The translations under genes were made by a program, and so were the position numbers. From a virus, in the IMG/VR virus record IMGVR_UViG_3300005581_000030, positions 1 through 44,426 of that record: DNA of 44,426 nt. One strand, written 5' to 3'. Positions 1-44,426 of the stretch are shown here, one piece after another (the first letter of the stretch is position 1; each line of letters begins with the position of its first letter). The notes under the pieces were generated by a model that saw nothing but the letters and a program-made list of their open reading frames with translations, was not told where the DNA came from and ran no database searches.

Positions 1-15
1 GAGGCAATTAAGCCT
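1..15. repeat. 15-bp terminal direct repeat, left copy
   Basis: The first 15 bases (gaggcaattaagcct) are identical to the last 15. They lie inside one reading frame that is continuous across the join, so this looks like the overlap left when a circular or circularly permuted genome is linearised by assembly. A biological terminal repeat would normally be longer and would not sit neutrally inside a gene. Confidence 0.85.
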
Positions 16-81
16 CGTTTTTATGATTCACGAGTCCTCAAGGACGACAACACCTCCGAAGGCACACCAGCCAACGGTTAA
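1..81 (+). CDS. C-terminal part of junction-spanning hypothetical protein
   Basis: The frame GAG GCA ATT AAG CCT continues the gene that starts at 43923 and stops with TAA at 79-81. It adds the last residues of a protein of about 189 residues when the circle is closed. The tail is polar (…DDNTSEGTPANG). The stop lies 20 bp before the DUF932 gene start at 102, so both probably share one transcript. Confidence 0.8.
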   Translation, partial: EAIKPRFYDSRVLKDDNTSEGTPANG

Positions 82-101
82 CAACACAACGCAACAACAC
101 C

Positions 102-1064
102 ATGAGCCACGCTCACAAAGATAACATCGGGGGTAACTCCCCTGTGTCCGCCAAGGACACGCTCCGCATCAACCACAATCATATGCTCAAGCAGTATTAT
201 GATGGGGTCGATTCCTCCACCAGCAATCCTCACTTCAATGTTCGCCAAGAACCGTTGTTCACCAGTGATGGTGCACCAACTGAATACTGGTGCAACAGGC
301 GTGAAGACAATGGTTATGTAGTAGGCCAAGTCAGCGATACCTATTCCATCATTCAGAACACCGACTTCATCGACAAGACACAGGCCGCATTCTCGCTGAA
401 TGGCTTGTCTGGTTGGACGGAGAATCATAATGTGTGGAAGCACGGTGCTCGCATGTCTACAACCTTCACCTTCGGCAATTATGTCCGCAAGGTTAAGGCG
501 AATAGCATGCAGAAGGGAGACGATGTCGCTCTTCGCATCTCGCTGTATAACTCGCATGACGGTTCGTCACGGGCTACATTCCGTGTCGGTATGCTTCGCT
601 TGGTTTGCACCAACGGACTTACCACACTTCAGAATGAAATCTCTGCGAGTCGAAAGCACAAGGGAGACATCGACCTTGAGTTCCTGTCGCTTGGCGTTAA
701 CCAAGCGGTTCAGCAATTCGAGAAGTCTCTCGTGTTGTTCGGTAACCTCGCTGACCGAAGCATCAAGCAACGGGAAGGTGAAGTCATCCTGCAATCCCTC
801 GTTCACCGCAAGGTAATGAGTGAACGCTTCTACAAAGAAGTGTCGCAGGTTTGGCAACGCCCGACCTTCGCTGAAGATGCGGGACGCAACATGTACAATC
901 TGTACAACGCCATCACGGAGCGAATCTCTCGCCACTATGATGACCGAGGACAGGTCGAAGTGTCTAACCGCATTAACAATGGTGCTCTTGAATCCATCTC
1001 ACGACTGGCATTCAACGAGGAACTGTTCGCACATACGCTCAAAAATACTCCCGCTCTTAATTGA
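102..1064 (+). CDS. DUF932 family protein
   Basis: A 320-residue protein resembling the DUF932 / phage-plasmid TIGR03299 family. The supporting features are a 'SDTYSIIQNTDFID' segment at residues 78-91 and a 'RLVCTNGL' segment at 166-173, matching the family's 'Y.vvqn.d' and 'R.vCtN.l' conserved blocks; the length is also typical. The biochemical role of the family is unknown; members are common on phages and plasmids. The start at 102 follows an A/C-rich leader (…caacaacacc) with no Shine-Dalgarno site. It is probably the last gene of the operon beginning at 42129, and a hairpin with a T-tract follows about 100 bp after its stop. Confidence 0.8.
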   Translation: MSHAHKDNIGGNSPVSAKDTLRINHNHMLKQYYDGVDSSTSNPHFNVRQEPLFTSDGAPTEYWCNRREDNGYVVGQVSDTYSIIQNTDFIDKTQAAFSLNGLSGWTENHNVWKHGARMSTTFTFGNYVRKVKANSMQKGDDVALRISLYNSHDGSSRATFRVGMLRLVCTNGLTTLQNEISASRKHKGDIDLEFLSLGVNQAVQQFEKSLVLFGNLADRSIKQREGEVILQSLVHRKVMSERFYKEVSQVWQRPTFAEDAGRNMYNLYNAITERISRHYDDRGQVEVSNRINNGALESISRLAFNEELFAHTLKNTPALN

Positions 1065-1160
1065 TGTCGGCAGTTGATGTCGTAGGTTTAGTCACTGCTC
1101 TACTGGTTCTTGTCGCTGTTTGTTCTAACGACAAAAGATAAATTCCTGTAGAGACAATTC

Positions 1161-1222
1161 AGCGTGTTGTGGAATGGAACGCAGTAATGCGAAACCCCAC
1201 GAAGCAACACGCTTCCTTTTTA
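1161..1222 (+). terminator. Structured hairpin with GNRA loop and T-tract, probable terminator
   Basis: AGCGTGTTG (1161-1169) pairs perfectly with CAACACGCT (1205-1213). Inside, GTGG can pair with CCAC, and CGCA-GTAA-TGCG (1180-1191) forms a stem with a GNRA-type tetraloop. A T-rich run (ttccttttta) follows. It sits between the DUF932 stop and the next promoter-like element, which suits termination of the first operon. The complexity also allows a small structured RNA. Confidence 0.55.
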
Positions 1223-1231
1223 TACAACAGC

Positions 1232-1278
1232 GAGCCTGTTGCATTCGCCACAACTGTGGTATTATTAATTTGCCGAAG
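1232..1278 (+). promoter_or_regulatory. Shared promoter-like element, copy A
   Basis: Reads GAGCCTGTTGCATTC … TGTGGTATTATTAATTTGCCGAAGC. The same layout (GCC-n-n-TTGCwTTC, then TAT-n-n-T near a GCCGA block) occurs at 3820-3869 and 42023-42071, each time just before an A/C-rich leader and a gene start. TTGCAT and TATTAT are separated by 15 bp here. Inferred to be the promoter for the genes starting at 1342. Confidence 0.55.
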
Positions 1279-1341
1279 CACGACTGACCCAACTCTTGGC
1301 GATGCGTGACCGAAGCGAAACCAAAACCAAACAACAACACC

Positions 1342-1911
1342 ATGAGCAATGCTCACACCACTGGTAAGTCCTGCACCAAGAAGCAGGACAACACGGGCGA
1401 GAACTACACCTCGCCTTCGCTCGTCTGGAACATCCCGATGAGCACCTACGCTGACACGATTAGCATCGTGCTCTGCAAAACCGAAGTCAGCACCAACGAG
1501 TACAGTCACGACATGGATGACACGGAGACGCAAGTCTTCTCTGGTTCTGCGATGTTCCTGCTTTGCTTGCAGGAAATCTGCCGCACTGAACGCATCATCA
1601 ACATGCATCGTTCCACCAGTCGCAAGACCATGTGGCGTGTCACGCTGGTTAAGGATGATGGTCGGCAGAACTACGAGGTTCGTGACTTCACCACCTTCAT
1701 GTCTCTCGTTGCCCTTGAAATCGGCACGATGGTCACGCAGGTTGGCAAGAACCTCGACCACTGGTGGAAGCCGAAGGACTCCAGCGAAGGTCACAGTGGT
1801 CTCATCCTCGCTTCGTTTGCCGAACAGATTCTCGAGGTTCAGCCCTACTTGAATCACCAGAAGTTCCTCAACGAGGTCAAGGAGCACACCGACAAGCAGA
1901 GCCAAGAGTAA
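1342..1911 (+). CDS. Hypothetical early protein
   Basis: 189 residues, not recognised. The start at 1342 is chosen because aacaacaccATGAGC nearly duplicates the start context of the DUF932 gene (…aacaacaccATGAGC); 12 further in-frame codons upstream to 1306 would lie in the leader. The protein is soluble, with an N-terminal polar stretch of about 27 residues and a mixed alpha/beta-looking core ('RKTMWRVTLVKDDG', then 'NYEVRDFTTFMSLVALEIGTMV'). No membrane segment or catalytic motif is apparent. First gene after promoter copy A. GC-rich third positions, as in the other early genes. Confidence 0.75.
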   Translation: MSNAHTTGKSCTKKQDNTGENYTSPSLVWNIPMSTYADTISIVLCKTEVSTNEYSHDMDDTETQVFSGSAMFLLCLQEICRTERIINMHRSTSRKTMWRVTLVKDDGRQNYEVRDFTTFMSLVALEIGTMVTQVGKNLDHWWKPKDSSEGHSGLILASFAEQILEVQPYLNHQKFLNEVKEHTDKQSQE

Positions 1912-1996
1912 ATCAACCGCATGAATATAGTTGGTCTCTACAACCGATTATACGATTGCATCTACAAAACCCATCCATCCAAAGGCAATTCACACC

Positions 1997-2269
1997 ATGA
2001 GCATCAAGCCTATCATCGGTATCACCATGGAGCCTATCGCTCCTCCTGTAAACATCGACAAGCCGTTCGATGTCTTCACCGTCCATGTCTTCAACGAACC
2101 CAAGGGTGACATTCGTGACACCTACGAATTCGATACCAAGATGGAAGCACACAACTTCGTTCTTGGTTTCATGGAAGCCATCACCTTCACACACAAGAAG
2201 TGGTGCGTTGCTATTCGTAACGCTAACCTTCTGGTTGAAGACACCATCTCCAACGAGGACACGCTATAA
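1997..2269 (+). CDS. Hypothetical small protein
   Basis: 90 residues, not recognised. The start at 1997 follows 'attcacacc', the same ACACC-ATGAGC context as the two genes upstream; 22 upstream in-frame codons are less plausible. It contains a beta-rich segment (…FDVFTVHVFNEP…) and a likely helix ('EAHNFVLGFMEAITFTHKKW'). It ends 1 bp before the next gene, so the two are probably co-transcribed and co-translated. Confidence 0.7.
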   Translation: MSIKPIIGITMEPIAPPVNIDKPFDVFTVHVFNEPKGDIRDTYEFDTKMEAHNFVLGFMEAITFTHKKWCVAIRNANLLVEDTISNEDTL

Positions 2270-2270
2270 C

Positions 2271-2678
2271 ATGGGACTCGACCAACACGCTTGGGCTGAA
2301 GACCCTCGCATCGAAAGCATCGAAGCCTTTGCAGAAGGCCGTGACCTCACGGAAGCCGAAACCGATATCGTCATCAAGGGTCGCATCGAAATCGCCAAGT
2401 GGCGTAAGCATGCAGACCTAAATGCTTGGATGGAACAACTCTATCGTGACCGTGGTAATCTTAATGAATTCAACTGCACGAAATTGCTGTTGAACAATGA
2501 AGACCTCGACAACCTAGAGCGTCATCTAAACGAGCATAACGGTTACGAAGTTCAAGGCGAAGGATTCTTCTGGGGTCAGTCAGACCAAGAAGACATCTTT
2601 CGTGACCGAGAGTTCATCAGGAACGCTCGCAAATGCATCGCAGAAGGGTACATAGTGTACTATTACTGCTGGTGGTAA
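2271..2678 (+). CDS. Phage family protein with MGLD N-terminus and GFFWG motif
   Basis: 135 residues. The N-terminus MGLD, a central 'IAKWRKHADLNAWM' block, then 'GEGFFWGQSDQEDIFRD' and a terminal aromatic stretch 'YIVYYYCWW' match a small family widespread in phages. Members usually begin MGLDmYL, carry 'WRKan.ihkW', 'GFFFGs.dYde.Y' and end in Y-rich 'SSW' sequences. Some database entries call it phosphoglycerate kinase without basis, and the function is unknown. It starts 1 bp after the previous stop. Confidence 0.65.
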   Translation: MGLDQHAWAEDPRIESIEAFAEGRDLTEAETDIVIKGRIEIAKWRKHADLNAWMEQLYRDRGNLNEFNCTKLLLNNEDLDNLERHLNEHNGYEVQGEGFFWGQSDQEDIFRDREFIRNARKCIAEGYIVYYYCWW

Positions 2679-2723
2679 ACACTTTGCACGACATCCGTTG
2701 TGCGATACAAACAACAACCCCCA

Positions 2724-3083
2724 ATGGCTAAAGCCAAGAACTGGGCCAGCGACGACCTCGTCAAGTTGCTGGTTCGGAATAAGAGCGAATGCATCCCGCA
2801 GACGCATAACAATAACGAGAGCAAGAATACCCTCACGGATTCCGAGCGAATGGCAATCGCTCGTGAGGCCCGCAAGGTTAAGATTGCGAAACGCAAGGCT
2901 GGCAAAGCCAAGCGTCTCAAGTATGAAGAGCAACGGAATGTCCAAGCGATTGGCACATTCTATCTTCAGAAAGAAGTGGTCGATGCCATTAAGGAGTTCG
3001 CTGAAGACCACGAACTCCAGCGTTCCGAAGCAATTCGTACGCTCATCATCATCGGTTTGAATGCCTCTGCTCAAGGCGAATAA
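2724..3083 (+). CDS. Ribbon-helix-helix (CopG-like) DNA-binding protein
   Basis: 119 residues. The N-terminal and middle parts are very basic (residues about 40-72, rich in K/R/A). The C-terminal 45 residues read 'IGTFYLQKEVVDAIKEFAEDHELQRSEAIRTLIIIGL', the strand-helix-turn-helix pattern of ribbon-helix-helix repressors, where the strand inserts into DNA as a dimer. It is therefore a candidate regulator of the phage's early promoters. The start at 2724 follows an 'acaaacaacaacccccA' leader, and 8 upstream in-frame codons are rejected. Last gene of the promoter A group. Target sites are unknown. Confidence 0.65.
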   Translation: MAKAKNWASDDLVKLLVRNKSECIPQTHNNNESKNTLTDSERMAIAREARKVKIAKRKAGKAKRLKYEEQRNVQAIGTFYLQKEVVDAIKEFAEDHELQRSEAIRTLIIIGLNASAQGE

Positions 3084-3149
3084 TTAGAGCAACACCGCAA
3101 CTGTGAACGCATACACAGCAACTAGCAGTTGCGGTTACCCATTTACCTT

Positions 3150-3213
3150 TGCTGTGCTACATACTACGCCTCCACTAATACCTTTGGAAAGGTCAGTAGA
3201 CAGTAGCACGGCA
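3150..3213 (+). other. Long imperfect hairpin / three-part structured leader
   Basis: TGCTGTGCTAC (3150-3160) pairs with GTAGCACGGCA (3203-3213) with one G-T wobble. Inside, CTAC (3164-3167) can pair with GTAG (3196-3199), and ACCTTT-GG-AAAGGT (3180-3193) is a perfect nested inverted repeat. It occupies the 223-bp gap between the ribbon-helix-helix gene and the gene at 3307. No T-run follows, so regulatory leader or processing site is as likely as termination. Confidence 0.45.
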
Positions 3214-3306
3214 TCCAATTTCCGAAGAGTGTGAACACCCGCCCAAACAACTAGGGCTAGTAACACTTCAAGGACAAACAACAACGCAACCCAACACAAC
3301 ACACAC

Positions 3307-3576
3307 ATGAAAAAGAAGAAAGTGCCAGTCACCCCCGCCCGCATCGCAGAGTTAGTCGCTCTGCTCGAAATCCCCGCAACAGTTACCAACTATCCTTGGA
3401 TAGCGTTGACTGGAAAGGACAACATCATGTTCGACATCAGTTCTGCCAGCAAGGCATGGAAGTATGTTGATGCAGGTGTATCCAATCGGTTGTTCGGAGT
3501 CATCAACAGCAACTGCCAATCGTCTGACGAAGTGGATGCATTGCTCAACGCAATCTCCGCAGACGGACAAGCATAA
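3307..3576 (+). CDS. Hypothetical small protein
   Basis: 89 residues, not recognised. It has a basic N-terminus (MKKKKVPVTPARIAELVALLEIP), a central aromatic patch (YPWIALTGKD) and a C-terminal helix. Its leader is the longest A/C-only stretch seen here (about 35 bases of CAA/CAC-rich sequence up to the ATG), with no Shine-Dalgarno site. Followed at 3602 by a 30-codon membrane peptide. Confidence 0.65.
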   Translation: MKKKKVPVTPARIAELVALLEIPATVTNYPWIALTGKDNIMFDISSASKAWKYVDAGVSNRLFGVINSNCQSSDEVDALLNAISADGQA

Positions 3577-3579
3577 CCA

Positions 3580-3595
3580 TTAACCTTTAGGTTAA
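3580..3595. repeat. Inverted repeat TTAACC-TTTA-GGTTAA
   Basis: A perfect 6-bp stem with a 4-base loop between the stop at 3576 and the small peptide at 3602. It is followed by six A on the + strand, which is not the polarity of a + strand terminator. It may limit or tune translation of the next small frame, or be an operator. Confidence 0.35.
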
Positions 3596-3601
3596 AAAAT
3601 T

Positions 3602-3694
3602 ATGCGATATCTGGAACTGCCCCTGTTCATCCTAGCCATCATAGCATGTTGCTATGCAATCGTCCAGTTCTACGACTGGCTCTGGTTTTGCTGA
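3602..3694 (+). CDS. 30-residue single-span membrane peptide
   Basis: Frame ATG CGA TAT … TGC TGA. The product is MRYLE followed by an uninterrupted hydrophobic stretch (about residues 6-22: LPLFILAIIACCYAIV) and an aromatic end (FYDWLWFC). That is one plausible transmembrane helix with aromatic interface residues. An 'aaaaaatt' tract precedes the ATG. The frame is too short for standard gene callers; support is the hydrophobic composition and its position in an otherwise empty gap. Function unknown; a membrane-acting early peptide is possible. Confidence 0.4.
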   Translation: MRYLELPLFILAIIACCYAIVQFYDWLWFC

Positions 3695-3730
3695 CACATA
3701 TACCAACAAAAGCAATTCGTTAGGAAATTC

Positions 3731-3768
3731 CATGTGTGGAGGCAACTTAACACACACACGCACACATG
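3731..3768. repeat. Inverted repeat CATGTGTG … CACACATG
   Basis: Perfect 8-bp arms (3731-3738 and 3761-3768) with a 22-bp loop rich in CA dinucleotides. It lies just before an (AAC)n tract and promoter copy B and could be an operator or terminator. No T-run follows. Confidence 0.35.
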
Positions 3769-3769
3769 T

Positions 3770-3788
3770 TAACAACAACAACAACAAC
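3770..3788 (+). repeat. (AAC)6 trinucleotide tract ending at an ATG
   Basis: 'taacaacaacaacaacaac' directly precedes ATG at 3789. This is the most regular example of the CAA-type leaders found before most early genes, but the frame it serves stops after four codons (ATG ATG CAA CTG TGA). A second frame of 15 codons begins at the overlapping ATG (3803) and stops at 3850. Confidence 0.5.
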
Positions 3789-3819
3789 ATGATGCAACTG
3801 TGATGCACACACACGATGC

Positions 3820-3869
3820 GAGCCTATTGCTTTCCTGCGAATGGGTGTAGTATTGTTGTGCCGAAAGGC
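3820..3869 (+). promoter_or_regulatory. Shared promoter-like element, copy B
   Basis: Reads GAGCCTATTGCTTTC … GTAGTATTGTTGTGCCGAAAGGC, closely matching copies A (1232) and C (42023). Spacing between TTGCTT and TATTGT is 18 bp here against 15 in A and C. The deduced leader to the ATG at 3887 is only about 25 bases and is a CAA repeat. Three near-copies of GATGC(A/G) lie just upstream (3791-3819) and could be an operator. Confidence 0.55.
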
Positions 3870-3886
3870 AACAACCAACAACAACC

Positions 3887-4111
3887 ATGCCCAAACCCAC
3901 CGACACCACCACCACCGAAACCAAGAAGACCATCAAGGTTCTCCGCAAGGCGACCACGGCGTACATCTACGCCATCCGCAAGGCGAAGAAGTCCATGTGG
4001 TTCCCCGACATCAGCGAATCCGACAAGGACGGCAACCTCGTCTCTGTCACGCAGTTCATGGTCAACTGCATGAAAGCCATCGACGAAGCCAACACGAAGT
4101 TCGTCTCCTAA
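3887..4111 (+). CDS. Hypothetical small basic protein
   Basis: 74 residues, not recognised. A threonine-rich N-terminus (MPKPTDTTTTETKK) precedes a basic helical part (KTIKVLRKATTAYIYAIRKAKKSMWF) and a second helix. The leader is 'ggcaacaaccaacaacaacc'. It uses strongly GC-ending codons (ACC, GCC, ATC), unlike the late genes. The TAA shares its last base with the ATG of the next tiny frame (TAATG), suggesting translational coupling. Confidence 0.65.
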   Translation: MPKPTDTTTTETKKTIKVLRKATTAYIYAIRKAKKSMWFPDISESDKDGNLVSVTQFMVNCMKAIDEANTKFVS

Positions 4112-4170
4112 TGCTGTTCGGCATCGCACTCCTGCTGTGCGTTGCAATCGCTTACAGCAAAGGCGACTAG
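4111..4170 (+). CDS. 19-residue hydrophobic peptide coupled to upstream gene
   Basis: Frame ATG CTG TTC … GAC TAG, product MLFGIALLLCVAIAYSKGD: a short hydrophobic helix with a charged tail. It overlaps the preceding stop by one base (TAATG). Too short to be certain. The hydrophobic composition and coupling are the only support. A similar arrangement (small gene followed by a tiny membrane peptide) occurs at 3307/3602. Confidence 0.35.
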   Translation: MLFGIALLLCVAIAYSKGD

Positions 4171-4185
4171 CCTCACGGCATTCGT

Positions 4186-4236
4186 TAGAACAAGGTCGCT
4201 CTCCCGCCTACGGGCGGGGGGGTGGCCCCCGTTCTA
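4186..4236 (+). terminator. GC-rich hairpin with UNCG-type tetraloop, probable end of early region
   Basis: CCCGCC (4203-4208) and GGCGGG (4213-4218) close a TACG loop, the C(UNCG)G type that is exceptionally stable in RNA. An alternative pairing is GGGGG-TGG-CCCCC (4218-4230). An outer stem TAGAAC (4186-4191) / GTTCTA (4231-4236) encloses both. No T-run follows directly, so it may act as a roadblock or RNA-stability element rather than an intrinsic terminator. Confidence 0.45.
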
Positions 4237-4325
4237 GGTTCCCTATTACTGACGGGTTCACATGTACACATCTTTTCTCTAAAAAAACCCTCGTAATTGA
4301 CTGGTTTTGACTTGTTTTTGGCAAA

Positions 4326-4440
4326 GTGGGTGGGGTGAAGTTTATTACATGGGGGGGGGTGTAATGAATTTCACTGGGGGGGTGTAATGAATTTCCCCCA
4401 ATAGAATAGAATCATAGAAAAGAGTTATATAGATACAGGG
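4326..4440 (+). other. G-run iteron cluster plus AT-rich tract (origin-like locus 2)
   Basis: Two near-identical units consist of a G-run (9 and 7 G) followed by TGTAATGAATTTC; they start at 4351 and 4376, with the TGTAATG blocks 23 bp apart. The second ends in CCCCC. A diverged third unit, GGGGTGAAGTTTATTACA, starts at 4332 and is also roughly an inverted copy of the unit core. An AT- and purine-rich stretch (aatagaatagaatcatag…) follows to about 4437. The same arrangement lies in the initiator gene at 39797-39890. The 4171-4474 stretch has no other gene. Confidence 0.6.
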
Positions 4441-4474
4441 TTGACAAATGGTTTTATTGGTTATTCTGGCAGGA

Positions 4475-4957
4475 ATGAAGACGGAAAAGGAATTGAATTG
4501 CGAGTATGGCTGGGACATTGCCGAAATGAAGTGTGTCCGAAAACAGATTATTAATTTTGATTCACAAGAATTGTGGACACGCCTTGAGTCAAAGAAGCCC
4601 GAGCATCTACGGACGGTTGTTTGGACGGACTTTGGTGTTGAGTATCTGAAGGCTTGGTTTGAAGGTGTTAGGGAAGCGGACAAGTTAATTGCGTATTTGG
4701 GTAAAAACCCTGTCGAAAGCGGCAGGTTGGAGGAGGTTGTTGTGCATAACGATATAAGAGACCTGTGGAATTCGCAGTGGGTCGGCAAGGTGACTAAGAA
4801 CTGGTTTCCAAATGACAGGATAATGGAAGTTCAGCACGAGAACGGATTGCTTGTTATTGTGTATGTAAGGAATTCTAAGTCGTATCGAATTGGCGATAAG
4901 GTTTTAGTTGACTCTCAAAGAGTCAGTCATTATGTCAGAGGAGGAGCGATTAAATAA
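4475..4957 (+). CDS. Hypothetical protein at start of late module
   Basis: 160 residues from ATG at 4475 (preceded by 'ggcagga', one of the few purine-rich upstream sequences here); an in-frame ATG at 4448 would add nine hydrophobic residues. Not recognised. It appears soluble, with an aromatic-rich middle ('TDFGVEYLKAWFEGVREADKLIAYLG') and a beta-rich C-terminus ('GLLVIVYVRNSKSYRIGDKVLV'). It is the first gene after the G-run repeats, so it may be the first late-module gene. A TTGACA sits at 4441-4446, with TATTCT 15 bp further on. Confidence 0.65.
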   Translation: MKTEKELNCEYGWDIAEMKCVRKQIINFDSQELWTRLESKKPEHLRTVVWTDFGVEYLKAWFEGVREADKLIAYLGKNPVESGRLEEVVVHNDIRDLWNSQWVGKVTKNWFPNDRIMEVQHENGLLVIVYVRNSKSYRIGDKVLVDSQRVSHYVRGGAIK

Positions 4958-5483
4958 TATGCCGATGCCTTTTTCTACAGCGGGACTAACACCAGACCAG
5001 ATTGCCGAATTCAATTACTTGTATGGTGGCGTTGGTCACCCTCAATCCGAGTCGATGTATCCTGCCGATTTTGGCGATACCCAGTATCGAGAAATGACGG
5101 GGCAGAATATGATTCCGCAAGAATCTGCGTCTTCGTTTGGTAATTATGGTTTGCAAATGGGGCCGCATTACGAGGCTGGACTTGAAGCCGCCCAGACCGC
5201 TACCGCAGGTGAAGGACAGATGCCCGCTTTTGGTTCTGCTGAATATCAGCAAATGATGGGCCATGCTCCTAACTCTGGTTCGCAAACACTTCCTAAGTTT
5301 AACCCTGCTAGCGGAGCCGACTGGATGCGTGGTCTTGGCCTTTTTGCCAAGGGTGCTATCTTGGGTGCTCCTAAACAGGCTGGCCCTGCTCCCGCTAATC
5401 CTCAGTCCAACAGCGGTAAGAATGTATCGAAGGAGTCAACTTACAACCAAGGCGACTATTGGGGCTGGCTTTTTAATTCCTAA
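4932..5483 (+). CDS. Hypothetical G/Q/M-rich protein, possible virion component
   Basis: 183 residues from ATG at 4932 (MSEEERLNN…), overlapping the previous gene by 26 bp; an ATG at 4908 is the alternative. The composition is low in charge and rich in Gly, Gln, Met, Pro and Ser, with repeated 'AEFNYLYGG', 'TQYREMTGQN' and 'AEYQQMMGH' segments, and it ends in 'GDYWGWLF'. Such composition is common among accessory virion and ejection proteins, but no family is recognised. Confidence 0.65.
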   Translation: MSEEERLNNMPMPFSTAGLTPDQIAEFNYLYGGVGHPQSESMYPADFGDTQYREMTGQNMIPQESASSFGNYGLQMGPHYEAGLEAAQTATAGEGQMPAFGSAEYQQMMGHAPNSGSQTLPKFNPASGADWMRGLGLFAKGAILGAPKQAGPAPANPQSNSGKNVSKESTYNQGDYWGWLFNS

Positions 5484-5486
5484 ACT

Positions 5487-5615
5487 ATGAATCCTAATAC
5501 ACTTAACAAGTTCAAGAACCTTAAGAAGGGCAAAAAGAAAAATGAATCCCCCCAGAAGAAGGGTAGCAAGGGCTGTTCCTGCGGTAAGCCAAAGTGCAAC
5601 TGCGGCAAAGAATGA
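5487..5615 (+). CDS. 42-residue Lys-rich peptide with CxC…CxC metal-knuckle
   Basis: Frame ATG AAT CCT … GAA TGA. The N-terminal 28 residues are lysine-rich (NKFKNLKKGKKKN…); the C-terminus reads GCSCGKPKCNCGKE, four cysteines as CxC-x4-CxC, a plausible zinc- or iron-binding knuckle. It starts 3 bp after the previous stop and its stop overlaps a further ATG (ATGA), fitting the tight packing of this operon. Missed by length cut-offs. Function unknown; nucleic-acid binding is possible given the charge. Confidence 0.55.
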   Translation: MNPNTLNKFKNLKKGKKKNESPQKKGSKGCSCGKPKCNCGKE

Positions 5616-5665
5616 CCCAGATGAACCCGAAGACGAAAACGACATACTACCTTGGAATGAAGTAA
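5612..5665 (+). CDS. Possible 17-residue coupled peptide
   Basis: ATGA overlap with the preceding stop, frame MTQMNPKTKTTYYLGMK then TAA one base before the next ATG (5667). Neat packing is the only support. It may be only a spacer. Confidence 0.2.
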   Translation: MTQMNPKTKTTYYLGMK

Positions 5666-5666
5666 T

Positions 5667-5909
5667 ATGGCTACAAAAAACGGACGAAGAGTAACTCTTA
5701 ACAAACCTTTCAGAACTCCTAGCGGCCCCAAGAAGAGTGCCGTTTATGTCAAGAGCGGGAGTAAAGTTAAGATTGTGCGGTTTGGTGACCCGAATATGAC
5801 CATTAAGAAAGACCAACCCGCCAGACGGAAGTCTTTTCATGCACGACATAAGTGTGCAACCGCCAAAGATAAGACAACTCCTCGCTACTGGTCTTGCAAG
5901 GCTTGGTAA
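5667..5909 (+). CDS. Small conserved phage protein (VYVK…FGDPNM…YWSC type)
   Basis: 80 residues. The pattern 'AVYVKSGSKVKIVRFGDPNMTIKK', then 'PARRKSFHARHKC', 'KDKTTPRYWSCKAW' belongs to a small protein type I recall as very common in environmental tailed phages, usually near head genes. It is highly basic, with two cysteines near the C-terminus and a conserved terminal aromatic. Function not established. No Shine-Dalgarno site; the ATG follows 'gaagtaat'. Confidence 0.7.
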   Translation: MATKNGRRVTLNKPFRTPSGPKKSAVYVKSGSKVKIVRFGDPNMTIKKDQPARRKSFHARHKCATAKDKTTPRYWSCKAW

Positions 5910-5950
5910 AAATTCAAAATGATGCAATGCTGACGCATTGCAGAGATAAC

Positions 5951-6026
5951 GCCACCGTAACTCAATTGGCAGAGTACCTGTTTTGTAAACAGACGGTTGT
6001 CGGTTCAAGTCCGACCTGTGGCTCCA
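5951..6026 (+). tRNA. tRNA-Thr (anticodon TGT) with encoded CCA
   Basis: A complete cloverleaf reads from GCCACCG. The D-arm is ACTC-AATTGGCA-GAGT, the anticodon stem CCTGT / ACAGA has loop TTTGTAA (anticodon TGT, reading ACA), and the T-arm is GTCGG-TTCAAGT-CCGAC. The 3' acceptor strand CTGTGGC is followed by T and CCA (6024-6026). One acceptor pair is mismatched. It lies between two virion-module genes and probably supplements the host for ACA codons. Confidence 0.95.
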
Positions 6027-6037
6027 TTTAAAACAAC

Positions 6038-6421
6038 ATGGAAGAAGAGTGGAAACCAATCCAGATTAAACAGTTTGAAGGGCTGTACGAGGTCTCTAAC
6101 ACGGGCGAGGTTAGGTCTACTCCTAAAACGACATCAGATGGTCGTAGAATCAAAGCCAAGGTGCTTAGGAAGGGGAAGAATGGGGGTGGGTACTTCAATG
6201 TTACGCTATGCAACGATGGATTTAGACACACGATTGTTGTGCATAAACTGGTAGCCATTCATTTTGAGAAGATTTTCCACAACGAACATGCTATTGACAA
6301 CCTTCAAATCAACCACATAGATGGAAACAAATTAAATAACAGGGCTGACAATCTAGAAGCATGCACCCCGAGCGAAAACTTGCTACATGCGGTAAGAATG
6401 GGCTTAAGAACTTATAAATAA
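6038..6421 (+). CDS. NUMOD4/HNH homing endonuclease
   Basis: 127 residues. Residues 4-50 form a NUMOD4 domain (EEWKPI…GLYEVSNTGEVRS), a DNA-binding module of homing endonucleases. Residues 67-110 form an HNH nuclease (VVHKLVAIHF, then NHIDGNKLNNRADNLE with the His-Asn-His/Asn pattern). It begins 11 bp after the tRNA-Thr 3' end and ends by overlapping the next gene by one base (TAATG). It is a free-standing selfish nuclease, and the tRNA region could be its insertion or target site. No intron is visible. Confidence 0.88.
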   Translation: MEEEWKPIQIKQFEGLYEVSNTGEVRSTPKTTSDGRRIKAKVLRKGKNGGGYFNVTLCNDGFRHTIVVHKLVAIHFEKIFHNEHAIDNLQINHIDGNKLNNRADNLEACTPSENLLHAVRMGLRTYK

Positions 6422-8499
6422 TGGCTGACGAAACTCCTAAAAAGAAAAAGACCATCCCTCTTCCCCCCAAGAAGGAGGAACCTGCTCCTGCGGCTAAGCA
6501 GGAAACGCTTGACGAGAAGATTGCTAGACTTGAAAAAGAGGCTAAACTTGCCAAACTGGAAAAAGAAGCCACCGCCAGAAACCGTCCTCCCGTAATTGAA
6601 AGAGCCAAGGAGGCCATAAAGGCTGGTGTTGAAAAAACAAAAACGGGTCTTGGAAAAGCCGCAGGTGTTGTAAAACAAAAAACGGGTAAGGCTCCTACCA
6701 GAAGTCCTATTACAGGCAGAATGGTAGAACCTCCGTCTCTTTTTGAAAAAGGAATTGAAAGTCTTGCCGATGTTACTAACTGGTTTGCCAATAAAGCAAA
6801 AACGGCTGTTACTGGTCAAACAATTGAAGAATCCATTCGGGAGGGAATGACTCCAGAGCAAAAAGCGGCCCAATCTGCTAAAGATGCTAAAAGGTTTTCT
6901 GCCGTTAAACAATCCATTGCCAATCAAGCAAAAGAACAAAGGCTAAACACTCCCAGCCCCAATCTTAATGTTGGCCCAGACAAACAAGTGGTTGTTAGTA
7001 CCTCTAGAGGCAAAGAGGGTGTTGTCCCTGCTAGTTTAAGCAAAAAGGCCGCTCTTGTTCCGCTTGAAGAAAGAATTCAAGCGTTTAGTGCCAAGTTGGA
7101 TAGATTTATTAGAACGGAATCTCCGTTGCTTAACGCTAGAAATGTTGACAAGTCTACAGTTCCACAAGGTGCTATTGAAGGTGCTAAGAATAAGTTGAAA
7201 GGACTGGTTGGCGGTGACGCTACAGCCGAAGACTTTATTGTTAAGTCCTTAAACAGGTCTGGAGACTTTACACCAGATGAAGTTCCTAAAATTGCAAGAA
7301 CGCTTGTAACAGACCCAACCTTTAGAACAACGCTTGAAGAAAGTCAGTTGTTCGATGCATACGAAAGACCTAACAACAGACTTAGCGGTGGTGCTCCTAA
7401 GCCGATTGACAGAAGAACAAGTGCAGAAAAGCCGTCTCCTGCCGCTGAGCCTACGCTTCAAGAACGACTTGCTAGATTCCAAGAAAACAGAGTAAAGCAA
7501 ACACAACTGGATATTGAAAATGCCACGAAGGCTCTTGCTCCTTATGGCGACCCACAGCGTGATGCAAGAATTGCTGGTCAAGCCGCTGAGCAACTTGCTC
7601 CTTATGGTGGTAAAGGGCCGTCTGTTGCTACTGGCCCGCAAACCCAGTTGGAACTTAGAAACGAAATTGAAACACGGGCACGAGGGTTGGCGGCTCAAAG
7701 AGCACAAGCCGAAGTTGCCAAACAAGCCACTCGTGCAAGAGTTGAAGGAGCCAACAACCAAGCGGAACAGGCTTTCCTACAAAGATTGGCTAGAGAAAGA
7801 GAGGCACTTAACCTTGCTGAAGGAAATGCAACTTGGGATATTAGAACACCCGCTGAACTTGCTACTGCTTCTAGTGTTGGTGCAGGAGGCCCGTCTCCTA
7901 GTAATCTTGGAAGAATGGACAGGCTTCGTGAAATTGCGATGCTGAACGCACAGACACCAGAAGAGTATGCCCTTCAAAATTGGCTACGCTCTCGTGCTCC
8001 GTTGAACAATGTTTCTACTGCTGGCGGTGCTCCTCTTAGAGGTATTGTTGCTGAATCCGCTCCTACTAGATTCCTAAACATGGGCAGAATGCCTACGCTT
8101 GGTGGACTTGGTGTGGCTGGCACTGCTGTTGGTGGCGTTCTTGCTCCTCTTCAGATTTACGAACAGATTAAATCTGCTAACAGTTCTGACCCTATTGAAG
8201 CGGGCTATGGGGCAAGTGACCCATTTGCCCTTCGTGGTCTAATGGATTTGGCTCTTGACCCTACGGTTGGGGGAATGACCGCAAAGGCCGCTGGTAGGTC
8301 TTACGAAAAAAAGGCTAACGACCCTCGCTATATTGAGAAGAGTCCTCTTACAAGTGCAGTCGGGCAAGCGGCTCGTGGTAACCCTGCTTACTTAAAGGCT
8401 CTTGTTAACAATCTTGCTTACTATGGTGACAGTCCGTATGGTTGGGGTTTGTTCTCTGACGAACAGCCTAGAAACCTAAATGAACAAGGTGCAAGATAG
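6421..8499 (+). CDS. Large Ala/Lys/Glu-rich coiled-coil protein upstream of terminase
   Basis: 692 residues, not recognised by family. The N-terminus is Lys/Pro-rich (KKKKTIPLPPKKEEP), then comes a predicted coiled coil (about residues 28-65: LDEKIARLEKEAKLAKLEKE). A central helical, Gln/Arg/Ala-rich part (about 330-480) and a Gly/Ala-rich hydrophobic segment near residues 560-580 (LGGLGVAGTAVGGVLAPL) follow. That segment could touch membrane, so an ejection or structural role is possible. It occupies the place where a small terminase is often found but does not look like one. Overlaps terL by 20 bp. Codons are AT-ending and rich in AGA. Confidence 0.7.
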   Translation: MADETPKKKKTIPLPPKKEEPAPAAKQETLDEKIARLEKEAKLAKLEKEATARNRPPVIERAKEAIKAGVEKTKTGLGKAAGVVKQKTGKAPTRSPITGRMVEPPSLFEKGIESLADVTNWFANKAKTAVTGQTIEESIREGMTPEQKAAQSAKDAKRFSAVKQSIANQAKEQRLNTPSPNLNVGPDKQVVVSTSRGKEGVVPASLSKKAALVPLEERIQAFSAKLDRFIRTESPLLNARNVDKSTVPQGAIEGAKNKLKGLVGGDATAEDFIVKSLNRSGDFTPDEVPKIARTLVTDPTFRTTLEESQLFDAYERPNNRLSGGAPKPIDRRTSAEKPSPAAEPTLQERLARFQENRVKQTQLDIENATKALAPYGDPQRDARIAGQAAEQLAPYGGKGPSVATGPQTQLELRNEIETRARGLAAQRAQAEVAKQATRARVEGANNQAEQAFLQRLAREREALNLAEGNATWDIRTPAELATASSVGAGGPSPSNLGRMDRLREIAMLNAQTPEEYALQNWLRSRAPLNNVSTAGGAPLRGIVAESAPTRFLNMGRMPTLGGLGVAGTAVGGVLAPLQIYEQIKSANSSDPIEAGYGASDPFALRGLMDLALDPTVGGMTAKAAGRSYEKKANDPRYIEKSPLTSAVGQAARGNPAYLKALVNNLAYYGDSPYGWGLFSDEQPRNLNEQGAR

Positions 8500-10102
8500 T
8501 CTTGAATCTTACAAGCCTACTCCGCATCCAGTTGTAAAACTGCCCGATGTTAAGGCTCTTGTGGCAAAGTTTGGCACTGAAAAGGCCATTGAGATTCTTC
8601 AACTTAGAGAAGACAAAATCCTAGCAGAAAAACTAGACCCTTACAGGCATGGCTTTGAGCCGTGGCACTGGAAGGAGGCAGACCAAATTCTCAAGGACAA
8701 ACAGGAAATCTTGGTGCTTGGTGGAAACCGTGCTGGCAAAACAGAGTGGGCGGCTAAGCGTCTTATTCAGACAATGGTTAACAAGGACAAGGCTATGGTG
8801 TGGTGTCTGCATACCACGCACCAGTCCAGCATCCAGATGCAACAGAATGTTGTCTATAAGTACCTACCGCCCGAACTGAAAATTGCAAAAAAGACCAAGA
8901 TTACGAATGTTTCGTATTCCCAGAAGAACGGATTCAGCGACAACACCTTTATTTTGCCGAATGGCTCCCAGTGCGTGTTTATGAACTACGCCCAGAAGAA
9001 GGATGTTATTGAAGGTGGCGAATGCGACCTAATTTGGTGTGACGAACTTGTGCCCTTGGATTGGATTGACACCCTTCGCTACCGTGTTGTGACCCGCAGA
9101 GGCAAGTTGGTCGTTACATTTACACCTATTCAAGGGTATTCGCAGGTTGTTAAAGACTATGTGGCTGGCTGTAAGTTTACTAAGTCGCTCCGAGCCGAAC
9201 TTTTGGAAGAATCGTTAATGCATGTAAATGGTGTTCAGCGTGGTCATATGCCTTTTACCGCAGATTGTCACCGTCCTAACTCTGGAATTGCATGGTTTCA
9301 CTCTGCTTTGAATGTTTACTCGCCTTTTGACGAGATGAAGAAGACCCTAATGGGTCGAAATAACCACGAAATTAAGATTCGTGCATACGGATACGCTGAA
9401 AACACCGTTGGGTCTCAATTTCCCAGATTTGGCGACAATTCTATTGTTTCCCATGACAAAATCCCAGAGGAAGGTACGAACTACATGGTTGTTGACCCTG
9501 CTGGAGCAAGAAACTGGTTCATGTTATGGCTTCGTGTCACAAAAGAAGGTAAAATCTTCGTTTATAGGGAATTTCCAGACATGTCTCTTGGTGAATGGGC
9601 TTTGGCTTCGGATAAACCCGATGGAAAAGAAGGAGTTGCCCAAAGAAACGGTGCTGGAATGGGTCTGGATGAAATCAAGGCCACCATTCGCAAACTTGAA
9701 GGGGAGGAAGAAATCGCAGAAAGATATATTGACCCTCGTGCTGGTGCGACTCAAGCCATAGGCAAGGATGGCGGTACATCGTTGATGGAGTTGCTAGACG
9801 ATGGTGACGACCCTATGTACTTTGCCCCTGCGGCAGGGGTTGCCATTGAACAAGGCGTTGCCATTATCAATGACTGGTTTTCCTATGACCTTTCCCAGCC
9901 CCTAAGCCCTATCAACGAGCCTAGGTTGTTCATTTCGGACAAGTGCCAAAACCTTATTTACTGCCTAAAGGAGTGGACTGGTGCTGACGGTGAAAAGGGT
10001 GCTACAAAAGACCCTATTGACTGTTTGCGATATCTCTCTGTTATGTCTCCTGTGCATATCGGCAACGATTACACGCCAATAGGCAACCCTTTTATTTATT
10101 AA
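8480..10102 (+). CDS. terL: Terminase large subunit
   Basis: 540 residues, normal for the family. The ATPase domain has Walker A GGNRAGKT (81-88), Walker B LIWCDE (184-189) and a coupling motif TFTP (213-216). The C-terminal nuclease domain has an acidic motif VVDPAG near 337-342, a second aspartate in 'YIDPRAG' near 416, and 'KDPIDCLRYL' near the end. It cuts and pumps concatemeric DNA into proheads through the portal. No convincing small subunit lies beside it; the HTH gene at 41446 is the best candidate. One base separates it from the portal gene. Confidence 0.95.
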   Translation: MNKVQDSLESYKPTPHPVVKLPDVKALVAKFGTEKAIEILQLREDKILAEKLDPYRHGFEPWHWKEADQILKDKQEILVLGGNRAGKTEWAAKRLIQTMVNKDKAMVWCLHTTHQSSIQMQQNVVYKYLPPELKIAKKTKITNVSYSQKNGFSDNTFILPNGSQCVFMNYAQKKDVIEGGECDLIWCDELVPLDWIDTLRYRVVTRRGKLVVTFTPIQGYSQVVKDYVAGCKFTKSLRAELLEESLMHVNGVQRGHMPFTADCHRPNSGIAWFHSALNVYSPFDEMKKTLMGRNNHEIKIRAYGYAENTVGSQFPRFGDNSIVSHDKIPEEGTNYMVVDPAGARNWFMLWLRVTKEGKIFVYREFPDMSLGEWALASDKPDGKEGVAQRNGAGMGLDEIKATIRKLEGEEEIAERYIDPRAGATQAIGKDGGTSLMELLDDGDDPMYFAPAAGVAIEQGVAIINDWFSYDLSQPLSPINEPRLFISDKCQNLIYCLKEWTGADGEKGATKDPIDCLRYLSVMSPVHIGNDYTPIGNPFIY

Positions 10103-10103
10103 C

Positions 10104-12290
10104 ATGAGTCTTTATAACCCTTCCATGGAATCTAACGGTGACCCGCTGGTTAATGCTAGCGACAAGCCGAATGTCTCCGCTCTTTACGATGAACTTCAGC
10201 GTTGCTTCTACCATGGAGCAAATGCGGCTGAACTTAATGCCAACGATGACCTGCGTTATTGCAGATGGGAGGGTCAAACCATTGATGGCAGAAAGCATTC
10301 CACAGGAAAGCCCGAAGACGAACCTGCTATGCCGTTTGAAGGTGCGTCCGATGTAAGAATTAGACTTATTGACAGAGTTATTAACGAGCAAGTCGCTATG
10401 TTGATGAACTCGTTGAAGTTGGCTAAACTTGGCGTAAGCGGAAGAACCGCTGACGATGCGGCTTATGCTTCTGGCATGAATTCGCTTATCGGTCACTTTA
10501 CCAACAGACTTAGAAGCGAAATCCGAAGAGAAACAGAACTGTTTTGTCAGTACGGAAACCAATATGGATGGTCTGCTGTATATGTTGGCTGGGAACAGCA
10601 AATTGGACTTAGAGAGCAAAAGTTTAACATGGTTGAACTTATTGAGATGGCAACCAATGCTGACCCGAATCAAAGCGAACTGGTTTCCGCTCTTCCAGAA
10701 TACATTATTAACCCGCAGACTGAAGACATGGCTGTTGCCGTTCTTACTCAGCGTCTTCTTACCATCAAGGAGAAGGAGGTCAGACGGTTGGTTAAAGAAC
10801 TGCGTGAGACTGGCATGGCTACTGTCTTTGAAGAAACTGTTACCAAGAACCTTCCTTGCGTCACTGCCCTTAAACCGTTTGACGAAATTAGTTTCCCGCC
10901 CGAGACCATCGAATTCCAGAAAGCCCGTGTTGTCTTTAGAAGAATGTTTATGACGGAAGTCGAACTTCGTTCTATGGAGCGTAACGAAAGTTGGGATGGT
11001 GAGGCCATTGACGAAGCCGTTAACACGGCTGGCAAGATGTCTTGGTATAACGACCCTAACATCGTCCCCAGAGCAAACATGCTCGACACCTACGAGTTTA
11101 GAGGGAACCACCTCATTGAGGTCTGTTATGCCTACACTCGCCAGATTAACGAAGATGGTATTCCTCATATTTACTACACCGCCTTCTGTCCTAACGCTTC
11201 TAGGTCTTCCTATTTTAAGCACGAGAAACTTGGCTACGCCCACGGGCAGTATCCTTTTGTAGTTTATCGCAGAGAGAACCTTCGTAAGAACATTGCCGAA
11301 TCTAGAGGCATCCCCGAAATCTTGATGACCGAACAGGCTGAACTTAAAGGCCAGCACGACTCGATGAGAGACCGTACTGCCTTTGAGACCGTGCCTCCGA
11401 TTATGGTTAAGAGACGCATCCAAGGTATTGGTCGAATTGGCCCAGCCCAGCAGTTGCCTGTCTCTAGCCCCGATGACTACAAGTTTATGGAGCCTCCGAG
11501 AGGTACTCCTAACTTGGCCCAAATGGTCATTGAACATGTTGAGACAAATGCGGCTAGATACTTTGGTCTTACCTCTGGCATGCAGAAGCCCGAAACTCCT
11601 GCTCCGTATGCCCAGATGCTCCAGCAGGTTGCTACAGATAATTGGCTTACTACCATCTCCGAGATTTACACCCAACTCTTGCAACTTGGGCTTCAGTACC
11701 TTGCCAGCGAGGAAATCGAAAGAATTACCAACATCTCTATTCCGCAGAACATGTCGGACATCGCCAACCAGTTCGACTATGAACTGAAGTTCGACATTCG
11801 TAACCTATATGTCGATTTTGTCATGGAGAAACTTGCGGCTATTAACCAGTCCGTCCTGCCGATGGACGCTGGTGGCGTAATTGACAGAAACAAACTCATT
11901 GCAATTGCTATGAATGCTATTGCTCCCGATATGGCTAAGGAAGTCATTATCGACCAAGCGACAGCGTCCCAGAAGATGTACCGTGATGTCCAAACCGACA
12001 TTGCCCTTATGATTCTGGGTAACGAGCCTCAGTATGTCGAAAACGACCCGACAGCCCAAACTAAGATGCAGTACACGCAAGAGATTATGTCTAAGAATCC
12101 CGTAGCCCAACAGGCTATGCAGGGCAATCCTACCTTCCAGATGATTTTTGAGAATTATGTCAAAAACCTTCAAATGAGCGTTAGCCAACAGCAAAACAAG
12201 CAAATTGGTCGTATTGGCGTATCGCCTTTGGCTGAAAAACTGGCTCAACAGCAAATGATGCCTTCCAACAACAATGAAGCACCCGTATAA
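10104..12290 (+). CDS. Portal protein
   Basis: 728 residues, in the size range of P22/podovirus-type portals. It follows terL directly and has the typical mix: an N-terminal region with 'FEGASDVRIRLIDRVINEQVAMLM', long helical stretches in the middle and a Gln-rich C-terminus (AEKLAQQQMM). It forms the dodecameric ring at the head vertex through which DNA is packaged and ejected. The call rests on gene order, length and overall sequence resemblance rather than a catalytic motif. No Shine-Dalgarno site at the start. Confidence 0.9.
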   Translation: MSLYNPSMESNGDPLVNASDKPNVSALYDELQRCFYHGANAAELNANDDLRYCRWEGQTIDGRKHSTGKPEDEPAMPFEGASDVRIRLIDRVINEQVAMLMNSLKLAKLGVSGRTADDAAYASGMNSLIGHFTNRLRSEIRRETELFCQYGNQYGWSAVYVGWEQQIGLREQKFNMVELIEMATNADPNQSELVSALPEYIINPQTEDMAVAVLTQRLLTIKEKEVRRLVKELRETGMATVFEETVTKNLPCVTALKPFDEISFPPETIEFQKARVVFRRMFMTEVELRSMERNESWDGEAIDEAVNTAGKMSWYNDPNIVPRANMLDTYEFRGNHLIEVCYAYTRQINEDGIPHIYYTAFCPNASRSSYFKHEKLGYAHGQYPFVVYRRENLRKNIAESRGIPEILMTEQAELKGQHDSMRDRTAFETVPPIMVKRRIQGIGRIGPAQQLPVSSPDDYKFMEPPRGTPNLAQMVIEHVETNAARYFGLTSGMQKPETPAPYAQMLQQVATDNWLTTISEIYTQLLQLGLQYLASEEIERITNISIPQNMSDIANQFDYELKFDIRNLYVDFVMEKLAAINQSVLPMDAGGVIDRNKLIAIAMNAIAPDMAKEVIIDQATASQKMYRDVQTDIALMILGNEPQYVENDPTAQTKMQYTQEIMSKNPVAQQAMQGNPTFQMIFENYVKNLQMSVSQQQNKQIGRIGVSPLAEKLAQQQMMPSNNNEAPV

Positions 12291-12540
12291 TCCAGAACAC
12301 CTCGCTTTTGAGGGTCAAAATGAAGTCTGGAGCCAGATTATGCTGGTTATTGACTTAAACATTAAATCGGAAACTGATGAAGCCTTGTCTATTGAACTTC
12401 AAGGGGAAAACAGAGCGTTTCAGTGCGGACGGGCCTCTTGCATTAAAGACTTCAAGCGTATGCTTCTTGAAATCCGAAAAGAAGGCATGGATAGGAAGCA
12501 CATGAACTGGACGACTGACGAAGAACTTAATTCTTTGTAA
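12274..12540 (+). CDS. Hypothetical small protein between portal and scaffold
   Basis: 88 residues starting inside the end of the portal gene (17-bp overlap) after 'tccaacaaca', another CAA-type context. The product is MKHPYNPEHLAFEGQ… with an amphipathic C-terminal half (CIKDFKRMLLEIRKEGMDRKHMNW). Not recognised. Position suggests a head-assembly accessory role, which is inference only. An 88-bp gap with no gene follows. Confidence 0.65.
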   Translation: MKHPYNPEHLAFEGQNEVWSQIMLVIDLNIKSETDEALSIELQGENRAFQCGRASCIKDFKRMLLEIRKEGMDRKHMNWTTDEELNSL

Positions 12541-12592
12541 AAACAGTTGACAGAAGTAAAACTATTGTAAAAGTAACTTTGTTTTCCTTGTT

Positions 12593-12629
12593 TTCTCAAA
12601 ACATTGTAAAGTCTCAGCAGACTTGAGAA
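12593..12629 (+). promoter_or_regulatory. Nested inverted repeat over the scaffold start
   Basis: AAGTCT-CAGC-AGACTT (12609-12624) is a perfect hairpin. The flanking TTCTCA (12593-12598) and TGAGAA (12624-12629) can extend the stem across a bulge. The right arm ends at the first base of ATG 12629, so the RNA fold would reach the scaffold gene's start codon. A T-rich tract (gttttccttgttttctc) lies just upstream. Confidence 0.4.
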
Positions 12630-13624
12630 TGCTAAATAATCTCATGAACCCAGAAGAAGAAAACATCGATGACAACGATGTGTCGCAAGACGAAAATGTC
12701 GAAAACGAGGGTATCGGCCCTCTTACAACTGAACGCCTAGCGGATATTATCCGAAAGGACTTTGACTTTACCGAAAAGGGTCAGACGGACACTGCCGAGT
12801 CCGAAAGTAATCAAGCAGAAGACTACGAAGGAGACGGTGAGCAAAACGCCACCGAAACTGAAAATAGCGAAGAGGTTCATTCACAGGACGAAGAAGAAAC
12901 GGAGGACAGGGGTCTTTCTAAGGGTGTTAAGAAGCGAATTGATAAGTTGGTGTCGAAGCGTAGGGAAGCCGAAGCCGAGATTGCCAAACTCAAGGAGGAA
13001 CTTGAAACCACTAGAAATAAGAAGTCAGCACCCGAGCCAGTTGTTTCCATCAAGGATTCCCCGTATAGTCACATCAGCACCGTTGCGGAAATCGAGGGCG
13101 AAGTCTCTCAAGCACGGTCTGTTCGTAGATGGTGCGAGGAACATTCTGAAGGATACACGGTGAGCGATGCTAGTGGCAATGAAACCTACTACAGCCCAGA
13201 GGAAATTAAGCAAATCAAGTTAAATGCTATTGACGCACTTGAAGAGCACCTTCCTAAGCGGATGCAGTATGTCAGAGCCAAGGACAACTTTGAAAACCTT
13301 GCCGAAAAGGAATACGGTATTGTTTGGAAGAAGGATGCGGATACTCGTGAGAAGCAAATTGCTCACCAGTTCCTAAAGGCTTTCCCAGAGATTACACGCT
13401 TCCCCGACTACAAGATGGTTATTGGTGACTACATCGCTGGCGTAAAAGCCCGTGAAAGTAGAGGCTCCAAGACTGTTGCGAAGGCTCCGCATAATCCTAG
13501 ACCCAGTGGGTCGGCTCCTAAAGCCAACAGTGCAGAAAGCAGACTGAAGGCAACCGAACAACGCTTTAAGGCAAACTCCTCTAGCGAAGACCTCAAGGAC
13601 ATCCTGCTTAAAAAATTCCTATAA
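12629..13624 (+). CDS. Capsid scaffold protein
   Basis: 331 residues. The N-terminal 100 residues are highly acidic (EEENIDDNDVSQDENVENE…). A coiled coil follows (about 98-135: SKGVKKRIDKLVSKRREAEAEIAKLKEELE), and the C-terminus is basic and helical (KATEQRFKANSSSEDLKDILLKKFL). Location between portal and major capsid plus this charge layout is the classic scaffold arrangement: it directs prohead assembly and is then lost. Starts at 12629 or 12644 are both reasonable; a TTG at 12623 is less likely. No protease domain is visible. Confidence 0.85.
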   Translation: MLNNLMNPEEENIDDNDVSQDENVENEGIGPLTTERLADIIRKDFDFTEKGQTDTAESESNQAEDYEGDGEQNATETENSEEVHSQDEEETEDRGLSKGVKKRIDKLVSKRREAEAEIAKLKEELETTRNKKSAPEPVVSIKDSPYSHISTVAEIEGEVSQARSVRRWCEEHSEGYTVSDASGNETYYSPEEIKQIKLNAIDALEEHLPKRMQYVRAKDNFENLAEKEYGIVWKKDADTREKQIAHQFLKAFPEITRFPDYKMVIGDYIAGVKARESRGSKTVAKAPHNPRPSGSAPKANSAESRLKATEQRFKANSSSEDLKDILLKKFL

Positions 13625-13628
13625 AATT

Positions 13629-14729
13629 ATGGCTATTCTTACAGAACCTAAAATTACATCGGGTAAGCGGGAAGACCTCGCTGACCTCATCGCTATGGTC
13701 GATGCTCGTGATACTCCCTTCACCTCTATGGCGAAGAAGGGTAGCAAACCCGGAAATACTCACTTTCGCTGGCAGGTTGACCAGTTGCCTACCACCAAGT
13801 CTGGTGGCGTTATCGATGGCACTGATGTTGACCCCGTCACGGATGTGGAAAACTATGTCAAGGACACCGTTGGTGGTGTGACTAAGCAGTATCGCTACGA
13901 ACTGGGTATGCACCCGCAGATGTTCCGTAGAACTGTCCGTGTCTCCCCGATGGCTCTTGACCTTACTAACATCGCTGGTGTTAAGGATGAACTTGCTAAC
14001 AATGTTGCTAAGGCTATTAAGATGCTGAAGCGTGACATTGAAGTCACCCTTTGCGGTACGCAGGGTGCTCAGCAGGATACTGGTGTTGGTGGTGTTCCGT
14101 TCCTTACTCGTGGTCTTGACAAGTGGCTTGCCGTTAAGGGTGCTACCTCTGCGAACATCGCTGGTGGTGGTTCGGCTAACGCCGCCGCTTACGGTACTGT
14201 TGCTCAAGACACCTATCTGGCTGTCCCTGCGGACTTCCAGATGCCCGACACGCAGTTTAAGTATGGTACGGTTGCTAACGACCTTACTGAAGAAAACATT
14301 CAGAACCTTCTGACTGGTATGTATGAACAGACTGGTACTTCTAAGGAATATGACGCTCTTCTTGGTACTCGTTGCAAGCGTGGCTTTACGAACCTTGTCT
14401 TTACGACTGGCTCGTCTGGCTCTGCTGAAACCAGAAACGCTGTTCGTACATTCAATCGTGATGCCGCTGATTCGACATACACCGCTACGGTGCAGGTCTT
14501 TGAAGGCGATTTCGGCAGACTGAAGTTGCACTCTTCGACATGGTTGAAGAACAAGTTCGTTGGCTACATTATCCCGTTTGACATGGTCGAAGTTCGCTAC
14601 GGTGGGCAGGTTGCACAGGTCAGAGAACTCCCCGACTTCGGTGGTGGCCCTGCTCGTACCGTTGAAGCGGTTCTGGGTCTGGTTTGCCATAATCCGCTGG
14701 CGTTTGGTAAACTCGACTTCACTGCTTAA
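13629..14729 (+). CDS. Major capsid protein (DUF5309/SU10-like)
   Basis: 366 residues. The N-terminal pattern 'GKREDLADLIAMVDARDTPFTSMAKKG', the tryptophan-containing 'FRWQVDQLP' and the C-terminal 'FVGYIIPFDMVEVRYGGQVAQVRELPDFGGG…' fit the DUF5309 family of HK97-fold capsid proteins (SU10-type). It forms the icosahedral shell. It lies 4 bp after the scaffold gene. Codon choice is the most host-like and GC-ending of the late genes (GGT, GCT, CGT), as expected for the most highly expressed phage protein. Confidence 0.9.
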   Translation: MAILTEPKITSGKREDLADLIAMVDARDTPFTSMAKKGSKPGNTHFRWQVDQLPTTKSGGVIDGTDVDPVTDVENYVKDTVGGVTKQYRYELGMHPQMFRRTVRVSPMALDLTNIAGVKDELANNVAKAIKMLKRDIEVTLCGTQGAQQDTGVGGVPFLTRGLDKWLAVKGATSANIAGGGSANAAAYGTVAQDTYLAVPADFQMPDTQFKYGTVANDLTEENIQNLLTGMYEQTGTSKEYDALLGTRCKRGFTNLVFTTGSSGSAETRNAVRTFNRDAADSTYTATVQVFEGDFGRLKLHSSTWLKNKFVGYIIPFDMVEVRYGGQVAQVRELPDFGGGPARTVEAVLGLVCHNPLAFGKLDFTA

Positions 14730-14732
14730 ATA

Positions 14733-15098
14733 ATGGATGGTCTCATTCAACATTTGTCTGAAGTAATTCCCGACAACCTCCGCAAGGGGGTGCAGGAAGA
14801 ATTACTCCGTGGGTGGAGAATGGAAGAGACGAAAGCAAGGCATCAAGCCAGACAACTTGGTGCTTTTTTTAAACAAAACGAAGCCAAATCCATTGAAGGT
14901 ATGGGTAGGCTGGTAGGCGAGATTCCTTCAACCTCTTATCATTATTGGGGTCAACGGTTGGGTTATGACTGCTGGAAGGACGATGAATTCGTCAAGGAGT
15001 TTTTCAGAGACAATCCCGAATGTGCCGTTTCCAATTATGCAAAGAAAGCCACCGTAAACGGTGCAATTTTTACTGCTGACGGTTATCTTACTAAATGA
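14733..15098 (+). CDS. Hypothetical head-tail region protein
   Basis: 121 residues, not recognised. The first half is helical and charged (LIQHLSEVIPDNLRKGVQEELLRGWRMEETKARHQ…), the second aromatic (STSYHYWGQRLGYDCWKDDEFVKEFFRDNPE). It sits between the capsid and tail-adaptor genes and overlaps the latter by ATGA, indicating translational coupling. A head-completion role is an inference from position. Confidence 0.65.
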   Translation: MDGLIQHLSEVIPDNLRKGVQEELLRGWRMEETKARHQARQLGAFFKQNEAKSIEGMGRLVGEIPSTSYHYWGQRLGYDCWKDDEFVKEFFRDNPECAVSNYAKKATVNGAIFTADGYLTK

Positions 15099-15862
15099 GA
15101 ACTGCTGATTTTTCCAGAATTCTTTTTGAGTCTATTCAACTTTGTGGTCTAGACCGAGACGAGATTAGCAATTCTACATTTTCTCAAATTAGAGACCTTG
15201 CTAGCATGCGTCTTAGATTTGCTTGGGAATATGACACATTTCCTCAAGTTATTCGGTATTCCGAAGAAACCATTCTTACGGATGCTAATGACGCTCCGTA
15301 TTTCCTACTCCCCTCTGATTGTGGGGAAATCTTTAATGTGTGGGAAAAGAACCCCATCACTACCACAAGAAACGCCCAAATCACTTTCCTTCTTACATCG
15401 ACAAATTCTGACGATAGAGCCTACCTTACGGTAGCCAAGGAAGGCACTGTATGGGTCGAATACAGAACTAAGGCTCCAGAACTTCATGGTGTTGTATGGG
15501 ATTCAACCACTCAATTTGTGGCTGGTTCACAAACATACTTTGACGCTGGGGCTATTTCTGGCACTTTTAAGCCAGTTAAGGGTAAGCCTTATTCTGGCAA
15601 TTTTTATAAAGCGTTAGTTAACAACGAAAACCACAAACCTTCAGAACAACCTAACGATTGGGCTATTATTAAGATTCCTCATGTTTTTGCTACTTATGTT
15701 ACTAGGGGTGTCTATGCTGATTACCTTAGAAGTGAAGGCCAAGTAGAAAATGCCAAAGTAGCCGAACAGGAAGCACATGCTTTCCTTGACGAAGAAATTG
15801 ATAAAATTGCTCGACAGCAAGGCCAGACTCGTAGAATTAACTTCATTAATCCATATTCCTAA
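15095..15862 (+). CDS. Tail adaptor (tubular protein A-like)
   Basis: 255 residues. Its place immediately downstream of the capsid and its helix-rich N-terminus ('FSRILFESIQLCGLDRDEISNSTFSQIRDLASMRLRFAWEYDTFP') resemble T7 gp11-type adaptors that form the ring below the portal. The middle is beta-rich, with an inserted 'FKPVKGKPYSGNFYKALVNN' stretch like carbohydrate- or tail-tube-associated modules. The C-terminus returns to helix (EQEAHAFLDEEIDKIARQQG). Overlaps both neighbours by a few bases. Confidence 0.75.
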   Translation: MRTADFSRILFESIQLCGLDRDEISNSTFSQIRDLASMRLRFAWEYDTFPQVIRYSEETILTDANDAPYFLLPSDCGEIFNVWEKNPITTTRNAQITFLLTSTNSDDRAYLTVAKEGTVWVEYRTKAPELHGVVWDSTTQFVAGSQTYFDAGAISGTFKPVKGKPYSGNFYKALVNNENHKPSEQPNDWAIIKIPHVFATYVTRGVYADYLRSEGQVENAKVAEQEAHAFLDEEIDKIARQQGQTRRINFINPYS

Positions 15863-16134
15863 TGTCAAATAACATTTCCCTCCCTCCCTTCATCAAGAAG
15901 TTCCGTCAAACCGTTATGACGGGCAATGATGTGCTACCTGCTGTTACAGAGTATCAGCGTAGAGTTACCCTTATTATTCACCCCCAAGCGTCCGTGGTGG
16001 TTGTCAAGTTCAATGACACCGACACAGAAGGCATTACTCTTCAGCCTTATACTTTGTTTTCTGTCGAAGGCTATAATGGCCTTGTTGATGTTACTTCTGT
16101 AGGCGACACCGTAATTTACGAGGGTCTTATCTAA
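15862..16134 (+). CDS. Hypothetical small beta-rich tail protein
   Basis: 90 residues, not recognised. It is largely beta: 'RRVTLIIHPQASVVVVKFNDTDTEGITLQPYTLFSVEGYNGLVDVTSVGDTVIYEGLI'. It lies between the adaptor and a fibre gene, with 1-base overlaps at both ends (TAATG). It may be a small structural or fibre-attachment protein. Confidence 0.65.
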   Translation: MSNNISLPPFIKKFRQTVMTGNDVLPAVTEYQRRVTLIIHPQASVVVVKFNDTDTEGITLQPYTLFSVEGYNGLVDVTSVGDTVIYEGLI

Positions 16135-17192
16135 TGGGTAGCGTTTCTTACAGCGGTCTTTCCATCGAGATTGACCCGACAGTTTCGGCTCAGATTACAG
16201 CCCTTGACCTTGTAAATAGCACAACGCTTGCTAATTATCTTGAACTGGCTGGTGGCACGATGACTGGTAATATTACATTTTCAGACTCGACTACGCAGTC
16301 TACGGCTGGAATTGCGGACGCTCCCTCCGATGGTGACGAATATGTCCGTAAGGATGGTGCTTGGGCAGTTGCAACTGGTGGCGGTGGCGGTGGCTCGTAT
16401 CTTCCGTTGGCTGGTGGCGACATGACTGGTGCTATTGTTTTTGATACAACTGGTCTTCAGAACATCAATAAGGGCACATTCGACAACAGCACTGGCGGCT
16501 ACAATGGTATCTCGCTTACTTGTGCTGTTGGTTACGAATTGAACTGGCAGGGTGGGCATCTGGTAAATTGGTACAGTGGTGCGGCACAGCCAATCTATGT
16601 GGACAGTCCTATTGACATTACTAATGCTAGCGGAATTACTTTCAGTGACGACAGTGTGCAAACAACTGCGGCTTTGCCTCTTACTGGTGGTACGCTGAGT
16701 GGTGCTGTTAATGTCACGGGAATCAATAACACTACCAATACCAATATCGACATTGATGTTTACAACGATACTGGTGCTGGCACTCACTTCGTGCACTCAT
16801 TTGATGCGTTTACTGGTACTCTTGACCTTGCTACCAATGGTGGCGGGATTACCTTCCCAGACTCGACTACGCAGACCACGGCTTGGACTCCCGCCAGAGT
16901 GGTTAATCAAGTTTATTCTGGCCCGTACACAATTCAACTTAGTGATGCCAATAAAATCATTCACCTAGCCAGCGGCTCGATGGGTTTCGGCATTGGCCTA
17001 AATACCGACATTAACACCCCCTATGTGGATGGTACTGTAATCTTTGTTACAGTTGATAGTGTTTCTTACGGATACAGCATCGTCAACGCTGGAGTGAGTG
17101 GTGTTAATATTAATGGTGCATCAAGTTTCTCCATTACCTCCTCCGTCACGACACTCATCAAGGTTTCCGCTGACTTTTGGTATGCTGGTTAA
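16134..17192 (+). CDS. Tail fibre / appendage protein with repeated modules
   Basis: 352 residues. 'L-x-L-x-G-G-T-M-T-G' occurs three times (residues 36-45, 90-99, 181-190) and 'T-F-x-D-S-T-x-Q-T-T-A' three times (48-58, 169-179, 240-250). Both motifs are typical of phage fibre shafts. A run of six glycines lies at 82-87. The C-terminal 100 residues (from 'VVNQVYSGPYTIQLSDANKII') form a separate beta domain of a kind found at fibre ends. It probably binds the host surface. The repeats make it prone to recombination and host-range change. Confidence 0.85.
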   Translation: MGSVSYSGLSIEIDPTVSAQITALDLVNSTTLANYLELAGGTMTGNITFSDSTTQSTAGIADAPSDGDEYVRKDGAWAVATGGGGGGSYLPLAGGDMTGAIVFDTTGLQNINKGTFDNSTGGYNGISLTCAVGYELNWQGGHLVNWYSGAAQPIYVDSPIDITNASGITFSDDSVQTTAALPLTGGTLSGAVNVTGINNTTNTNIDIDVYNDTGAGTHFVHSFDAFTGTLDLATNGGGITFPDSTTQTTAWTPARVVNQVYSGPYTIQLSDANKIIHLASGSMGFGIGLNTDINTPYVDGTVIFVTVDSVSYGYSIVNAGVSGVNINGASSFSITSSVTTLIKVSADFWYAG

Positions 17193-17207
17193 TTTTTAAT
17201 CAATGAA

Positions 17208-19076
17208 ATGGCTAATGCTGAAAGAAAGAAAGAAGGCGATACAGGATTTCTTGCTATCGACACTCGTGCTAACCCTTCAACTCTTAAAGAAGGTTACCTG
17301 CAAGATGGTCGAAATATTCGACTGGAGTCTACTACGCTTGAGACCAGAAAAGGAATCAAGCAAATCTTCTCAAACGACAGAATAAACAGTGTCTTAGCAG
17401 GGTTGCCAGAAGATTCTGAGATTCTTGCTTCTGGACTTAATGTTCTTACGGACGGAACAGAACAATTTATTATTGTAGTAGCAGATGGGTTGTTCACCTA
17501 TAACACAACTACAGATATCTTAAGCAATAGGTATGATTTTCCAAATGGAAGACAGTGCCTTGAGGATGAGACGCAAATTTTACAGGCTGTAAATAAAGTT
17601 TACATTTTGCGGGGTGAAACAGAAAGATTTATTGACGGAACCAGTATCTATACATCCAGCACACATAATATTGGAGTAACAACTGCTACTACGCACAACC
17701 TTGTTGTAGGAGACGAAGTAATTCTTGAGTCCTCGCATACACAAATGTCTGGTGCGTTTATTGTTGTTTCAACTTTAACTTCAACTACATTTACAGTTAA
17801 CAATCCTGCCGCAACAGGTGGAAGCCTTGGTAGTCACCCAGTTCTTATTGCTAAGGCTAGACCGCCTTTAGTTTTTGATGGGTACACTGTTTCTGTTACT
17901 AAACAGGGAACCATTGATGGAAGCATTAATAATCAAAGTACTCTTTGCTGTTTTCCCCCATCTTCTGTTGGCTTTTATTTTAGAAATAGAATCTACATCA
18001 AGTACTCAAGAGATGAAATTGCGGTTTCTTATTTTCTTCCTAATGGTACTGGTGATTGGGAGTTTGACCTAACCATTCAAGCGTTCCAAATTAACCTTGG
18101 TGACGAACAAGAAATTGTCGGCTTTTATCCTTGGACACAGGACAAGGTGTTGGTGCTGAAGACCAATTCTATTTATGAACTTAAGGTCTCTGACAATACG
18201 ACAAGCCCCGAAGTTGTACTGGCTCAGTCGTATGTTAGGGCACTTACAACTGAAATCGGGTGTACAGCCAAGCGAAGCATTGGGAATGTGTCCAGTTCAG
18301 TCTTCTTCCTTTCGCAGTCGGGCGTTTATGCCCTTGAGCCTCAACTAGACACTAACCTCCTTGCCAACTCTTACCCCCTTAGCAAGTCCGTCCAAAAGTA
18401 TATTGATGCCATTAATGTCAATGAGGCATACAGGTCGATTGGGCAAGTCTTTGCAGGACGGTATTACCTTGCAGTTCCGCTAACGCTAAATGGCGTAGCA
18501 CGGGTAGGCGTATTGGTCTACAATTTGAATAACAAGAACTGGGAGTCTTGTGACACATACCCTATTGGGTTTAATATCGATAACATGATTGTTTCTATCT
18601 ACGGAAACAGAAAGCGGTTGTTTTTTATTGATAACGAAAGAGGCCCGTATTTGGCAGAGGAACTAGATGTAGACCTATTTGGAGATACATATGGAGCCAG
18701 AGTTCTTCCTCTTTGGTTGCCGTTTTATCTTAGGGCATTAGATTACTCTGAAAGCAAAATTGACCTGTATGCTTTAACTCGCAGATACCAGTTTAACACC
18801 TTGCAGGACAAGCGGTTTACAGCCGCAGAAATTGACTGTTTCTATGGCACGGAAGGTGCTCTTAAGGTTGATGTAAAGAGTATAAACCCAGACAGTACCC
18901 TTCAAATTGATATTAGCACGGCTTCGGGCGGTGAAGAATTGACCCGAAAAGTTCCAGTCAGAAAGAAATGTATTGGAATGGAAATTGAATTGACTTCACT
19001 TCAAGGCAGACCTTCAGTATTTTCTGCTATTGTAGAAGCCACTTCTAGTGGCAGAAACCTTCATAGCGAAAGATAA
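17208..19076 (+). CDS. Tail nozzle (tubular protein B-like)
   Basis: 622 residues, predominantly beta. The opening 'GYLQDGRNIRLESTTLETRKGIKQIF' recalls nozzle and stabilisation proteins (T7 gp12, P22 gp10) that begin with 'N…r.g.l.kRpG'. Later segments 'FRNRIYIKYSRDEIAVSYFLPNGTGDWEF' and 'DKVLVLKTNSIYELKVSDNTT' fit a beta-propeller-like body. It would form the hexameric tube below the adaptor. Assignment rests on order and general pattern. Confidence 0.75.
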   Translation: MANAERKKEGDTGFLAIDTRANPSTLKEGYLQDGRNIRLESTTLETRKGIKQIFSNDRINSVLAGLPEDSEILASGLNVLTDGTEQFIIVVADGLFTYNTTTDILSNRYDFPNGRQCLEDETQILQAVNKVYILRGETERFIDGTSIYTSSTHNIGVTTATTHNLVVGDEVILESSHTQMSGAFIVVSTLTSTTFTVNNPAATGGSLGSHPVLIAKARPPLVFDGYTVSVTKQGTIDGSINNQSTLCCFPPSSVGFYFRNRIYIKYSRDEIAVSYFLPNGTGDWEFDLTIQAFQINLGDEQEIVGFYPWTQDKVLVLKTNSIYELKVSDNTTSPEVVLAQSYVRALTTEIGCTAKRSIGNVSSSVFFLSQSGVYALEPQLDTNLLANSYPLSKSVQKYIDAINVNEAYRSIGQVFAGRYYLAVPLTLNGVARVGVLVYNLNNKNWESCDTYPIGFNIDNMIVSIYGNRKRLFFIDNERGPYLAEELDVDLFGDTYGARVLPLWLPFYLRALDYSESKIDLYALTRRYQFNTLQDKRFTAAEIDCFYGTEGALKVDVKSINPDSTLQIDISTASGGEELTRKVPVRKKCIGMEIELTSLQGRPSVFSAIVEATSSGRNLHSER

Positions 19077-19077
19077 T

Positions 19078-20136
19078 ATGGCTCAAATTTCTAAAGGACA
19101 TCAATACGAAGCAAGTGGAGAAAACTCCCAAGTTACCTACGAAAACCTAAATGCACATGTTGACAATGCTACATTGGTGGCTGGGGCTATTAAAGAGCAA
19201 GATTTAATTACATTTGCTAACAGTTCTGACGAATTGCTTCTTGCACAAACTAGTTCTTTGGTAAGAATTACTAAGGCTAATTTTATTGGTAATGGTACTG
19301 ACATTCCTACTGGTTACATTAACATTGGAACACCAGTTGGTGCGTTTGGTGTTAGTGCTAAAATTGGTGCTGACGGTTTGCTTGTACAAAATCGACTTAA
19401 TGACGGCCTAGGTACTACAGTAAATTATTTCAGTATTCAAGGTAGCGGAAATTCTCATTCTGGAGATACAGGTGAGGATGGTGTCGTTGAAATGACTAGG
19501 CTTGTTATTAATAACAACAACACAGACAACCTAACGAACTACGGCAATAGGCTTGAACTGAGGCATAACACTAAACTTATTGTTCATGGTCGCAATAGAA
19601 CAAACGACTTTACTCCTTCTGGTGCTATTATTGCTTTTGCTGGTCAAGCCGCTCCAACAGGATGGCTTATTTGCAACGGTCAAACCCTTGATGCTACAAG
19701 CACGGCTGTTGAGCCAGCCTACGACATTAATAACAATCCTGTATCTAGATACTTAGCCCTCTATGCGGTTATTGGTATTACTTATGGCGGCACAGGTCAA
19801 TCTTCGTTTAAGGTTCCAGACCTTAGAGGTGAGTTTATCAGAGGTTACGACCATGGTAATGGTGCTGACCCTAGAGTCTTTGGTTCCACGCAGAAGGACT
19901 TGCTTAAGGCTCACAAGCATATTGCTTCCAATAACGATTGCCAAGATTACAGTCAAGTTAATGGTGTTGGTACTGGTGCTCACAACTACTGGTGCGATTC
20001 TAATGGTATTAGTTTTGGCATGACTGCTTTAACTGGTGACGGCCTACATCCCGAGCAAGTTGTAAATAGCATTCCTACCGTTGGTAGTGAAACCAGACCA
20101 AGAAACATGGCTCTTAACTACATTATCAAAATCTAA
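19078..20136 (+). CDS. Tail fibre with phage collar domain
   Basis: 352 residues from ATG at 19078, two bases after the previous stop; an ATG at 19048 would overlap the nozzle gene. The C-terminal half carries a clear phage tail-collar domain: 'SGAIIAFAGQAAPTGWLICNGQTLD', then 'YGGTGQSSFKVPDLRGEFIRGYDHG', then 'HKHI' and a terminal 'RPRNMALNYIIKI'. This trimeric domain is found in short fibres and binds receptor or baseplate. The N-terminal half is beta-rich and Asn/Gly-rich. Confidence 0.9.
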   Translation: MAQISKGHQYEASGENSQVTYENLNAHVDNATLVAGAIKEQDLITFANSSDELLLAQTSSLVRITKANFIGNGTDIPTGYINIGTPVGAFGVSAKIGADGLLVQNRLNDGLGTTVNYFSIQGSGNSHSGDTGEDGVVEMTRLVINNNNTDNLTNYGNRLELRHNTKLIVHGRNRTNDFTPSGAIIAFAGQAAPTGWLICNGQTLDATSTAVEPAYDINNNPVSRYLALYAVIGITYGGTGQSSFKVPDLRGEFIRGYDHGNGADPRVFGSTQKDLLKAHKHIASNNDCQDYSQVNGVGTGAHNYWCDSNGISFGMTALTGDGLHPEQVVNSIPTVGSETRPRNMALNYIIKI

Positions 20137-20138
20137 AT

Positions 20139-20987
20139 ATGGGACTAGGAGATATTGCCGCAGGATTTGGCTCTAAGCCAAAAGACATGCCGTTGCCCAA
20201 GACATATGGGCAAATCGGTCAACAGAACATGGACATGCAAGCGGGATGGATGCCATCCTACTTGAACTATGAGCGTTCTTTTAGACCGCAGTGGCAGAAT
20301 GTAAACGAGTCTTCACTTGGCTCGCAGGTGTTTGGCGGTGCTGGCGGTGCTGGTTACCTTAGCATGCTTGGACAGGCTGGCTCTGGGTCTCTTGGACAGC
20401 AAGAGTCTTTGGGTGCTGGTCAACTGTCCATGATGGGCAGACTGCAAGGTGCGGCTAGAAATGCATACATGTCGCCCCAGATGCAACAGGCTCAGAACTC
20501 AATGTTCAACACAGCCCAGCAGTATGCTTCTGGGCAACTGAGTCAGCAAGACCGCTTTATGGCTGGTCAGACCGCAAACCAAGCGATGGCGGCTAGAGGT
20601 CTTACTGGCAGACAGGGCGTTGCGGCTAATGTGCTTGGCAACTATAATATGTCGCAGGACAGAATCATGCAGGGTCAGAAGATGTTGCAGGGCGTGTATG
20701 GCAACGAGGCTGGTGTGGCTGGCAATATTGCTAACCTTACGATGTCTGGTCTCGACCAGATGGGTTCCGCTGGGAAACTTATTGGTGGTGCTGGTCAGAC
20801 GCTTGGTCAGTATAACTCTGGTGTTATGAATCCCAGAGACCAACTTGGCTTCGACCAAGAAGCGGCTCGCTACAAGGCTGACATTAGCAATAGACTGGCT
20901 CAGCAGAAGTGGAAGGCTGGCATGTGGTCTGCGGCTGGCAACATGATTGACGATGGTATTAATGAAGCGTTCGGAGGATTCGGTTGA
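20139..20987 (+). CDS. Internal virion protein A-like (gp14 position)
   Basis: 282 residues, rich in Gly, Gln, Met and Ala with few charges (e.g. 'GGAGGAGYLSMLGQAGSG', 'QQYASGQLSQQDRFMAGQTANQAMAARG'). It is the first of three successive genes after the tail, matching the T7 gp14-gp15-gp16 order of proteins stored in the head and ejected through the envelope. Its small size and hydrophobic helices suit a gp14-like outer-membrane channel. The C-terminus 'NMIDDGINEAFGGFG' is typical of such proteins. Assignment by order and composition. Confidence 0.65.
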   Translation: MGLGDIAAGFGSKPKDMPLPKTYGQIGQQNMDMQAGWMPSYLNYERSFRPQWQNVNESSLGSQVFGGAGGAGYLSMLGQAGSGSLGQQESLGAGQLSMMGRLQGAARNAYMSPQMQQAQNSMFNTAQQYASGQLSQQDRFMAGQTANQAMAARGLTGRQGVAANVLGNYNMSQDRIMQGQKMLQGVYGNEAGVAGNIANLTMSGLDQMGSAGKLIGGAGQTLGQYNSGVMNPRDQLGFDQEAARYKADISNRLAQQKWKAGMWSAAGNMIDDGINEAFGGFG

Positions 20988-20989
20988 GT

Positions 20990-23062
20990 ATGGCTGAATC
21001 TTTTTATGACCCGAATTTGATGGCTGAACAGCAGAGGAATGCGACTCAGTCTACAGCGGGTTTTGACGCTTTTATTAAGGAAAGACGAGAACAGCGGGCA
21101 CAGTACGACAAGTCTAAGCAAGAGCGTGAGCAAATGATTGCGGCGGCAGAGGGTCTTGCCGAGCACTTTGCTCCGCAGGGCGAATCTGCTCCTGCCTACA
21201 TTGCTAAGTTCCTTAAGAAGGCCGAATCTGGTGGCGGTGTCCAGCAGTTGTCTTCGCAAGACATCGGCAAGTTCCTTGGCATGCACCAGACTGTTGCTAA
21301 ACAGCAAGAGTTTGAATCTGGTCAAGCGGACAAGGCTAGCAGTATTGCCCTCCGTGGTGCACAGATTGATGCGTCTAGAGCCTCTATTCCGCACACACAG
21401 GCACAGACTAGGTCTTTGGCTGGTGAGGAAACAAGAAAGCAAGCCGAGTATGACAGAGCACAGGTTCTTAATAAGTTCCTTGCTGAAACACAGGGTGCTG
21501 ACATTGGCACTCCTACTAATACAGTTACCGCACCCAAAGGTGTTGGCATTGAAAAACCTACATTTAAAGACCCTAGAACTGGCGAAACGGTTGAAATTGA
21601 CCAGTCTTCGTACAGCGAAATGGGTCTGGATGAAAACGGGCGTGTTGTTGACAAGGATGTCTTCACCTATGTTTCGAGCCTTGGTGCTGAAGAACTGTCT
21701 ACCATCATTGGTCACCACTTGGCTCCCTCTGCCGAAGTTAACATCAACAAGGAAATCGATGCTAGCCGTCCCAGATGGAAGCAAGTCATTGGTCTAGAGC
21801 CAGAGGTTATCTTTGATAAGGGTGGTTCTAGAAAAGATATTATTGGGCCTAACGGTAAGATTGATAAGGAAAAGCCGTTTAGCAAAAATATCGATAAACT
21901 CATTGATGTTATTAACCACAATCCTAGACTTTTTCCTGGGGGTGTTCCTAGAACCTACAAGGGAAGAACCATCGTGCAGGGCTACACTTGGACTGGCAAT
22001 GGTCGAAAGACTACGCTGACAGCCCCCGAAGTAGACACGCTACAGGAATTTGTTATCGATAGACTGCGTGAGGGTGGTTACGAGGACTTGGCTAATGTTG
22101 GTACGCTCATTAAGGGCCATAGAGAAATCACTAAGGTTAATGACACAAACGCTCTTCAGTTTGAAAAGAAGATGTTTACAGAAACGGTTGAACAGAGAAT
22201 TGACGATGAGGCCGCTCTTGCTAGCATTCGCTATGACCAAGTAGCCGCCAGATGGAGAGCACAGGGTCTTCCTCCTCCCCTGCCAAAGGCCGCTTACATT
22301 GCGGCTAGCGTACCAGACCTTACTAAGGTTGTTCCTGTGTTGGACTTGAGTGGTAGACCTACTGGTCAATACAAGACCTATGTTAAGGTTGGCGACACTT
22401 GGAAGGACGCTACCGTTGAAAAGGGTACTGAGGCTAGTGACAAGGAGGCTTGGATTAATACGGAAGCCAGAGGTAAGGACAACATGCTTAACTTTAGCGG
22501 TCAGTATGGCAATATTGCCGTCAGTGGCAGGGCTACAGCCTTTGACGAAAAGGGTGTTAGAGAACTTTCTGAGACGCTAAATGACATGGATGCGTTCAAC
22601 GAAGCCATGGACACGCTTAAAACACTGTACGAAAGCAAAAGTTTTATTGACAGAGTTAATCCTGCCAGTGGTGTCCGTGCACAGATTAAAGGTCTTATTG
22701 CTAGAAACCAGCCTCTTATTAGAAAAATTATTCTTGGCACTGGTGTTGTGACTGAACCCGACCAAGCCAGACTTAACCAGTTGTTCAGAGACCCAGATTC
22801 GTTTGAAACTTGGTTTAACGATGCGGCTAATGTTGCTGAATTTGAGGCCATTAAGGGTGTCATGGAGCAAAAGGCCGTTGCTCTTTTAAATATGCATAAG
22901 GTCGTTCAGCCCAATGGACAGAGAGGATTTATGATTACTGGTAATAACAGTAAGGGTAGGGGTAAGGCTCTTGAACTTCTTGCCGTTCACCAGCAGGGAT
23001 ATAAATTGACTCCTGCCGATATTGCTGTCATCAAAAAGCACAACCCCGCTTTTGGACAATGA
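20990..23062 (+). CDS. Internal virion protein B-like (gp15 position)
   Basis: 690 residues from ATG at 20990. A TTG at 20984 would add two codons, but the ATG follows 'cggagg' about 10 bp upstream, one of the few Shine-Dalgarno-like sites in the genome. The protein is helical, with a basic N-terminus ('FIKERREQRAQYDKSKQEREQM'), a mixed central part and long helices near 540-640 ('LSETLNDMDAFNEAMDTLKTLYES'). By order it is the T7 gp15 counterpart, forming a periplasmic tube. No enzymatic motif is recognised. It overlaps the giant gene by 4 bp (ATGA). Confidence 0.65.
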   Translation: MAESFYDPNLMAEQQRNATQSTAGFDAFIKERREQRAQYDKSKQEREQMIAAAEGLAEHFAPQGESAPAYIAKFLKKAESGGGVQQLSSQDIGKFLGMHQTVAKQQEFESGQADKASSIALRGAQIDASRASIPHTQAQTRSLAGEETRKQAEYDRAQVLNKFLAETQGADIGTPTNTVTAPKGVGIEKPTFKDPRTGETVEIDQSSYSEMGLDENGRVVDKDVFTYVSSLGAEELSTIIGHHLAPSAEVNINKEIDASRPRWKQVIGLEPEVIFDKGGSRKDIIGPNGKIDKEKPFSKNIDKLIDVINHNPRLFPGGVPRTYKGRTIVQGYTWTGNGRKTTLTAPEVDTLQEFVIDRLREGGYEDLANVGTLIKGHREITKVNDTNALQFEKKMFTETVEQRIDDEAALASIRYDQVAARWRAQGLPPPLPKAAYIAASVPDLTKVVPVLDLSGRPTGQYKTYVKVGDTWKDATVEKGTEASDKEAWINTEARGKDNMLNFSGQYGNIAVSGRATAFDEKGVRELSETLNDMDAFNEAMDTLKTLYESKSFIDRVNPASGVRAQIKGLIARNQPLIRKIILGTGVVTEPDQARLNQLFRDPDSFETWFNDAANVAEFEAIKGVMEQKAVALLNMHKVVQPNGQRGFMITGNNSKGRGKALELLAVHQQGYKLTPADIAVIKKHNPAFGQ

Positions 23063-26000
23063 GCAAATCCTTTTACTATGATAATGCTGAATCACTCGAA
23101 AAGATTCGGCAAGACATGGCCTTTCTTGATTCGGTAAAAGACCCGCTCAAGAATCCTTACAACTTAGCGGCTAAAGAAGAAGCCCCTAAAGAAGACGATG
23201 TTCTTACTAAGGGTGAGCGTGAGGCTTACCTTATTGGCAACTATGCCAAGGGTGGGTATGTGCCTACCGCTGACGGCTACTTGGCCTATGAAACATGGAA
23301 GAAGCAGAACGAGCCTAGTGCTTGGGGTACTATCTGGGAGGCTGGTAAGCATGCTGTTTCCACCGTTGCTGGTGGCATTTACGACACGGTTGCTAGCGGT
23401 GACATTCTAAATCCGCTTACTGTTGGCGGTACTGTTGTTGAAAGTGGTGGCAGGGGAACCAGATACTTCGTCAACATGCTTGACCAAATCAAGTATGACC
23501 CGACCAATCCTATTCATCGTACACTATTTCAGCAGGGCACTCCCGAACAGAGATATGCCGACTTCCAGAAGGGCTTGGAATTCCAGCGTGAAACCGCAGA
23601 GATTGAAAAGGCTGGTTATTGGGTTCCTAAGAAGGAGTGGGATGTTGAAGGATGGAAGATTCGCACCTTTAACGAAAGTGGGGTAGCGGCTGGCGAGATG
23701 GTTCTCGACCCGTCCATCCTTATGCCTCAACTAAAGATTGGTTCGATGCTTGGTAGGACTGCACTTGGTTCTGCTATTACTAAGTCTGCGGCTAGGATTG
23801 CTGTCAAGGGTGCTAACCTTGCTGAAAGAGCGGCTATGAAAATTGAAGGTGGTGCTGGCAAGGTTGCTGGAACTGCCATGGGCATCTTTGAATACCCTGC
23901 CAATAAGGCTAGCGAGTTCCTTGGTATCGAAACACTTACTACATCTAATGGTAAGGTCATTGCTAAGGACTCTATTATTCGTGGTTCTGGTGTTGCTCTT
24001 GGCGTGGGTGCTTACCTTGCACAGATTCCGTTTGCGGCTCCCGTTGCTGGTATTTGGCTTGGTGCTAAGGTAACAGAAATTACTGGTAAGACCATCGCTG
24101 AAGCGTTGGGTCATGCTAAGACTCCGTCCTATTTGACGATTGCTGACAGGCTTGCCTACCAGAGCACCGACCCTGCTGTCCGTGCTATCGGTGGTATTGC
24201 TATGCGTACCAACGGATTTACCGATTGGGCTACGCAGGGTGTTAAGTCCACATTCCACGGCTCCATGTATGGTGGTGCGTTTGGCTTTGCCCTTGCTGGC
24301 GAAGAAGGTTTCTACAGCGGGGTCGGTACTGGCATTGGTTTGGCTGGCTCGTTCCACATGCTTGGTGGTGCTTACGGTATCGTGGGCAACAGAAAGGAAC
24401 GCCAGATTGCCAACGCTCAGAAGCATTTTTCTTATGTCGCTGAAGGCTTTGATGAAGCCAAGCGTTATGGTGTGAACAGACTGCTACAGAACATTGAGGA
24501 AGTTTACGGGCAGGAAAAGATGTTCAGAACGATGGCTAACATTGCCGCCGCTGAGCGTTTTAACAAGAACGGCAAGAACCTTATTCTTACAACGGAACAG
24601 ATTCAAAGCATTCTTGGCGATTCTCCCGATTGGGCCGAGTACCAGAAGTTGATGAAAGACCCGCAGTTTGGTGGCTACACTACCAGACGGGCTGGTAGCG
24701 GTGAAATTGTAACTATTATCAATGCTGACTATGCGGCTCATTCTGCCGTGAGCGGTGAACTGTTTCACTCTGCGTTGCTTCAGCGTTACGGGCAGGGCAT
24801 GAAGGAGCATATTGTTAAGAGCCTCCTTGGCACTGCCGACAGCGATGGCTTCCTTTACAAGTTGGCTCCAGAAACTAGAATCAAAATGCTTGAAGACTTC
24901 AAGCGGGCTTACCTTGAACTGGATGACACTTCTGGTGGCGGTGCTCAGCGTTCTATGCTGAAGTCTTTTGACGAAGCCATCGAACGGGTTAAGCGTGGAG
25001 AGAAACCCGAGACCCTTTACCCTATCTTTGAAGAGTATGCCGAAGCGTACTTCAACAGATGGGTGGAAGACAAGCCCATTGACTACCTGCTTCGTGGCTC
25101 CAATCCGTTTGAATCCGTCTTTGACGGTGCTAAGAAGATGGTCAGAGGGCTTATCGATAGAGACATCGAACAGGTTGGCGGCAGAATGCAGTTTAAGTCT
25201 GGAGAACCAGAAGGGTTCTTCTTAGACGGCAACGGCAAGCGTGTGGTTGTTCCAGAATTCGACAAGGTCATGCGTCTACTTGTCCGTGAGATGAAGAGAG
25301 ACCCCGATGCCCTTGAAGGTTTCCCTATCCGAGACAATGTTAACCAGCACCATGTAATGCTTAAGGATGCTGAATACCTGTTTACAAAGGACGAAAGCGG
25401 TAAACTGGTTCGCAAGAACGAGGAGCAGATGGAAGTGGAATGGTCTAAGGGCATCACTGGACTAATGAACGCCCATGCTAAACTTAAGCCAGAAGAGAAG
25501 GGGCTTAGATTTACTCAGCGTGTCCTTTCGGCAGTTGAAGAAGATGTCGAAGGTGCGTTTGCCCCCAAGAGCAAGAAGGCTACCGAACTTGAGAAAGAGG
25601 CTAAGCGTCTTGAAAAGATTACGAAGCAGAGACAGGCTAAGTTGCTTCGTGAAGCGGCTCGTGCGGCTAAGTTGTCCGACAAGGAACAGCGTAAGTTGGC
25701 TAGAGAACAGGAGTCCAACCTTGACGCAGAAGTTGAACAATTAAGAGAGCAGTCTGAATACGAAGGTGTCGTTGAATACAAGATTGAGGGTTACATGACC
25801 GATGCTGAAATCAACTTGTTTACCGAACATCTTCCCAAGGCTGTAGTCCAGCGTATGGCGGCTTTTAACAGAGTCATTCATACCAAGGGTTCTGACGGCA
25901 ACAATGCTCTCAGATTTGATTATGAAAGCGAAACGAGCCAAAACTTCTCTTACACTAAGGAAGGTTCTCCGACTGGTGCAGGTAATGAGAAAAATAGTGG

Positions 26001-29000
26001 AAGAGTTAAAACGCGTGATATCGTCCCTTATGAAATGATTCTTAAGTTTGAGCGAAAGAGACTGACCAAGTCGCTCAGAGCAAAGTATGGCATTGACGAT
26101 GCAGACGCTATGTATGCCGCCATTAAGCCAGTGTTGCTTGTAAACGGAATCGACATGAAGGCGTTGGACAGACGAGTCCGCTACGCATACAACCACATGC
26201 GTAGACAGAACGCCACCAGTTCCATCTCGTCTGCCACGGTAAAGATGTACTACGAGTCGGAGGAAGAGATTCACCACGACATCAAGAGACTGCTTGGCAA
26301 CTACAGCCTTGGTGACATTGCCATGGCTGGTGCTGACTTCTTTGGTGGTGGCTCCGAGGGTCGTGCCAAGCGTGACATTATCAATGGCATCATTGGTGCT
26401 AGACCTGTACGCTTTAGCCCCGACAAGATGCAGAAGAAGGGGTATCACTACCCGCTTGACCTTCAGAGACCCATGACTGGCCCGAAGTCCAGATACGAAG
26501 GCGGGCCTCTTAACGAAGCGTTCATGGCGTTTACCTCTTTCAGAGTGGATAGAATGCTAGACAGACCTAAGCACCTACATGGTGAAGGTTTCTACTACGA
26601 CCACGACTACGCTCACCCCATGAACAAGGGCAACTTCCAGCCCCGCTCTAAGGCTCTGCGTGACCATGTCGGCAGACCTCTTAGTTATTCCGAGCGTCAG
26701 TTGCAGGACGAAACTGTTTTCAAGAGTCCCAGTGGTGAGCCTTACAGAGTCTTTGCCAGCAACAAGGAGGGTGGTGTTCATTACGCTTGGTTCGATGAAG
26801 GCCGAGCCGTTGACAACCATAGCCAGCATACCGAAGGCTACATCTCTCTTAGAAATAATGAGGTGCTGGACATGCTTAATGACGGCAAGATTGATTCCGT
26901 CAAAGACTTAAACGCCGACTTCATGCGTAAGGTAGCCGACATGGGCTACAAGGCTGTTGTTGCCAGAACAAACGATGGTGACCGTGTGGTTGCCTTCACT
27001 GACTTTAACAAGTTCAAGCAGACCGATGTGTCTGCCTTTGACCAACTGCTTGGCAACTTTGCCCCTAAGAGCAGAAGCATTGCCGAGATTACAAGAGAGC
27101 GTCTTGGTCTTACTGGTGCTACGCCCGCTACTCCCGAGGCTGGCAAGCCTATGACTCTGGCTGAGCGTACCAGAGCCAGACTTGGACTTCCTCAAAGTCC
27201 CGTTGAAATGCTTGCTGAGCGTACCTTCGGTGTGCCCAAGGCTGAACCAATCAAGATTGATGTAGCCACAGACATTGTAGTTGGCACTCCCGAGCGACAA
27301 ATGTCCCCCGAACAGACGGCTAAGGTTCAGAAGTCTCTTGCAATTAGAAAAGGTCTTCTTGCTGAGCGTGGACTACAGGGTGAAATTAGAAAAGAGATTC
27401 TTACTAACAGAAGAAAGTTTGCAGAAGCAATGGCTAAGACCAAGGAGTTCAAGGGGTGGTCTTCCACTGAGGTCTTTGATTCGATGTACACAAGCATCTG
27501 GGGTGAAAATGCCACCATCTCTATTACAAGTGGTGGCAAGGTTTCCCTTGGTGTTATCCAGTCTCTTAGCCCCAAGGAGTATGGGGCTTACAGAAGAGAC
27601 GGTGTGCTTCCTTCCGACATCAAGCAGAGAACCATTGCTGACATTGATATGGCTTTGATGGAAAACTGGAAGCGTAGACACCTTCTCCAGCAGTCGCTCG
27701 CCAAGACTAAGGCCAATGTTAAGATTGCCTTTGATGAAAGGCGTAAGCAGGAGGCTAAGTATTCCACTGAACTCGATGCCATTAGAAATGAACTTATTCA
27801 GATGCTCGCTTCGTACAAGATGTTCGATGTGGCTGATGATGTTCTTGGTGCTGAAATTGGAAAGAAGCGTGTAGGCCAAACCTACCGCAAGGAAGTAACT
27901 CCCGAAGTTGGTGGTTGGACTCCAGCCAAACAGATTACCGCACTGAACAGTCCCGATACTTTTGCCCAGTCCAAGGACAGGGCGTTCTCTTATAAGACCC
28001 TAAAGGCTTTGTATCCTTTGCTTGGCAGAACAGACCCTATTACTGCCATGGATGTCTTGTCTTTGGCAACGCCCGAGATGAAAGACATCCGAAAGGAAAT
28101 GAGCACGAGTGCTCTTAAGCATGTCATCGAGGAATTCAACCAGTACAACCTTGTTGAACACAGAAAGTGGCTTGCCGATAAGCAGAAAAGTCTAACGCAG
28201 TACGCCAAGGAGAAGGAGAAACTGGACAATGACATTAAGTCCGCTGAGTCTACCAGCAAGAAATACGACACCTCCGAGGCTAGAGCCAGAAGCAATGAGT
28301 TGGCTTCTAAGATTCGTGAAACAGAAAAGTCGCAAGACCCCATCATCGAAGAATGGAACATGCAGGACTACAAGGAGGAGATGGTTCACGAACTCCTTCA
28401 ACTTAAGCCAGACGAAAGAGCGGAAAGCATTGATGCATATAGAAAGCAGTTCGACATTAGTGGCAGAACCGATGAATGGCCCGAGGTCGAACAACTGCTA
28501 ATTAAGAGTGGCATCCTTCCCCCCGAGAAGATGACCAAGGAATACGGAAGAATCGTAGAAGTTAATGATGGCGAGAGGCGTGTGCTTGGTGGCGTTTCGG
28601 AGAACTACAAGGATGCCATGGACGAGGCTTACCGAGTCCTACAGCAGTCCATGAAGAAGGACAAGACCATCACGCCCCTCCAGCGTTTCACCGTAATGAT
28701 GCAGTCTGTCGCCAGACACTATAAGAAGAACCCTGCTCTCCGTGAGAAGATGAAGCAGTTGGAATCCCTGTTCAAGGAGACGGAACAACTGACCGACTTT
28801 AACCTTAAGCGAGCGTATAAGAAGATGCTCGACTACGGCTTTGTGTCGATGAACTGGGACGGCGATGGAAAGAAAGTTGTCCTAGATGCCACTGGTCACT
28901 ATGTCGAAAGAGTAAGCCCGCCTAAGAAGGAGATTGGCATGGACTTCGGTAAACTTCGTATGCCCAAGGGCTGGACGATGAAGCAGGAGCGTGTTGTTCT

Positions 29001-32000
29001 TACCTCTACTGATGGTATCAAGGTATCCAACCATGAGATGGAGAAGGCCATCAGAGACATGCGAGCCAGATTTGGCGAACAACTTGAACAACTTAGTGAT
29101 GACCAAATTATTGAATTGGCAAAAGACAATAAGGCTGGCGTTGCTACTGAAACAGTTAAAGAAGGAAGAAGAATTGGAGAAGATAAACTAACAAACATTT
29201 ACCTTACTGGTGAGGCTAGAACCATTAGACGCTGGGCGGCTTTTGAAGAGCGTAAGGATAACACCTACGAAGAGACCGACTCTAGAATTATTTATGTTGA
29301 AAAGAAACCCAAGTACATCTTGGCTAAGGGTGTTAAGTCGGACAAGATGATGGTCATCCCTGTTTCTGAAACTACTTTTGACAAAAAGAAGGGTACTTTC
29401 TACTGGTCTCGTGACAGACAACTTAACGAAAAGACTAAGGCTCGTAGTTATTCTAACATTGAATCGTGGTTGGGCGAAGAAGGAACGGTGTTTAGGTCTG
29501 TTCACGACTTAACCCTTGGTGATACCTCCGATGTCTATGGTGCTTACAAGCCCAACGGCTGGCACATTGACGGCAAGTACTTCAAGACACAGGACGAAGC
29601 CAAGCGTCTTGCCGTTATCGATGCTGAAAACAACCACGCCTACGAAGCCGTCTACAAGACTGCTAAGCGGCTAGACAAGGATGCTTACATTACTGTTCTT
29701 CAAATGATTCAGAACAGCACTGGGATTACATACCAGAATGCCATCAAGGAAGCCATCGGGTTTCAAGGAACACGAAAGAAATGGATTGATAATCCCGACT
29801 ATAACCCGAACAAGCCTTGGTCTTTGCAGGACAATCCTCGCAAGATTCAAGTAAAGGAAGACTTCACTGGTGCTAATGTTCCTCCCGAGTTCAAGAAACT
29901 TGCCATCTATAGAGCGGGCAACATGTTGCTTGTTACTTCCGACAACAGAAGGGATGTTCTTACCAGACTTACTGCCGAGGCTAAGGTCTCTGTTAGGGGT
30001 GGAAGAACTAAGAACATTGAAGCGATTGCCCGTGAGGCTATCGGTGAGCGTGAAACAGGCAAGAAGGTGCTTGGAGACTTGTATAGAATCGTCAAGGACG
30101 AGAACGGTCAGATGGCTGGCATTGATTGGATTACCCATTACGACAACCCCAGACAGGTGTCGGAAATGATTACCAAGATGAACGACCAGTCTTATGTAGA
30201 CCTAGATACCGCCGTTGAATTCCAGCGTAGGCTTACAAAAGAAATTAAGCCTGTCCTTGCCAAGGCTTTCAAGGAAGAGAAGAAGAAGATTTACACGGTG
30301 CTTACTGAAAACCCGAAGAAGATTCGGGAAATTAGAAGCAGACTCAATGCTATCGAAGAGGCTCACGAAAAGTCCGTAGAAGACACTGGTATTATTATCA
30401 AAAAGGGACTGAAGCCTTCTGCTAAGAAAGACTTCATTAACAGAAACCTTGATAGGCTTAACCGCCAGACCAATGAACTTACTGACACCATTGAAAGGAA
30501 GTTGCATTACATTTTTACGATGGGCTTCCACAGAAGACCCGAAGTTGCTGAAAGACTTATTGGTGAAGGCAAGTACTTTGAAGACAAGACCAGCGTTGAT
30601 AATTACTACGAGGAAATTCTTGAAGACAGAAGACGGCAAAGATACATTAGAGACGAGAATGGTAATGTTCTAATTGAATATCCAGAAACTGATGCTCTTT
30701 CTACTAAGAAGAAGTTGGAAGACAGCCTTGGTGAAATCGAGAAGTCTTGGTCTGACATGATGCCGAAGAACAGGGCTACCGCTTTGCTTGAGGATGTGCT
30801 CAATGGTACATACAATGAAGAGCATGAACTTCTAACCAAGCAGATTGACTTCCTTAAGAGACAGTTATCCATGGCGGCTGGTGGCACTGAAAAGGTTAAG
30901 GCTGGTCTTACTGGATTAAGTATCGACAAGAAGGCTGGTGCTGGAAGATGGATTGGCCCTAAGGAACAAGCGGCTGAAGAGGCTAAACTTGCCAGAATTG
31001 AGAAAAGCATCCCAAAGAAGTATGAAGAAGTACCTCTTGGCACAGTCGAAAAACTCCTTGAGGGTACGCAGGGTCTTAGCGACAAGAAGGTTGAACGCTT
31101 CCCTACATACCTTCCTCCCGAAGGAGAATCGTTTGTGTCTGCCAGAGACTACTTAGATAGATTCCAGCGGTTGGTCAGCGACATTGCTGAAGCCAACAAG
31201 AAGTTTGGCGACTCCGCTTCTCTGGACAAACTAGACCTCCAGAAGATTCTGGACACCGATGCTGACCTGTTGCCTACCAAGGAAGTAGATGCCCATGTCG
31301 CTAGACAGGAGTCCCTTGATGCGATGAAGGACAACATTCGTAACATCGAGGAATACTTTGACCGTAGCACACAGCCTCAAGAAGGTAAGGACTTCAAGTC
31401 TGCCGTTGATGTTTGGGGACTTGCTGAAGGTCAGTGGATGGCTGAAATTAGCGAGAACAGAATCAATGCGGCTGTTCGTGCCGCTATGGAAGGAAGACAA
31501 GACCATGTCATTCTTGCCAATAGGGCTAACCAGAAAATCAAGACCCATTACGAAGGTATTATTAAGGCTAGAATGGCTGTTATTGATGCCAATTTTGCCA
31601 AACTTTCCCCAGAACTAAAGCCAATTTACATCAAGTATTTGGAGAGAGTCCGTGACGGTTTGGCTGTCGAGCGGGCGGCTGAACTGGAGCGTGTACAGTC
31701 AGAGATTGCTACTATCAATGAAACTGCTGTCGAGTATAGTCTGACACCAGACAATCCTAAGTTGGCTGGACTGCTGGCTAAGTGGCAGGAGTTGGGGATG
31801 AAGGGTGACCCTATGACGATGTACTCCTCCAAGGAGGAAAGCGTCCGTAGAATGTTCCCGTTCCTGTTCTCTGAATTCTATCCCAGCAGACAGGACATTG
31901 CTACCTCATCTTCCTATACCAAGTGGGAGTCCAGAGCCACGGACGAAGCGGTTGCCTCTGACACGACCAAAACTGGCAATAGACAGGGCATGAATGTCGG

Positions 32001-34026
32001 TGGTTTTACGACAACCAACCCGATTGTTGCTGAAGTTATTCGCAACGAACAGACAAGAAACAAGTTCCTTAGCATGCGTGGTCTCCGTGAGATTGACCTG
32101 TTTGCCGCCGCTCTTGCTAAAAAGAATGCTGTTGAAACGCAGTTCAACAATGGTGGCAAGGACGCTGTTGTACAGATTGATGCCGAAGGTTACGCCCTTC
32201 TTGAACGGTACTTCCCAGAACTTACTGAAGGCAAGGAAGGCCCAGATGGTAAGCCCATCTGGAAGATTAACTTCAAGATTAACAAGGAGGCTGGCTACGA
32301 GGATTCGTTTGCCACTGCTGGATACGCTAAGCGTGTGCGTGAAGAGAAGAAGGTCGGAGAGATTGCCCTAGAGGGCGGTCTCATTGACAAGGCTTTCAAT
32401 TACTTCTTGGACGAGGTGACCATGAACCAGTCCCACATCGAGCATGCTATTGCTAGACTCAGTGGCAAGGAACGACTGGCTGAACTTACCGCCCCAGAGA
32501 ACCTTTCCCCCAACGGCAAGATTGACATTAGAAAACTCAATGTCGAAGAACTAGACTTTGCTTTCCATGTGCTAGGCAAGGCTAAGATTACAAACGAAAA
32601 GGCACACATGTCGGTCATCGAACTGACGAGCAATCCGTTGTATGCCAAGAGCATGATTCTTGCCTTCTCTAGAAACAAGGAGGGTAGCCTACAGTCTATC
32701 TTTGGAGACGACCCTCAGAAGTCTGCCACCTTCCTTGCACTGAACCTTAGTGATAAGAAGAAGTTTGTTGACGAAATCGTTAGACAGATTGAATTCTCCA
32801 AGGACAAGATTGAGTCCGAAAAGGCTAAGTCCAACAAGGAAACCATTGATGCTTCCATTGCTACGGCTTGGAAGGTTAAGGAACTGGAGAAGATTTCCAA
32901 GGAGCAGGTGGATGCCGCCAAGCACCTGTTACTTGAGTTGGCTAAGACCGACTCTGCGGTCAAGGCATACAAGGGGAAGGTGGAACAGTTCTGGTCTAGC
33001 AGACCGCAAGCCAGAACAAACATCCTTAGCATCGATGACTCGCTAAAGTTGCTTTCTCCCAACATGGAATACGGCAAGGCTATCATTGGTGCTGACGGTA
33101 AGACCGTTGATGTTCCAGTTGCTAACCCCAACGATGCCTTGTTCAGAACGGCTAACGGCATGTTCCACGCCTTCAAGCAGGGTGGTTCGTACAAGTTGTT
33201 CTTCGCTGGCTACAAGTCTGCGGACGGAAATGTCAGCATTGCTCCGTCCCACATTATGACGGCTCCCGACCTACAGAGATTGCAGGTTGGCATTAGAATG
33301 TTCCATGACGATGTGAAGCGTGTGGAGGTCATGTCTAAAACCGCAACCGACAGCATTGAACTTAAGGGTGCTGAAGTTGCCTCGTTCTCTGGTTCGTTCT
33401 TTGAGACGCACGGTGGCTCTATTGCTCCCGACCTGTTGAAGGCTCTGCAATTTAACCTTGCCCAGATTGGCAACTACCCCGACACGACATGGCTGGTCAC
33501 GCCAGAGAGCGGTAACAAGAGACAGATTGTTATCTATCCTAACACCACTACATGGGACAAACTCCATAACAGCGGAGAATACATTAAGAAGGATGGCTCG
33601 TGGTATAAAGACCCTGCTGTGCAAAACGCCCAAGAGCGTCTTGACCGTGCCCGTCTTGAACTAGAAAGCCAGCAGGTTGCCGATGTCACTACGGCTGAAC
33701 CAAAGCCCAGCGAAATCATTTCCGAAACCGCCAACATATCCAAGCACGACCAGCCCGATGCAAAGGACAAGAGAGCCGAAGCCATCGACAACAAGGTGGT
33801 CATGCAGGTCATCGAAGAGGGCGACATCTATAATGGCACTAGCGTGGAACCCGCCATGCAGGATTGGACTGCTCTAAAAAATAGAGACGGATGGGTAGTC
33901 ATGCGGGAGCAGAGTCGTGATGCCAAGGGATGGAAGACTAGGTTCAAGACCTTCTTCCCCAGCGGTGTGCTTGCTGGCATTGATGCAAACGAGGAGGACG
34001 CTGTGTCCAGAATGTTCAATGAGTGA
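23059..34026 (+). CDS. Giant 3,655-residue ejection/polyvalent protein (gp16 position)
   Basis: At 10,968 bp it takes about 25% of the genome. By order it is the last of three ejection proteins (T7 gp16 position), but it is nearly three times gp16's length (1,318 residues). Residues about 225-445 are Gly/Ala-rich with several hydrophobic stretches (near 310-344 and 402-444) that could insert in membrane. Residues about 1220-1322 resemble ADP-ribosyltransferase-like domains of large polyvalent phage proteins ('PYRVFASNKEGGVHYAWF' … 'ADMGYKAVVARTND'). A short repeated linker (AE-x-TR-x-RLGL) follows at about 1340-1390. Long charged helices fill most of 830-3400. I found no lysozyme-type, helicase, methylase or HExxH motif. 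Confidence 0.75.
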   Translation: MSKSFYYDNAESLEKIRQDMAFLDSVKDPLKNPYNLAAKEEAPKEDDVLTKGEREAYLIGNYAKGGYVPTADGYLAYETWKKQNEPSAWGTIWEAGKHAVSTVAGGIYDTVASGDILNPLTVGGTVVESGGRGTRYFVNMLDQIKYDPTNPIHRTLFQQGTPEQRYADFQKGLEFQRETAEIEKAGYWVPKKEWDVEGWKIRTFNESGVAAGEMVLDPSILMPQLKIGSMLGRTALGSAITKSAARIAVKGANLAERAAMKIEGGAGKVAGTAMGIFEYPANKASEFLGIETLTTSNGKVIAKDSIIRGSGVALGVGAYLAQIPFAAPVAGIWLGAKVTEITGKTIAEALGHAKTPSYLTIADRLAYQSTDPAVRAIGGIAMRTNGFTDWATQGVKSTFHGSMYGGAFGFALAGEEGFYSGVGTGIGLAGSFHMLGGAYGIVGNRKERQIANAQKHFSYVAEGFDEAKRYGVNRLLQNIEEVYGQEKMFRTMANIAAAERFNKNGKNLILTTEQIQSILGDSPDWAEYQKLMKDPQFGGYTTRRAGSGEIVTIINADYAAHSAVSGELFHSALLQRYGQGMKEHIVKSLLGTADSDGFLYKLAPETRIKMLEDFKRAYLELDDTSGGGAQRSMLKSFDEAIERVKRGEKPETLYPIFEEYAEAYFNRWVEDKPIDYLLRGSNPFESVFDGAKKMVRGLIDRDIEQVGGRMQFKSGEPEGFFLDGNGKRVVVPEFDKVMRLLVREMKRDPDALEGFPIRDNVNQHHVMLKDAEYLFTKDESGKLVRKNEEQMEVEWSKGITGLMNAHAKLKPEEKGLRFTQRVLSAVEEDVEGAFAPKSKKATELEKEAKRLEKITKQRQAKLLREAARAAKLSDKEQRKLAREQESNLDAEVEQLREQSEYEGVVEYKIEGYMTDAEINLFTEHLPKAVVQRMAAFNRVIHTKGSDGNNALRFDYESETSQNFSYTKEGSPTGAGNEKNSGRVKTRDIVPYEMILKFERKRLTKSLRAKYGIDDADAMYAAIKPVLLVNGIDMKALDRRVRYAYNHMRRQNATSSISSATVKMYYESEEEIHHDIKRLLGNYSLGDIAMAGADFFGGGSEGRAKRDIINGIIGARPVRFSPDKMQKKGYHYPLDLQRPMTGPKSRYEGGPLNEAFMAFTSFRVDRMLDRPKHLHGEGFYYDHDYAHPMNKGNFQPRSKALRDHVGRPLSYSERQLQDETVFKSPSGEPYRVFASNKEGGVHYAWFDEGRAVDNHSQHTEGYISLRNNEVLDMLNDGKIDSVKDLNADFMRKVADMGYKAVVARTNDGDRVVAFTDFNKFKQTDVSAFDQLLGNFAPKSRSIAEITRERLGLTGATPATPEAGKPMTLAERTRARLGLPQSPVEMLAERTFGVPKAEPIKIDVATDIVVGTPERQMSPEQTAKVQKSLAIRKGLLAERGLQGEIRKEILTNRRKFAEAMAKTKEFKGWSSTEVFDSMYTSIWGENATISITSGGKVSLGVIQSLSPKEYGAYRRDGVLPSDIKQRTIADIDMALMENWKRRHLLQQSLAKTKANVKIAFDERRKQEAKYSTELDAIRNELIQMLASYKMFDVADDVLGAEIGKKRVGQTYRKEVTPEVGGWTPAKQITALNSPDTFAQSKDRAFSYKTLKALYPLLGRTDPITAMDVLSLATPEMKDIRKEMSTSALKHVIEEFNQYNLVEHRKWLADKQKSLTQYAKEKEKLDNDIKSAESTSKKYDTSEARARSNELASKIRETEKSQDPIIEEWNMQDYKEEMVHELLQLKPDERAESIDAYRKQFDISGRTDEWPEVEQLLIKSGILPPEKMTKEYGRIVEVNDGERRVLGGVSENYKDAMDEAYRVLQQSMKKDKTITPLQRFTVMMQSVARHYKKNPALREKMKQLESLFKETEQLTDFNLKRAYKKMLDYGFVSMNWDGDGKKVVLDATGHYVERVSPPKKEIGMDFGKLRMPKGWTMKQERVVLTSTDGIKVSNHEMEKAIRDMRARFGEQLEQLSDDQIIELAKDNKAGVATETVKEGRRIGEDKLTNIYLTGEARTIRRWAAFEERKDNTYEETDSRIIYVEKKPKYILAKGVKSDKMMVIPVSETTFDKKKGTFYWSRDRQLNEKTKARSYSNIESWLGEEGTVFRSVHDLTLGDTSDVYGAYKPNGWHIDGKYFKTQDEAKRLAVIDAENNHAYEAVYKTAKRLDKDAYITVLQMIQNSTGITYQNAIKEAIGFQGTRKKWIDNPDYNPNKPWSLQDNPRKIQVKEDFTGANVPPEFKKLAIYRAGNMLLVTSDNRRDVLTRLTAEAKVSVRGGRTKNIEAIAREAIGERETGKKVLGDLYRIVKDENGQMAGIDWITHYDNPRQVSEMITKMNDQSYVDLDTAVEFQRRLTKEIKPVLAKAFKEEKKKIYTVLTENPKKIREIRSRLNAIEEAHEKSVEDTGIIIKKGLKPSAKKDFINRNLDRLNRQTNELTDTIERKLHYIFTMGFHRRPEVAERLIGEGKYFEDKTSVDNYYEEILEDRRRQRYIRDENGNVLIEYPETDALSTKKKLEDSLGEIEKSWSDMMPKNRATALLEDVLNGTYNEEHELLTKQIDFLKRQLSMAAGGTEKVKAGLTGLSIDKKAGAGRWIGPKEQAAEEAKLARIEKSIPKKYEEVPLGTVEKLLEGTQGLSDKKVERFPTYLPPEGESFVSARDYLDRFQRLVSDIAEANKKFGDSASLDKLDLQKILDTDADLLPTKEVDAHVARQESLDAMKDNIRNIEEYFDRSTQPQEGKDFKSAVDVWGLAEGQWMAEISENRINAAVRAAMEGRQDHVILANRANQKIKTHYEGIIKARMAVIDANFAKLSPELKPIYIKYLERVRDGLAVERAAELERVQSEIATINETAVEYSLTPDNPKLAGLLAKWQELGMKGDPMTMYSSKEESVRRMFPFLFSEFYPSRQDIATSSSYTKWESRATDEAVASDTTKTGNRQGMNVGGFTTTNPIVAEVIRNEQTRNKFLSMRGLREIDLFAAALAKKNAVETQFNNGGKDAVVQIDAEGYALLERYFPELTEGKEGPDGKPIWKINFKINKEAGYEDSFATAGYAKRVREEKKVGEIALEGGLIDKAFNYFLDEVTMNQSHIEHAIARLSGKERLAELTAPENLSPNGKIDIRKLNVEELDFAFHVLGKAKITNEKAHMSVIELTSNPLYAKSMILAFSRNKEGSLQSIFGDDPQKSATFLALNLSDKKKFVDEIVRQIEFSKDKIESEKAKSNKETIDASIATAWKVKELEKISKEQVDAAKHLLLELAKTDSAVKAYKGKVEQFWSSRPQARTNILSIDDSLKLLSPNMEYGKAIIGADGKTVDVPVANPNDALFRTANGMFHAFKQGGSYKLFFAGYKSADGNVSIAPSHIMTAPDLQRLQVGIRMFHDDVKRVEVMSKTATDSIELKGAEVASFSGSFFETHGGSIAPDLLKALQFNLAQIGNYPDTTWLVTPESGNKRQIVIYPNTTTWDKLHNSGEYIKKDGSWYKDPAVQNAQERLDRARLELESQQVADVTTAEPKPSEIISETANISKHDQPDAKDKRAEAIDNKVVMQVIEEGDIYNGTSVEPAMQDWTALKNRDGWVVMREQSRDAKGWKTRFKTFFPSGVLAGIDANEEDAVSRMFNE

Positions 34027-34321
34027 CCGCTCCCTACAGGAAGTAGCCGCAGAGTTCATCAAAGGTGGATGGATTGTAGCCATCCTTGGTGCTCTGGGAG
34101 CAACGGCTAGGCTTATGCTGTCCCCGCAGAAGCACCACTGGATTGTGTGGGCTAAGAAGATTACGGCTGGTGGTATTGTGGGGGTGCTTACCTACTTTGC
34201 CCTATACCCCATCGACATTGACCCCATGTACAAGGCGGTCATGTTTAGCATCAGCGGAGCCTTGGCTCCAGAAATCTTTGAAGCAGTAACCATAAAGTTT
34301 AAAGAAAAGTTTCTAAAGTGA
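34019..34321 (+). CDS. Holin (LydA / superfamily III-like)
   Basis: 100 residues from ATG at 34019, which overlaps the end of the giant gene by 8 bp; longer in-frame starts lie within that gene. Three hydrophobic segments lie at about 14-29 (GGWIVAILGALGATARL), 46-62 (ITAGGIVGVLTYFALYP) and 69-85 (YKAVMFSISGALAPEIF). A charged tail (KFKEKFLK) follows. The 'LGA.aRl' and late 'G..aPei' pattern resembles LydA-type holins. It would time lysis by permeabilising the inner membrane. The next gene is spanin-like, supporting a lysis cassette. Confidence 0.7.
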   Translation: MSDRSLQEVAAEFIKGGWIVAILGALGATARLMLSPQKHHWIVWAKKITAGGIVGVLTYFALYPIDIDPMYKAVMFSISGALAPEIFEAVTIKFKEKFLK

Positions 34322-35076
34322 TTAGACTTGTTTTATGTATACTGGTTCTTGCTCAATACGGTTGTGCTACTGTAGAAGAAGTTAAACCTGTGACCAAGGT
34401 AGATGTCGTTGAGAACATCGACAAAGACCTGTACATTAACTGGCTGGAGGCTGAGATAGGGGAAGCGGCTGGTGCTATCAAGGTTGTCAGCCAAACCCTC
34501 CCAGAAGGCAATCCCAAGGCCGTTCTGACGCTAACCTATGATAGACTGTCTGGTATTAAGGAACCGACTGTCACAGAAATCGAAAAATACCAAAAGGCAC
34601 TGAAAGATGCAAAAACACTGGCAGTCGAATCAGTGAAAGCCAAAGAAACATCAGAAGAATCCACACGACTGTATGCAAAAGTCGAAGCGACAGACATAGA
34701 GAATAAGTCGCTAAAAAGACAGTTAGATTTAGTAGAAGCACAGCGAGAGCAGGAAGCCAAAGAAAAGGCTATTCAAGACACATTGAGCGACATTACTAAA
34801 ACCTGCAAATGGGTAGGTGCGTTCTTCTTACTGGCATGCCTTGGCATGGTGTTCGTGTCTAGGTATGCTACGGCTAGCATTTGTGGTGGCATCGGGCTTG
34901 GGCTTATTATGGCTCCCATCTTTGTGCCGACCATTATGATGAACCCCATATTCCAAAACGGTATAATGATTTTGCTTTTGATTGGAGTTGTATATGGCAT
35001 GTGGCTGGCTAAAAAGCACACCAAGCCACTTGACAAACAGCCTACGCCCGTCAAAGTCGAAGGCGAGTTAGGCTAA
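34318..35076 (+). CDS. Lipoprotein with coiled coil and C-terminal membrane spans, candidate unimolecular spanin
   Basis: 252 residues from GTG at 34318, sharing bases with the holin stop; no in-frame ATG gives the signal sequence. Residues 1-16 form a lipoprotein signal ending in AQYGC (Cys16, lipobox). Residues about 84-155 are charged helical coiled coil (EIEKYQKALKDAKTLAVESVKAK…). Then come three hydrophobic spans near 165-181, 186-206 and 213-230, and a polar tail. N-terminal lipid anchor plus C-terminal membrane domain is the layout of u-spanins, which fuse outer and inner membranes in the last lysis step; known ones have a single C-terminal span. It implies a Gram-negative host. Confidence 0.6.
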   Translation: MIRLVLCILVLAQYGCATVEEVKPVTKVDVVENIDKDLYINWLEAEIGEAAGAIKVVSQTLPEGNPKAVLTLTYDRLSGIKEPTVTEIEKYQKALKDAKTLAVESVKAKETSEESTRLYAKVEATDIENKSLKRQLDLVEAQREQEAKEKAIQDTLSDITKTCKWVGAFFLLACLGMVFVSRYATASICGGIGLGLIMAPIFVPTIMMNPIFQNGIMILLLIGVVYGMWLAKKHTKPLDKQPTPVKVEGELG

Positions 35077-35126
35077 TGCAGGTGGCGTTGGGTATTGTGC
35101 GTTTGTGGGATTAGCCTAGTTTAAGC

Positions 35127-35166
35127 GGACTACCCCTCTGACTAACCTGCTAGGAGGGGCTAGTCC
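35127..35166. terminator. Hairpin between converging modules, possible bidirectional terminator
   Basis: GGACTACCCCTC (35127-35138) pairs with GAGGGGCTAGTCC (35154-35166) with one bulged base and a 15-base loop. It lies in the 96-bp gap between the last + strand lysis gene and the end of the - strand operon, where a two-way terminator is expected. No T-run is present on either side, so intrinsic termination is not certain. Confidence 0.55.
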
Positions 35167-35172
35167 CACCAT

Positions 35173-35511
35173 CTACTCCTCATCGTTATCGTCCCAAAAC
35201 GGGGTGTCAGTGAACCCTTCCGTCTCGGCATCAGATTCCCGCACAAGAATTGGCTTCGGGTCTGGCATATACGGTATAGCCCGCTCGGTGTTGTAGTCAA
35301 CCATCTCGGATGCTTGCTCGTATGTAAGGTTATCTTTGAGGCAGAAGCACTCGACAACCGTTTCGTAGTCATAGAGTGCTCCACCAGTAGTTGCATCTTT
35401 GCCAGCGAGAGCAGAGTCAAGCCAGAGTCTAGGCTCAAGGAGGGTACATCCCTTATAAGCATCTTCATTTTCTTTTAGTTCGGCTTTGCTGACTTTTCTA
35501 GGCTTTAACAT
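35173..35511 (-). CDS. Hypothetical acidic protein, last gene of - strand operon
   Basis: 112 residues, not recognised. The C-terminus is strongly acidic (SDAETEGFTDTPFWDDNDEE). The middle contains 'ETVVECFCLKDNLTYEQASEMVDYNTERAIPYM', likely helical. It overlaps the preceding gene by 14 bp, so it is probably co-translated. No membrane segment. Confidence 0.65.
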   Translation of the reverse strand: MLKPRKVSKAELKENEDAYKGCTLLEPRLWLDSALAGKDATTGGALYDYETVVECFCLKDNLTYEQASEMVDYNTERAIPYMPDPKPILVRESDAETEGFTDTPFWDDNDEE

Positions 35512-35743
35512 AGTAGTGAAGGACAGGGTAGGTTCTTTTTCCAGTAGTAATAGTGAAGTACTTAGTATCGATTTTCTCGGGGTTTCTTTCGTGTGCCCTG
35601 TTTAGCATTCTTTGGGTGTGCTGTAAGGTTCTTCTTCTTTTTTTTGCAAACTGACTTGCGGTTGTCCAGCCCTTTGGCACTTCGTCCACACAAGCGTTGT
35701 TTACCATTCTCTCTAGGGCATCTAACTGCTTCTTGGTCATCAT
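35498..35743 (-). CDS. Hypothetical small basic protein
   Basis: 81 residues (MMTKKQLDALERMV…; the second Met at 35740 is an alternative start). The segment 'PKGWTTASQFAKKRRRTLQHTQRMLNRAHERNPEKI' looks like a short helix-turn-helix-style basic region, followed by a beta hairpin (KYFTITTGKRTYPVLHYYV). It could bind DNA, but no family is recognised. Overlaps both neighbours. Confidence 0.6.
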   Translation of the reverse strand: MMTKKQLDALERMVNNACVDEVPKGWTTASQFAKKRRRTLQHTQRMLNRAHERNPEKIDTKYFTITTGKRTYPVLHYYVKA

Positions 35744-36480
35744 AGGTCAGCGTGTGAAAAGATGAATTGTTTTCCGACTTTGTGTGCTTGCCACACTTTC
35801 CAGTTACTTCCTTGTACAAAGCCATATAGCCAGCCGCTACCCCATCTGCTCGTTGCCAGTCGGTGTTTCGCATAGCCCATATCTCCCTTGCGGCACAGAC
35901 ATCCTCCAGAGAAACCCACTGCCCCTCCGTGCTTCCTAGCACACACTTGTTCGATTCTGTGAATGTGCCCCATGAGGACTGCACCTTTGGGTTCGCAATA
36001 GTGTCTGGCATGCTCTTCGACAGCGTATGGGCCACAGGTAAAGCCGTGGCAGGTTTTGATTGGCCCCATGGTATGAATGCCTTCATCAGCATGGTAATCG
36101 TAGATTTTACGGCAACCATTGCTTTTGAGATGGTTCCGAATGTCGGAATCCAACTGCATGCAGTAGTCTTGTTTGAGTCCGTTTGAGGAACTGGAGATAA
36201 TTTGGCTGAGTCTGTCTTCGTGGTTTCCATAATGAAATACCGTGGGTTTATATCTAGAGATAAAGTCCATTCCCGCCCGCACATCAGCGGCAAGGGACTC
36301 GTTCTCTTCTTTTCCAGAAGCACCCCGTCTTAGGCTTCGGAAGTCAAAGCAGTCACCAAGATGGATACGCTCTTGGGGCTGGAATTCTTTAATAAACTTA
36401 AACAGTTCGTTTGCTACAGATTTTTCAATCATGTCACCGTGGTTGTCTCCTACGGCTACAAACTTAATACGCTTACTCAT
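35740..36480 (-). CDS. Metallophosphoesterase
   Basis: 246 residues from ATG at 36480 (MSKRIKFVAVGDNHGD); 23 upstream in-frame codons are rejected because they run into the neighbouring gene. The calcineurin-like set is present: GDNHGD (11-16), LGDCFDF (41-47), GNHED (85-89), TCHGF (143-147) and GHIHR (171-175). These ligate two metal ions. The substrate is unknown; phage members act on nucleotides, RNA 2',3'-ends or phosphoproteins. Several extra cysteines (CGGCLC-like region near 193) are notable. It lies in the replication operon, so nucleic-acid or nucleotide processing is a reasonable guess. Confidence 0.85.
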   Translation of the reverse strand: MSKRIKFVAVGDNHGDMIEKSVANELFKFIKEFQPQERIHLGDCFDFRSLRRGASGKEENESLAADVRAGMDFISRYKPTVFHYGNHEDRLSQIISSSSNGLKQDYCMQLDSDIRNHLKSNGCRKIYDYHADEGIHTMGPIKTCHGFTCGPYAVEEHARHYCEPKGAVLMGHIHRIEQVCARKHGGAVGFSGGCLCRKGDMGYAKHRLATSRWGSGWLYGFVQGSNWKVWQAHKVGKQFIFSHADL

Positions 36481-36670
36481 TGTTGATGTCGAATGTGGGG
36501 TTTTGTAAAACTTTAAATTGGTCGGTACGCATATGACGAATAACACCATCTTTTTCTAGAACAACAGCGAAAATGTCATTAGACCAAGTGCCACCATCCC
36601 GCACATACATTAGCCAACCGTAGCCGATGTCGGTGCTGACTGGGATAGGATTGCGGAATTCGTAAATCAT
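36473..36670 (-). CDS. Hypothetical small protein
   Basis: 65 residues, not recognised. It is beta-rich: 'DIGYGWLMYVRDGGTWSNDIFAVVLEKDGVIRHMRTDQFKVLQN'. It overlaps the gene upstream by 4 bp and the metallophosphoesterase downstream by 8 bp, consistent with a real operon member. Confidence 0.6.
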   Translation of the reverse strand: MIYEFRNPIPVSTDIGYGWLMYVRDGGTWSNDIFAVVLEKDGVIRHMRTDQFKVLQNPTFDINNE

Positions 36671-36945
36671 TTCCGCTTAGCCAACTCCTTTTGGCACAAC
36701 TTAATGTCACGATGAATGCCACGCCCATTTGTCTTTAGAACATTCATGTATGACTTAATTTCTTCGTCCTTCATTTTGGCGATGCTAGCCATAGACTGTG
36801 CTTCATATTCAGAAACAAGGCTGGGAAAATTGTACCGATTTTTAACTTTACCCAAAGAGGAATAGTTTACACCAAATTCTGCTCCAGCCTGTTTAGCAGT
36901 AAGCCCTCTTGCTAAGGCTAGCCTGTATGCGTCTTCTAGTCTCAT
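36667..36945 (-). CDS. Small helix-turn-helix protein
   Basis: 92 residues. The N-terminal 40 residues, 'EDAYRLALARGLTAKQAGAEFGVNYSSLGKVKNRYNFP', read as a helix-turn-helix: 'GLTAKQAGAEFGVNYSSLGKVK' matches the typical 'T.kqaA..fGv...tl.k.k' pattern. The remainder is a charged helix ending in KRK. It is a possible transcriptional regulator or DNA-structuring protein of the operon; the target is unknown. Confidence 0.6.
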   Translation of the reverse strand: MRLEDAYRLALARGLTAKQAGAEFGVNYSSLGKVKNRYNFPSLVSEYEAQSMASIAKMKDEEIKSYMNVLKTNGRGIHRDIKLCQKELAKRK

Positions 36946-37238
36946 TAGTCAATAAGATGGTCTAGTCTCGGTGTCGGACGCTTGTAGGCATCTCCGCTAT
37001 GTCCTTCCGCAGAAACGCCAGAATGTCTTCCGCTTCTTTCAGCGTTAGCATTATATACTTCTGCTTTCCTCCTCTCTTCGCCCACCCAATTAAGTAGGCT
37101 AGACGGGAGTCCGCTTTTAGTACGCTTCTTTTCGGATTCATAAATATTGAGCAGGGTAGCCAAGTCTTGGGCATCCATTCCAAGCATCATGGCACACGCC
37201 CGCAGGGTGTTGCTTTTGTGATTGTTGTTGTTGTACAT
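36945..37238 (-). CDS. Hypothetical small protein
   Basis: 97 residues beginning MYNNNNHKSNTLRAC. Not recognised. A helical N-terminal part (ACAMMLGMDAQDLATLLNIYESEKKR) precedes a disordered, His/Gly/Arg-rich C-terminus. It lies directly after the tRNA-Arg in transcription order and shares one base with the next gene. Confidence 0.55.
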   Translation of the reverse strand: MYNNNNHKSNTLRACAMMLGMDAQDLATLLNIYESEKKRTKSGLPSSLLNWVGEERRKAEVYNANAERSGRHSGVSAEGHSGDAYKRPTPRLDHLID

Positions 37239-37245
37239 TCGGAAA

Positions 37246-37317
37246 TTGCCCCGCTTGGAATCGAACCAAGATAACCCGCTTAGAAGGCGGGTGTTCTATC
37301 CGTTGAACTACGGGGCA
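37246..37317 (-). tRNA. tRNA-Arg (anticodon TCT)
   Basis: On the - strand: acceptor TGCCCCG pairs fully with CGGGGCA; the D-arm is GTTC-AACGGATA-GAAC; the anticodon stem CCCGC / GCGGG has loop CTTCTAA (TCT, reading AGA); the T-arm is CTTGG-TTCGATT-CCAAG; the discriminator is A. CCA is not encoded, unlike the tRNA-Thr. It lies between the ERF gene and a small gene in the replication operon, so it must be processed from that transcript. AGA is very common in the late genes. Confidence 0.93.
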
Positions 37318-37323
37318 GAAACC

Positions 37324-38010
37324 TTAGTAGGGGTCTTGCTCGGACGACTCGGAGGCCGACTTGATGGCAAGAAGAGCCTGTGCCGACTTCTTAAGAAGCA
37401 AGTCCTTGGGGTTTACCTTGCCAGTCTTTTCCCACGGCTTAGGCTCCCAAGTGTTAGCCCAGTACTGGAGGTCACTCAACGGCAGGTTGTTAAGCGTAGT
37501 ACCCTTGTTCTTGCCAAACGGGACAGGAAGGTCGAAGTTGGGTTCACCGCTTGAGGTCTGCGGGGCAGGAGCAGGGTTGTTGAAGGTCTTCGTGTAGGTG
37601 GGCATCACGGGAGTAGCGGCTTGCCCATCGTCATCATTGGTAGCCACGCCCGCCACGGAGGCCAGCGAGTATCTCCGAATGTACGAGATAATGGAACCAG
37701 CCTTCTGCCCGTCCATCTTGTCATCCTGCTTAATGAGGCAGTCAGTTTCAAGGGAGCCACCGTCAGCATGGATGACGATGGTACGGACACCAACACCCTC
37801 GCTGTTTCCAATGGGGCATTGCACTACGGCAAGACCATGCTTGGCGAACACAGGCTTGATAGCCTTGAGGTGGGCAGACAGGCTGGCGTAAGAGTTCTTA
37901 TGAAACGGATTGGTAGAGTCAGCAATGACATCTTCCAGTTCGGCAATAGCAAGCACGAGGGACTTGCAGAGGGCGGCTTGACGGTCTTCAAACGACATAT
38001 CGGTAGACAT
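37324..38010 (-). CDS. erf: ERF-family single-strand annealing protein
   Basis: 228 residues. The core (about 30-130) shows ERF features: 'NPFHKNSYASLSAHLKAIKPVFAKHGLAVVQ', beta strands 'GVRTIVIHADGG', and 'QKAGSIISYIRRYSLASVAGVATNDDDG', the family's GSaiTYarRYaL…ddDdD block. The C-terminal part, 'PVPFGKNKGTTLNNLPLSDLQYWANTW' (about 162-188), resembles the C-terminal module of exodeoxyribonuclease X-like proteins. ERF rings anneal complementary single strands; here it would work with the RecE-type exonuclease encoded upstream to recombine or circularise phage DNA. Confidence 0.9.
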   Translation of the reverse strand: MSTDMSFEDRQAALCKSLVLAIAELEDVIADSTNPFHKNSYASLSAHLKAIKPVFAKHGLAVVQCPIGNSEGVGVRTIVIHADGGSLETDCLIKQDDKMDGQKAGSIISYIRRYSLASVAGVATNDDDGQAATPVMPTYTKTFNNPAPAPQTSSGEPNFDLPVPFGKNKGTTLNNLPLSDLQYWANTWEPKPWEKTGKVNPKDLLLKKSAQALLAIKSASESSEQDPY

Positions 38011-38013
38011 AAA

Positions 38014-38220
38014 TTAGTTAGAGACGGAGTAGGGCTTGCGGACGCTGTCGATGCTTTCGACATTGACCCGCTTAACCTTACCATCGTTGGTGCGGTAGGT
38101 GTAGTAGTTGTACTTGGCGACCTTGACAGGCTTCAGCAAGCGAGCCATGCGACCATCGGGAAGCACAACATACTTGTCAGCGTTAATTACGGCATACTGT
38201 TCGGTGTTATTATTATTCAT
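38014..38220 (-). CDS. Hypothetical small protein
   Basis: 68 residues starting MNNNNTEQYAV. It is beta-rich and basic: 'KYVVLPDGRMARLLKPVKVAKYNYYTYRTNDGKVKRVNVESID', which might be a small SH3-like or OB-like nucleic-acid-binding fold (inference). It ends 3 bp before the ERF gene and overlaps the upstream gene by 8 bp. A pyrimidine-rich tract, not a Shine-Dalgarno site, precedes the ATG. Confidence 0.6.
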   Translation of the reverse strand: MNNNNTEQYAVINADKYVVLPDGRMARLLKPVKVAKYNYYTYRTNDGKVKRVNVESIDSVRKPYSVSN

Positions 38221-38425
38221 GGGAGAAAGGAGTGGTAAAGTTGTCCGACATCAATGCTTTGTCAACGAGTTTTTTGCGAAAAGCAATTCTTGTTGCGTGA
38301 GCGTGACGCTTGTCAAGGTCACTAATGCACGAAATCATTTCGTCAAGTTGCATTTCATTAATGTCGTAGTGTTGCTTGATGTAGTGGTATTTGTTTTCCC
38401 AATATTCCTTGGAGTTATTTTCCAT
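38213..38425 (-). CDS. Hypothetical small helical protein
   Basis: 70 residues, not recognised. It is charged and helical throughout (EYWENKYHYIKQHYDINEMQLDEMISCISDLDKRHAHATRIAFRKKLVD), probably a coiled coil. It overlaps genes on both sides, supporting real operon membership. Confidence 0.55.
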   Translation of the reverse strand: MENNSKEYWENKYHYIKQHYDINEMQLDEMISCISDLDKRHAHATRIAFRKKLVDKALMSDNFTTPFSHE

Positions 38426-38879
38426 AGTAGTGTTTTACAAATCTTGCAACGCCATTCTGCTTAACTGTCGGGGCGAGTCGGACAGAGAAATTGATGCGTT
38501 TCGCTCCAGCCCACCCCATGGTGTACATGAGATAAAGCACTTCTGGACTAGGTCTTTGTCCGTGTAACTTGTAATATTGGTCAGAGAGTGTTTCACAGTA
38601 GGTTCTCGCCATGGCTCTTGCCACGGTCTCCAATGGCTGTGTAGAGTACGCATATGTCGGCAGTGAAGACTTCGCACGGATGGAGTTGACATAGTTCCAT
38701 GTGGGTAGCCAGATTTGGTACGATGATACGCTCCTCCCCGCATCGCCAAGTGACGGTATCCCCCGTGTTTCTGCAAACGATATCGAATCGAGTGTCTTGT
38801 CAATAGGGTCTGCATTTGCGACCAATACTGAAGCGAGGTAGAATAGGAGTCTCGTGGATACCACATTAGGAAGCCCCAT
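38415..38879 (-). CDS. Secreted lytic transglycosylase-like endolysin
   Basis: 154 residues. The N-terminus (VVSTRLLFYLASVLVANADP) is a signal peptide or signal-anchor. The mature part shows a lytic transglycosylase pattern: 'ISFAETRG' with probable catalytic Glu37, then 'GDAGRSVSSYQI' (45-56), equivalent to the G-x-G-x-x-x-G-x-Y/LMQI segment of the family. C-terminal 'YLMYTMGWAGAKR' resembles the following helix. It would cleave peptidoglycan after secretion. It is the only cell-wall enzyme recognised in the window, yet it sits in the replication operon, about 4 kb from the holin and on the opposite strand. Confidence 0.7.
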   Translation of the reverse strand: MGLPNVVSTRLLFYLASVLVANADPIDKTLDSISFAETRGIPSLGDAGRSVSSYQIWLPTWNYVNSIRAKSSLPTYAYSTQPLETVARAMARTYCETLSDQYYKLHGQRPSPEVLYLMYTMGWAGAKRINFSVRLAPTVKQNGVARFVKHYYGK

Positions 38880-39555
38880 AGATTTTGAAGTAGTCTTTGA
38901 TTCTGCGGACGATGGCTACACCAGTCTCGGTGTTGTTGAACCTGTCGCTTAGACCCGTACCGTTATAGTTCGTGGTGATGATGGTCGCCCGCTGGTTGGC
39001 GGTACGCTCGTCAATAATAGCGAACAGGTCGGTCTCCATGCGTGGGGTCAGACGCTCCTTGCCTAGGTCATCGATGCACAGGATGGTCGTATTAATGAGT
39101 CGGTCAAGGATGTCACCATGGTTGCCGTCCTTGAAGCCTTGCTCGATTTTCTGTTCCAACTTACGCATGGTAAGGAACTCAGCGTGACGAGGGTAACATT
39201 TAAACCATGCATCGTTGAACATACGCCATGCCGCACGGGTCTTCCCCGTGCCCGTCACGCCATGGAGCAGTACGCTGTCGGTATGGTTGCCTCGGTACTC
39301 GCTCAAAGCCTTCTGCATGGCAGGAGAGAGCATCGTATCGATGGTGGCGATGAACGCACTAGGCGTGTTAGGATGCAGACGCTTGAACGCCCACTTATTC
39401 TTTTCAAACACATCCTTGTACACATACGGGTACTCAAAGTGTTCCTTGGTCTTGAAGCAGTCCAAGCAGACTGCTACATACGGTTTGAACTTCTCGCTGT
39501 GCATGTCCCAGACTGGGACTGCGTCAGCATTACAGTGAATGCATTTAGAAGCCAT
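38866..39555 (-). CDS. DnaC-like AAA+ helicase loader
   Basis: 229 residues. A zinc-finger-like N-terminus (CIHC 5-8, CLDC 30-33) precedes an AAA+ ATPase: Walker A GVTGTGKT (99-106), Walker B ILCIDDLG (158-165), sensor 1 TTN (194-196) and an arginine pair (217-218) consistent with an arginine finger. This matches DnaC/IstB-type loaders that place the replicative helicase on DNA. It overlaps the initiator gene by 11 bp; together they parallel lambda O and P in function. No phage helicase is seen, so host DnaB is the likely client. Confidence 0.9.
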   Translation of the reverse strand: MASKCIHCNADAVPVWDMHSEKFKPYVAVCLDCFKTKEHFEYPYVYKDVFEKNKWAFKRLHPNTPSAFIATIDTMLSPAMQKALSEYRGNHTDSVLLHGVTGTGKTRAAWRMFNDAWFKCYPRHAEFLTMRKLEQKIEQGFKDGNHGDILDRLINTTILCIDDLGKERLTPRMETDLFAIIDERTANQRATIITTNYNGTGLSDRFNNTETGVAIVRRIKDYFKIYGAS

Positions 39556-40201
39556 TGGCGTGGTCTTGTGAGGTTAGGCGTTTTTTGTTTTTGGTGGCGT
39601 TGTCGTTCATTACAAAAATGCCCGTCCAGCCAAAGGCAATGCTTTTGTTAATCGATGCAACAGCGGACTCTTCGCTCTGCCACGAGGCCAGCATGCCCAA
39701 TTGCTCCTTGATGGTCGTAGGCTTCATGGCCTTACGAATCTCTTTGCGGTATCCTACCCACTTCTCCCAAGCATGCTTAAAAGCATCTCCATACGGAAGC
39801 ACATGTGTATCTTTATCCTCTTTTTTATCTTCTTTACTATATGGGGGAAGTTCATTGCACCCCCCTAGGGAAACTGGGTTCACCCCCCCCGTGCACTTTT
39901 TTTCCTCCCCTGCCTTAAGCAGGGCTTGGCGGGCCACCGTCCGCAGGTATCGGACAGAGCCTTGAGCGTTGCTCTCTAGCACACGGGTAATGACACCTGC
40001 GTCCAGCAGGTCACCTACGATGTTCTTCACCTGTCGCTGGGATACCCCTAGGATGCGTCCCAGATACCCGTTAGAGGCATAGCACCCGTCCTCCCCATCC
40101 AGACCGTCAATGATGCCATAGGCCATCTTAGCGGTCACGGACAGGTTCTCGTGCTCCAGAATTTCCCTCGGGAGCCAAACACCAGTAAACTTGGGGTTCA
40201 T
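39545..40201 (-). CDS. Replication initiator (lambda O / DnaD-like organisation)
   Basis: 218 residues. Residues 1-90 form a winged-helix domain ('NLSVTAKMAYGIIDGL', 'CYASNGYLGRILGVSQRQVKNIVGDLLDAGVITRVL'), as in phage initiators. A Gly/Pro/Lys-rich linker (about 97-135) follows. The C-terminal domain contains 'WEKWVGYRKEIRKAMKPTTIKEQL' and 'SINKSIAFGWTGIF', the conserved 'SI..GW.G.F' block of DnaD/O-like proteins that contacts loader or helicase. The linker is encoded by DNA carrying G-run iterons (39843-39890), just as lambda's origin lies within O. The start at 40201 overlaps the exonuclease stop. Confidence 0.82.
   Translation of the reverse strand: MNPKFTGVWLPREILEHENLSVTAKMAYGIIDGLDGEDGCYASNGYLGRILGVSQRQVKNIVGDLLDAGVITRVLESNAQGSVRYLRTVARQALLKAGEEKKCTGGVNPVSLGGCNELPPYSKEDKKEDKDTHVLPYGDAFKHAWEKWVGYRKEIRKAMKPTTIKEQLGMLASWQSEESAVASINKSIAFGWTGIFVMNDNATKNKKRLTSQDHANGF
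39797..39890 (-). other. Candidate replication origin inside the initiator gene
   Basis: On the - strand, G8-TGAACCCAGTTTCCC (39890-39868) is followed by G6-TGCAATGAACTTC-C5 (39865-39843). An AT-rich, purine-biased stretch of about 45 bp follows (atatagtaaagaagataaaaaag…). Two tandem iterons about 25 bp apart, then an easily melted tract, is the layout of lambda-type origins. The second unit differs at only two core positions from the units at 4351-4399. It lies in the linker-coding part of the initiator (residues 104-120). Confidence 0.6.
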
Positions 40202-40980
40202 TATTTTAGGTTCAAGGTGTCGATACTGTAGTCAGAGATGCCAGCGTACTGGTCATGCTCCAGACACAAATTCAAATTCACCAGACCTAGGGAGACCTTC
40301 TTCTTGCAAGCCTCCATGAGCGTGTCGCTGATGGTCACCACAGCCACCGCATACGGAGCGGTCTTCTCGACCACGATGAACTGAAAACGGAACGGCTTGC
40401 CGTACATCTTTTCAGCCAGCAGGGTATAAAACGCCATCTGTACCCAGTAGCGTCTATCCTGCAATTCGTAGGTAAAGGACTGCATCGAAGCCCCGTTCTG
40501 GGTCGTCTTGATGTCCGCTAGGATACCGCACTTGACGCACACGAGGTCGAGTTTGCCCTTACACTTCACGCCCTCCAGTTCGGCAACAATGACCTGCTCC
40601 TTCTCGGCCTTGGAGATAATATTCAAAGCCGTGGTATGCGTGGTAATGGCGTTGACGCATCCTTCCACCACCGCACGAGACTCGCCCTTCAAAACGGTCT
40701 TTCCGTTGCTCGCTTCCACGAACTGTTCCCAAACCAACTTGTCCGCAGTCTTGCGTCTGTCCAAGCCAAGCGGGGCGAAAGCCACGGTCTTGTGGAAGTT
40801 GTTCGGTTCAAGCACCAAGGTATGCACGGCAGTGCCAATACGCATCTCCTCGGTCTCGTCTGGTTGCTCTTGGTTGTTAAAGTGCAATGGCGATGTGAAG
40901 AACGCCTTGAACTTCGATGCGTTTAGGTAAGGGAGAGAGCGGTAAGCCTTCTCCGTGATGTTTAGGACTTCGGTATTCAT
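40201..40980 (-). CDS. RecE/PDDEXK-type exonuclease
   Basis: 259 residues. It has the layout of the C-terminal nuclease of exodeoxyribonuclease VIII (DUF3799-like): 'LNASKFKAFFTSPLHF' at the start, GTAVH (49-53), a possible Glu at 134, then the PD-(D/E)xK core KGKLDLV (141-147) and ADIKTT (155-160), and the helix YWVQMAFY (178-185). It degrades 5' ends of double-stranded DNA to leave 3' single strands for annealing. The annealing partner ERF is four genes downstream. It overlaps the initiator gene start by one base and the RusA gene by 4 bp. Confidence 0.88.
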   Translation of the reverse strand: MNTEVLNITEKAYRSLPYLNASKFKAFFTSPLHFNNQEQPDETEEMRIGTAVHTLVLEPNNFHKTVAFAPLGLDRRKTADKLVWEQFVEASNGKTVLKGESRAVVEGCVNAITTHTTALNIISKAEKEQVIVAELEGVKCKGKLDLVCVKCGILADIKTTQNGASMQSFTYELQDRRYWVQMAFYTLLAEKMYGKPFRFQFIVVEKTAPYAVAVVTISDTLMEACKKKVSLGLVNLNLCLEHDQYAGISDYSIDTLNLK

Positions 40981-41432
40981 TGTGTGTTTGTTTGTTTGAA
41001 CAGTACCTGCACCGATGGCTCGATGCTCCAGTACTTCTCAATGGTTATGCTCCAGACTTGGCTGTCGTCAAGCCAGTATCCGTTTTTAGTGAACAAGTCC
41101 AAAATTACTTTGACCGCATTGTCGCAGTCGGGCTTAGTCGTTTTTACAATTGTTTTACACTTGTGAATCTTTCGTAAAAGATATTTTGGAGGACTGTAAA
41201 GCAATTTAATATGGACTTGTACGGCTCCCTCCATGGGCTTAGCAGGTCTGGCTTCGGCTACCCATGGCTCAAATGTACGCATCCATCCAACAATCTTGCT
41301 GTTCTTCATTTTACCCACAAACATCTTGCCCGTCTTAGATTTCAAGACCCGCAAAGCGGCTTGGTGGGTGCTAGTCGGAGGCTCGTGGGGAATAACAAGC
41401 CAAGTTTCTGTTTGACCTAGGAAGTCGTGCAT
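40977..41432 (-). CDS. rusA: RusA-family Holliday junction resolvase
   Basis: 151 residues from ATG at 41432; a longer frame to 41549 is rejected because it would cross the promoter and the divergent gene. The signature is K100-PDCDN (101-105) followed by 'VKVILDLFTKNGYWLDDSQV' with DD at 122-123. These match the acidic residues (PD.DN…DD..V) of RusA. The N-terminus is longer than in E. coli RusA (120 residues). It resolves branched DNA before packaging. First gene of the - strand operon. Confidence 0.88.
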   Translation of the reverse strand: MHDFLGQTETWLVIPHEPPTSTHQAALRVLKSKTGKMFVGKMKNSKIVGWMRTFEPWVAEARPAKPMEGAVQVHIKLLYSPPKYLLRKIHKCKTIVKTTKPDCDNAVKVILDLFTKNGYWLDDSQVWSITIEKYWSIEPSVQVLFKQTNTQ

Positions 41433-41437
41433 ATAAT
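41412..41437 (+). promoter_or_regulatory. Sigma70-like promoter for the HTH gene
   Basis: A perfect TATAAT (41432-41437) on the + strand lies 8 bp before the ATG at 41446, with TTGACC at 41412-41417. The 14-bp spacing is shorter than ideal. Transcription would start at or next to the start codon, giving a leaderless or nearly leaderless message. The -10 overlaps the RusA start codon on the other strand. Confidence 0.45.
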
Positions 41438-41445
41438 GTGTTTTT

Positions 41446-41901
41446 ATGGAATACGAATCCAAGTACGAGCGTGTCAAGTCCGATTCAAAGGATGGTAACC
41501 AAGAAAATCTTGAGCCAGAAAAACGCGAAAAGATTGAATGGATGACCAAAGAAGGTCACACCCAGAAGGAAATCGAGGCAGAAGTTAAGGTCTCTAGCCA
41601 TACCGTTGTTGCTGTACGCCAGCAAATGGGTGACAATGACATCGATATTGGAAATTACAAGCGTCAGACCGCTGACCTGTTTAAGAAAATTGTAATGAAG
41701 GGAGCACACAGGCTCAATACCGAGATTGACGACATCCCTATTGGCATGATGCCAGTTTCTTTGGCTATCCTTATTGACAAGATTGCCGTCCTCCAAGACC
41801 AACCTACTGTCATTATCGAAAACAGGCTCAAAATTTCTCACGAACATTTGAATAAAATGCTTGAAGGCGAAATTATTGACCTGCCAGACGAGCCAAAATG
41901 A
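41446..41901 (+). CDS. Helix-turn-helix protein, candidate small terminase or regulator
   Basis: 151 residues. After a charged N-terminus, residues about 27-60 read as a helix-turn-helix ('REKIEWMTKEGHTQKEIEAEVKVSSHTVVAVRQQM'). A helical central part ('RQTADLFKKIVMKGAHRLNTEIDDIP', then 'LAILIDKIAVLQDQPTVIIENRLKI') and an acidic tail (EGEIIDLPDEP) follow. HTH plus helical oligomerisation region plus acidic C-terminus is how many small terminases look, and no other candidate is near terL. A transcriptional regulator is the main alternative, given the divergent, overlapping promoters. Confidence 0.6.
   Translation: MEYESKYERVKSDSKDGNQENLEPEKREKIEWMTKEGHTQKEIEAEVKVSSHTVVAVRQQMGDNDIDIGNYKRQTADLFKKIVMKGAHRLNTEIDDIPIGMMPVSLAILIDKIAVLQDQPTVIIENRLKISHEHLNKMLEGEIIDLPDEPK
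41448..41477 (-). promoter_or_regulatory. Sigma70-like promoter for the replication operon
   Basis: On the - strand, TTGACA (41477-41472), an 18-bp spacer and TATTCC (41453-41448) lie 15 bp before the RusA start codon. It is embedded in the first codons of the divergent HTH gene. The two promoters therefore face each other across about 15 bp and should interfere, giving a switch-like arrangement. Confidence 0.55.
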
Positions 41902-42022
41902 TTTTTCCGTAAAAGAGATTTTCGTCAAAAATTTTACTGAAGAGGCGATTTAGAAAACTAAGTCAGCCCCATCCGCTCTGCCATTGGGCCGAACCTGCAT
42001 GCGTCCCGTGCATACGCCCTGT

Positions 42023-42071
42023 GGCCCCATTGCTTTCCGTGGAACCATGGTATCATTGTTGTAGCCGAGAC
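42023..42071 (+). promoter_or_regulatory. Shared promoter-like element, copy C
   Basis: Reads GGCCCCATTGCTTTC … CATGGTATCATTGTTGTAGCCGAGACC, the third copy of the element at 1232 and 3820. TTGCTT and TATCAT are 15 bp apart. A GGGCC (41986-41990) / GGCCC (42023-42027) inverted repeat with an inner GCGT/ACGC pair lies just upstream. A leader of about 60 bases ending in an A/C-only run leads to ATG 42129. Together with these elements, the 41902-42128 gap holds no gene. Confidence 0.55.
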
Positions 42072-42128
42072 CGACCAACCCCGCTGTGGGGAAGGCGGGC
42101 GAAGCCAACCAAAACAAAAAAACAAAAC

Positions 42129-42809
42129 ATGACCAAACAAGAAATGGAAATCAACGACAGCATCGCAAAGATGTTGCTCACGCACGAACTCAACATCGTG
42201 TTCACTCCTAAACAGAGTATCGTTGATGACGCAAACGCAAACGCACCCGCTCCTGCTATCACGGAAGAGCGAGTGCTTGAACTAATCCGTGAGCATACCG
42301 CCACTGCAAGTGACGCATTAAAAGAATCAATCGAAGAATCAATCGAAGAGAAGTTTACTGACTACGACTTCTCTGATGCTGTTGAGTCCGCTGTCGATGA
42401 CGCAATCTCTGCCAAAGATTGGGAGTATGAATTGCAGGGGTCATTAGACTATGAGAAGATTGCAAACAAGGTCGTAGATAGTATCGACTGGTCGCAATGC
42501 ATCAGCGACCATGACATCATCACTCGTGACGACATCGATGTAGACGACATCATGCTGAAGTCGGAAGAACTTAACGAAGATGAAATCGTTAAGCAAGCCG
42601 ACCTCGCTGACCGAGTCTGTGCCGAGATGAAGCGTGATTGGTTCGCTGAACTAATCAAAGAAGAGATGAAGAAGTTTGTCCTAGAAAAACAACTTCCAAG
42701 TCTCGTTGCCAAGGCGATTCATCAACTGTTCGTCCGTGCGTCTGACTACGCTACTGAAATCAAGAAGCCCGATGAAACTTCTGACATTCAACAACGCCAA
42801 GACAGTTAA
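42129..42809 (+). CDS. Acidic Asp/Glu-rich protein, first of the early operon
   Basis: 226 residues from ATG at 42129 (leader 'caaaacaaaaaaacaaaac'); 36 upstream codons in frame would cross the promoter. Very acidic: 'KESIEESIEEKFTDYDFSDAVESAVDDAISAKDWEYEL' and 'DIITRDDIDVDDIMLKSEELNEDEIV'. The C-terminus is helical and less charged. Not recognised. A DNA-mimic or host-protein inhibitor role is conceivable from charge and early position but is only a guess. It overlaps the GP88 gene by 38 bp. Confidence 0.7.
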   Translation: MTKQEMEINDSIAKMLLTHELNIVFTPKQSIVDDANANAPAPAITEERVLELIREHTATASDALKESIEESIEEKFTDYDFSDAVESAVDDAISAKDWEYELQGSLDYEKIANKVVDSIDWSQCISDHDIITRDDIDVDDIMLKSEELNEDEIVKQADLADRVCAEMKRDWFAELIKEEMKKFVLEKQLPSLVAKAIHQLFVRASDYATEIKKPDETSDIQQRQDS

Positions 42810-43524
42810 GGGCGAAGGCTACGGGTATCGCACCGCAATTATGTATCTGGCTCCATCAGATGCATCGGGCGTTACCAACACATGCAAGTTTGCGACACGA
42901 GAGTGTCGCAGGCTCTGCCTGTATGAATCTGGACACTCTCTCGTATTCAAATCTATCAATGAGGCTCGTGTTAAACGAACCAAGTTGATGGTTGAAGATG
43001 CGGAGAGTTTCTTCAAACAACTGAAGCGTGAAATCAAGAATCACATTGCCAACAGCAAGAAGCACAAACTCAAGCCTTGTGTGCGACTCAATGGTACAAG
43101 TGACATCTTCGACAAGCACTTCATCTCTGTAATAGATACATTCCACGAGACTCAATTCTACGATTACACGAAAGATTATCGTAGGATGCAGAGTTTCATT
43201 CGTCAGAAAGAGTTGCGTAATGGATTCCCAGAACGCTACCACCTAACTTACTCTCATTCGGAAGGTCGATTGACTGAAAGCCTAGGTATTCTGACGCAGG
43301 GATACAATGTTGCAGTAGTCTTTGCGTGTAAGCGTAAAGAAGAACTTCCACTGACATGGAATGGATTCAAGGTTCTTGATGGAGACATCAGCGACCTTCG
43401 ATTCCTAGACCCCCACACCGATAACAACGGCAAAGGGTTTGTCATAGGACTTCGTGGCAAAGGCCATGCTACGAAAGCCAAAGCGAAACAAGGAGCCTTC
43501 ATCAACCCAAACCAAAACACATAA
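42772..43524 (+). CDS. GP88-family protein
   Basis: 250 residues from ATG at 42772 (MKLLTFNNAKTVKGEGYGY); an earlier in-frame ATG at 42706 would add 22 residues inside the previous gene. Family features: three cysteines in 'NTCKFATRECRRLCLYESG' (C38, C45, C49), 'EARVKRTKLM' (65-73), RLNGTSDI (105-112) and 'FYDYTKDYRRM' (129-139). These match the 'gene product 88' phage family. The cysteine cluster suggests a bound metal or cluster; the biochemical activity is unknown. It overlaps the upstream gene by 38 bp in another frame. Confidence 0.8.
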   Translation: MKLLTFNNAKTVKGEGYGYRTAIMYLAPSDASGVTNTCKFATRECRRLCLYESGHSLVFKSINEARVKRTKLMVEDAESFFKQLKREIKNHIANSKKHKLKPCVRLNGTSDIFDKHFISVIDTFHETQFYDYTKDYRRMQSFIRQKELRNGFPERYHLTYSHSEGRLTESLGILTQGYNVAVVFACKRKEELPLTWNGFKVLDGDISDLRFLDPHTDNNGKGFVIGLRGKGHATKAKAKQGAFINPNQNT

Positions 43525-43531
43525 CACAAAC

Positions 43532-43840
43532 ATGGAACAAGTAGATATGGTCGGCACGACCTATACGGATTGCACAATCCGAGTGCGTATGCGGTGCTCA
43601 TTCGCAGACAATAATGAGCGTATGTTGGTGTCACTAGACACCATTAATAAGTGGCTGAACAACATAAACCATTGGCAGGTAATGCTGATGCCCGAGTCAT
43701 TCGGGCCGTCAAGCGACATGCCATTCCTGTGTGAGAACACAATCATCGACACTGTGGATGTCACCGCAACACGGTACATCCAAGAACCTGTGTCGATGTT
43801 TAACGAACGCATGGAATCAGAAGGGGAGGAACTGCTGTGA
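43532..43840 (+). CDS. Hypothetical protein
   Basis: 102 residues from ATG at 43532, preceded by 'acataacacaaac'. Not recognised. It contains beta-like segments ('TDCTIRVRMRCSF', 'TIIDTVDVTATRYI') and ends in an acidic helix (FNERMESEGEELL). Its stop overlaps a GTG start (GTGA) of a tiny cysteine peptide. Confidence 0.65.
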   Translation: MEQVDMVGTTYTDCTIRVRMRCSFADNNERMLVSLDTINKWLNNINHWQVMLMPESFGPSSDMPFLCENTIIDTVDVTATRYIQEPVSMFNERMESEGEELL

Positions 43841-43926
43841 GTCTCATCCGATGCTTCTGGTGCGGAACATTGCTCCTGCCGTCCGCAACCTGCTGTTTCA
43901 ACTGCCTTAATCACCCAAAACTATGA
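43837..43926 (+). CDS. 29-residue zinc-knuckle peptide
   Basis: Frame GTG AGT CTC … CTA TGA. The product contains RCFWCG (Cys6, Cys9) and TCCFNC (Cys19, Cys20, Cys23), i.e. CxxC-x10-CxxC, a minimal zinc ribbon or knuckle. It fills the 82-bp gap exactly: its GTG overlaps the upstream stop (GTGA) and its stop overlaps the downstream ATG (ATGA). That double coupling, plus the paired cysteines, is the evidence that it is real despite its size. It probably binds nucleic acid or protein. Confidence 0.6.
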   Translation: MSLIRCFWCGTLLLPSATCCFNCLNHPKL

Positions 43927-44426
43927 GCCTCGACTGGCATCTCCCTTGCAACGAGAACACGGCTAAACATCACGGCAAAGAATTGCCCCACGAACACTTC
44001 CAATACCTCACCAGCGAGGGAGAGATGTGCAATTGGGTCGAAGCAACCTGCTTGGTGTGGACGCAACTAGGTTTGCAGTATGACACTGCGAACAATCCGC
44101 TCAATGAAGACAACTTCAAAGAGGCTCACCGCCGACTTAACATTATGAACGACCTAGGATGGACTAACACATTCCATGTCGGAGATAAGAAACATAAGTT
44201 GCGACCAACAGACTTACTAAATCTGTGGGGCTTGCACACGAATGTTTCGCATAAGTCCAAGCGAGAATGGAACGATTGGCTCATTAAAGCACTATCACGA
44301 GAAGCAGGAGACGACCTAGGTTCATTTCGACGCAACCACGAGATGACCAAGGAAGACCCAAGCCTTGAGAACATGTCGCTTTACGATGCAGTCAAAAAGA
44401 TTGCTGATGCCGAGGCAATTAAGCCT
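43923..44426 (+). CDS. N-terminal part of junction-spanning hypothetical protein
   Basis: Starts MSLDWHLPCNENTAKHHGKELPHE and runs open to the end of the window, continuing in frame at base 1 and stopping at 81, about 189 residues in all. Not recognised. It appears soluble, with several Trp and His residues and the segment 'EDNFKEAHRRLNIMNDLGWTNTFHVGDKKHKLRPTDLL'. It starts in an ATGA overlap with the zinc-knuckle peptide, so the two are probably co-translated. Confidence 0.7.
   Translation, partial: MSLDWHLPCNENTAKHHGKELPHEHFQYLTSEGEMCNWVEATCLVWTQLGLQYDTANNPLNEDNFKEAHRRLNIMNDLGWTNTFHVGDKKHKLRPTDLLNLWGLHTNVSHKSKREWNDWLIKALSREAGDDLGSFRRNHEMTKEDPSLENMSLYDAVKKIADAEAIKP
44412..44426. repeat. 15-bp terminal direct repeat, right copy
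   Basis: Identical to bases 1-15. Removing one copy gives a circle of 44,411 bp and restores an uninterrupted gene across the join. Confidence 0.85.

Follow-up and report, generated by a model that had tools for sequence, protein, structure and literature searches.

The closest described arrangement is that of Bacillus phage SPP1, in which oriL lies inside the initiator gene (gene 38) and oriR is intergenic, 12-13 kb away (PMC3485210, PMC6316719). Both origins consist of direct repeats and an AT-rich unwinding region, and both are bound by the initiator, G38P (PMC3485210, PMC6316719). In the SPP1 model, G38P bound at oriR stalls replication forks and triggers concatemeric replication, a step that involves a RusA-type resolvase, an exonuclease and an annealing recombinase (PMC3485210, PMC6316719, PMC5615212). 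Dual origins with one initiator are, in the literature searched, well described for SPP1 only, and the role of the second origin there is still a model. The single origin of lambda and lambdoid phages combines iterons with an AT tract and lies centrally in an O-like initiator gene, next to the helicase loader gene. The AT tract of lambda-type origins is dispensable for O binding and required for unwinding (PMC7466680), and lambda initiation is blocked by ectopic origin copies supplied on a plasmid (PMC4488673).

The window, i.e. the whole stretch of 44,426 nucleotides of viral DNA analysed here, shares features with both systems (Table 1). As in lambda, origin-type repeats (dyad iterons) with an AT tract alongside lie inside an initiator gene that belongs to the O-like family by profile, followed by a loader gene. 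By contrast with lambda, the three units have a sequence other than that of the lambda iterons, the spacers are G/C runs, and a second full copy is found outside the gene. As in SPP1, one locus is in the initiator gene and the other is intergenic (about 9 kb apart here, 12-13 kb in SPP1), each combines direct repeats with an AT-rich region, and the gene set includes an initiator, a loader, a RusA resolvase, an exonuclease and an annealing recombinase (PMC3485210). The locus therefore has a precedent in oriL/oriR (PMC3485210, PMC6316719), contrary to the initial annotation, which knew of no phage system with such a pair. The resemblance is one of layout, and an oriR-like function is proposed by analogy. 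There are also differences: SPP1 encodes its own DnaB-type helicase, whereas none was found here among the proteins scanned, and in the present phage the array abuts a late-operon element that is conserved, and its second copy is a clade-specific gain. Binding of the initiator to both sites is shown in SPP1; here, matched dyads and co-varying junctions point to it indirectly.

Table 1. Features of the two origin-like loci and their surroundings (positions in the window).
Feature	Position	Strand	Basis or remark
Intergenic origin-like element	4336-4440	+	Second copy of the in-gene element, just before the late genes
Intergenic dyad unit 1, TGAAGTTTATTACA	4336-4349	+	Array fit; same place in relatives
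Intergenic dyad unit 2, TGTAATGAATTTCA	4360-4373	+	Preceded by spacer TG9 (4350-4359); motif search, array fit
Intergenic dyad unit 3, TGTAATGAATTTCC	4383-4396	+	Preceded by spacer CTG7 (4374-4382); motif search, array fit
Intergenic 3-nt junction, CCC	4397-4399	+	Compared with the in-gene junction in paired genomes
Intergenic purine-biased AT tract, AATAGAATAG...ATACAGGG	4400-4440	+	Alignment and relatives; copy of the in-gene tract
Conserved TTGACA	4441-4446	+	42-44 bp past unit 3; 28-30 nt before conserved ATG
First late-block gene	4475-4957	+	Conserved start ATG at 4475
DnaC-like helicase loader	38866-39555	-	PHROG 50, E 8.6e-24; adjoins the initiator gene
O-like replication initiator, 218 aa	39545-40201	-	PHROG 678, E 9.5e-15
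In-gene origin-like element	39806-39905	-	Inside the O-like initiator gene
In-gene AT/purine tract, ATATAGTAAAGAAGATAAAAAAGAGGATAAAGATACA	39806-39842	-	Alignment; codon conservation
In-gene dyad unit 3, TGCAATGAACTTCC	39846-39859	-	Junction CCC at 39843-39845; motif search, array fit
In-gene dyad unit 2, TGAACCCAGTTTCC	39869-39882	-	Array fit
In-gene dyad unit 1, GGAAAAAAAGTGCA	39892-39905	-	Read in register with G002 and G003, where unit 1 is GGAAAAAAATTGCA

Both elements consist of three 14-bp dyads (5+4+5 bp), separated by spacers of 8-10 bp in which G runs predominate, and then a junction of 3 nt and a purine/AT tract, which at the intergenic locus is a candidate DNA unwinding region. For unit 1 of the in-gene array the automatic fit was one base off, and the register of two relatives was used instead. 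Reading of the sequence and motif searches confirm the intergenic repeat units placed by the initial annotation at 4351 and 4376, and its matching AT-rich purine tract is borne out by alignment and by the relatives. Two of its details had to be revised: what it took for a degenerate third unit, at 4332, is in fact the first unit and a regular one, which seems inverted because each unit is itself an imperfect dyad, and the in-gene element, described as a single unit, has three.

The similarity of the two loci extends beyond their G/C runs. Allowing up to three mismatches, GGGGGTGYAATGAAYTTC occurs at exactly three places in the window (4355+, 4378+ and 39847-), against 0.13 expected from shuffles; the motif search proposed earlier thus returns both loci, and arrays were also found in relatives. 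The bare 13-base core is not significant in the window (8 matches, 4.8 expected). When all runs of at least three G or C were masked, which was the statistical test suggested at the outset, the similarity survived: compared with the in-gene element, 4326-4440 reaches a score of 51-52 and the next unrelated window among 8804 one of 28, and none of 5000 shuffles attains the score of the intergenic element, which alone matches the in-gene element strongly. The two ends of the window have 15 bases in common, and the contig ends appear to join, since relatives have the window-end and window-start genes contiguous. Across this join the arrays are about 8.9 kb apart on opposite strands, much as first described (inverted, about 9 kb), with the correction that they face outward.

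Codon conservation in the initiator gene fits a DNA site within it. The codons under the array and tract show the lowest amino-acid identity of the gene (0.44-0.61), but the fraction of identical codons among identical residues is 0.79-0.82 there and 0.50-0.60 in the rest of the gene. Such a pattern, protein identity down and codon identity up, is as expected for selection on a DNA site, and low-complexity codons could contribute to the high codon identity. In the AlphaFold2 model (mean pLDDT 72), the protein has a winged-helix N-terminal domain, a disordered linker (residues 100-130) and a helical C-terminal domain; the linker coincides with the stretch encoded by the array and the greater part of the tract (about residues 99-134). 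Searches against Pfam gave only a sub-threshold HTH_36 match, and a sequence search of solved structures gave none. The best Foldseek matches are the N-terminal domains of plasmid Rep proteins (5kbj, 4pql, 4pt7; E 8.6e-4), with DnaD lower, and one of these three was solved with DNA. The search output lists them as Rep/initiator structures, which we take to be RepA_N initiators. The likeness to these staphylococcal RepA_N-type proteins, at about 20% identity over about 115 columns and low TM-scores, is a resemblance of fold only.

Relatives were collected as viral contigs through searches with the initiator, loader and p10104 proteins and a DNA pattern scan, and were read whole where useful. 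A three-dyad fit to every array returns one architecture, in which inverted 5-bp half-sites flank 4 bp and units are separated by spacers of 8-10 bp, in which a single run of G or C usually predominates; 3 nt and a purine-biased AT tract follow. In the clade of the window the half-sites follow roughly (T/G)GNAA...TTNC(C/A). In distant relatives they differ (GGCAA/TTGCC in G014, GCCGA/TCGGC in G025, TGCAC/GTGCA in G026, GGATG/CATCC in G035), and the 5+4+5 layout is constant despite this divergence. The dyads are near-perfect in G014, G019, G025, G026 and G035, and in the near clade their mean score (10.6 of 15) is moderately above that of shuffles (7.9). Of the two copies, the intergenic one has the more regular G-run spacers. 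Formation of a G-quadruplex is unlikely to be the point of these runs: several relatives have C runs on the same strand instead (CCCC in G014 and G019, CCCCC in G025, CCCCCC in G026), and a search for four-G-tract motifs with loops of up to 12 found none in the window.

The distribution of the second copy was followed with a layout-only scan of the genomes, for which reversed sequences served as background (37 matches in 1.86 Mb). Two strong arrays are found in G002, G006, G008, G009, G011, G012, G013, G030 and G036. The two-copy genomes have one strong array outside the initiator gene, and the de novo scan finds none there in other genomes; weaker extra matches (scores 8-10) are unlike the element and occur at about the background rate. 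In the window and in G004 and G005, spacers or dyads of the in-gene array fall below the limits of the scan, but this array is evident from alignment and reading. The contigs G028 and G029 carry the intergenic array and lack the initiator gene, and the remaining records have the in-gene array only. In the initiator tree the two-copy genomes form one clade (support 96/99), which includes G003, a contig that ends short of the intergenic site; in the diverged clade the initiators are about 50-80% identical to that of the window. In two-copy genomes the arrays are about 7.7-9.0 kb apart on opposite strands, with the tracts pointing outward, and the twelve distinct intergenic arrays keep the geometry of unit, spacer and junction. 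On sequence comparison, the relatives show a clade-specific second copy that was gained once and has been kept in step with the original since.

This matching is most visible at the junction, which is of the same type at both loci in all nine genomes with both: CCC in G000, G002, G005, G006 and G011, and TAC in G008, G013, G030 and G036. Pairing within genomes beats random pairing (2e-4 overall; 2 of 120 permutations within the subclade), although shared descent of the two loci accounts for part of the matching and is partly controlled only by the subclade comparison and by G011. Because G011 (CCC) sits within the TAC group, both of its loci appear to have changed together; support there is moderate (84-91). 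Decay of the in-gene copy since the gain is not supported, since the mean dyad scores of the two loci are equal (10.6 each). The same data bear on the reading of the intergenic copy as a site of initiator titration or autoregulation, or as a decaying duplicate with no current role. Titration would agree with the block that plasmid-borne origin copies impose on lambda (PMC4488673), but a diverged clade has retained the copy together with its tract, and changes in the copy parallel those in the gene, which makes this reading very improbable. By these comparisons the second origin-like element is real, conserved and clade-specific.

The position of the array introduces a stronger competitor. In 12 of 12 intergenic arrays TTGACA follows after 42-44 bp, and the first late ATG 28-29 nt later; in four array-less relatives (G014, G016, G018, G035) TTGACA also occurs, 29-30 nt ahead of the start codon of an apparently equivalent gene, matched by tblastn in G018 and G035 and by eye in G014 and G016. 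In the window the open reading frame of this gene, which has no family match, starts at 4448 and is probably nine codons too long. From this distribution, TTGACA is an ancestral late cis element, and since array-less relatives have the same late start, the array was most likely placed beside an existing control element. The array might mainly control the late operon, with the initiator on three dyads upstream of TTGACA activating or repressing late transcription, which would tie it to replication or to the level of the initiator. The setting directly upstream of that element, at a constant 42-44 bp, and the distance of 28-30 nt to the ATG in all clades make an initiator-controlled late promoter a live, if unlikely, rival. 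However, no -10 box is seen near TTGACA and the promoter scan of 4000-4700 finds no promoter-like site, distant relatives run the same late operon without the array, and the AT tract and junction, which binding at lambda-type origins does not require (PMC7466680), have been retained and vary together with their in-gene counterparts. The two functions may also be fused, so that firing or melting of a second origin also times late gene expression. This possibility draws on the evidence for both readings, tract and TTGACA forming one block at fixed spacing, but it requires two functions where one suffices and is considered improbable.

Several observations on this region stand apart. The spacing from TTGACA to ATG (4441-4477 in the window) is nearly fixed across very diverged relatives in the absence of a recognisable -10 box. 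A phage-wide promoter at fixed distance from the ATG is rejected, as other genes have no consistent TTGACA. A 151-aa helix-turn-helix-like protein (41446-41901, +) is present in nearly all relatives of both clades; in PHROG it weakly matches DNA-binding proteins and a sigma factor (E 1.2e-5 and 0.0015), with no Pfam support, and TTGACA could be its target. The cumulative GC skew is lowest at 4292, by the intergenic array, and reaches its maximum at 39602, by the in-gene array, each within 0.25 kb and each inside a run of same-direction genes. Skew was dropped as evidence for an origin: the switch is a property of the late-operon start and not of the array, because the array-less G014, G016 and G035 show it too, and elsewhere the maximum does not track the in-gene array.

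The intergenic element is thus, probably, a second origin of the oriR type, at which the initiator encoded by the phage would bind and unwind DNA. All parts of the in-gene origin (three dyads, junction and AT tract) have been copied, the copy is maintained in the clade, and the loci are matched. Retention of the tract argues for origin function over binding alone, as the lambda-type tract serves unwinding (PMC7466680). The initiator, probably as one dimer per dyad, would bind both arrays and melt the adjacent tract, and the DnaC-like loader would then recruit the host helicase. If SPP1 is a guide, early theta replication would begin at the in-gene copy, and the intergenic copy would come into play afterwards, either as a second start or as a fork barrier made by the initiator. 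Such a barrier could switch replication to recombination-dependent concatemer synthesis through the RusA, exonuclease and Erf proteins, whose genes are present in the phage.

Of the ideas in the initial annotation, a matched second origin-like locus finds strong support, and the two readings offered for it, dual origins or a late region controlled by the initiator, are both retained. A broader scheme, advanced tentatively, is that a single origin duplication was set upstream of the late control element, that the initiator both starts replication and times late transcription, and that conversion or co-selection keeps the copies matched. The arrangement suggests a simple way to link replication with late gene expression. 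What is new here is the clade-specific gain, the outward-facing pairing at 7.7-9 kb and the position 42-44 bp upstream of TTGACA-N28-30-ATG. In this lineage of unclassified phages the gain of a second origin can be placed on a tree, and relatives without it offer a natural comparison of its effects.

Other features of these genomes were recorded in passing. A search for the host turned up no bacterial genome contig with a gene for a terminase relative. A 3655-aa reading frame (23059-34026, +) has no PHROG match at E 0.1. The window carries two tRNA genes, Thr (5951-6026) and Arg (37246-37317), and the one-copy relative G018 has a cluster of ten tRNAs upstream of the late operon (L068, 2488-3670). 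The O-like gene of the distantly related Pseudomonas phage Cruim01 contains ACCTATTCGGAAA four times as direct repeats at a spacing of 20-23 bp (L142, 42446-42523), a candidate for an unannotated origin.

What the first reader, a model, noticed from the sequence alone, without database searches (positions are those of the whole stretch)
23059..34026. A single ejection-type gene occupies a quarter of the genome
The 3,655-residue product follows the gp14- and gp15-like genes, where T7 encodes the 1,318-residue gp16. Its bulk is charged helix with no recognised enzyme core, apart from one transferase-like region and an N-terminal hydrophobic block. A protein this large must unfold to pass through a short tail and probably delivers several effector domains to the cell.
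Basis: partly seen in the sequence, partly recalled or inferred. Interest (0 to 1): 0.7.

Follow-up and report, generated by a model that had tools for sequence, protein, structure and literature searches.

The report
Cysteine-free giant phage ejection protein
A quarter of this phage's sequence encodes one 3,655-residue protein without a single cysteine, most likely injected into the host cell at infection; it belongs to a family that keeps the same front end but carries different huge back ends, and proteins known to be injected by other phages are likewise almost cysteine-free.

Summary
In detail: one intact ORF, 23059-34026, 3,655 aa, 24.7% of the 44,426-base record, under purifying selection along its whole length (omega 0.06-0.15). 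Homologues of 3,467-3,836 aa occupy the same slot in relatives, third after two smaller genes. More distant relatives carry 5,615-6,323 aa versions, up to 38.5% of the record. Profile comparison shows a shared head (about residues 50-1240; E 1e-23) and no detectable similarity between the two clades' payloads. The head contains a zincin metallopeptidase-like site: intact HExxH or HExxxH in 12 of 12 distant relatives, first histidine lost in 27 of 27 close ones. Foldseek links the head to models of phage 'large polyvalent' proteins. The giant and the two genes before it contain no cysteine in 4,629 aa (59 expected); ejection proteins of seven podophages have 8 in 19,401 aa, against 633 in 58,568 elsewhere. 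The reading as an ejected polyvalent-type protein is well supported. No sequence homology to T7 gp14-16 or N4 vRNAP was found, the payload's function is unknown, and presence in virions is untested.

The parts
23059..34026 (+). Giant gene, 3,655 aa, 0 Cys: third ejection-type protein
23206..26778 (+). Conserved head, about residues 50-1240, shared with the 5,615-6,323 aa giants of distant relatives
   Evidence: hhalign prob 99.6, E 1.2e-23 over 66-1208; single giants and reversed controls
24676..25128 (+). Degenerate zincin-like metallopeptidase domain, residues about 540-690
   Evidence: aligned with HExxH domain of distant giants, prob 96.2, E 2.5e-9
24754..24768 (+). Former HExxH site, residues 566-570, here G-E-L-F-H (first His lost)
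   Evidence: 27 of 27 close relatives lack the first His, 27 of 27 keep E567 and H570
25030..25035 (+). Glu658-Glu659, aligned with the distal glutamate (third metal ligand) of the distant relatives
   Evidence: 26 of 26 rows with letters; E287 invariant in A4
26779..34023 (+). Clade-specific payload, residues 1241-3655; no recognised domain
   Evidence: model of 2456-3655 mostly helical, pLDDT 63.5
20139..20987 (+). 282-aa gene in the gp14 position, 0 Cys
20984..23062 (+). 692-aa gene in the gp15 position, 0 Cys, overlaps start of the giant by 4 bases
6421..8499 (+). 692-aa, 0-Cys gene directly upstream of the terminase; a C-terminal stretch of 118 aa shared with the 0-Cys gene that follows the giant in relatives; candidate further ejected cargo
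8480..10102 (+). Terminase large subunit (context)
   Evidence: PF03237, phrog_2
13629..14729 (+). SU10-type major capsid protein (context)
   Evidence: PF17236 E 1e-38

Best explanation
The gene encodes the third and last ejection protein of a podovirus-like phage with an SU10-type capsid. The protein is packed in the head, leaves through the tail with the 282- and 692-aa proteins, crosses the envelope at least partly unfolded, and refolds. Its N-terminal ~1,240 residues are a conserved docking/processing head that holds a former zincin peptidase; the remaining ~2,400 residues are a clade-specific payload delivered to the cell. The chain has been purged of cysteine, probably because a thiol in a chain threaded through the oxidising periplasm could be trapped in a disulfide. 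In this clade the peptidase has lost its first zinc ligand, so self-cleavage of the payload, possible in distant relatives, is unlikely here. Shown: gene, conservation, slot, head/payload split, zincin ancestry, lost ligand, absence of cysteine. Inferred: packaging, ejection, unfolding, periplasmic reason, payload role.
For: Slot and co-conservation of the three genes in relatives. 0 Cys in 4,629 aa versus 59 expected; 8 Cys in 94,943 aa over 27 giants, rows partly redundant, 4 in 69,045 aa over 20 non-redundant ones. Known ejection proteins of seven podophages 8/19,401 aa versus 633/58,568 in other ORFs, 26-fold; SU10 gp20-24, shown ejected in PMC9509320 (passages), have none, nor has N4 vRNAP. 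Head/payload split. Zincin site. BFVD fold matches, 7 with E <= 1e-3, four of them named polyvalent or ART-PolyVal-like. Purifying selection.
Against: No virion proteomics. No sequence similarity of any of the three proteins to proven ejection proteins. Absence of cysteine is not specific: 14 of 154 other ORFs (2 of 45 of 400 aa or more) in the seven phages also have none, and epsilon15 and crAss001 ejection proteins have a few. Distant giant G018 has 10 Cys in 5,615 aa. The AlphaFold head model is poor (pLDDT 53.6), and its Foldseek and VIA matches in the PDB are at chance.
Confidence: 0.78

Rival explanations
1. A giant virion-packaged RNA polymerase of the N4 kind whose polymerase domain has diverged beyond recognition, needed to start early transcription.
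For: Similar length (3,500 aa in N4), same third slot, 0 Cys, a zincin-type domain in both (N4 passages).
Against: Profile of the family against N4 vRNAP is at the level of the reversed control; no Pfam polymerase hit in 25 and 24 members scanned in two parts nor in consensus pieces.
Confidence: 0.08
2. A structural internal scaffold or tail component (for example a tape-measure-like or core protein) that stays in the particle and delivers nothing.
For: Helical, charged, long; weak Foldseek rows include tape measure proteins (E 0.06 and above).
Against: Payload replaced between clades while the head is kept, GNAT-like insertion in one subclade, no cysteine as in ejected proteins, no internal repeats found.
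Confidence: 0.1
3. A cell-internal early protein that is not packaged.
For: No proteomics; distant relatives carry active-looking peptidase sites.
Against: Lies on the strand and in the row of the structural genes, overlapping the 692-aa gene by 4 bases, after the tail genes.
Confidence: 0.04

Closest known systems
Large polyvalent proteins (Iyer et al. 2017, PMC5512222; abstract, passages and the Peptidases section seen)
   Same: Very large phage proteins proposed to be injected; zincin MPTase as the most common domain, including an HExxxH variant, which also occurs in 4 of the 12 distant relatives here; GNAT and ART domains among their parts; fold matches of the head to models so named.
   Different: In the window's clade the zincin has lost its first histidine in 27 of 27 members, no other domain can be named, and no Pfam model matches.
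N4 virion RNA polymerase gp50 (PMC12633501, passages seen)
   Same: About 3,500 aa, third ejection protein of an operon of three, 0 Cys, zincin-type motif (HELVH at 2228).
   Different: No detectable homology; no polymerase found; the zincin lies in the N-terminal head here, in the C-terminal part in N4.
T7 gp16, phiKMV gp37, SU10 gp24
   Same: Last gene of the ejection block, 0 Cys.
   Different: Less than half the size, no sequence homology found.
BcepIL02 gp70 (4,667 aa, annotated DarB-like)
   Same: Giant last gene of the virion block, 0 Cys, one HExxH.
   Different: No detectable homology.

Membership tests
Podophage ejection protein (third, gp16 place) | Third gene of a block of three after the tail genes | tested here: met
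   Same order in the window and in relatives; in 2 loci another gene sits between the first two
Podophage ejection protein (third, gp16 place) | Packed in the virion and lost on ejection | not testable with these tools
   needs proteomics
Podophage ejection protein (third, gp16 place) | Homology to T7 gp16, SU10 gp24, P22 gp16, phiKMV gp37 or N4 gp50 | tested here: inconclusive
   hhalign probabilities 1.1% or lower for these, reversed controls up to 0.9%; no homology found, divergence could hide it
Zincin metallopeptidase (MPTase of polyvalent proteins) | HExxH or HExxxH | tested here: not met
   Window has G-E-L-F-H; 0 of 27 close relatives have the first His; 12 of 12 distant ones have the motif
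Zincin metallopeptidase (MPTase of polyvalent proteins) | Distal glutamate in a second helix | tested here: met
   E658/E659 in 26 of 26; model puts its residues 504-522 (653-671 of the protein) in a helix (low confidence)
Large polyvalent protein | Two or more domains of unlike activity in one chain | tested here: inconclusive
   Only the degenerate zincin can be named; payload unassigned
Large polyvalent protein | Structural or sequence relation to named polyvalent proteins | tested here: met
   BFVD Foldseek E 1e-11 to 4e-7 for four models so named, prob 1.00, from a low-confidence model
N4-type virion RNA polymerase | Single-subunit RNA polymerase domain | tested here: inconclusive
   no hit by Pfam or hhalign

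The most novel reading that the evidence does not exclude
Proteins that tailed phages thread into the cell are purged of cysteine as a class, because a free thiol in an extended chain crossing the oxidising periplasm is dangerous. Absence of cysteine is then a sequence-readable mark of the ejectome, and in this lineage it reveals, beside the giant, further injected cargo (the gene before the terminase and the gene after the giant), some of it sharing an exchangeable C-terminal packing tag.
Probability: 0.4. Interest if true: 0.8.

Novelty: new variant of a known kind. Interest (0 to 1): 0.6.

Why it matters
It gives a well-sampled natural series (27 close and 12 distant homologues) of giant ejection-type proteins with one head and two unrelated kinds of payload, up to 6,323 residues, and a peptidase site that is intact in one clade and broken in the other. 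If the cysteine rule holds generally, ejected proteins could be recognised from sequence alone, and how very long chains cross the envelope becomes directly testable by adding cysteines to the ejection proteins of a laboratory phage.

Tried and rejected
Nothing found: Pfam on the giant, on 25 N-terminal and 24 C-terminal members, on consensus pieces, on distant giants and their payloads (only stray rows below the cut-offs); PHROGs; PDB by sequence and profile; tblastn of both halves against 50,697 phage records; relatives in bacterial genomes (70 pattern matches, none confirmed). Foldseek and VIA against the PDB gave only chance-level rows for both models; rows that look suggestive there, such as the N4 RNAP domain or a zincin toxin at E above 2, were not used. 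ART-like motif near residues 1226-1345: seen by eye in the family consensus, not confirmed by Pfam, kept only as a lead. Internal repeats: none found. sigma-70 promoter scan of 30000-44426: no excess over shuffles, so it says nothing on who transcribes the early genes.

Caveats on counts: the 23-member set of the 282-aa family was chosen by length and by zero cysteine, so its '0 Cys in 6,512 aa' is circular; the fair check is, where every BLAST hit of that protein (self and duplicates included) had 0 Cys. The window background of 1.28% Cys comes from mechanical ORFs, at least one of them (antisense to the capsid gene) spurious; over the 15 assigned or well-placed ORFs of the same list it is 67 in 5,177 (hand sum). 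Ejected labels for phiKMV and epsilon15 are recalled; those of N4, T7, SU10, P22 and crAss001 come from passages or abstracts seen. crAss001 gp49 and gp50, also packaged, were counted among 'other'. BcepIL02 was not in the pool. The first dN/dS run was spoiled by an indel and was redone. A4 holds 11 of the 12 distant sequences (one near-duplicate left out). The 27 close giants include near-identical rows.

No statement on cysteine in ejection proteins was found in print: searches (open-access library only) and term look-ups in PMC8954989, PMC12633501 and PMC10172136 (0 occurrences of 'cystein'); subscription papers were not seen, so this is no proof of novelty.

Full report
Observation. The ORF 23059-34026 is intact, 3,655 codons, 24.7% of a 44,426-base virus record. 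It is a selected gene, not a chance frame: against the 94% identical copy in L001, dN/dS is 0.106 overall and between 0.06 and 0.15 in every block of 400 residues, the poorly conserved middle included.

Context. The record has a terminase, a putative portal by position, a scaffold-like gene (phrog_8865), an SU10-type capsid protein, tail genes with collar-fibre similarity, then genes of 282, 692 and 3,655 aa, and a right part with Erf, RusA, an IstB/DnaA-like ATPase, a replication initiator and a PD-(D/E)XK nuclease. The nearest named phages are remote: the terminase is 30% identical to that of phage C75C1, and the giant has no tblastn match in 50,697 phage records. [quoted passage not shown]

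Relatives. The terminase found 80 IMG/VR loci. Of 38 records chosen from these, 11 encode a homologue of the giant's first 1,200 residues; with an alignment as query, 27 loci were found. Family 1 (26 of these loci with the window, 27 sequences; L146, a short fragment, left out) has giants of 3,467-3,836 aa where complete, down to about 20% identity to the window. L130 has its giant split into ORFs of 293 and 3,486 aa. Records with terminases about 60% identical carry far larger genes: 5,615, 5,737, 5,749, 6,259 and 6,323 aa in the five read whole; the last takes 38.5% of its 49.2-kb record.

Architecture. Profile against profile, family 1 and the five distant giants align collinearly over residues 66-1208 and 99-1238 (prob 99.6, E 1.2e-23), and their remaining 2,415 and 5,043 residues show nothing above chance. 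Single giants gave the same picture, more weakly for G027 (19%), with reversed sequences below 1%. So the chain is a conserved head plus a payload that differs between clades. Within family 1 the payload is collinear but diverged (identity of the divergent members to the window mostly 5-20% after residue 1,240). One subclade (L132, L134) has an extra 253-255 residues after residue 1,196; the L134 insert has a GNAT-like match below the Pfam cut-off (18.3 against 20.7 bits), the L132 insert has none.

A zincin in the head. All 12 distant heads examined carry HExxH (8) or HExxxH (4) at one homologous place, after a stretch ending in a conserved Asn; in A4 (11 of them) His131, Glu132, His135 and a distal Glu287 are invariant. 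A1 and A4 align with prob 96.2 and E 2.5e-9, placing the window's G566-E-L-F-H570 on the motif and F-E658-E659 on the distal glutamate. In family 1, 27 of 27 lack the first histidine (Glu 19, Gly 7, Ala 1), while E567 and H570 (27 of 27) and E658 and E659 (26 of 26) are kept. The metal site has therefore changed in family 1 while its surroundings stay conserved. The five distant giants have a second motif, LHE(x)QH, in the payload (positions 2045-2362); a lone HExxH would be weak, as 71-115 of 500 shuffles of those proteins contain one, but the five share motif and approximate place. Iyer et al. (PMC5512222; abstract, passages, Peptidases section) describe such MPTases, HExxxH variants included, as the commonest domain of polyvalent proteins and suggest self-processing of the injected chain as one role. 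In the window's clade that route looks closed.

Structure. AlphaFold of residues 150-1345 (25 sequences) reached pLDDT 53.6 with better stretches near 450-650 and 900-1050; of 2456-3655 (24 sequences), 63.5, mostly helical with a small beta-rich C-terminal end. Against the PDB both gave chance-level rows. Against BFVD the head gave 7 matches at E <= 1e-3, all with probability 1.00, six of them from uncultured Caudovirales phages; two are named 'Large polyvalent protein associated domain', two 'ART-PolyVal-like', one 'NAT_SF', one uncharacterised, one without a name. TM-scores are low (0.10-0.24) because the model is loosely packed. This supports placing the head among polyvalent-type proteins, with that reserve.

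Cysteine. The giant has no cysteine, nor have the 282- and 692-aa proteins: 0 in 4,629 aa, 59 expected from the other 26 ORFs of the window. Over the family: 8 Cys in 94,943 aa of 27 giants, 20 of them with none; 3 in 16,469 aa of 24 members of the 692-aa family; all BLAST hits of the 282-aa protein have none. The distant giants have 16 in 29,683 aa, 10 of these in G018. To calibrate this I counted phages whose ejection proteins are known: N4 0 of 4,300 aa, SU10 0 of 2,971, P22 0 of 1,309, phiKMV 0 of 2,417, T7 1 of 2,286, crAss001 3 of 3,717, epsilon15 4 of 2,401; pooled 8 of 19,401, against 633 of 58,568 in the other ORFs of the same stretches, 26-fold. BcepIL02 gp70, 4,667 aa, has none. The mark is strong but not exclusive (14 of 154 other ORFs have no Cys, only 2 of 45 when 400 aa or longer). 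I infer that chains which cross the periplasm extended cannot afford thiols; the N4 authors argue for beads-on-a-string translocation through a ~35 A channel (PMC12633501, passages) and the crAss001 authors for partial unfolding (PMC10172136, passages). Term look-ups found no mention of cysteine in either.

Other cargo. The window's 6421-8499 gene, directly before the terminase, has 692 codons and no Cys; in close relatives (terminase about 70% identical or more) the nearest listed ORF before the terminase has no Cys in 36 of 38 loci that have one (hand count). A stretch of 118 residues near its C-terminus is 51% identical to the end of the zero-Cys gene that follows the giant in L001, a place where 17 of 24 loci have a zero-Cys ORF and 7, the window among them, do not. 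An exchangeable tag on variable cargo would explain this.

Verdict. A real, conserved, giant ejection-type protein of the polyvalent kind, with a degenerate zincin in its head and an unassigned payload. Ejection is well supported by position, cysteine content and kinship, and not proven.

Noticed in passing
window 6421-8499: 692-aa gene without cysteine directly upstream of the terminase; a zero-Cys ORF holds this place in 36 of 38 close relatives with a listed ORF there (hand count); a 118-aa C-terminal stretch is exchanged with the gene after the giant in relatives.
   Followed up: partly
L129 20084-21379, L137 19195-21835, L142 12807-14882 and others: Variable zero-Cys gene after the giant in 17 of 24 loci; by eye some have ADP-ribosyltransferase-like N-termini, Pfam finds nothing.
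   Followed up: partly
L165 193-19161 (-), L166 1125-19901: Single phage genes of 6,323 and 6,259 codons in 49-kb records, with a second zincin-like motif (LHExQH) near residue 2350.
   Followed up: partly
L132, L134, giant after residue 1196 (window numbering): Subclade-specific 253-255 aa insertion, GNAT-like in L134.
   Followed up: partly
L130 2770-3648 and 3705-14162: Giant split into two ORFs of 293 and 3,486 aa; sequencing error or real split not resolved.
   Followed up: no
L148 5996-6796, L149 5816-6613: A gene of 266-267 aa with 7 Cys is inserted between the first two ejection-type genes; its cysteine content sets it apart from its neighbours.
   Followed up: no
L135 (record of 88,287 bases): Twice the usual record length, but the giant's region occurs only once, so not a simple dimer.
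   Followed up: partly
window 5951-6026 and 37246-37317: tRNA-Thr(TGT) and tRNA-Arg(TCT) genes.
   Followed up: no
L003 (phage C75C1), 38751-7576 across the origin, 7573-8700 and 8707-12738: Nearest named phage by terminase also has a giant zero-Cys gene (2,524 residues read in one piece here) followed by 375- and 1,343-aa zero-Cys genes; no detectable homology of the giant and the 1,343-aa protein to the window's giant.
   Followed up: partly

Follow-up and report, generated by a model that had tools for sequence, protein, structure and literature searches.

Where an uncultured phage starts to replicate its DNA, and at how many sites, is the question raised by the replication region of IMG/VR record IMGVR_UViG_3300005581_000030, a phage known from environmental sequence alone. 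The whole record, 44,426 nt long, was analysed and is called the window below. An initial annotation had placed a lambda-like origin, built from G-run iterons, inside the gene of an O-like initiator. SPP1 is a well-studied phage with one origin in its initiator gene and another outside it, and the reading that we favour, with a probability of about 0.7, is that the present phage similarly carries two copies of one lambda-type origin module for its own winged-helix initiator. The module is composed of three hyphenated-palindrome iterons with a spacing of 22-24 bp, with G/C runs between them, and of an adjoining AT-rich, purine-biased stretch of about 40 bp on one side (Table 1). The two ends of the window (positions 1 and 44426) have a 15-bp direct repeat in common and contig G001, 98% identical to the window, spans their junction, which makes the record either circular or circularly permuted. 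The two modules therefore lie about 8.9 kb apart via the early region, with their AT tracts pointing outward.

Table 1. Positions in the window of the two modules and of the genes for DNA replication and recombination.
Feature	Position	Strand	Basis
O-like replication initiator, 218 aa	39545..40201	-	PHROG 678/270/391, AlphaFold2 model, Foldseek
DnaC/IstB-like helicase loader	38866..39555	-	PHROG 50, E 8.6e-24; Pfam IstB_IS21, E 4e-12
Exonuclease (exonuclease VIII-like, PDDEXK)	40201..40980	-	PHROG 412, E 3.2e-54
RusA-like Holliday junction resolvase	40977..41549	-	Pfam RusA, E 7.3e-21
ERF-like single-strand annealing protein	37324..38010	-	Pfam ERF, E 1.8e-20
Intragenic iteron 1, degenerate: AGGAAAAAAAGTGCAC	39891..39906	-	register from L002/L003; 23-bp spacing
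Intragenic iteron 2: GTGAACCCAGTTTCCC	39868..39883	-	register from relatives
Intragenic iteron 3: GTGCAATGAACTTCCC	39845..39860	-	of the three, nearest to the non-coding units
Intragenic AT-rich purine tract, 38 bp, encodes YSKEDKKEDKDT	39806..39843	-	duplex stability; similarity to the non-coding tract
Non-coding iteron 1: GTGAAGTTTATTACAT	4335..4350	+	palindrome scan
Non-coding iteron 2: GTGTAATGAATTTCAC	4359..4374	+	repeat
Non-coding iteron 3: GTGTAATGAATTTCCC	4382..4397	+	20 bp repeated exactly from the region of iteron 2, 23-bp spacing
Non-coding AT-rich purine tract	4400..4439	+	fourth-lowest duplex stability among the window's 45-bp stretches

The initiator matches the PHROG 678 family annotated 'replication initiation O-like' (E 9.5e-15); PHROG 391 is also O-like, and the relation to O is distant. 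The protein has an N-terminal winged helix, a disordered linker at about residues 100-138 and a C-terminal helical domain. Its AlphaFold2 model (mean pLDDT 77) displays helices at residues 22-34, 44-51 and 55-68 and a wing at 71-88, the linker being of low confidence around 100-130. The helix at about 55-68, which includes residue K59, is the predicted recognition helix. Foldseek gives as best matches of the model the RepA_N plasmid initiators 4pt7/4pql (E 1.7e-4), and also 5kbj; for the RepA_N winged-helix fold the Foldseek probability is 1.00, but the TM-scores are 0.28/0.43. A Pfam scan of the initiator yields no RepA_N hit, only sub-threshold HTH_36 (PF13730) and RP-C. The adjacent DnaC-like loader reported by the initial annotation is borne out by its PHROG 50 match, and its gene overlaps that of the initiator. 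No phage helicase or polymerase is found among the larger ORFs of the window, to which the scan was mostly confined, in agreement with the same annotation. A 3655-aa ORF at 23059-34026, a quarter of the genome, has no Pfam or PHROG match. A search for the host through related genes in genome contigs returned distant matches only, spread over several phyla.

The DNA encoding the linker carries on its minus strand three 16-bp hyphenated palindromes at intervals of 23 bp, reading 5' to 3' AGGAAAAAAAGTGCAC, GTGAACCCAGTTTCCC and GTGCAATGAACTTCCC separated by G-run spacers, and then the AT-rich purine tract CATATAGTAAAGAAGATAAAAAAGAGGATAAAGATACA. Two units, 25 bp apart and each starting on a G-run, had been described here. 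The G6 and G8 runs do each begin a GTG... unit. The register set by the relatives gives three units (at 39845, 39868 and 39891), and GGGGGGTG, present in the linker at 39858 and 39881, sets their spacing at 23 bp; the earlier description is thus only partly right. Nor is the G-run the iteron: the repeated element is the hyphenated palindrome, the G/C runs point either way in relatives, and these runs serve mainly as spacers. GGGGGGTG occurs five times in the window for 0.92 occurrences expected, a count reached in 0 of 100 shuffles; three of the five copies belong to another cluster, in non-coding DNA at 4217-4384. The linker of the window gene has 23 bases in G/C runs, twice the synonymous expectation of 11.6. 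The AT-rich, purine-biased tract is present as annotated and falls within the least stable 0.12% of all 45-bp stretches in the window; it is a candidate unwinding element. The three-palindrome score of the intragenic array is 26, equal to the synonymous mean and reached by 994 of 2000 synonymous shuffles.

Relatives were gathered by a protein query (34 loci) and by an alignment query (80), and 57 genes were aligned. The linker layout recurs in these 57 genes with differing palindromes, such as GGCAAAAAATTGCC, AGCCGAAAAATCGGCT, ATGCACCACAGTGCAT and ATGCGGAAAACCGCAT. Shuffling of synonymous codons, which preserves the protein, combined with a generic three-palindrome scan as score, reveals that the palindrome triplets of relatives' linkers, spaced by 22-23 bp, are matched by only 0-6 of 2000 shuffles in 16 of 18 genes. 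As a control, the palindrome scanner recovers the annotated iterons of lambda O (0 of 500 shuffles). The genes that fail are those of the window, of its twin G001 (495 of 2000) and of G003 (237 of 2000); by this test the intragenic arrays of L001 and L003 are degenerate like that of the window. Conservation of the linker DNA beyond the needs of the protein, a check put forward by the initial annotation, is found in the genes of relatives and not in the window's own palindrome array. In 49 of 51 genes the linker has more G/C-run bases than its synonymous shuffles have on average, and looking for conserved initiators devoid of linker G-runs consequently leaves the origin reading standing. With 103 G-runs and 62 C-runs, both orientations are represented; the excess suggests that such runs are favoured, though not as a word tied to one strand.

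A second module is found in the gap between two ORFs at 4112-4447, within which every one of the six frames is interrupted by stops over 4320-4447. Its iterons are spaced by 24 and 23 bp, and a TTGACA hexamer lies just past the AT tract, at 4441-4446, as in the relatives printed. With two near-identical units, this non-coding copy is better formed than the intragenic one. It had been overlooked; the lambda-type module does reside in the gene, but the existence of the copy at 4335-4439 means that the intragenic array is not simply "the origin". Searching reference-phage DNA with the region of the non-coding array gave no match. In each of the 7 genomes tested, the window included, the intragenic copy is closer to the non-coding copy of that genome than is any of 1000 synonymous shuffles. 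Similarity is likewise higher within than between genomes (double-centred diagonal 14.2 for a null sd of 3.4, relatedness contributing).

The two modules stand on opposite strands about 9 kb apart on the circle, and relatives that have the second module carry it about 8-9 kb from the initiator, also on the opposite strand (G002, G004/5, G006/12, G008/9, G011, G013, G027, G028, G031/32, G033 and G034). Twelve lineages analysed from the window's clade have it, as does every clade contig reaching that place; the clade contigs without it (G001, G003, G007, G010, G029, G030, G035, G051 and G052) stop short of it, as judged by position. Self-comparison and palindrome scans detect no second array in the single-array relatives G014-G026 and G036-G048. 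On the tree, the one-array/two-array trait is accounted for by a single change.

Several other elements were observed around these sites. At about 8950-9850 on the minus strand, G044 (L187) has an apparent tRNA cluster where the two-array clade has its module; the cluster precedes a homologue of the window's 169-aa gene, the downstream neighbour of the module. Upstream of the non-coding iterons the window can form an RNA hairpin at 4185-4238 (-42.7 kcal/mol for 4170-4250, z -4.7, 0 of 200 shuffles), which is not a standard terminator as it is without a U-run, and several relatives have at this position a GC-rich hairpin-like sequence and then a G-run. The 88-kb contig G028 (L146-L149) encodes two different initiators of the family with two iteron types, and possibly represents joined phages or a chimera. 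An Rfam match to RsaE in 4281-4374 (23.6 bits for a gathering score of 79) was attributed to chance, and the triplets of the AT tract, inspected by eye, do not fit the motif of a DnaA-trio.

Cumulative GC skew, another check proposed initially, points to neither array in particular. The skew minimum of the window falls within about 60 bp of the non-coding array, and upon masking of the array it stays there in only some genomes. A switch of GC skew is also found at the early/late boundary of the single-array relatives G014, G018, G036 and G043; skew was therefore not counted as evidence and was dropped as proof that the non-coding array is an origin. More generally, a sharp GC-skew switch is seen about 1.5-5 kb upstream of the terminase, with or without an array.

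Co-variation between protein and DNA is the main evidence suggesting that the initiator itself reads the palindromes. Among protein columns outside the linker, residue 59 has the highest mutual information with the half-site core; the linker columns that score equally high are themselves encoded by the array. Q59 occurs mostly with TGCA, R59 with GGCA/GGAA, and K59 with GGGAAA, or with AGCCGA if residue 57 is T. A core of the TGC type accompanies 17 of 19 Q59 genes versus none of 34 K/R59 genes, and the plain TGCA core is absent from the Q59 genes L120, L124 and L128. The near-sisters L112 (Q, ATGCAAG) and L115 (R, CGGCAAT) differ at both the residue and the core. On a tree built without the helix and the linker, residue 59 changes 9 times and the core 9 times, and the independent pairs on the starred branches agree in 4 of 4 cases (sign test p 0.125, with n=4 only).

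In lambda, iterons seed a nucleoprotein complex that opens an AT tract (PMC4488673, PMC7466680). A comparable course of events can be proposed here, in which the winged helix of the initiator would bind each palindrome through its recognition helix, as the co-variation suggests, and three bound iterons would, by analogy with lambda, build an O-some-like complex melting the AT tract. The C-terminal domain and the DnaC-like loader could then place a helicase at the melted tract, most likely that of the host because neither a phage helicase nor a polymerase is found among the larger ORFs. The lambda layout recognized by the initial annotation holds. As in lambda ori, imperfect inverted-repeat iterons 20-24 bp apart lie in the middle of the initiator gene, between the parts coding for the DNA-binding and C-terminal domains, with an AT-rich strand-asymmetric tract on one side and an O-like, if distant, initiator; the inverted repeats are clear in relatives and in the non-coding copy and weak in the window's intragenic copy. 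The differences are three iterons instead of four, homopolymer G/C spacers where lambda has its G/C tracts inside the iteron, a DnaC/IstB-like loader in place of P, an extra copy that lies outside the gene, and a wide range of half-sites among relatives. The predicted N-terminal winged helix, the linker encoded by origin DNA and the best fold match may also recall RepA_N initiators of the pSK41 and pSK1 type, and in the RepA_N plasmid pSK41 the Rep boxes lie within the rep gene (PMC5703833). Unlike the present phage protein, which has no Pfam RepA_N match, those initiators belong to Firmicutes plasmids, and the repeat sequence differs.

The closest parallel for the number and position of the modules is SPP1. 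Theta replication begins there at oriL, which lies in gene 38, and a further initiator-bound site in non-coding DNA, oriR, is proposed to stall the fork and to trigger the switch to concatemers (PMC6316719). By layout, both phages have two similar arrays of repeats with an AT-rich region, one in the initiator gene and one non-coding, about 13 kb apart in SPP1 and about 9 kb here, and both encode an exonuclease, an annealing protein and a resolvase. SPP1 differs in having its own DnaB-type helicase (gp40), of which there is no counterpart among the larger ORFs scanned here. Following this precedent, one copy may start theta replication while the other stalls the fork and leads to concatemers; the annealing protein, exonuclease and resolvase encoded nearby fit such a switch.

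It is possible, if doubtful, that within the clade the non-coding module is the sole working origin and that the intragenic one is an ancestral origin in decay, still partly visible because the linker must encode protein. Intragenic scores are lower in two-array than in single-array phages (medians 33 and 40; Mann-Whitney p 5e-5, relatedness ignored), that of the window being the lowest, and the near-identical units of the window's non-coding copy point the same way. Against decay, intragenic iteron 3 and its AT tract resemble the genome's own non-coding copy beyond synonymous shuffles in 7 of 7 genomes, the two copies of one phage are overall more alike than copies of different phages, and in paired comparison non-coding scores are not significantly above intragenic ones (p 0.125, a trend only). 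The converse proposal, implied by the initial annotation, is that the intragenic module is the sole origin and that the non-coding copy serves the initiator as a decoy or regulatory site. Single-array relatives must use the intragenic array if the module is an origin, since they have no other, but we consider this unlikely for the window, whose non-coding copy is the better formed and a full module including the low-stability AT tract.

Still less probable is that the arrays are operators, through which the initiator would turn transcription down or up, both of its own gene and from the late promoter that TTGACA hints at. The hexamer after the tract in the relatives printed and the position of the array at the early/late boundary would suit this role. 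An operator, however, needs no AT-rich purine tract, yet the tract is kept in both copies; moreover, the intragenic copy is in mid-gene, away from a promoter, and the protein is O-like and encoded beside a helicase loader, a dual role being possible. That there is no DNA element at all, the G/C runs and AT tract being a by-product of a low-complexity linker or an assembly error, is hardly credible: the palindromes of the window gene do score no better than synonymous shuffles, but the arrays of relatives, the window's own non-coding copy and the residue-59 co-variation contradict it.

Beyond the two-module reading, we tentatively propose that the second module arose once, inverted, at the early/late boundary, giving two directional origins, or an origin and a fork-arrest site, that would split the work under one initiator as the intragenic copy loosens; the iteron would be set by residue 59 together with some neighbouring residues, amounting to a natural recognition code across the family. 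One-module and two-module phages that are closely related are available for comparison, what separates them falls on a single branch, and the intragenic array is weaker in those with two modules, which makes the role of the second origin directly testable by this comparison. The pairing of half-sites with residue 59 offers candidate orthogonal initiator-iteron pairs, and the layout can guide the annotation of origins in phages that have not been cultured.
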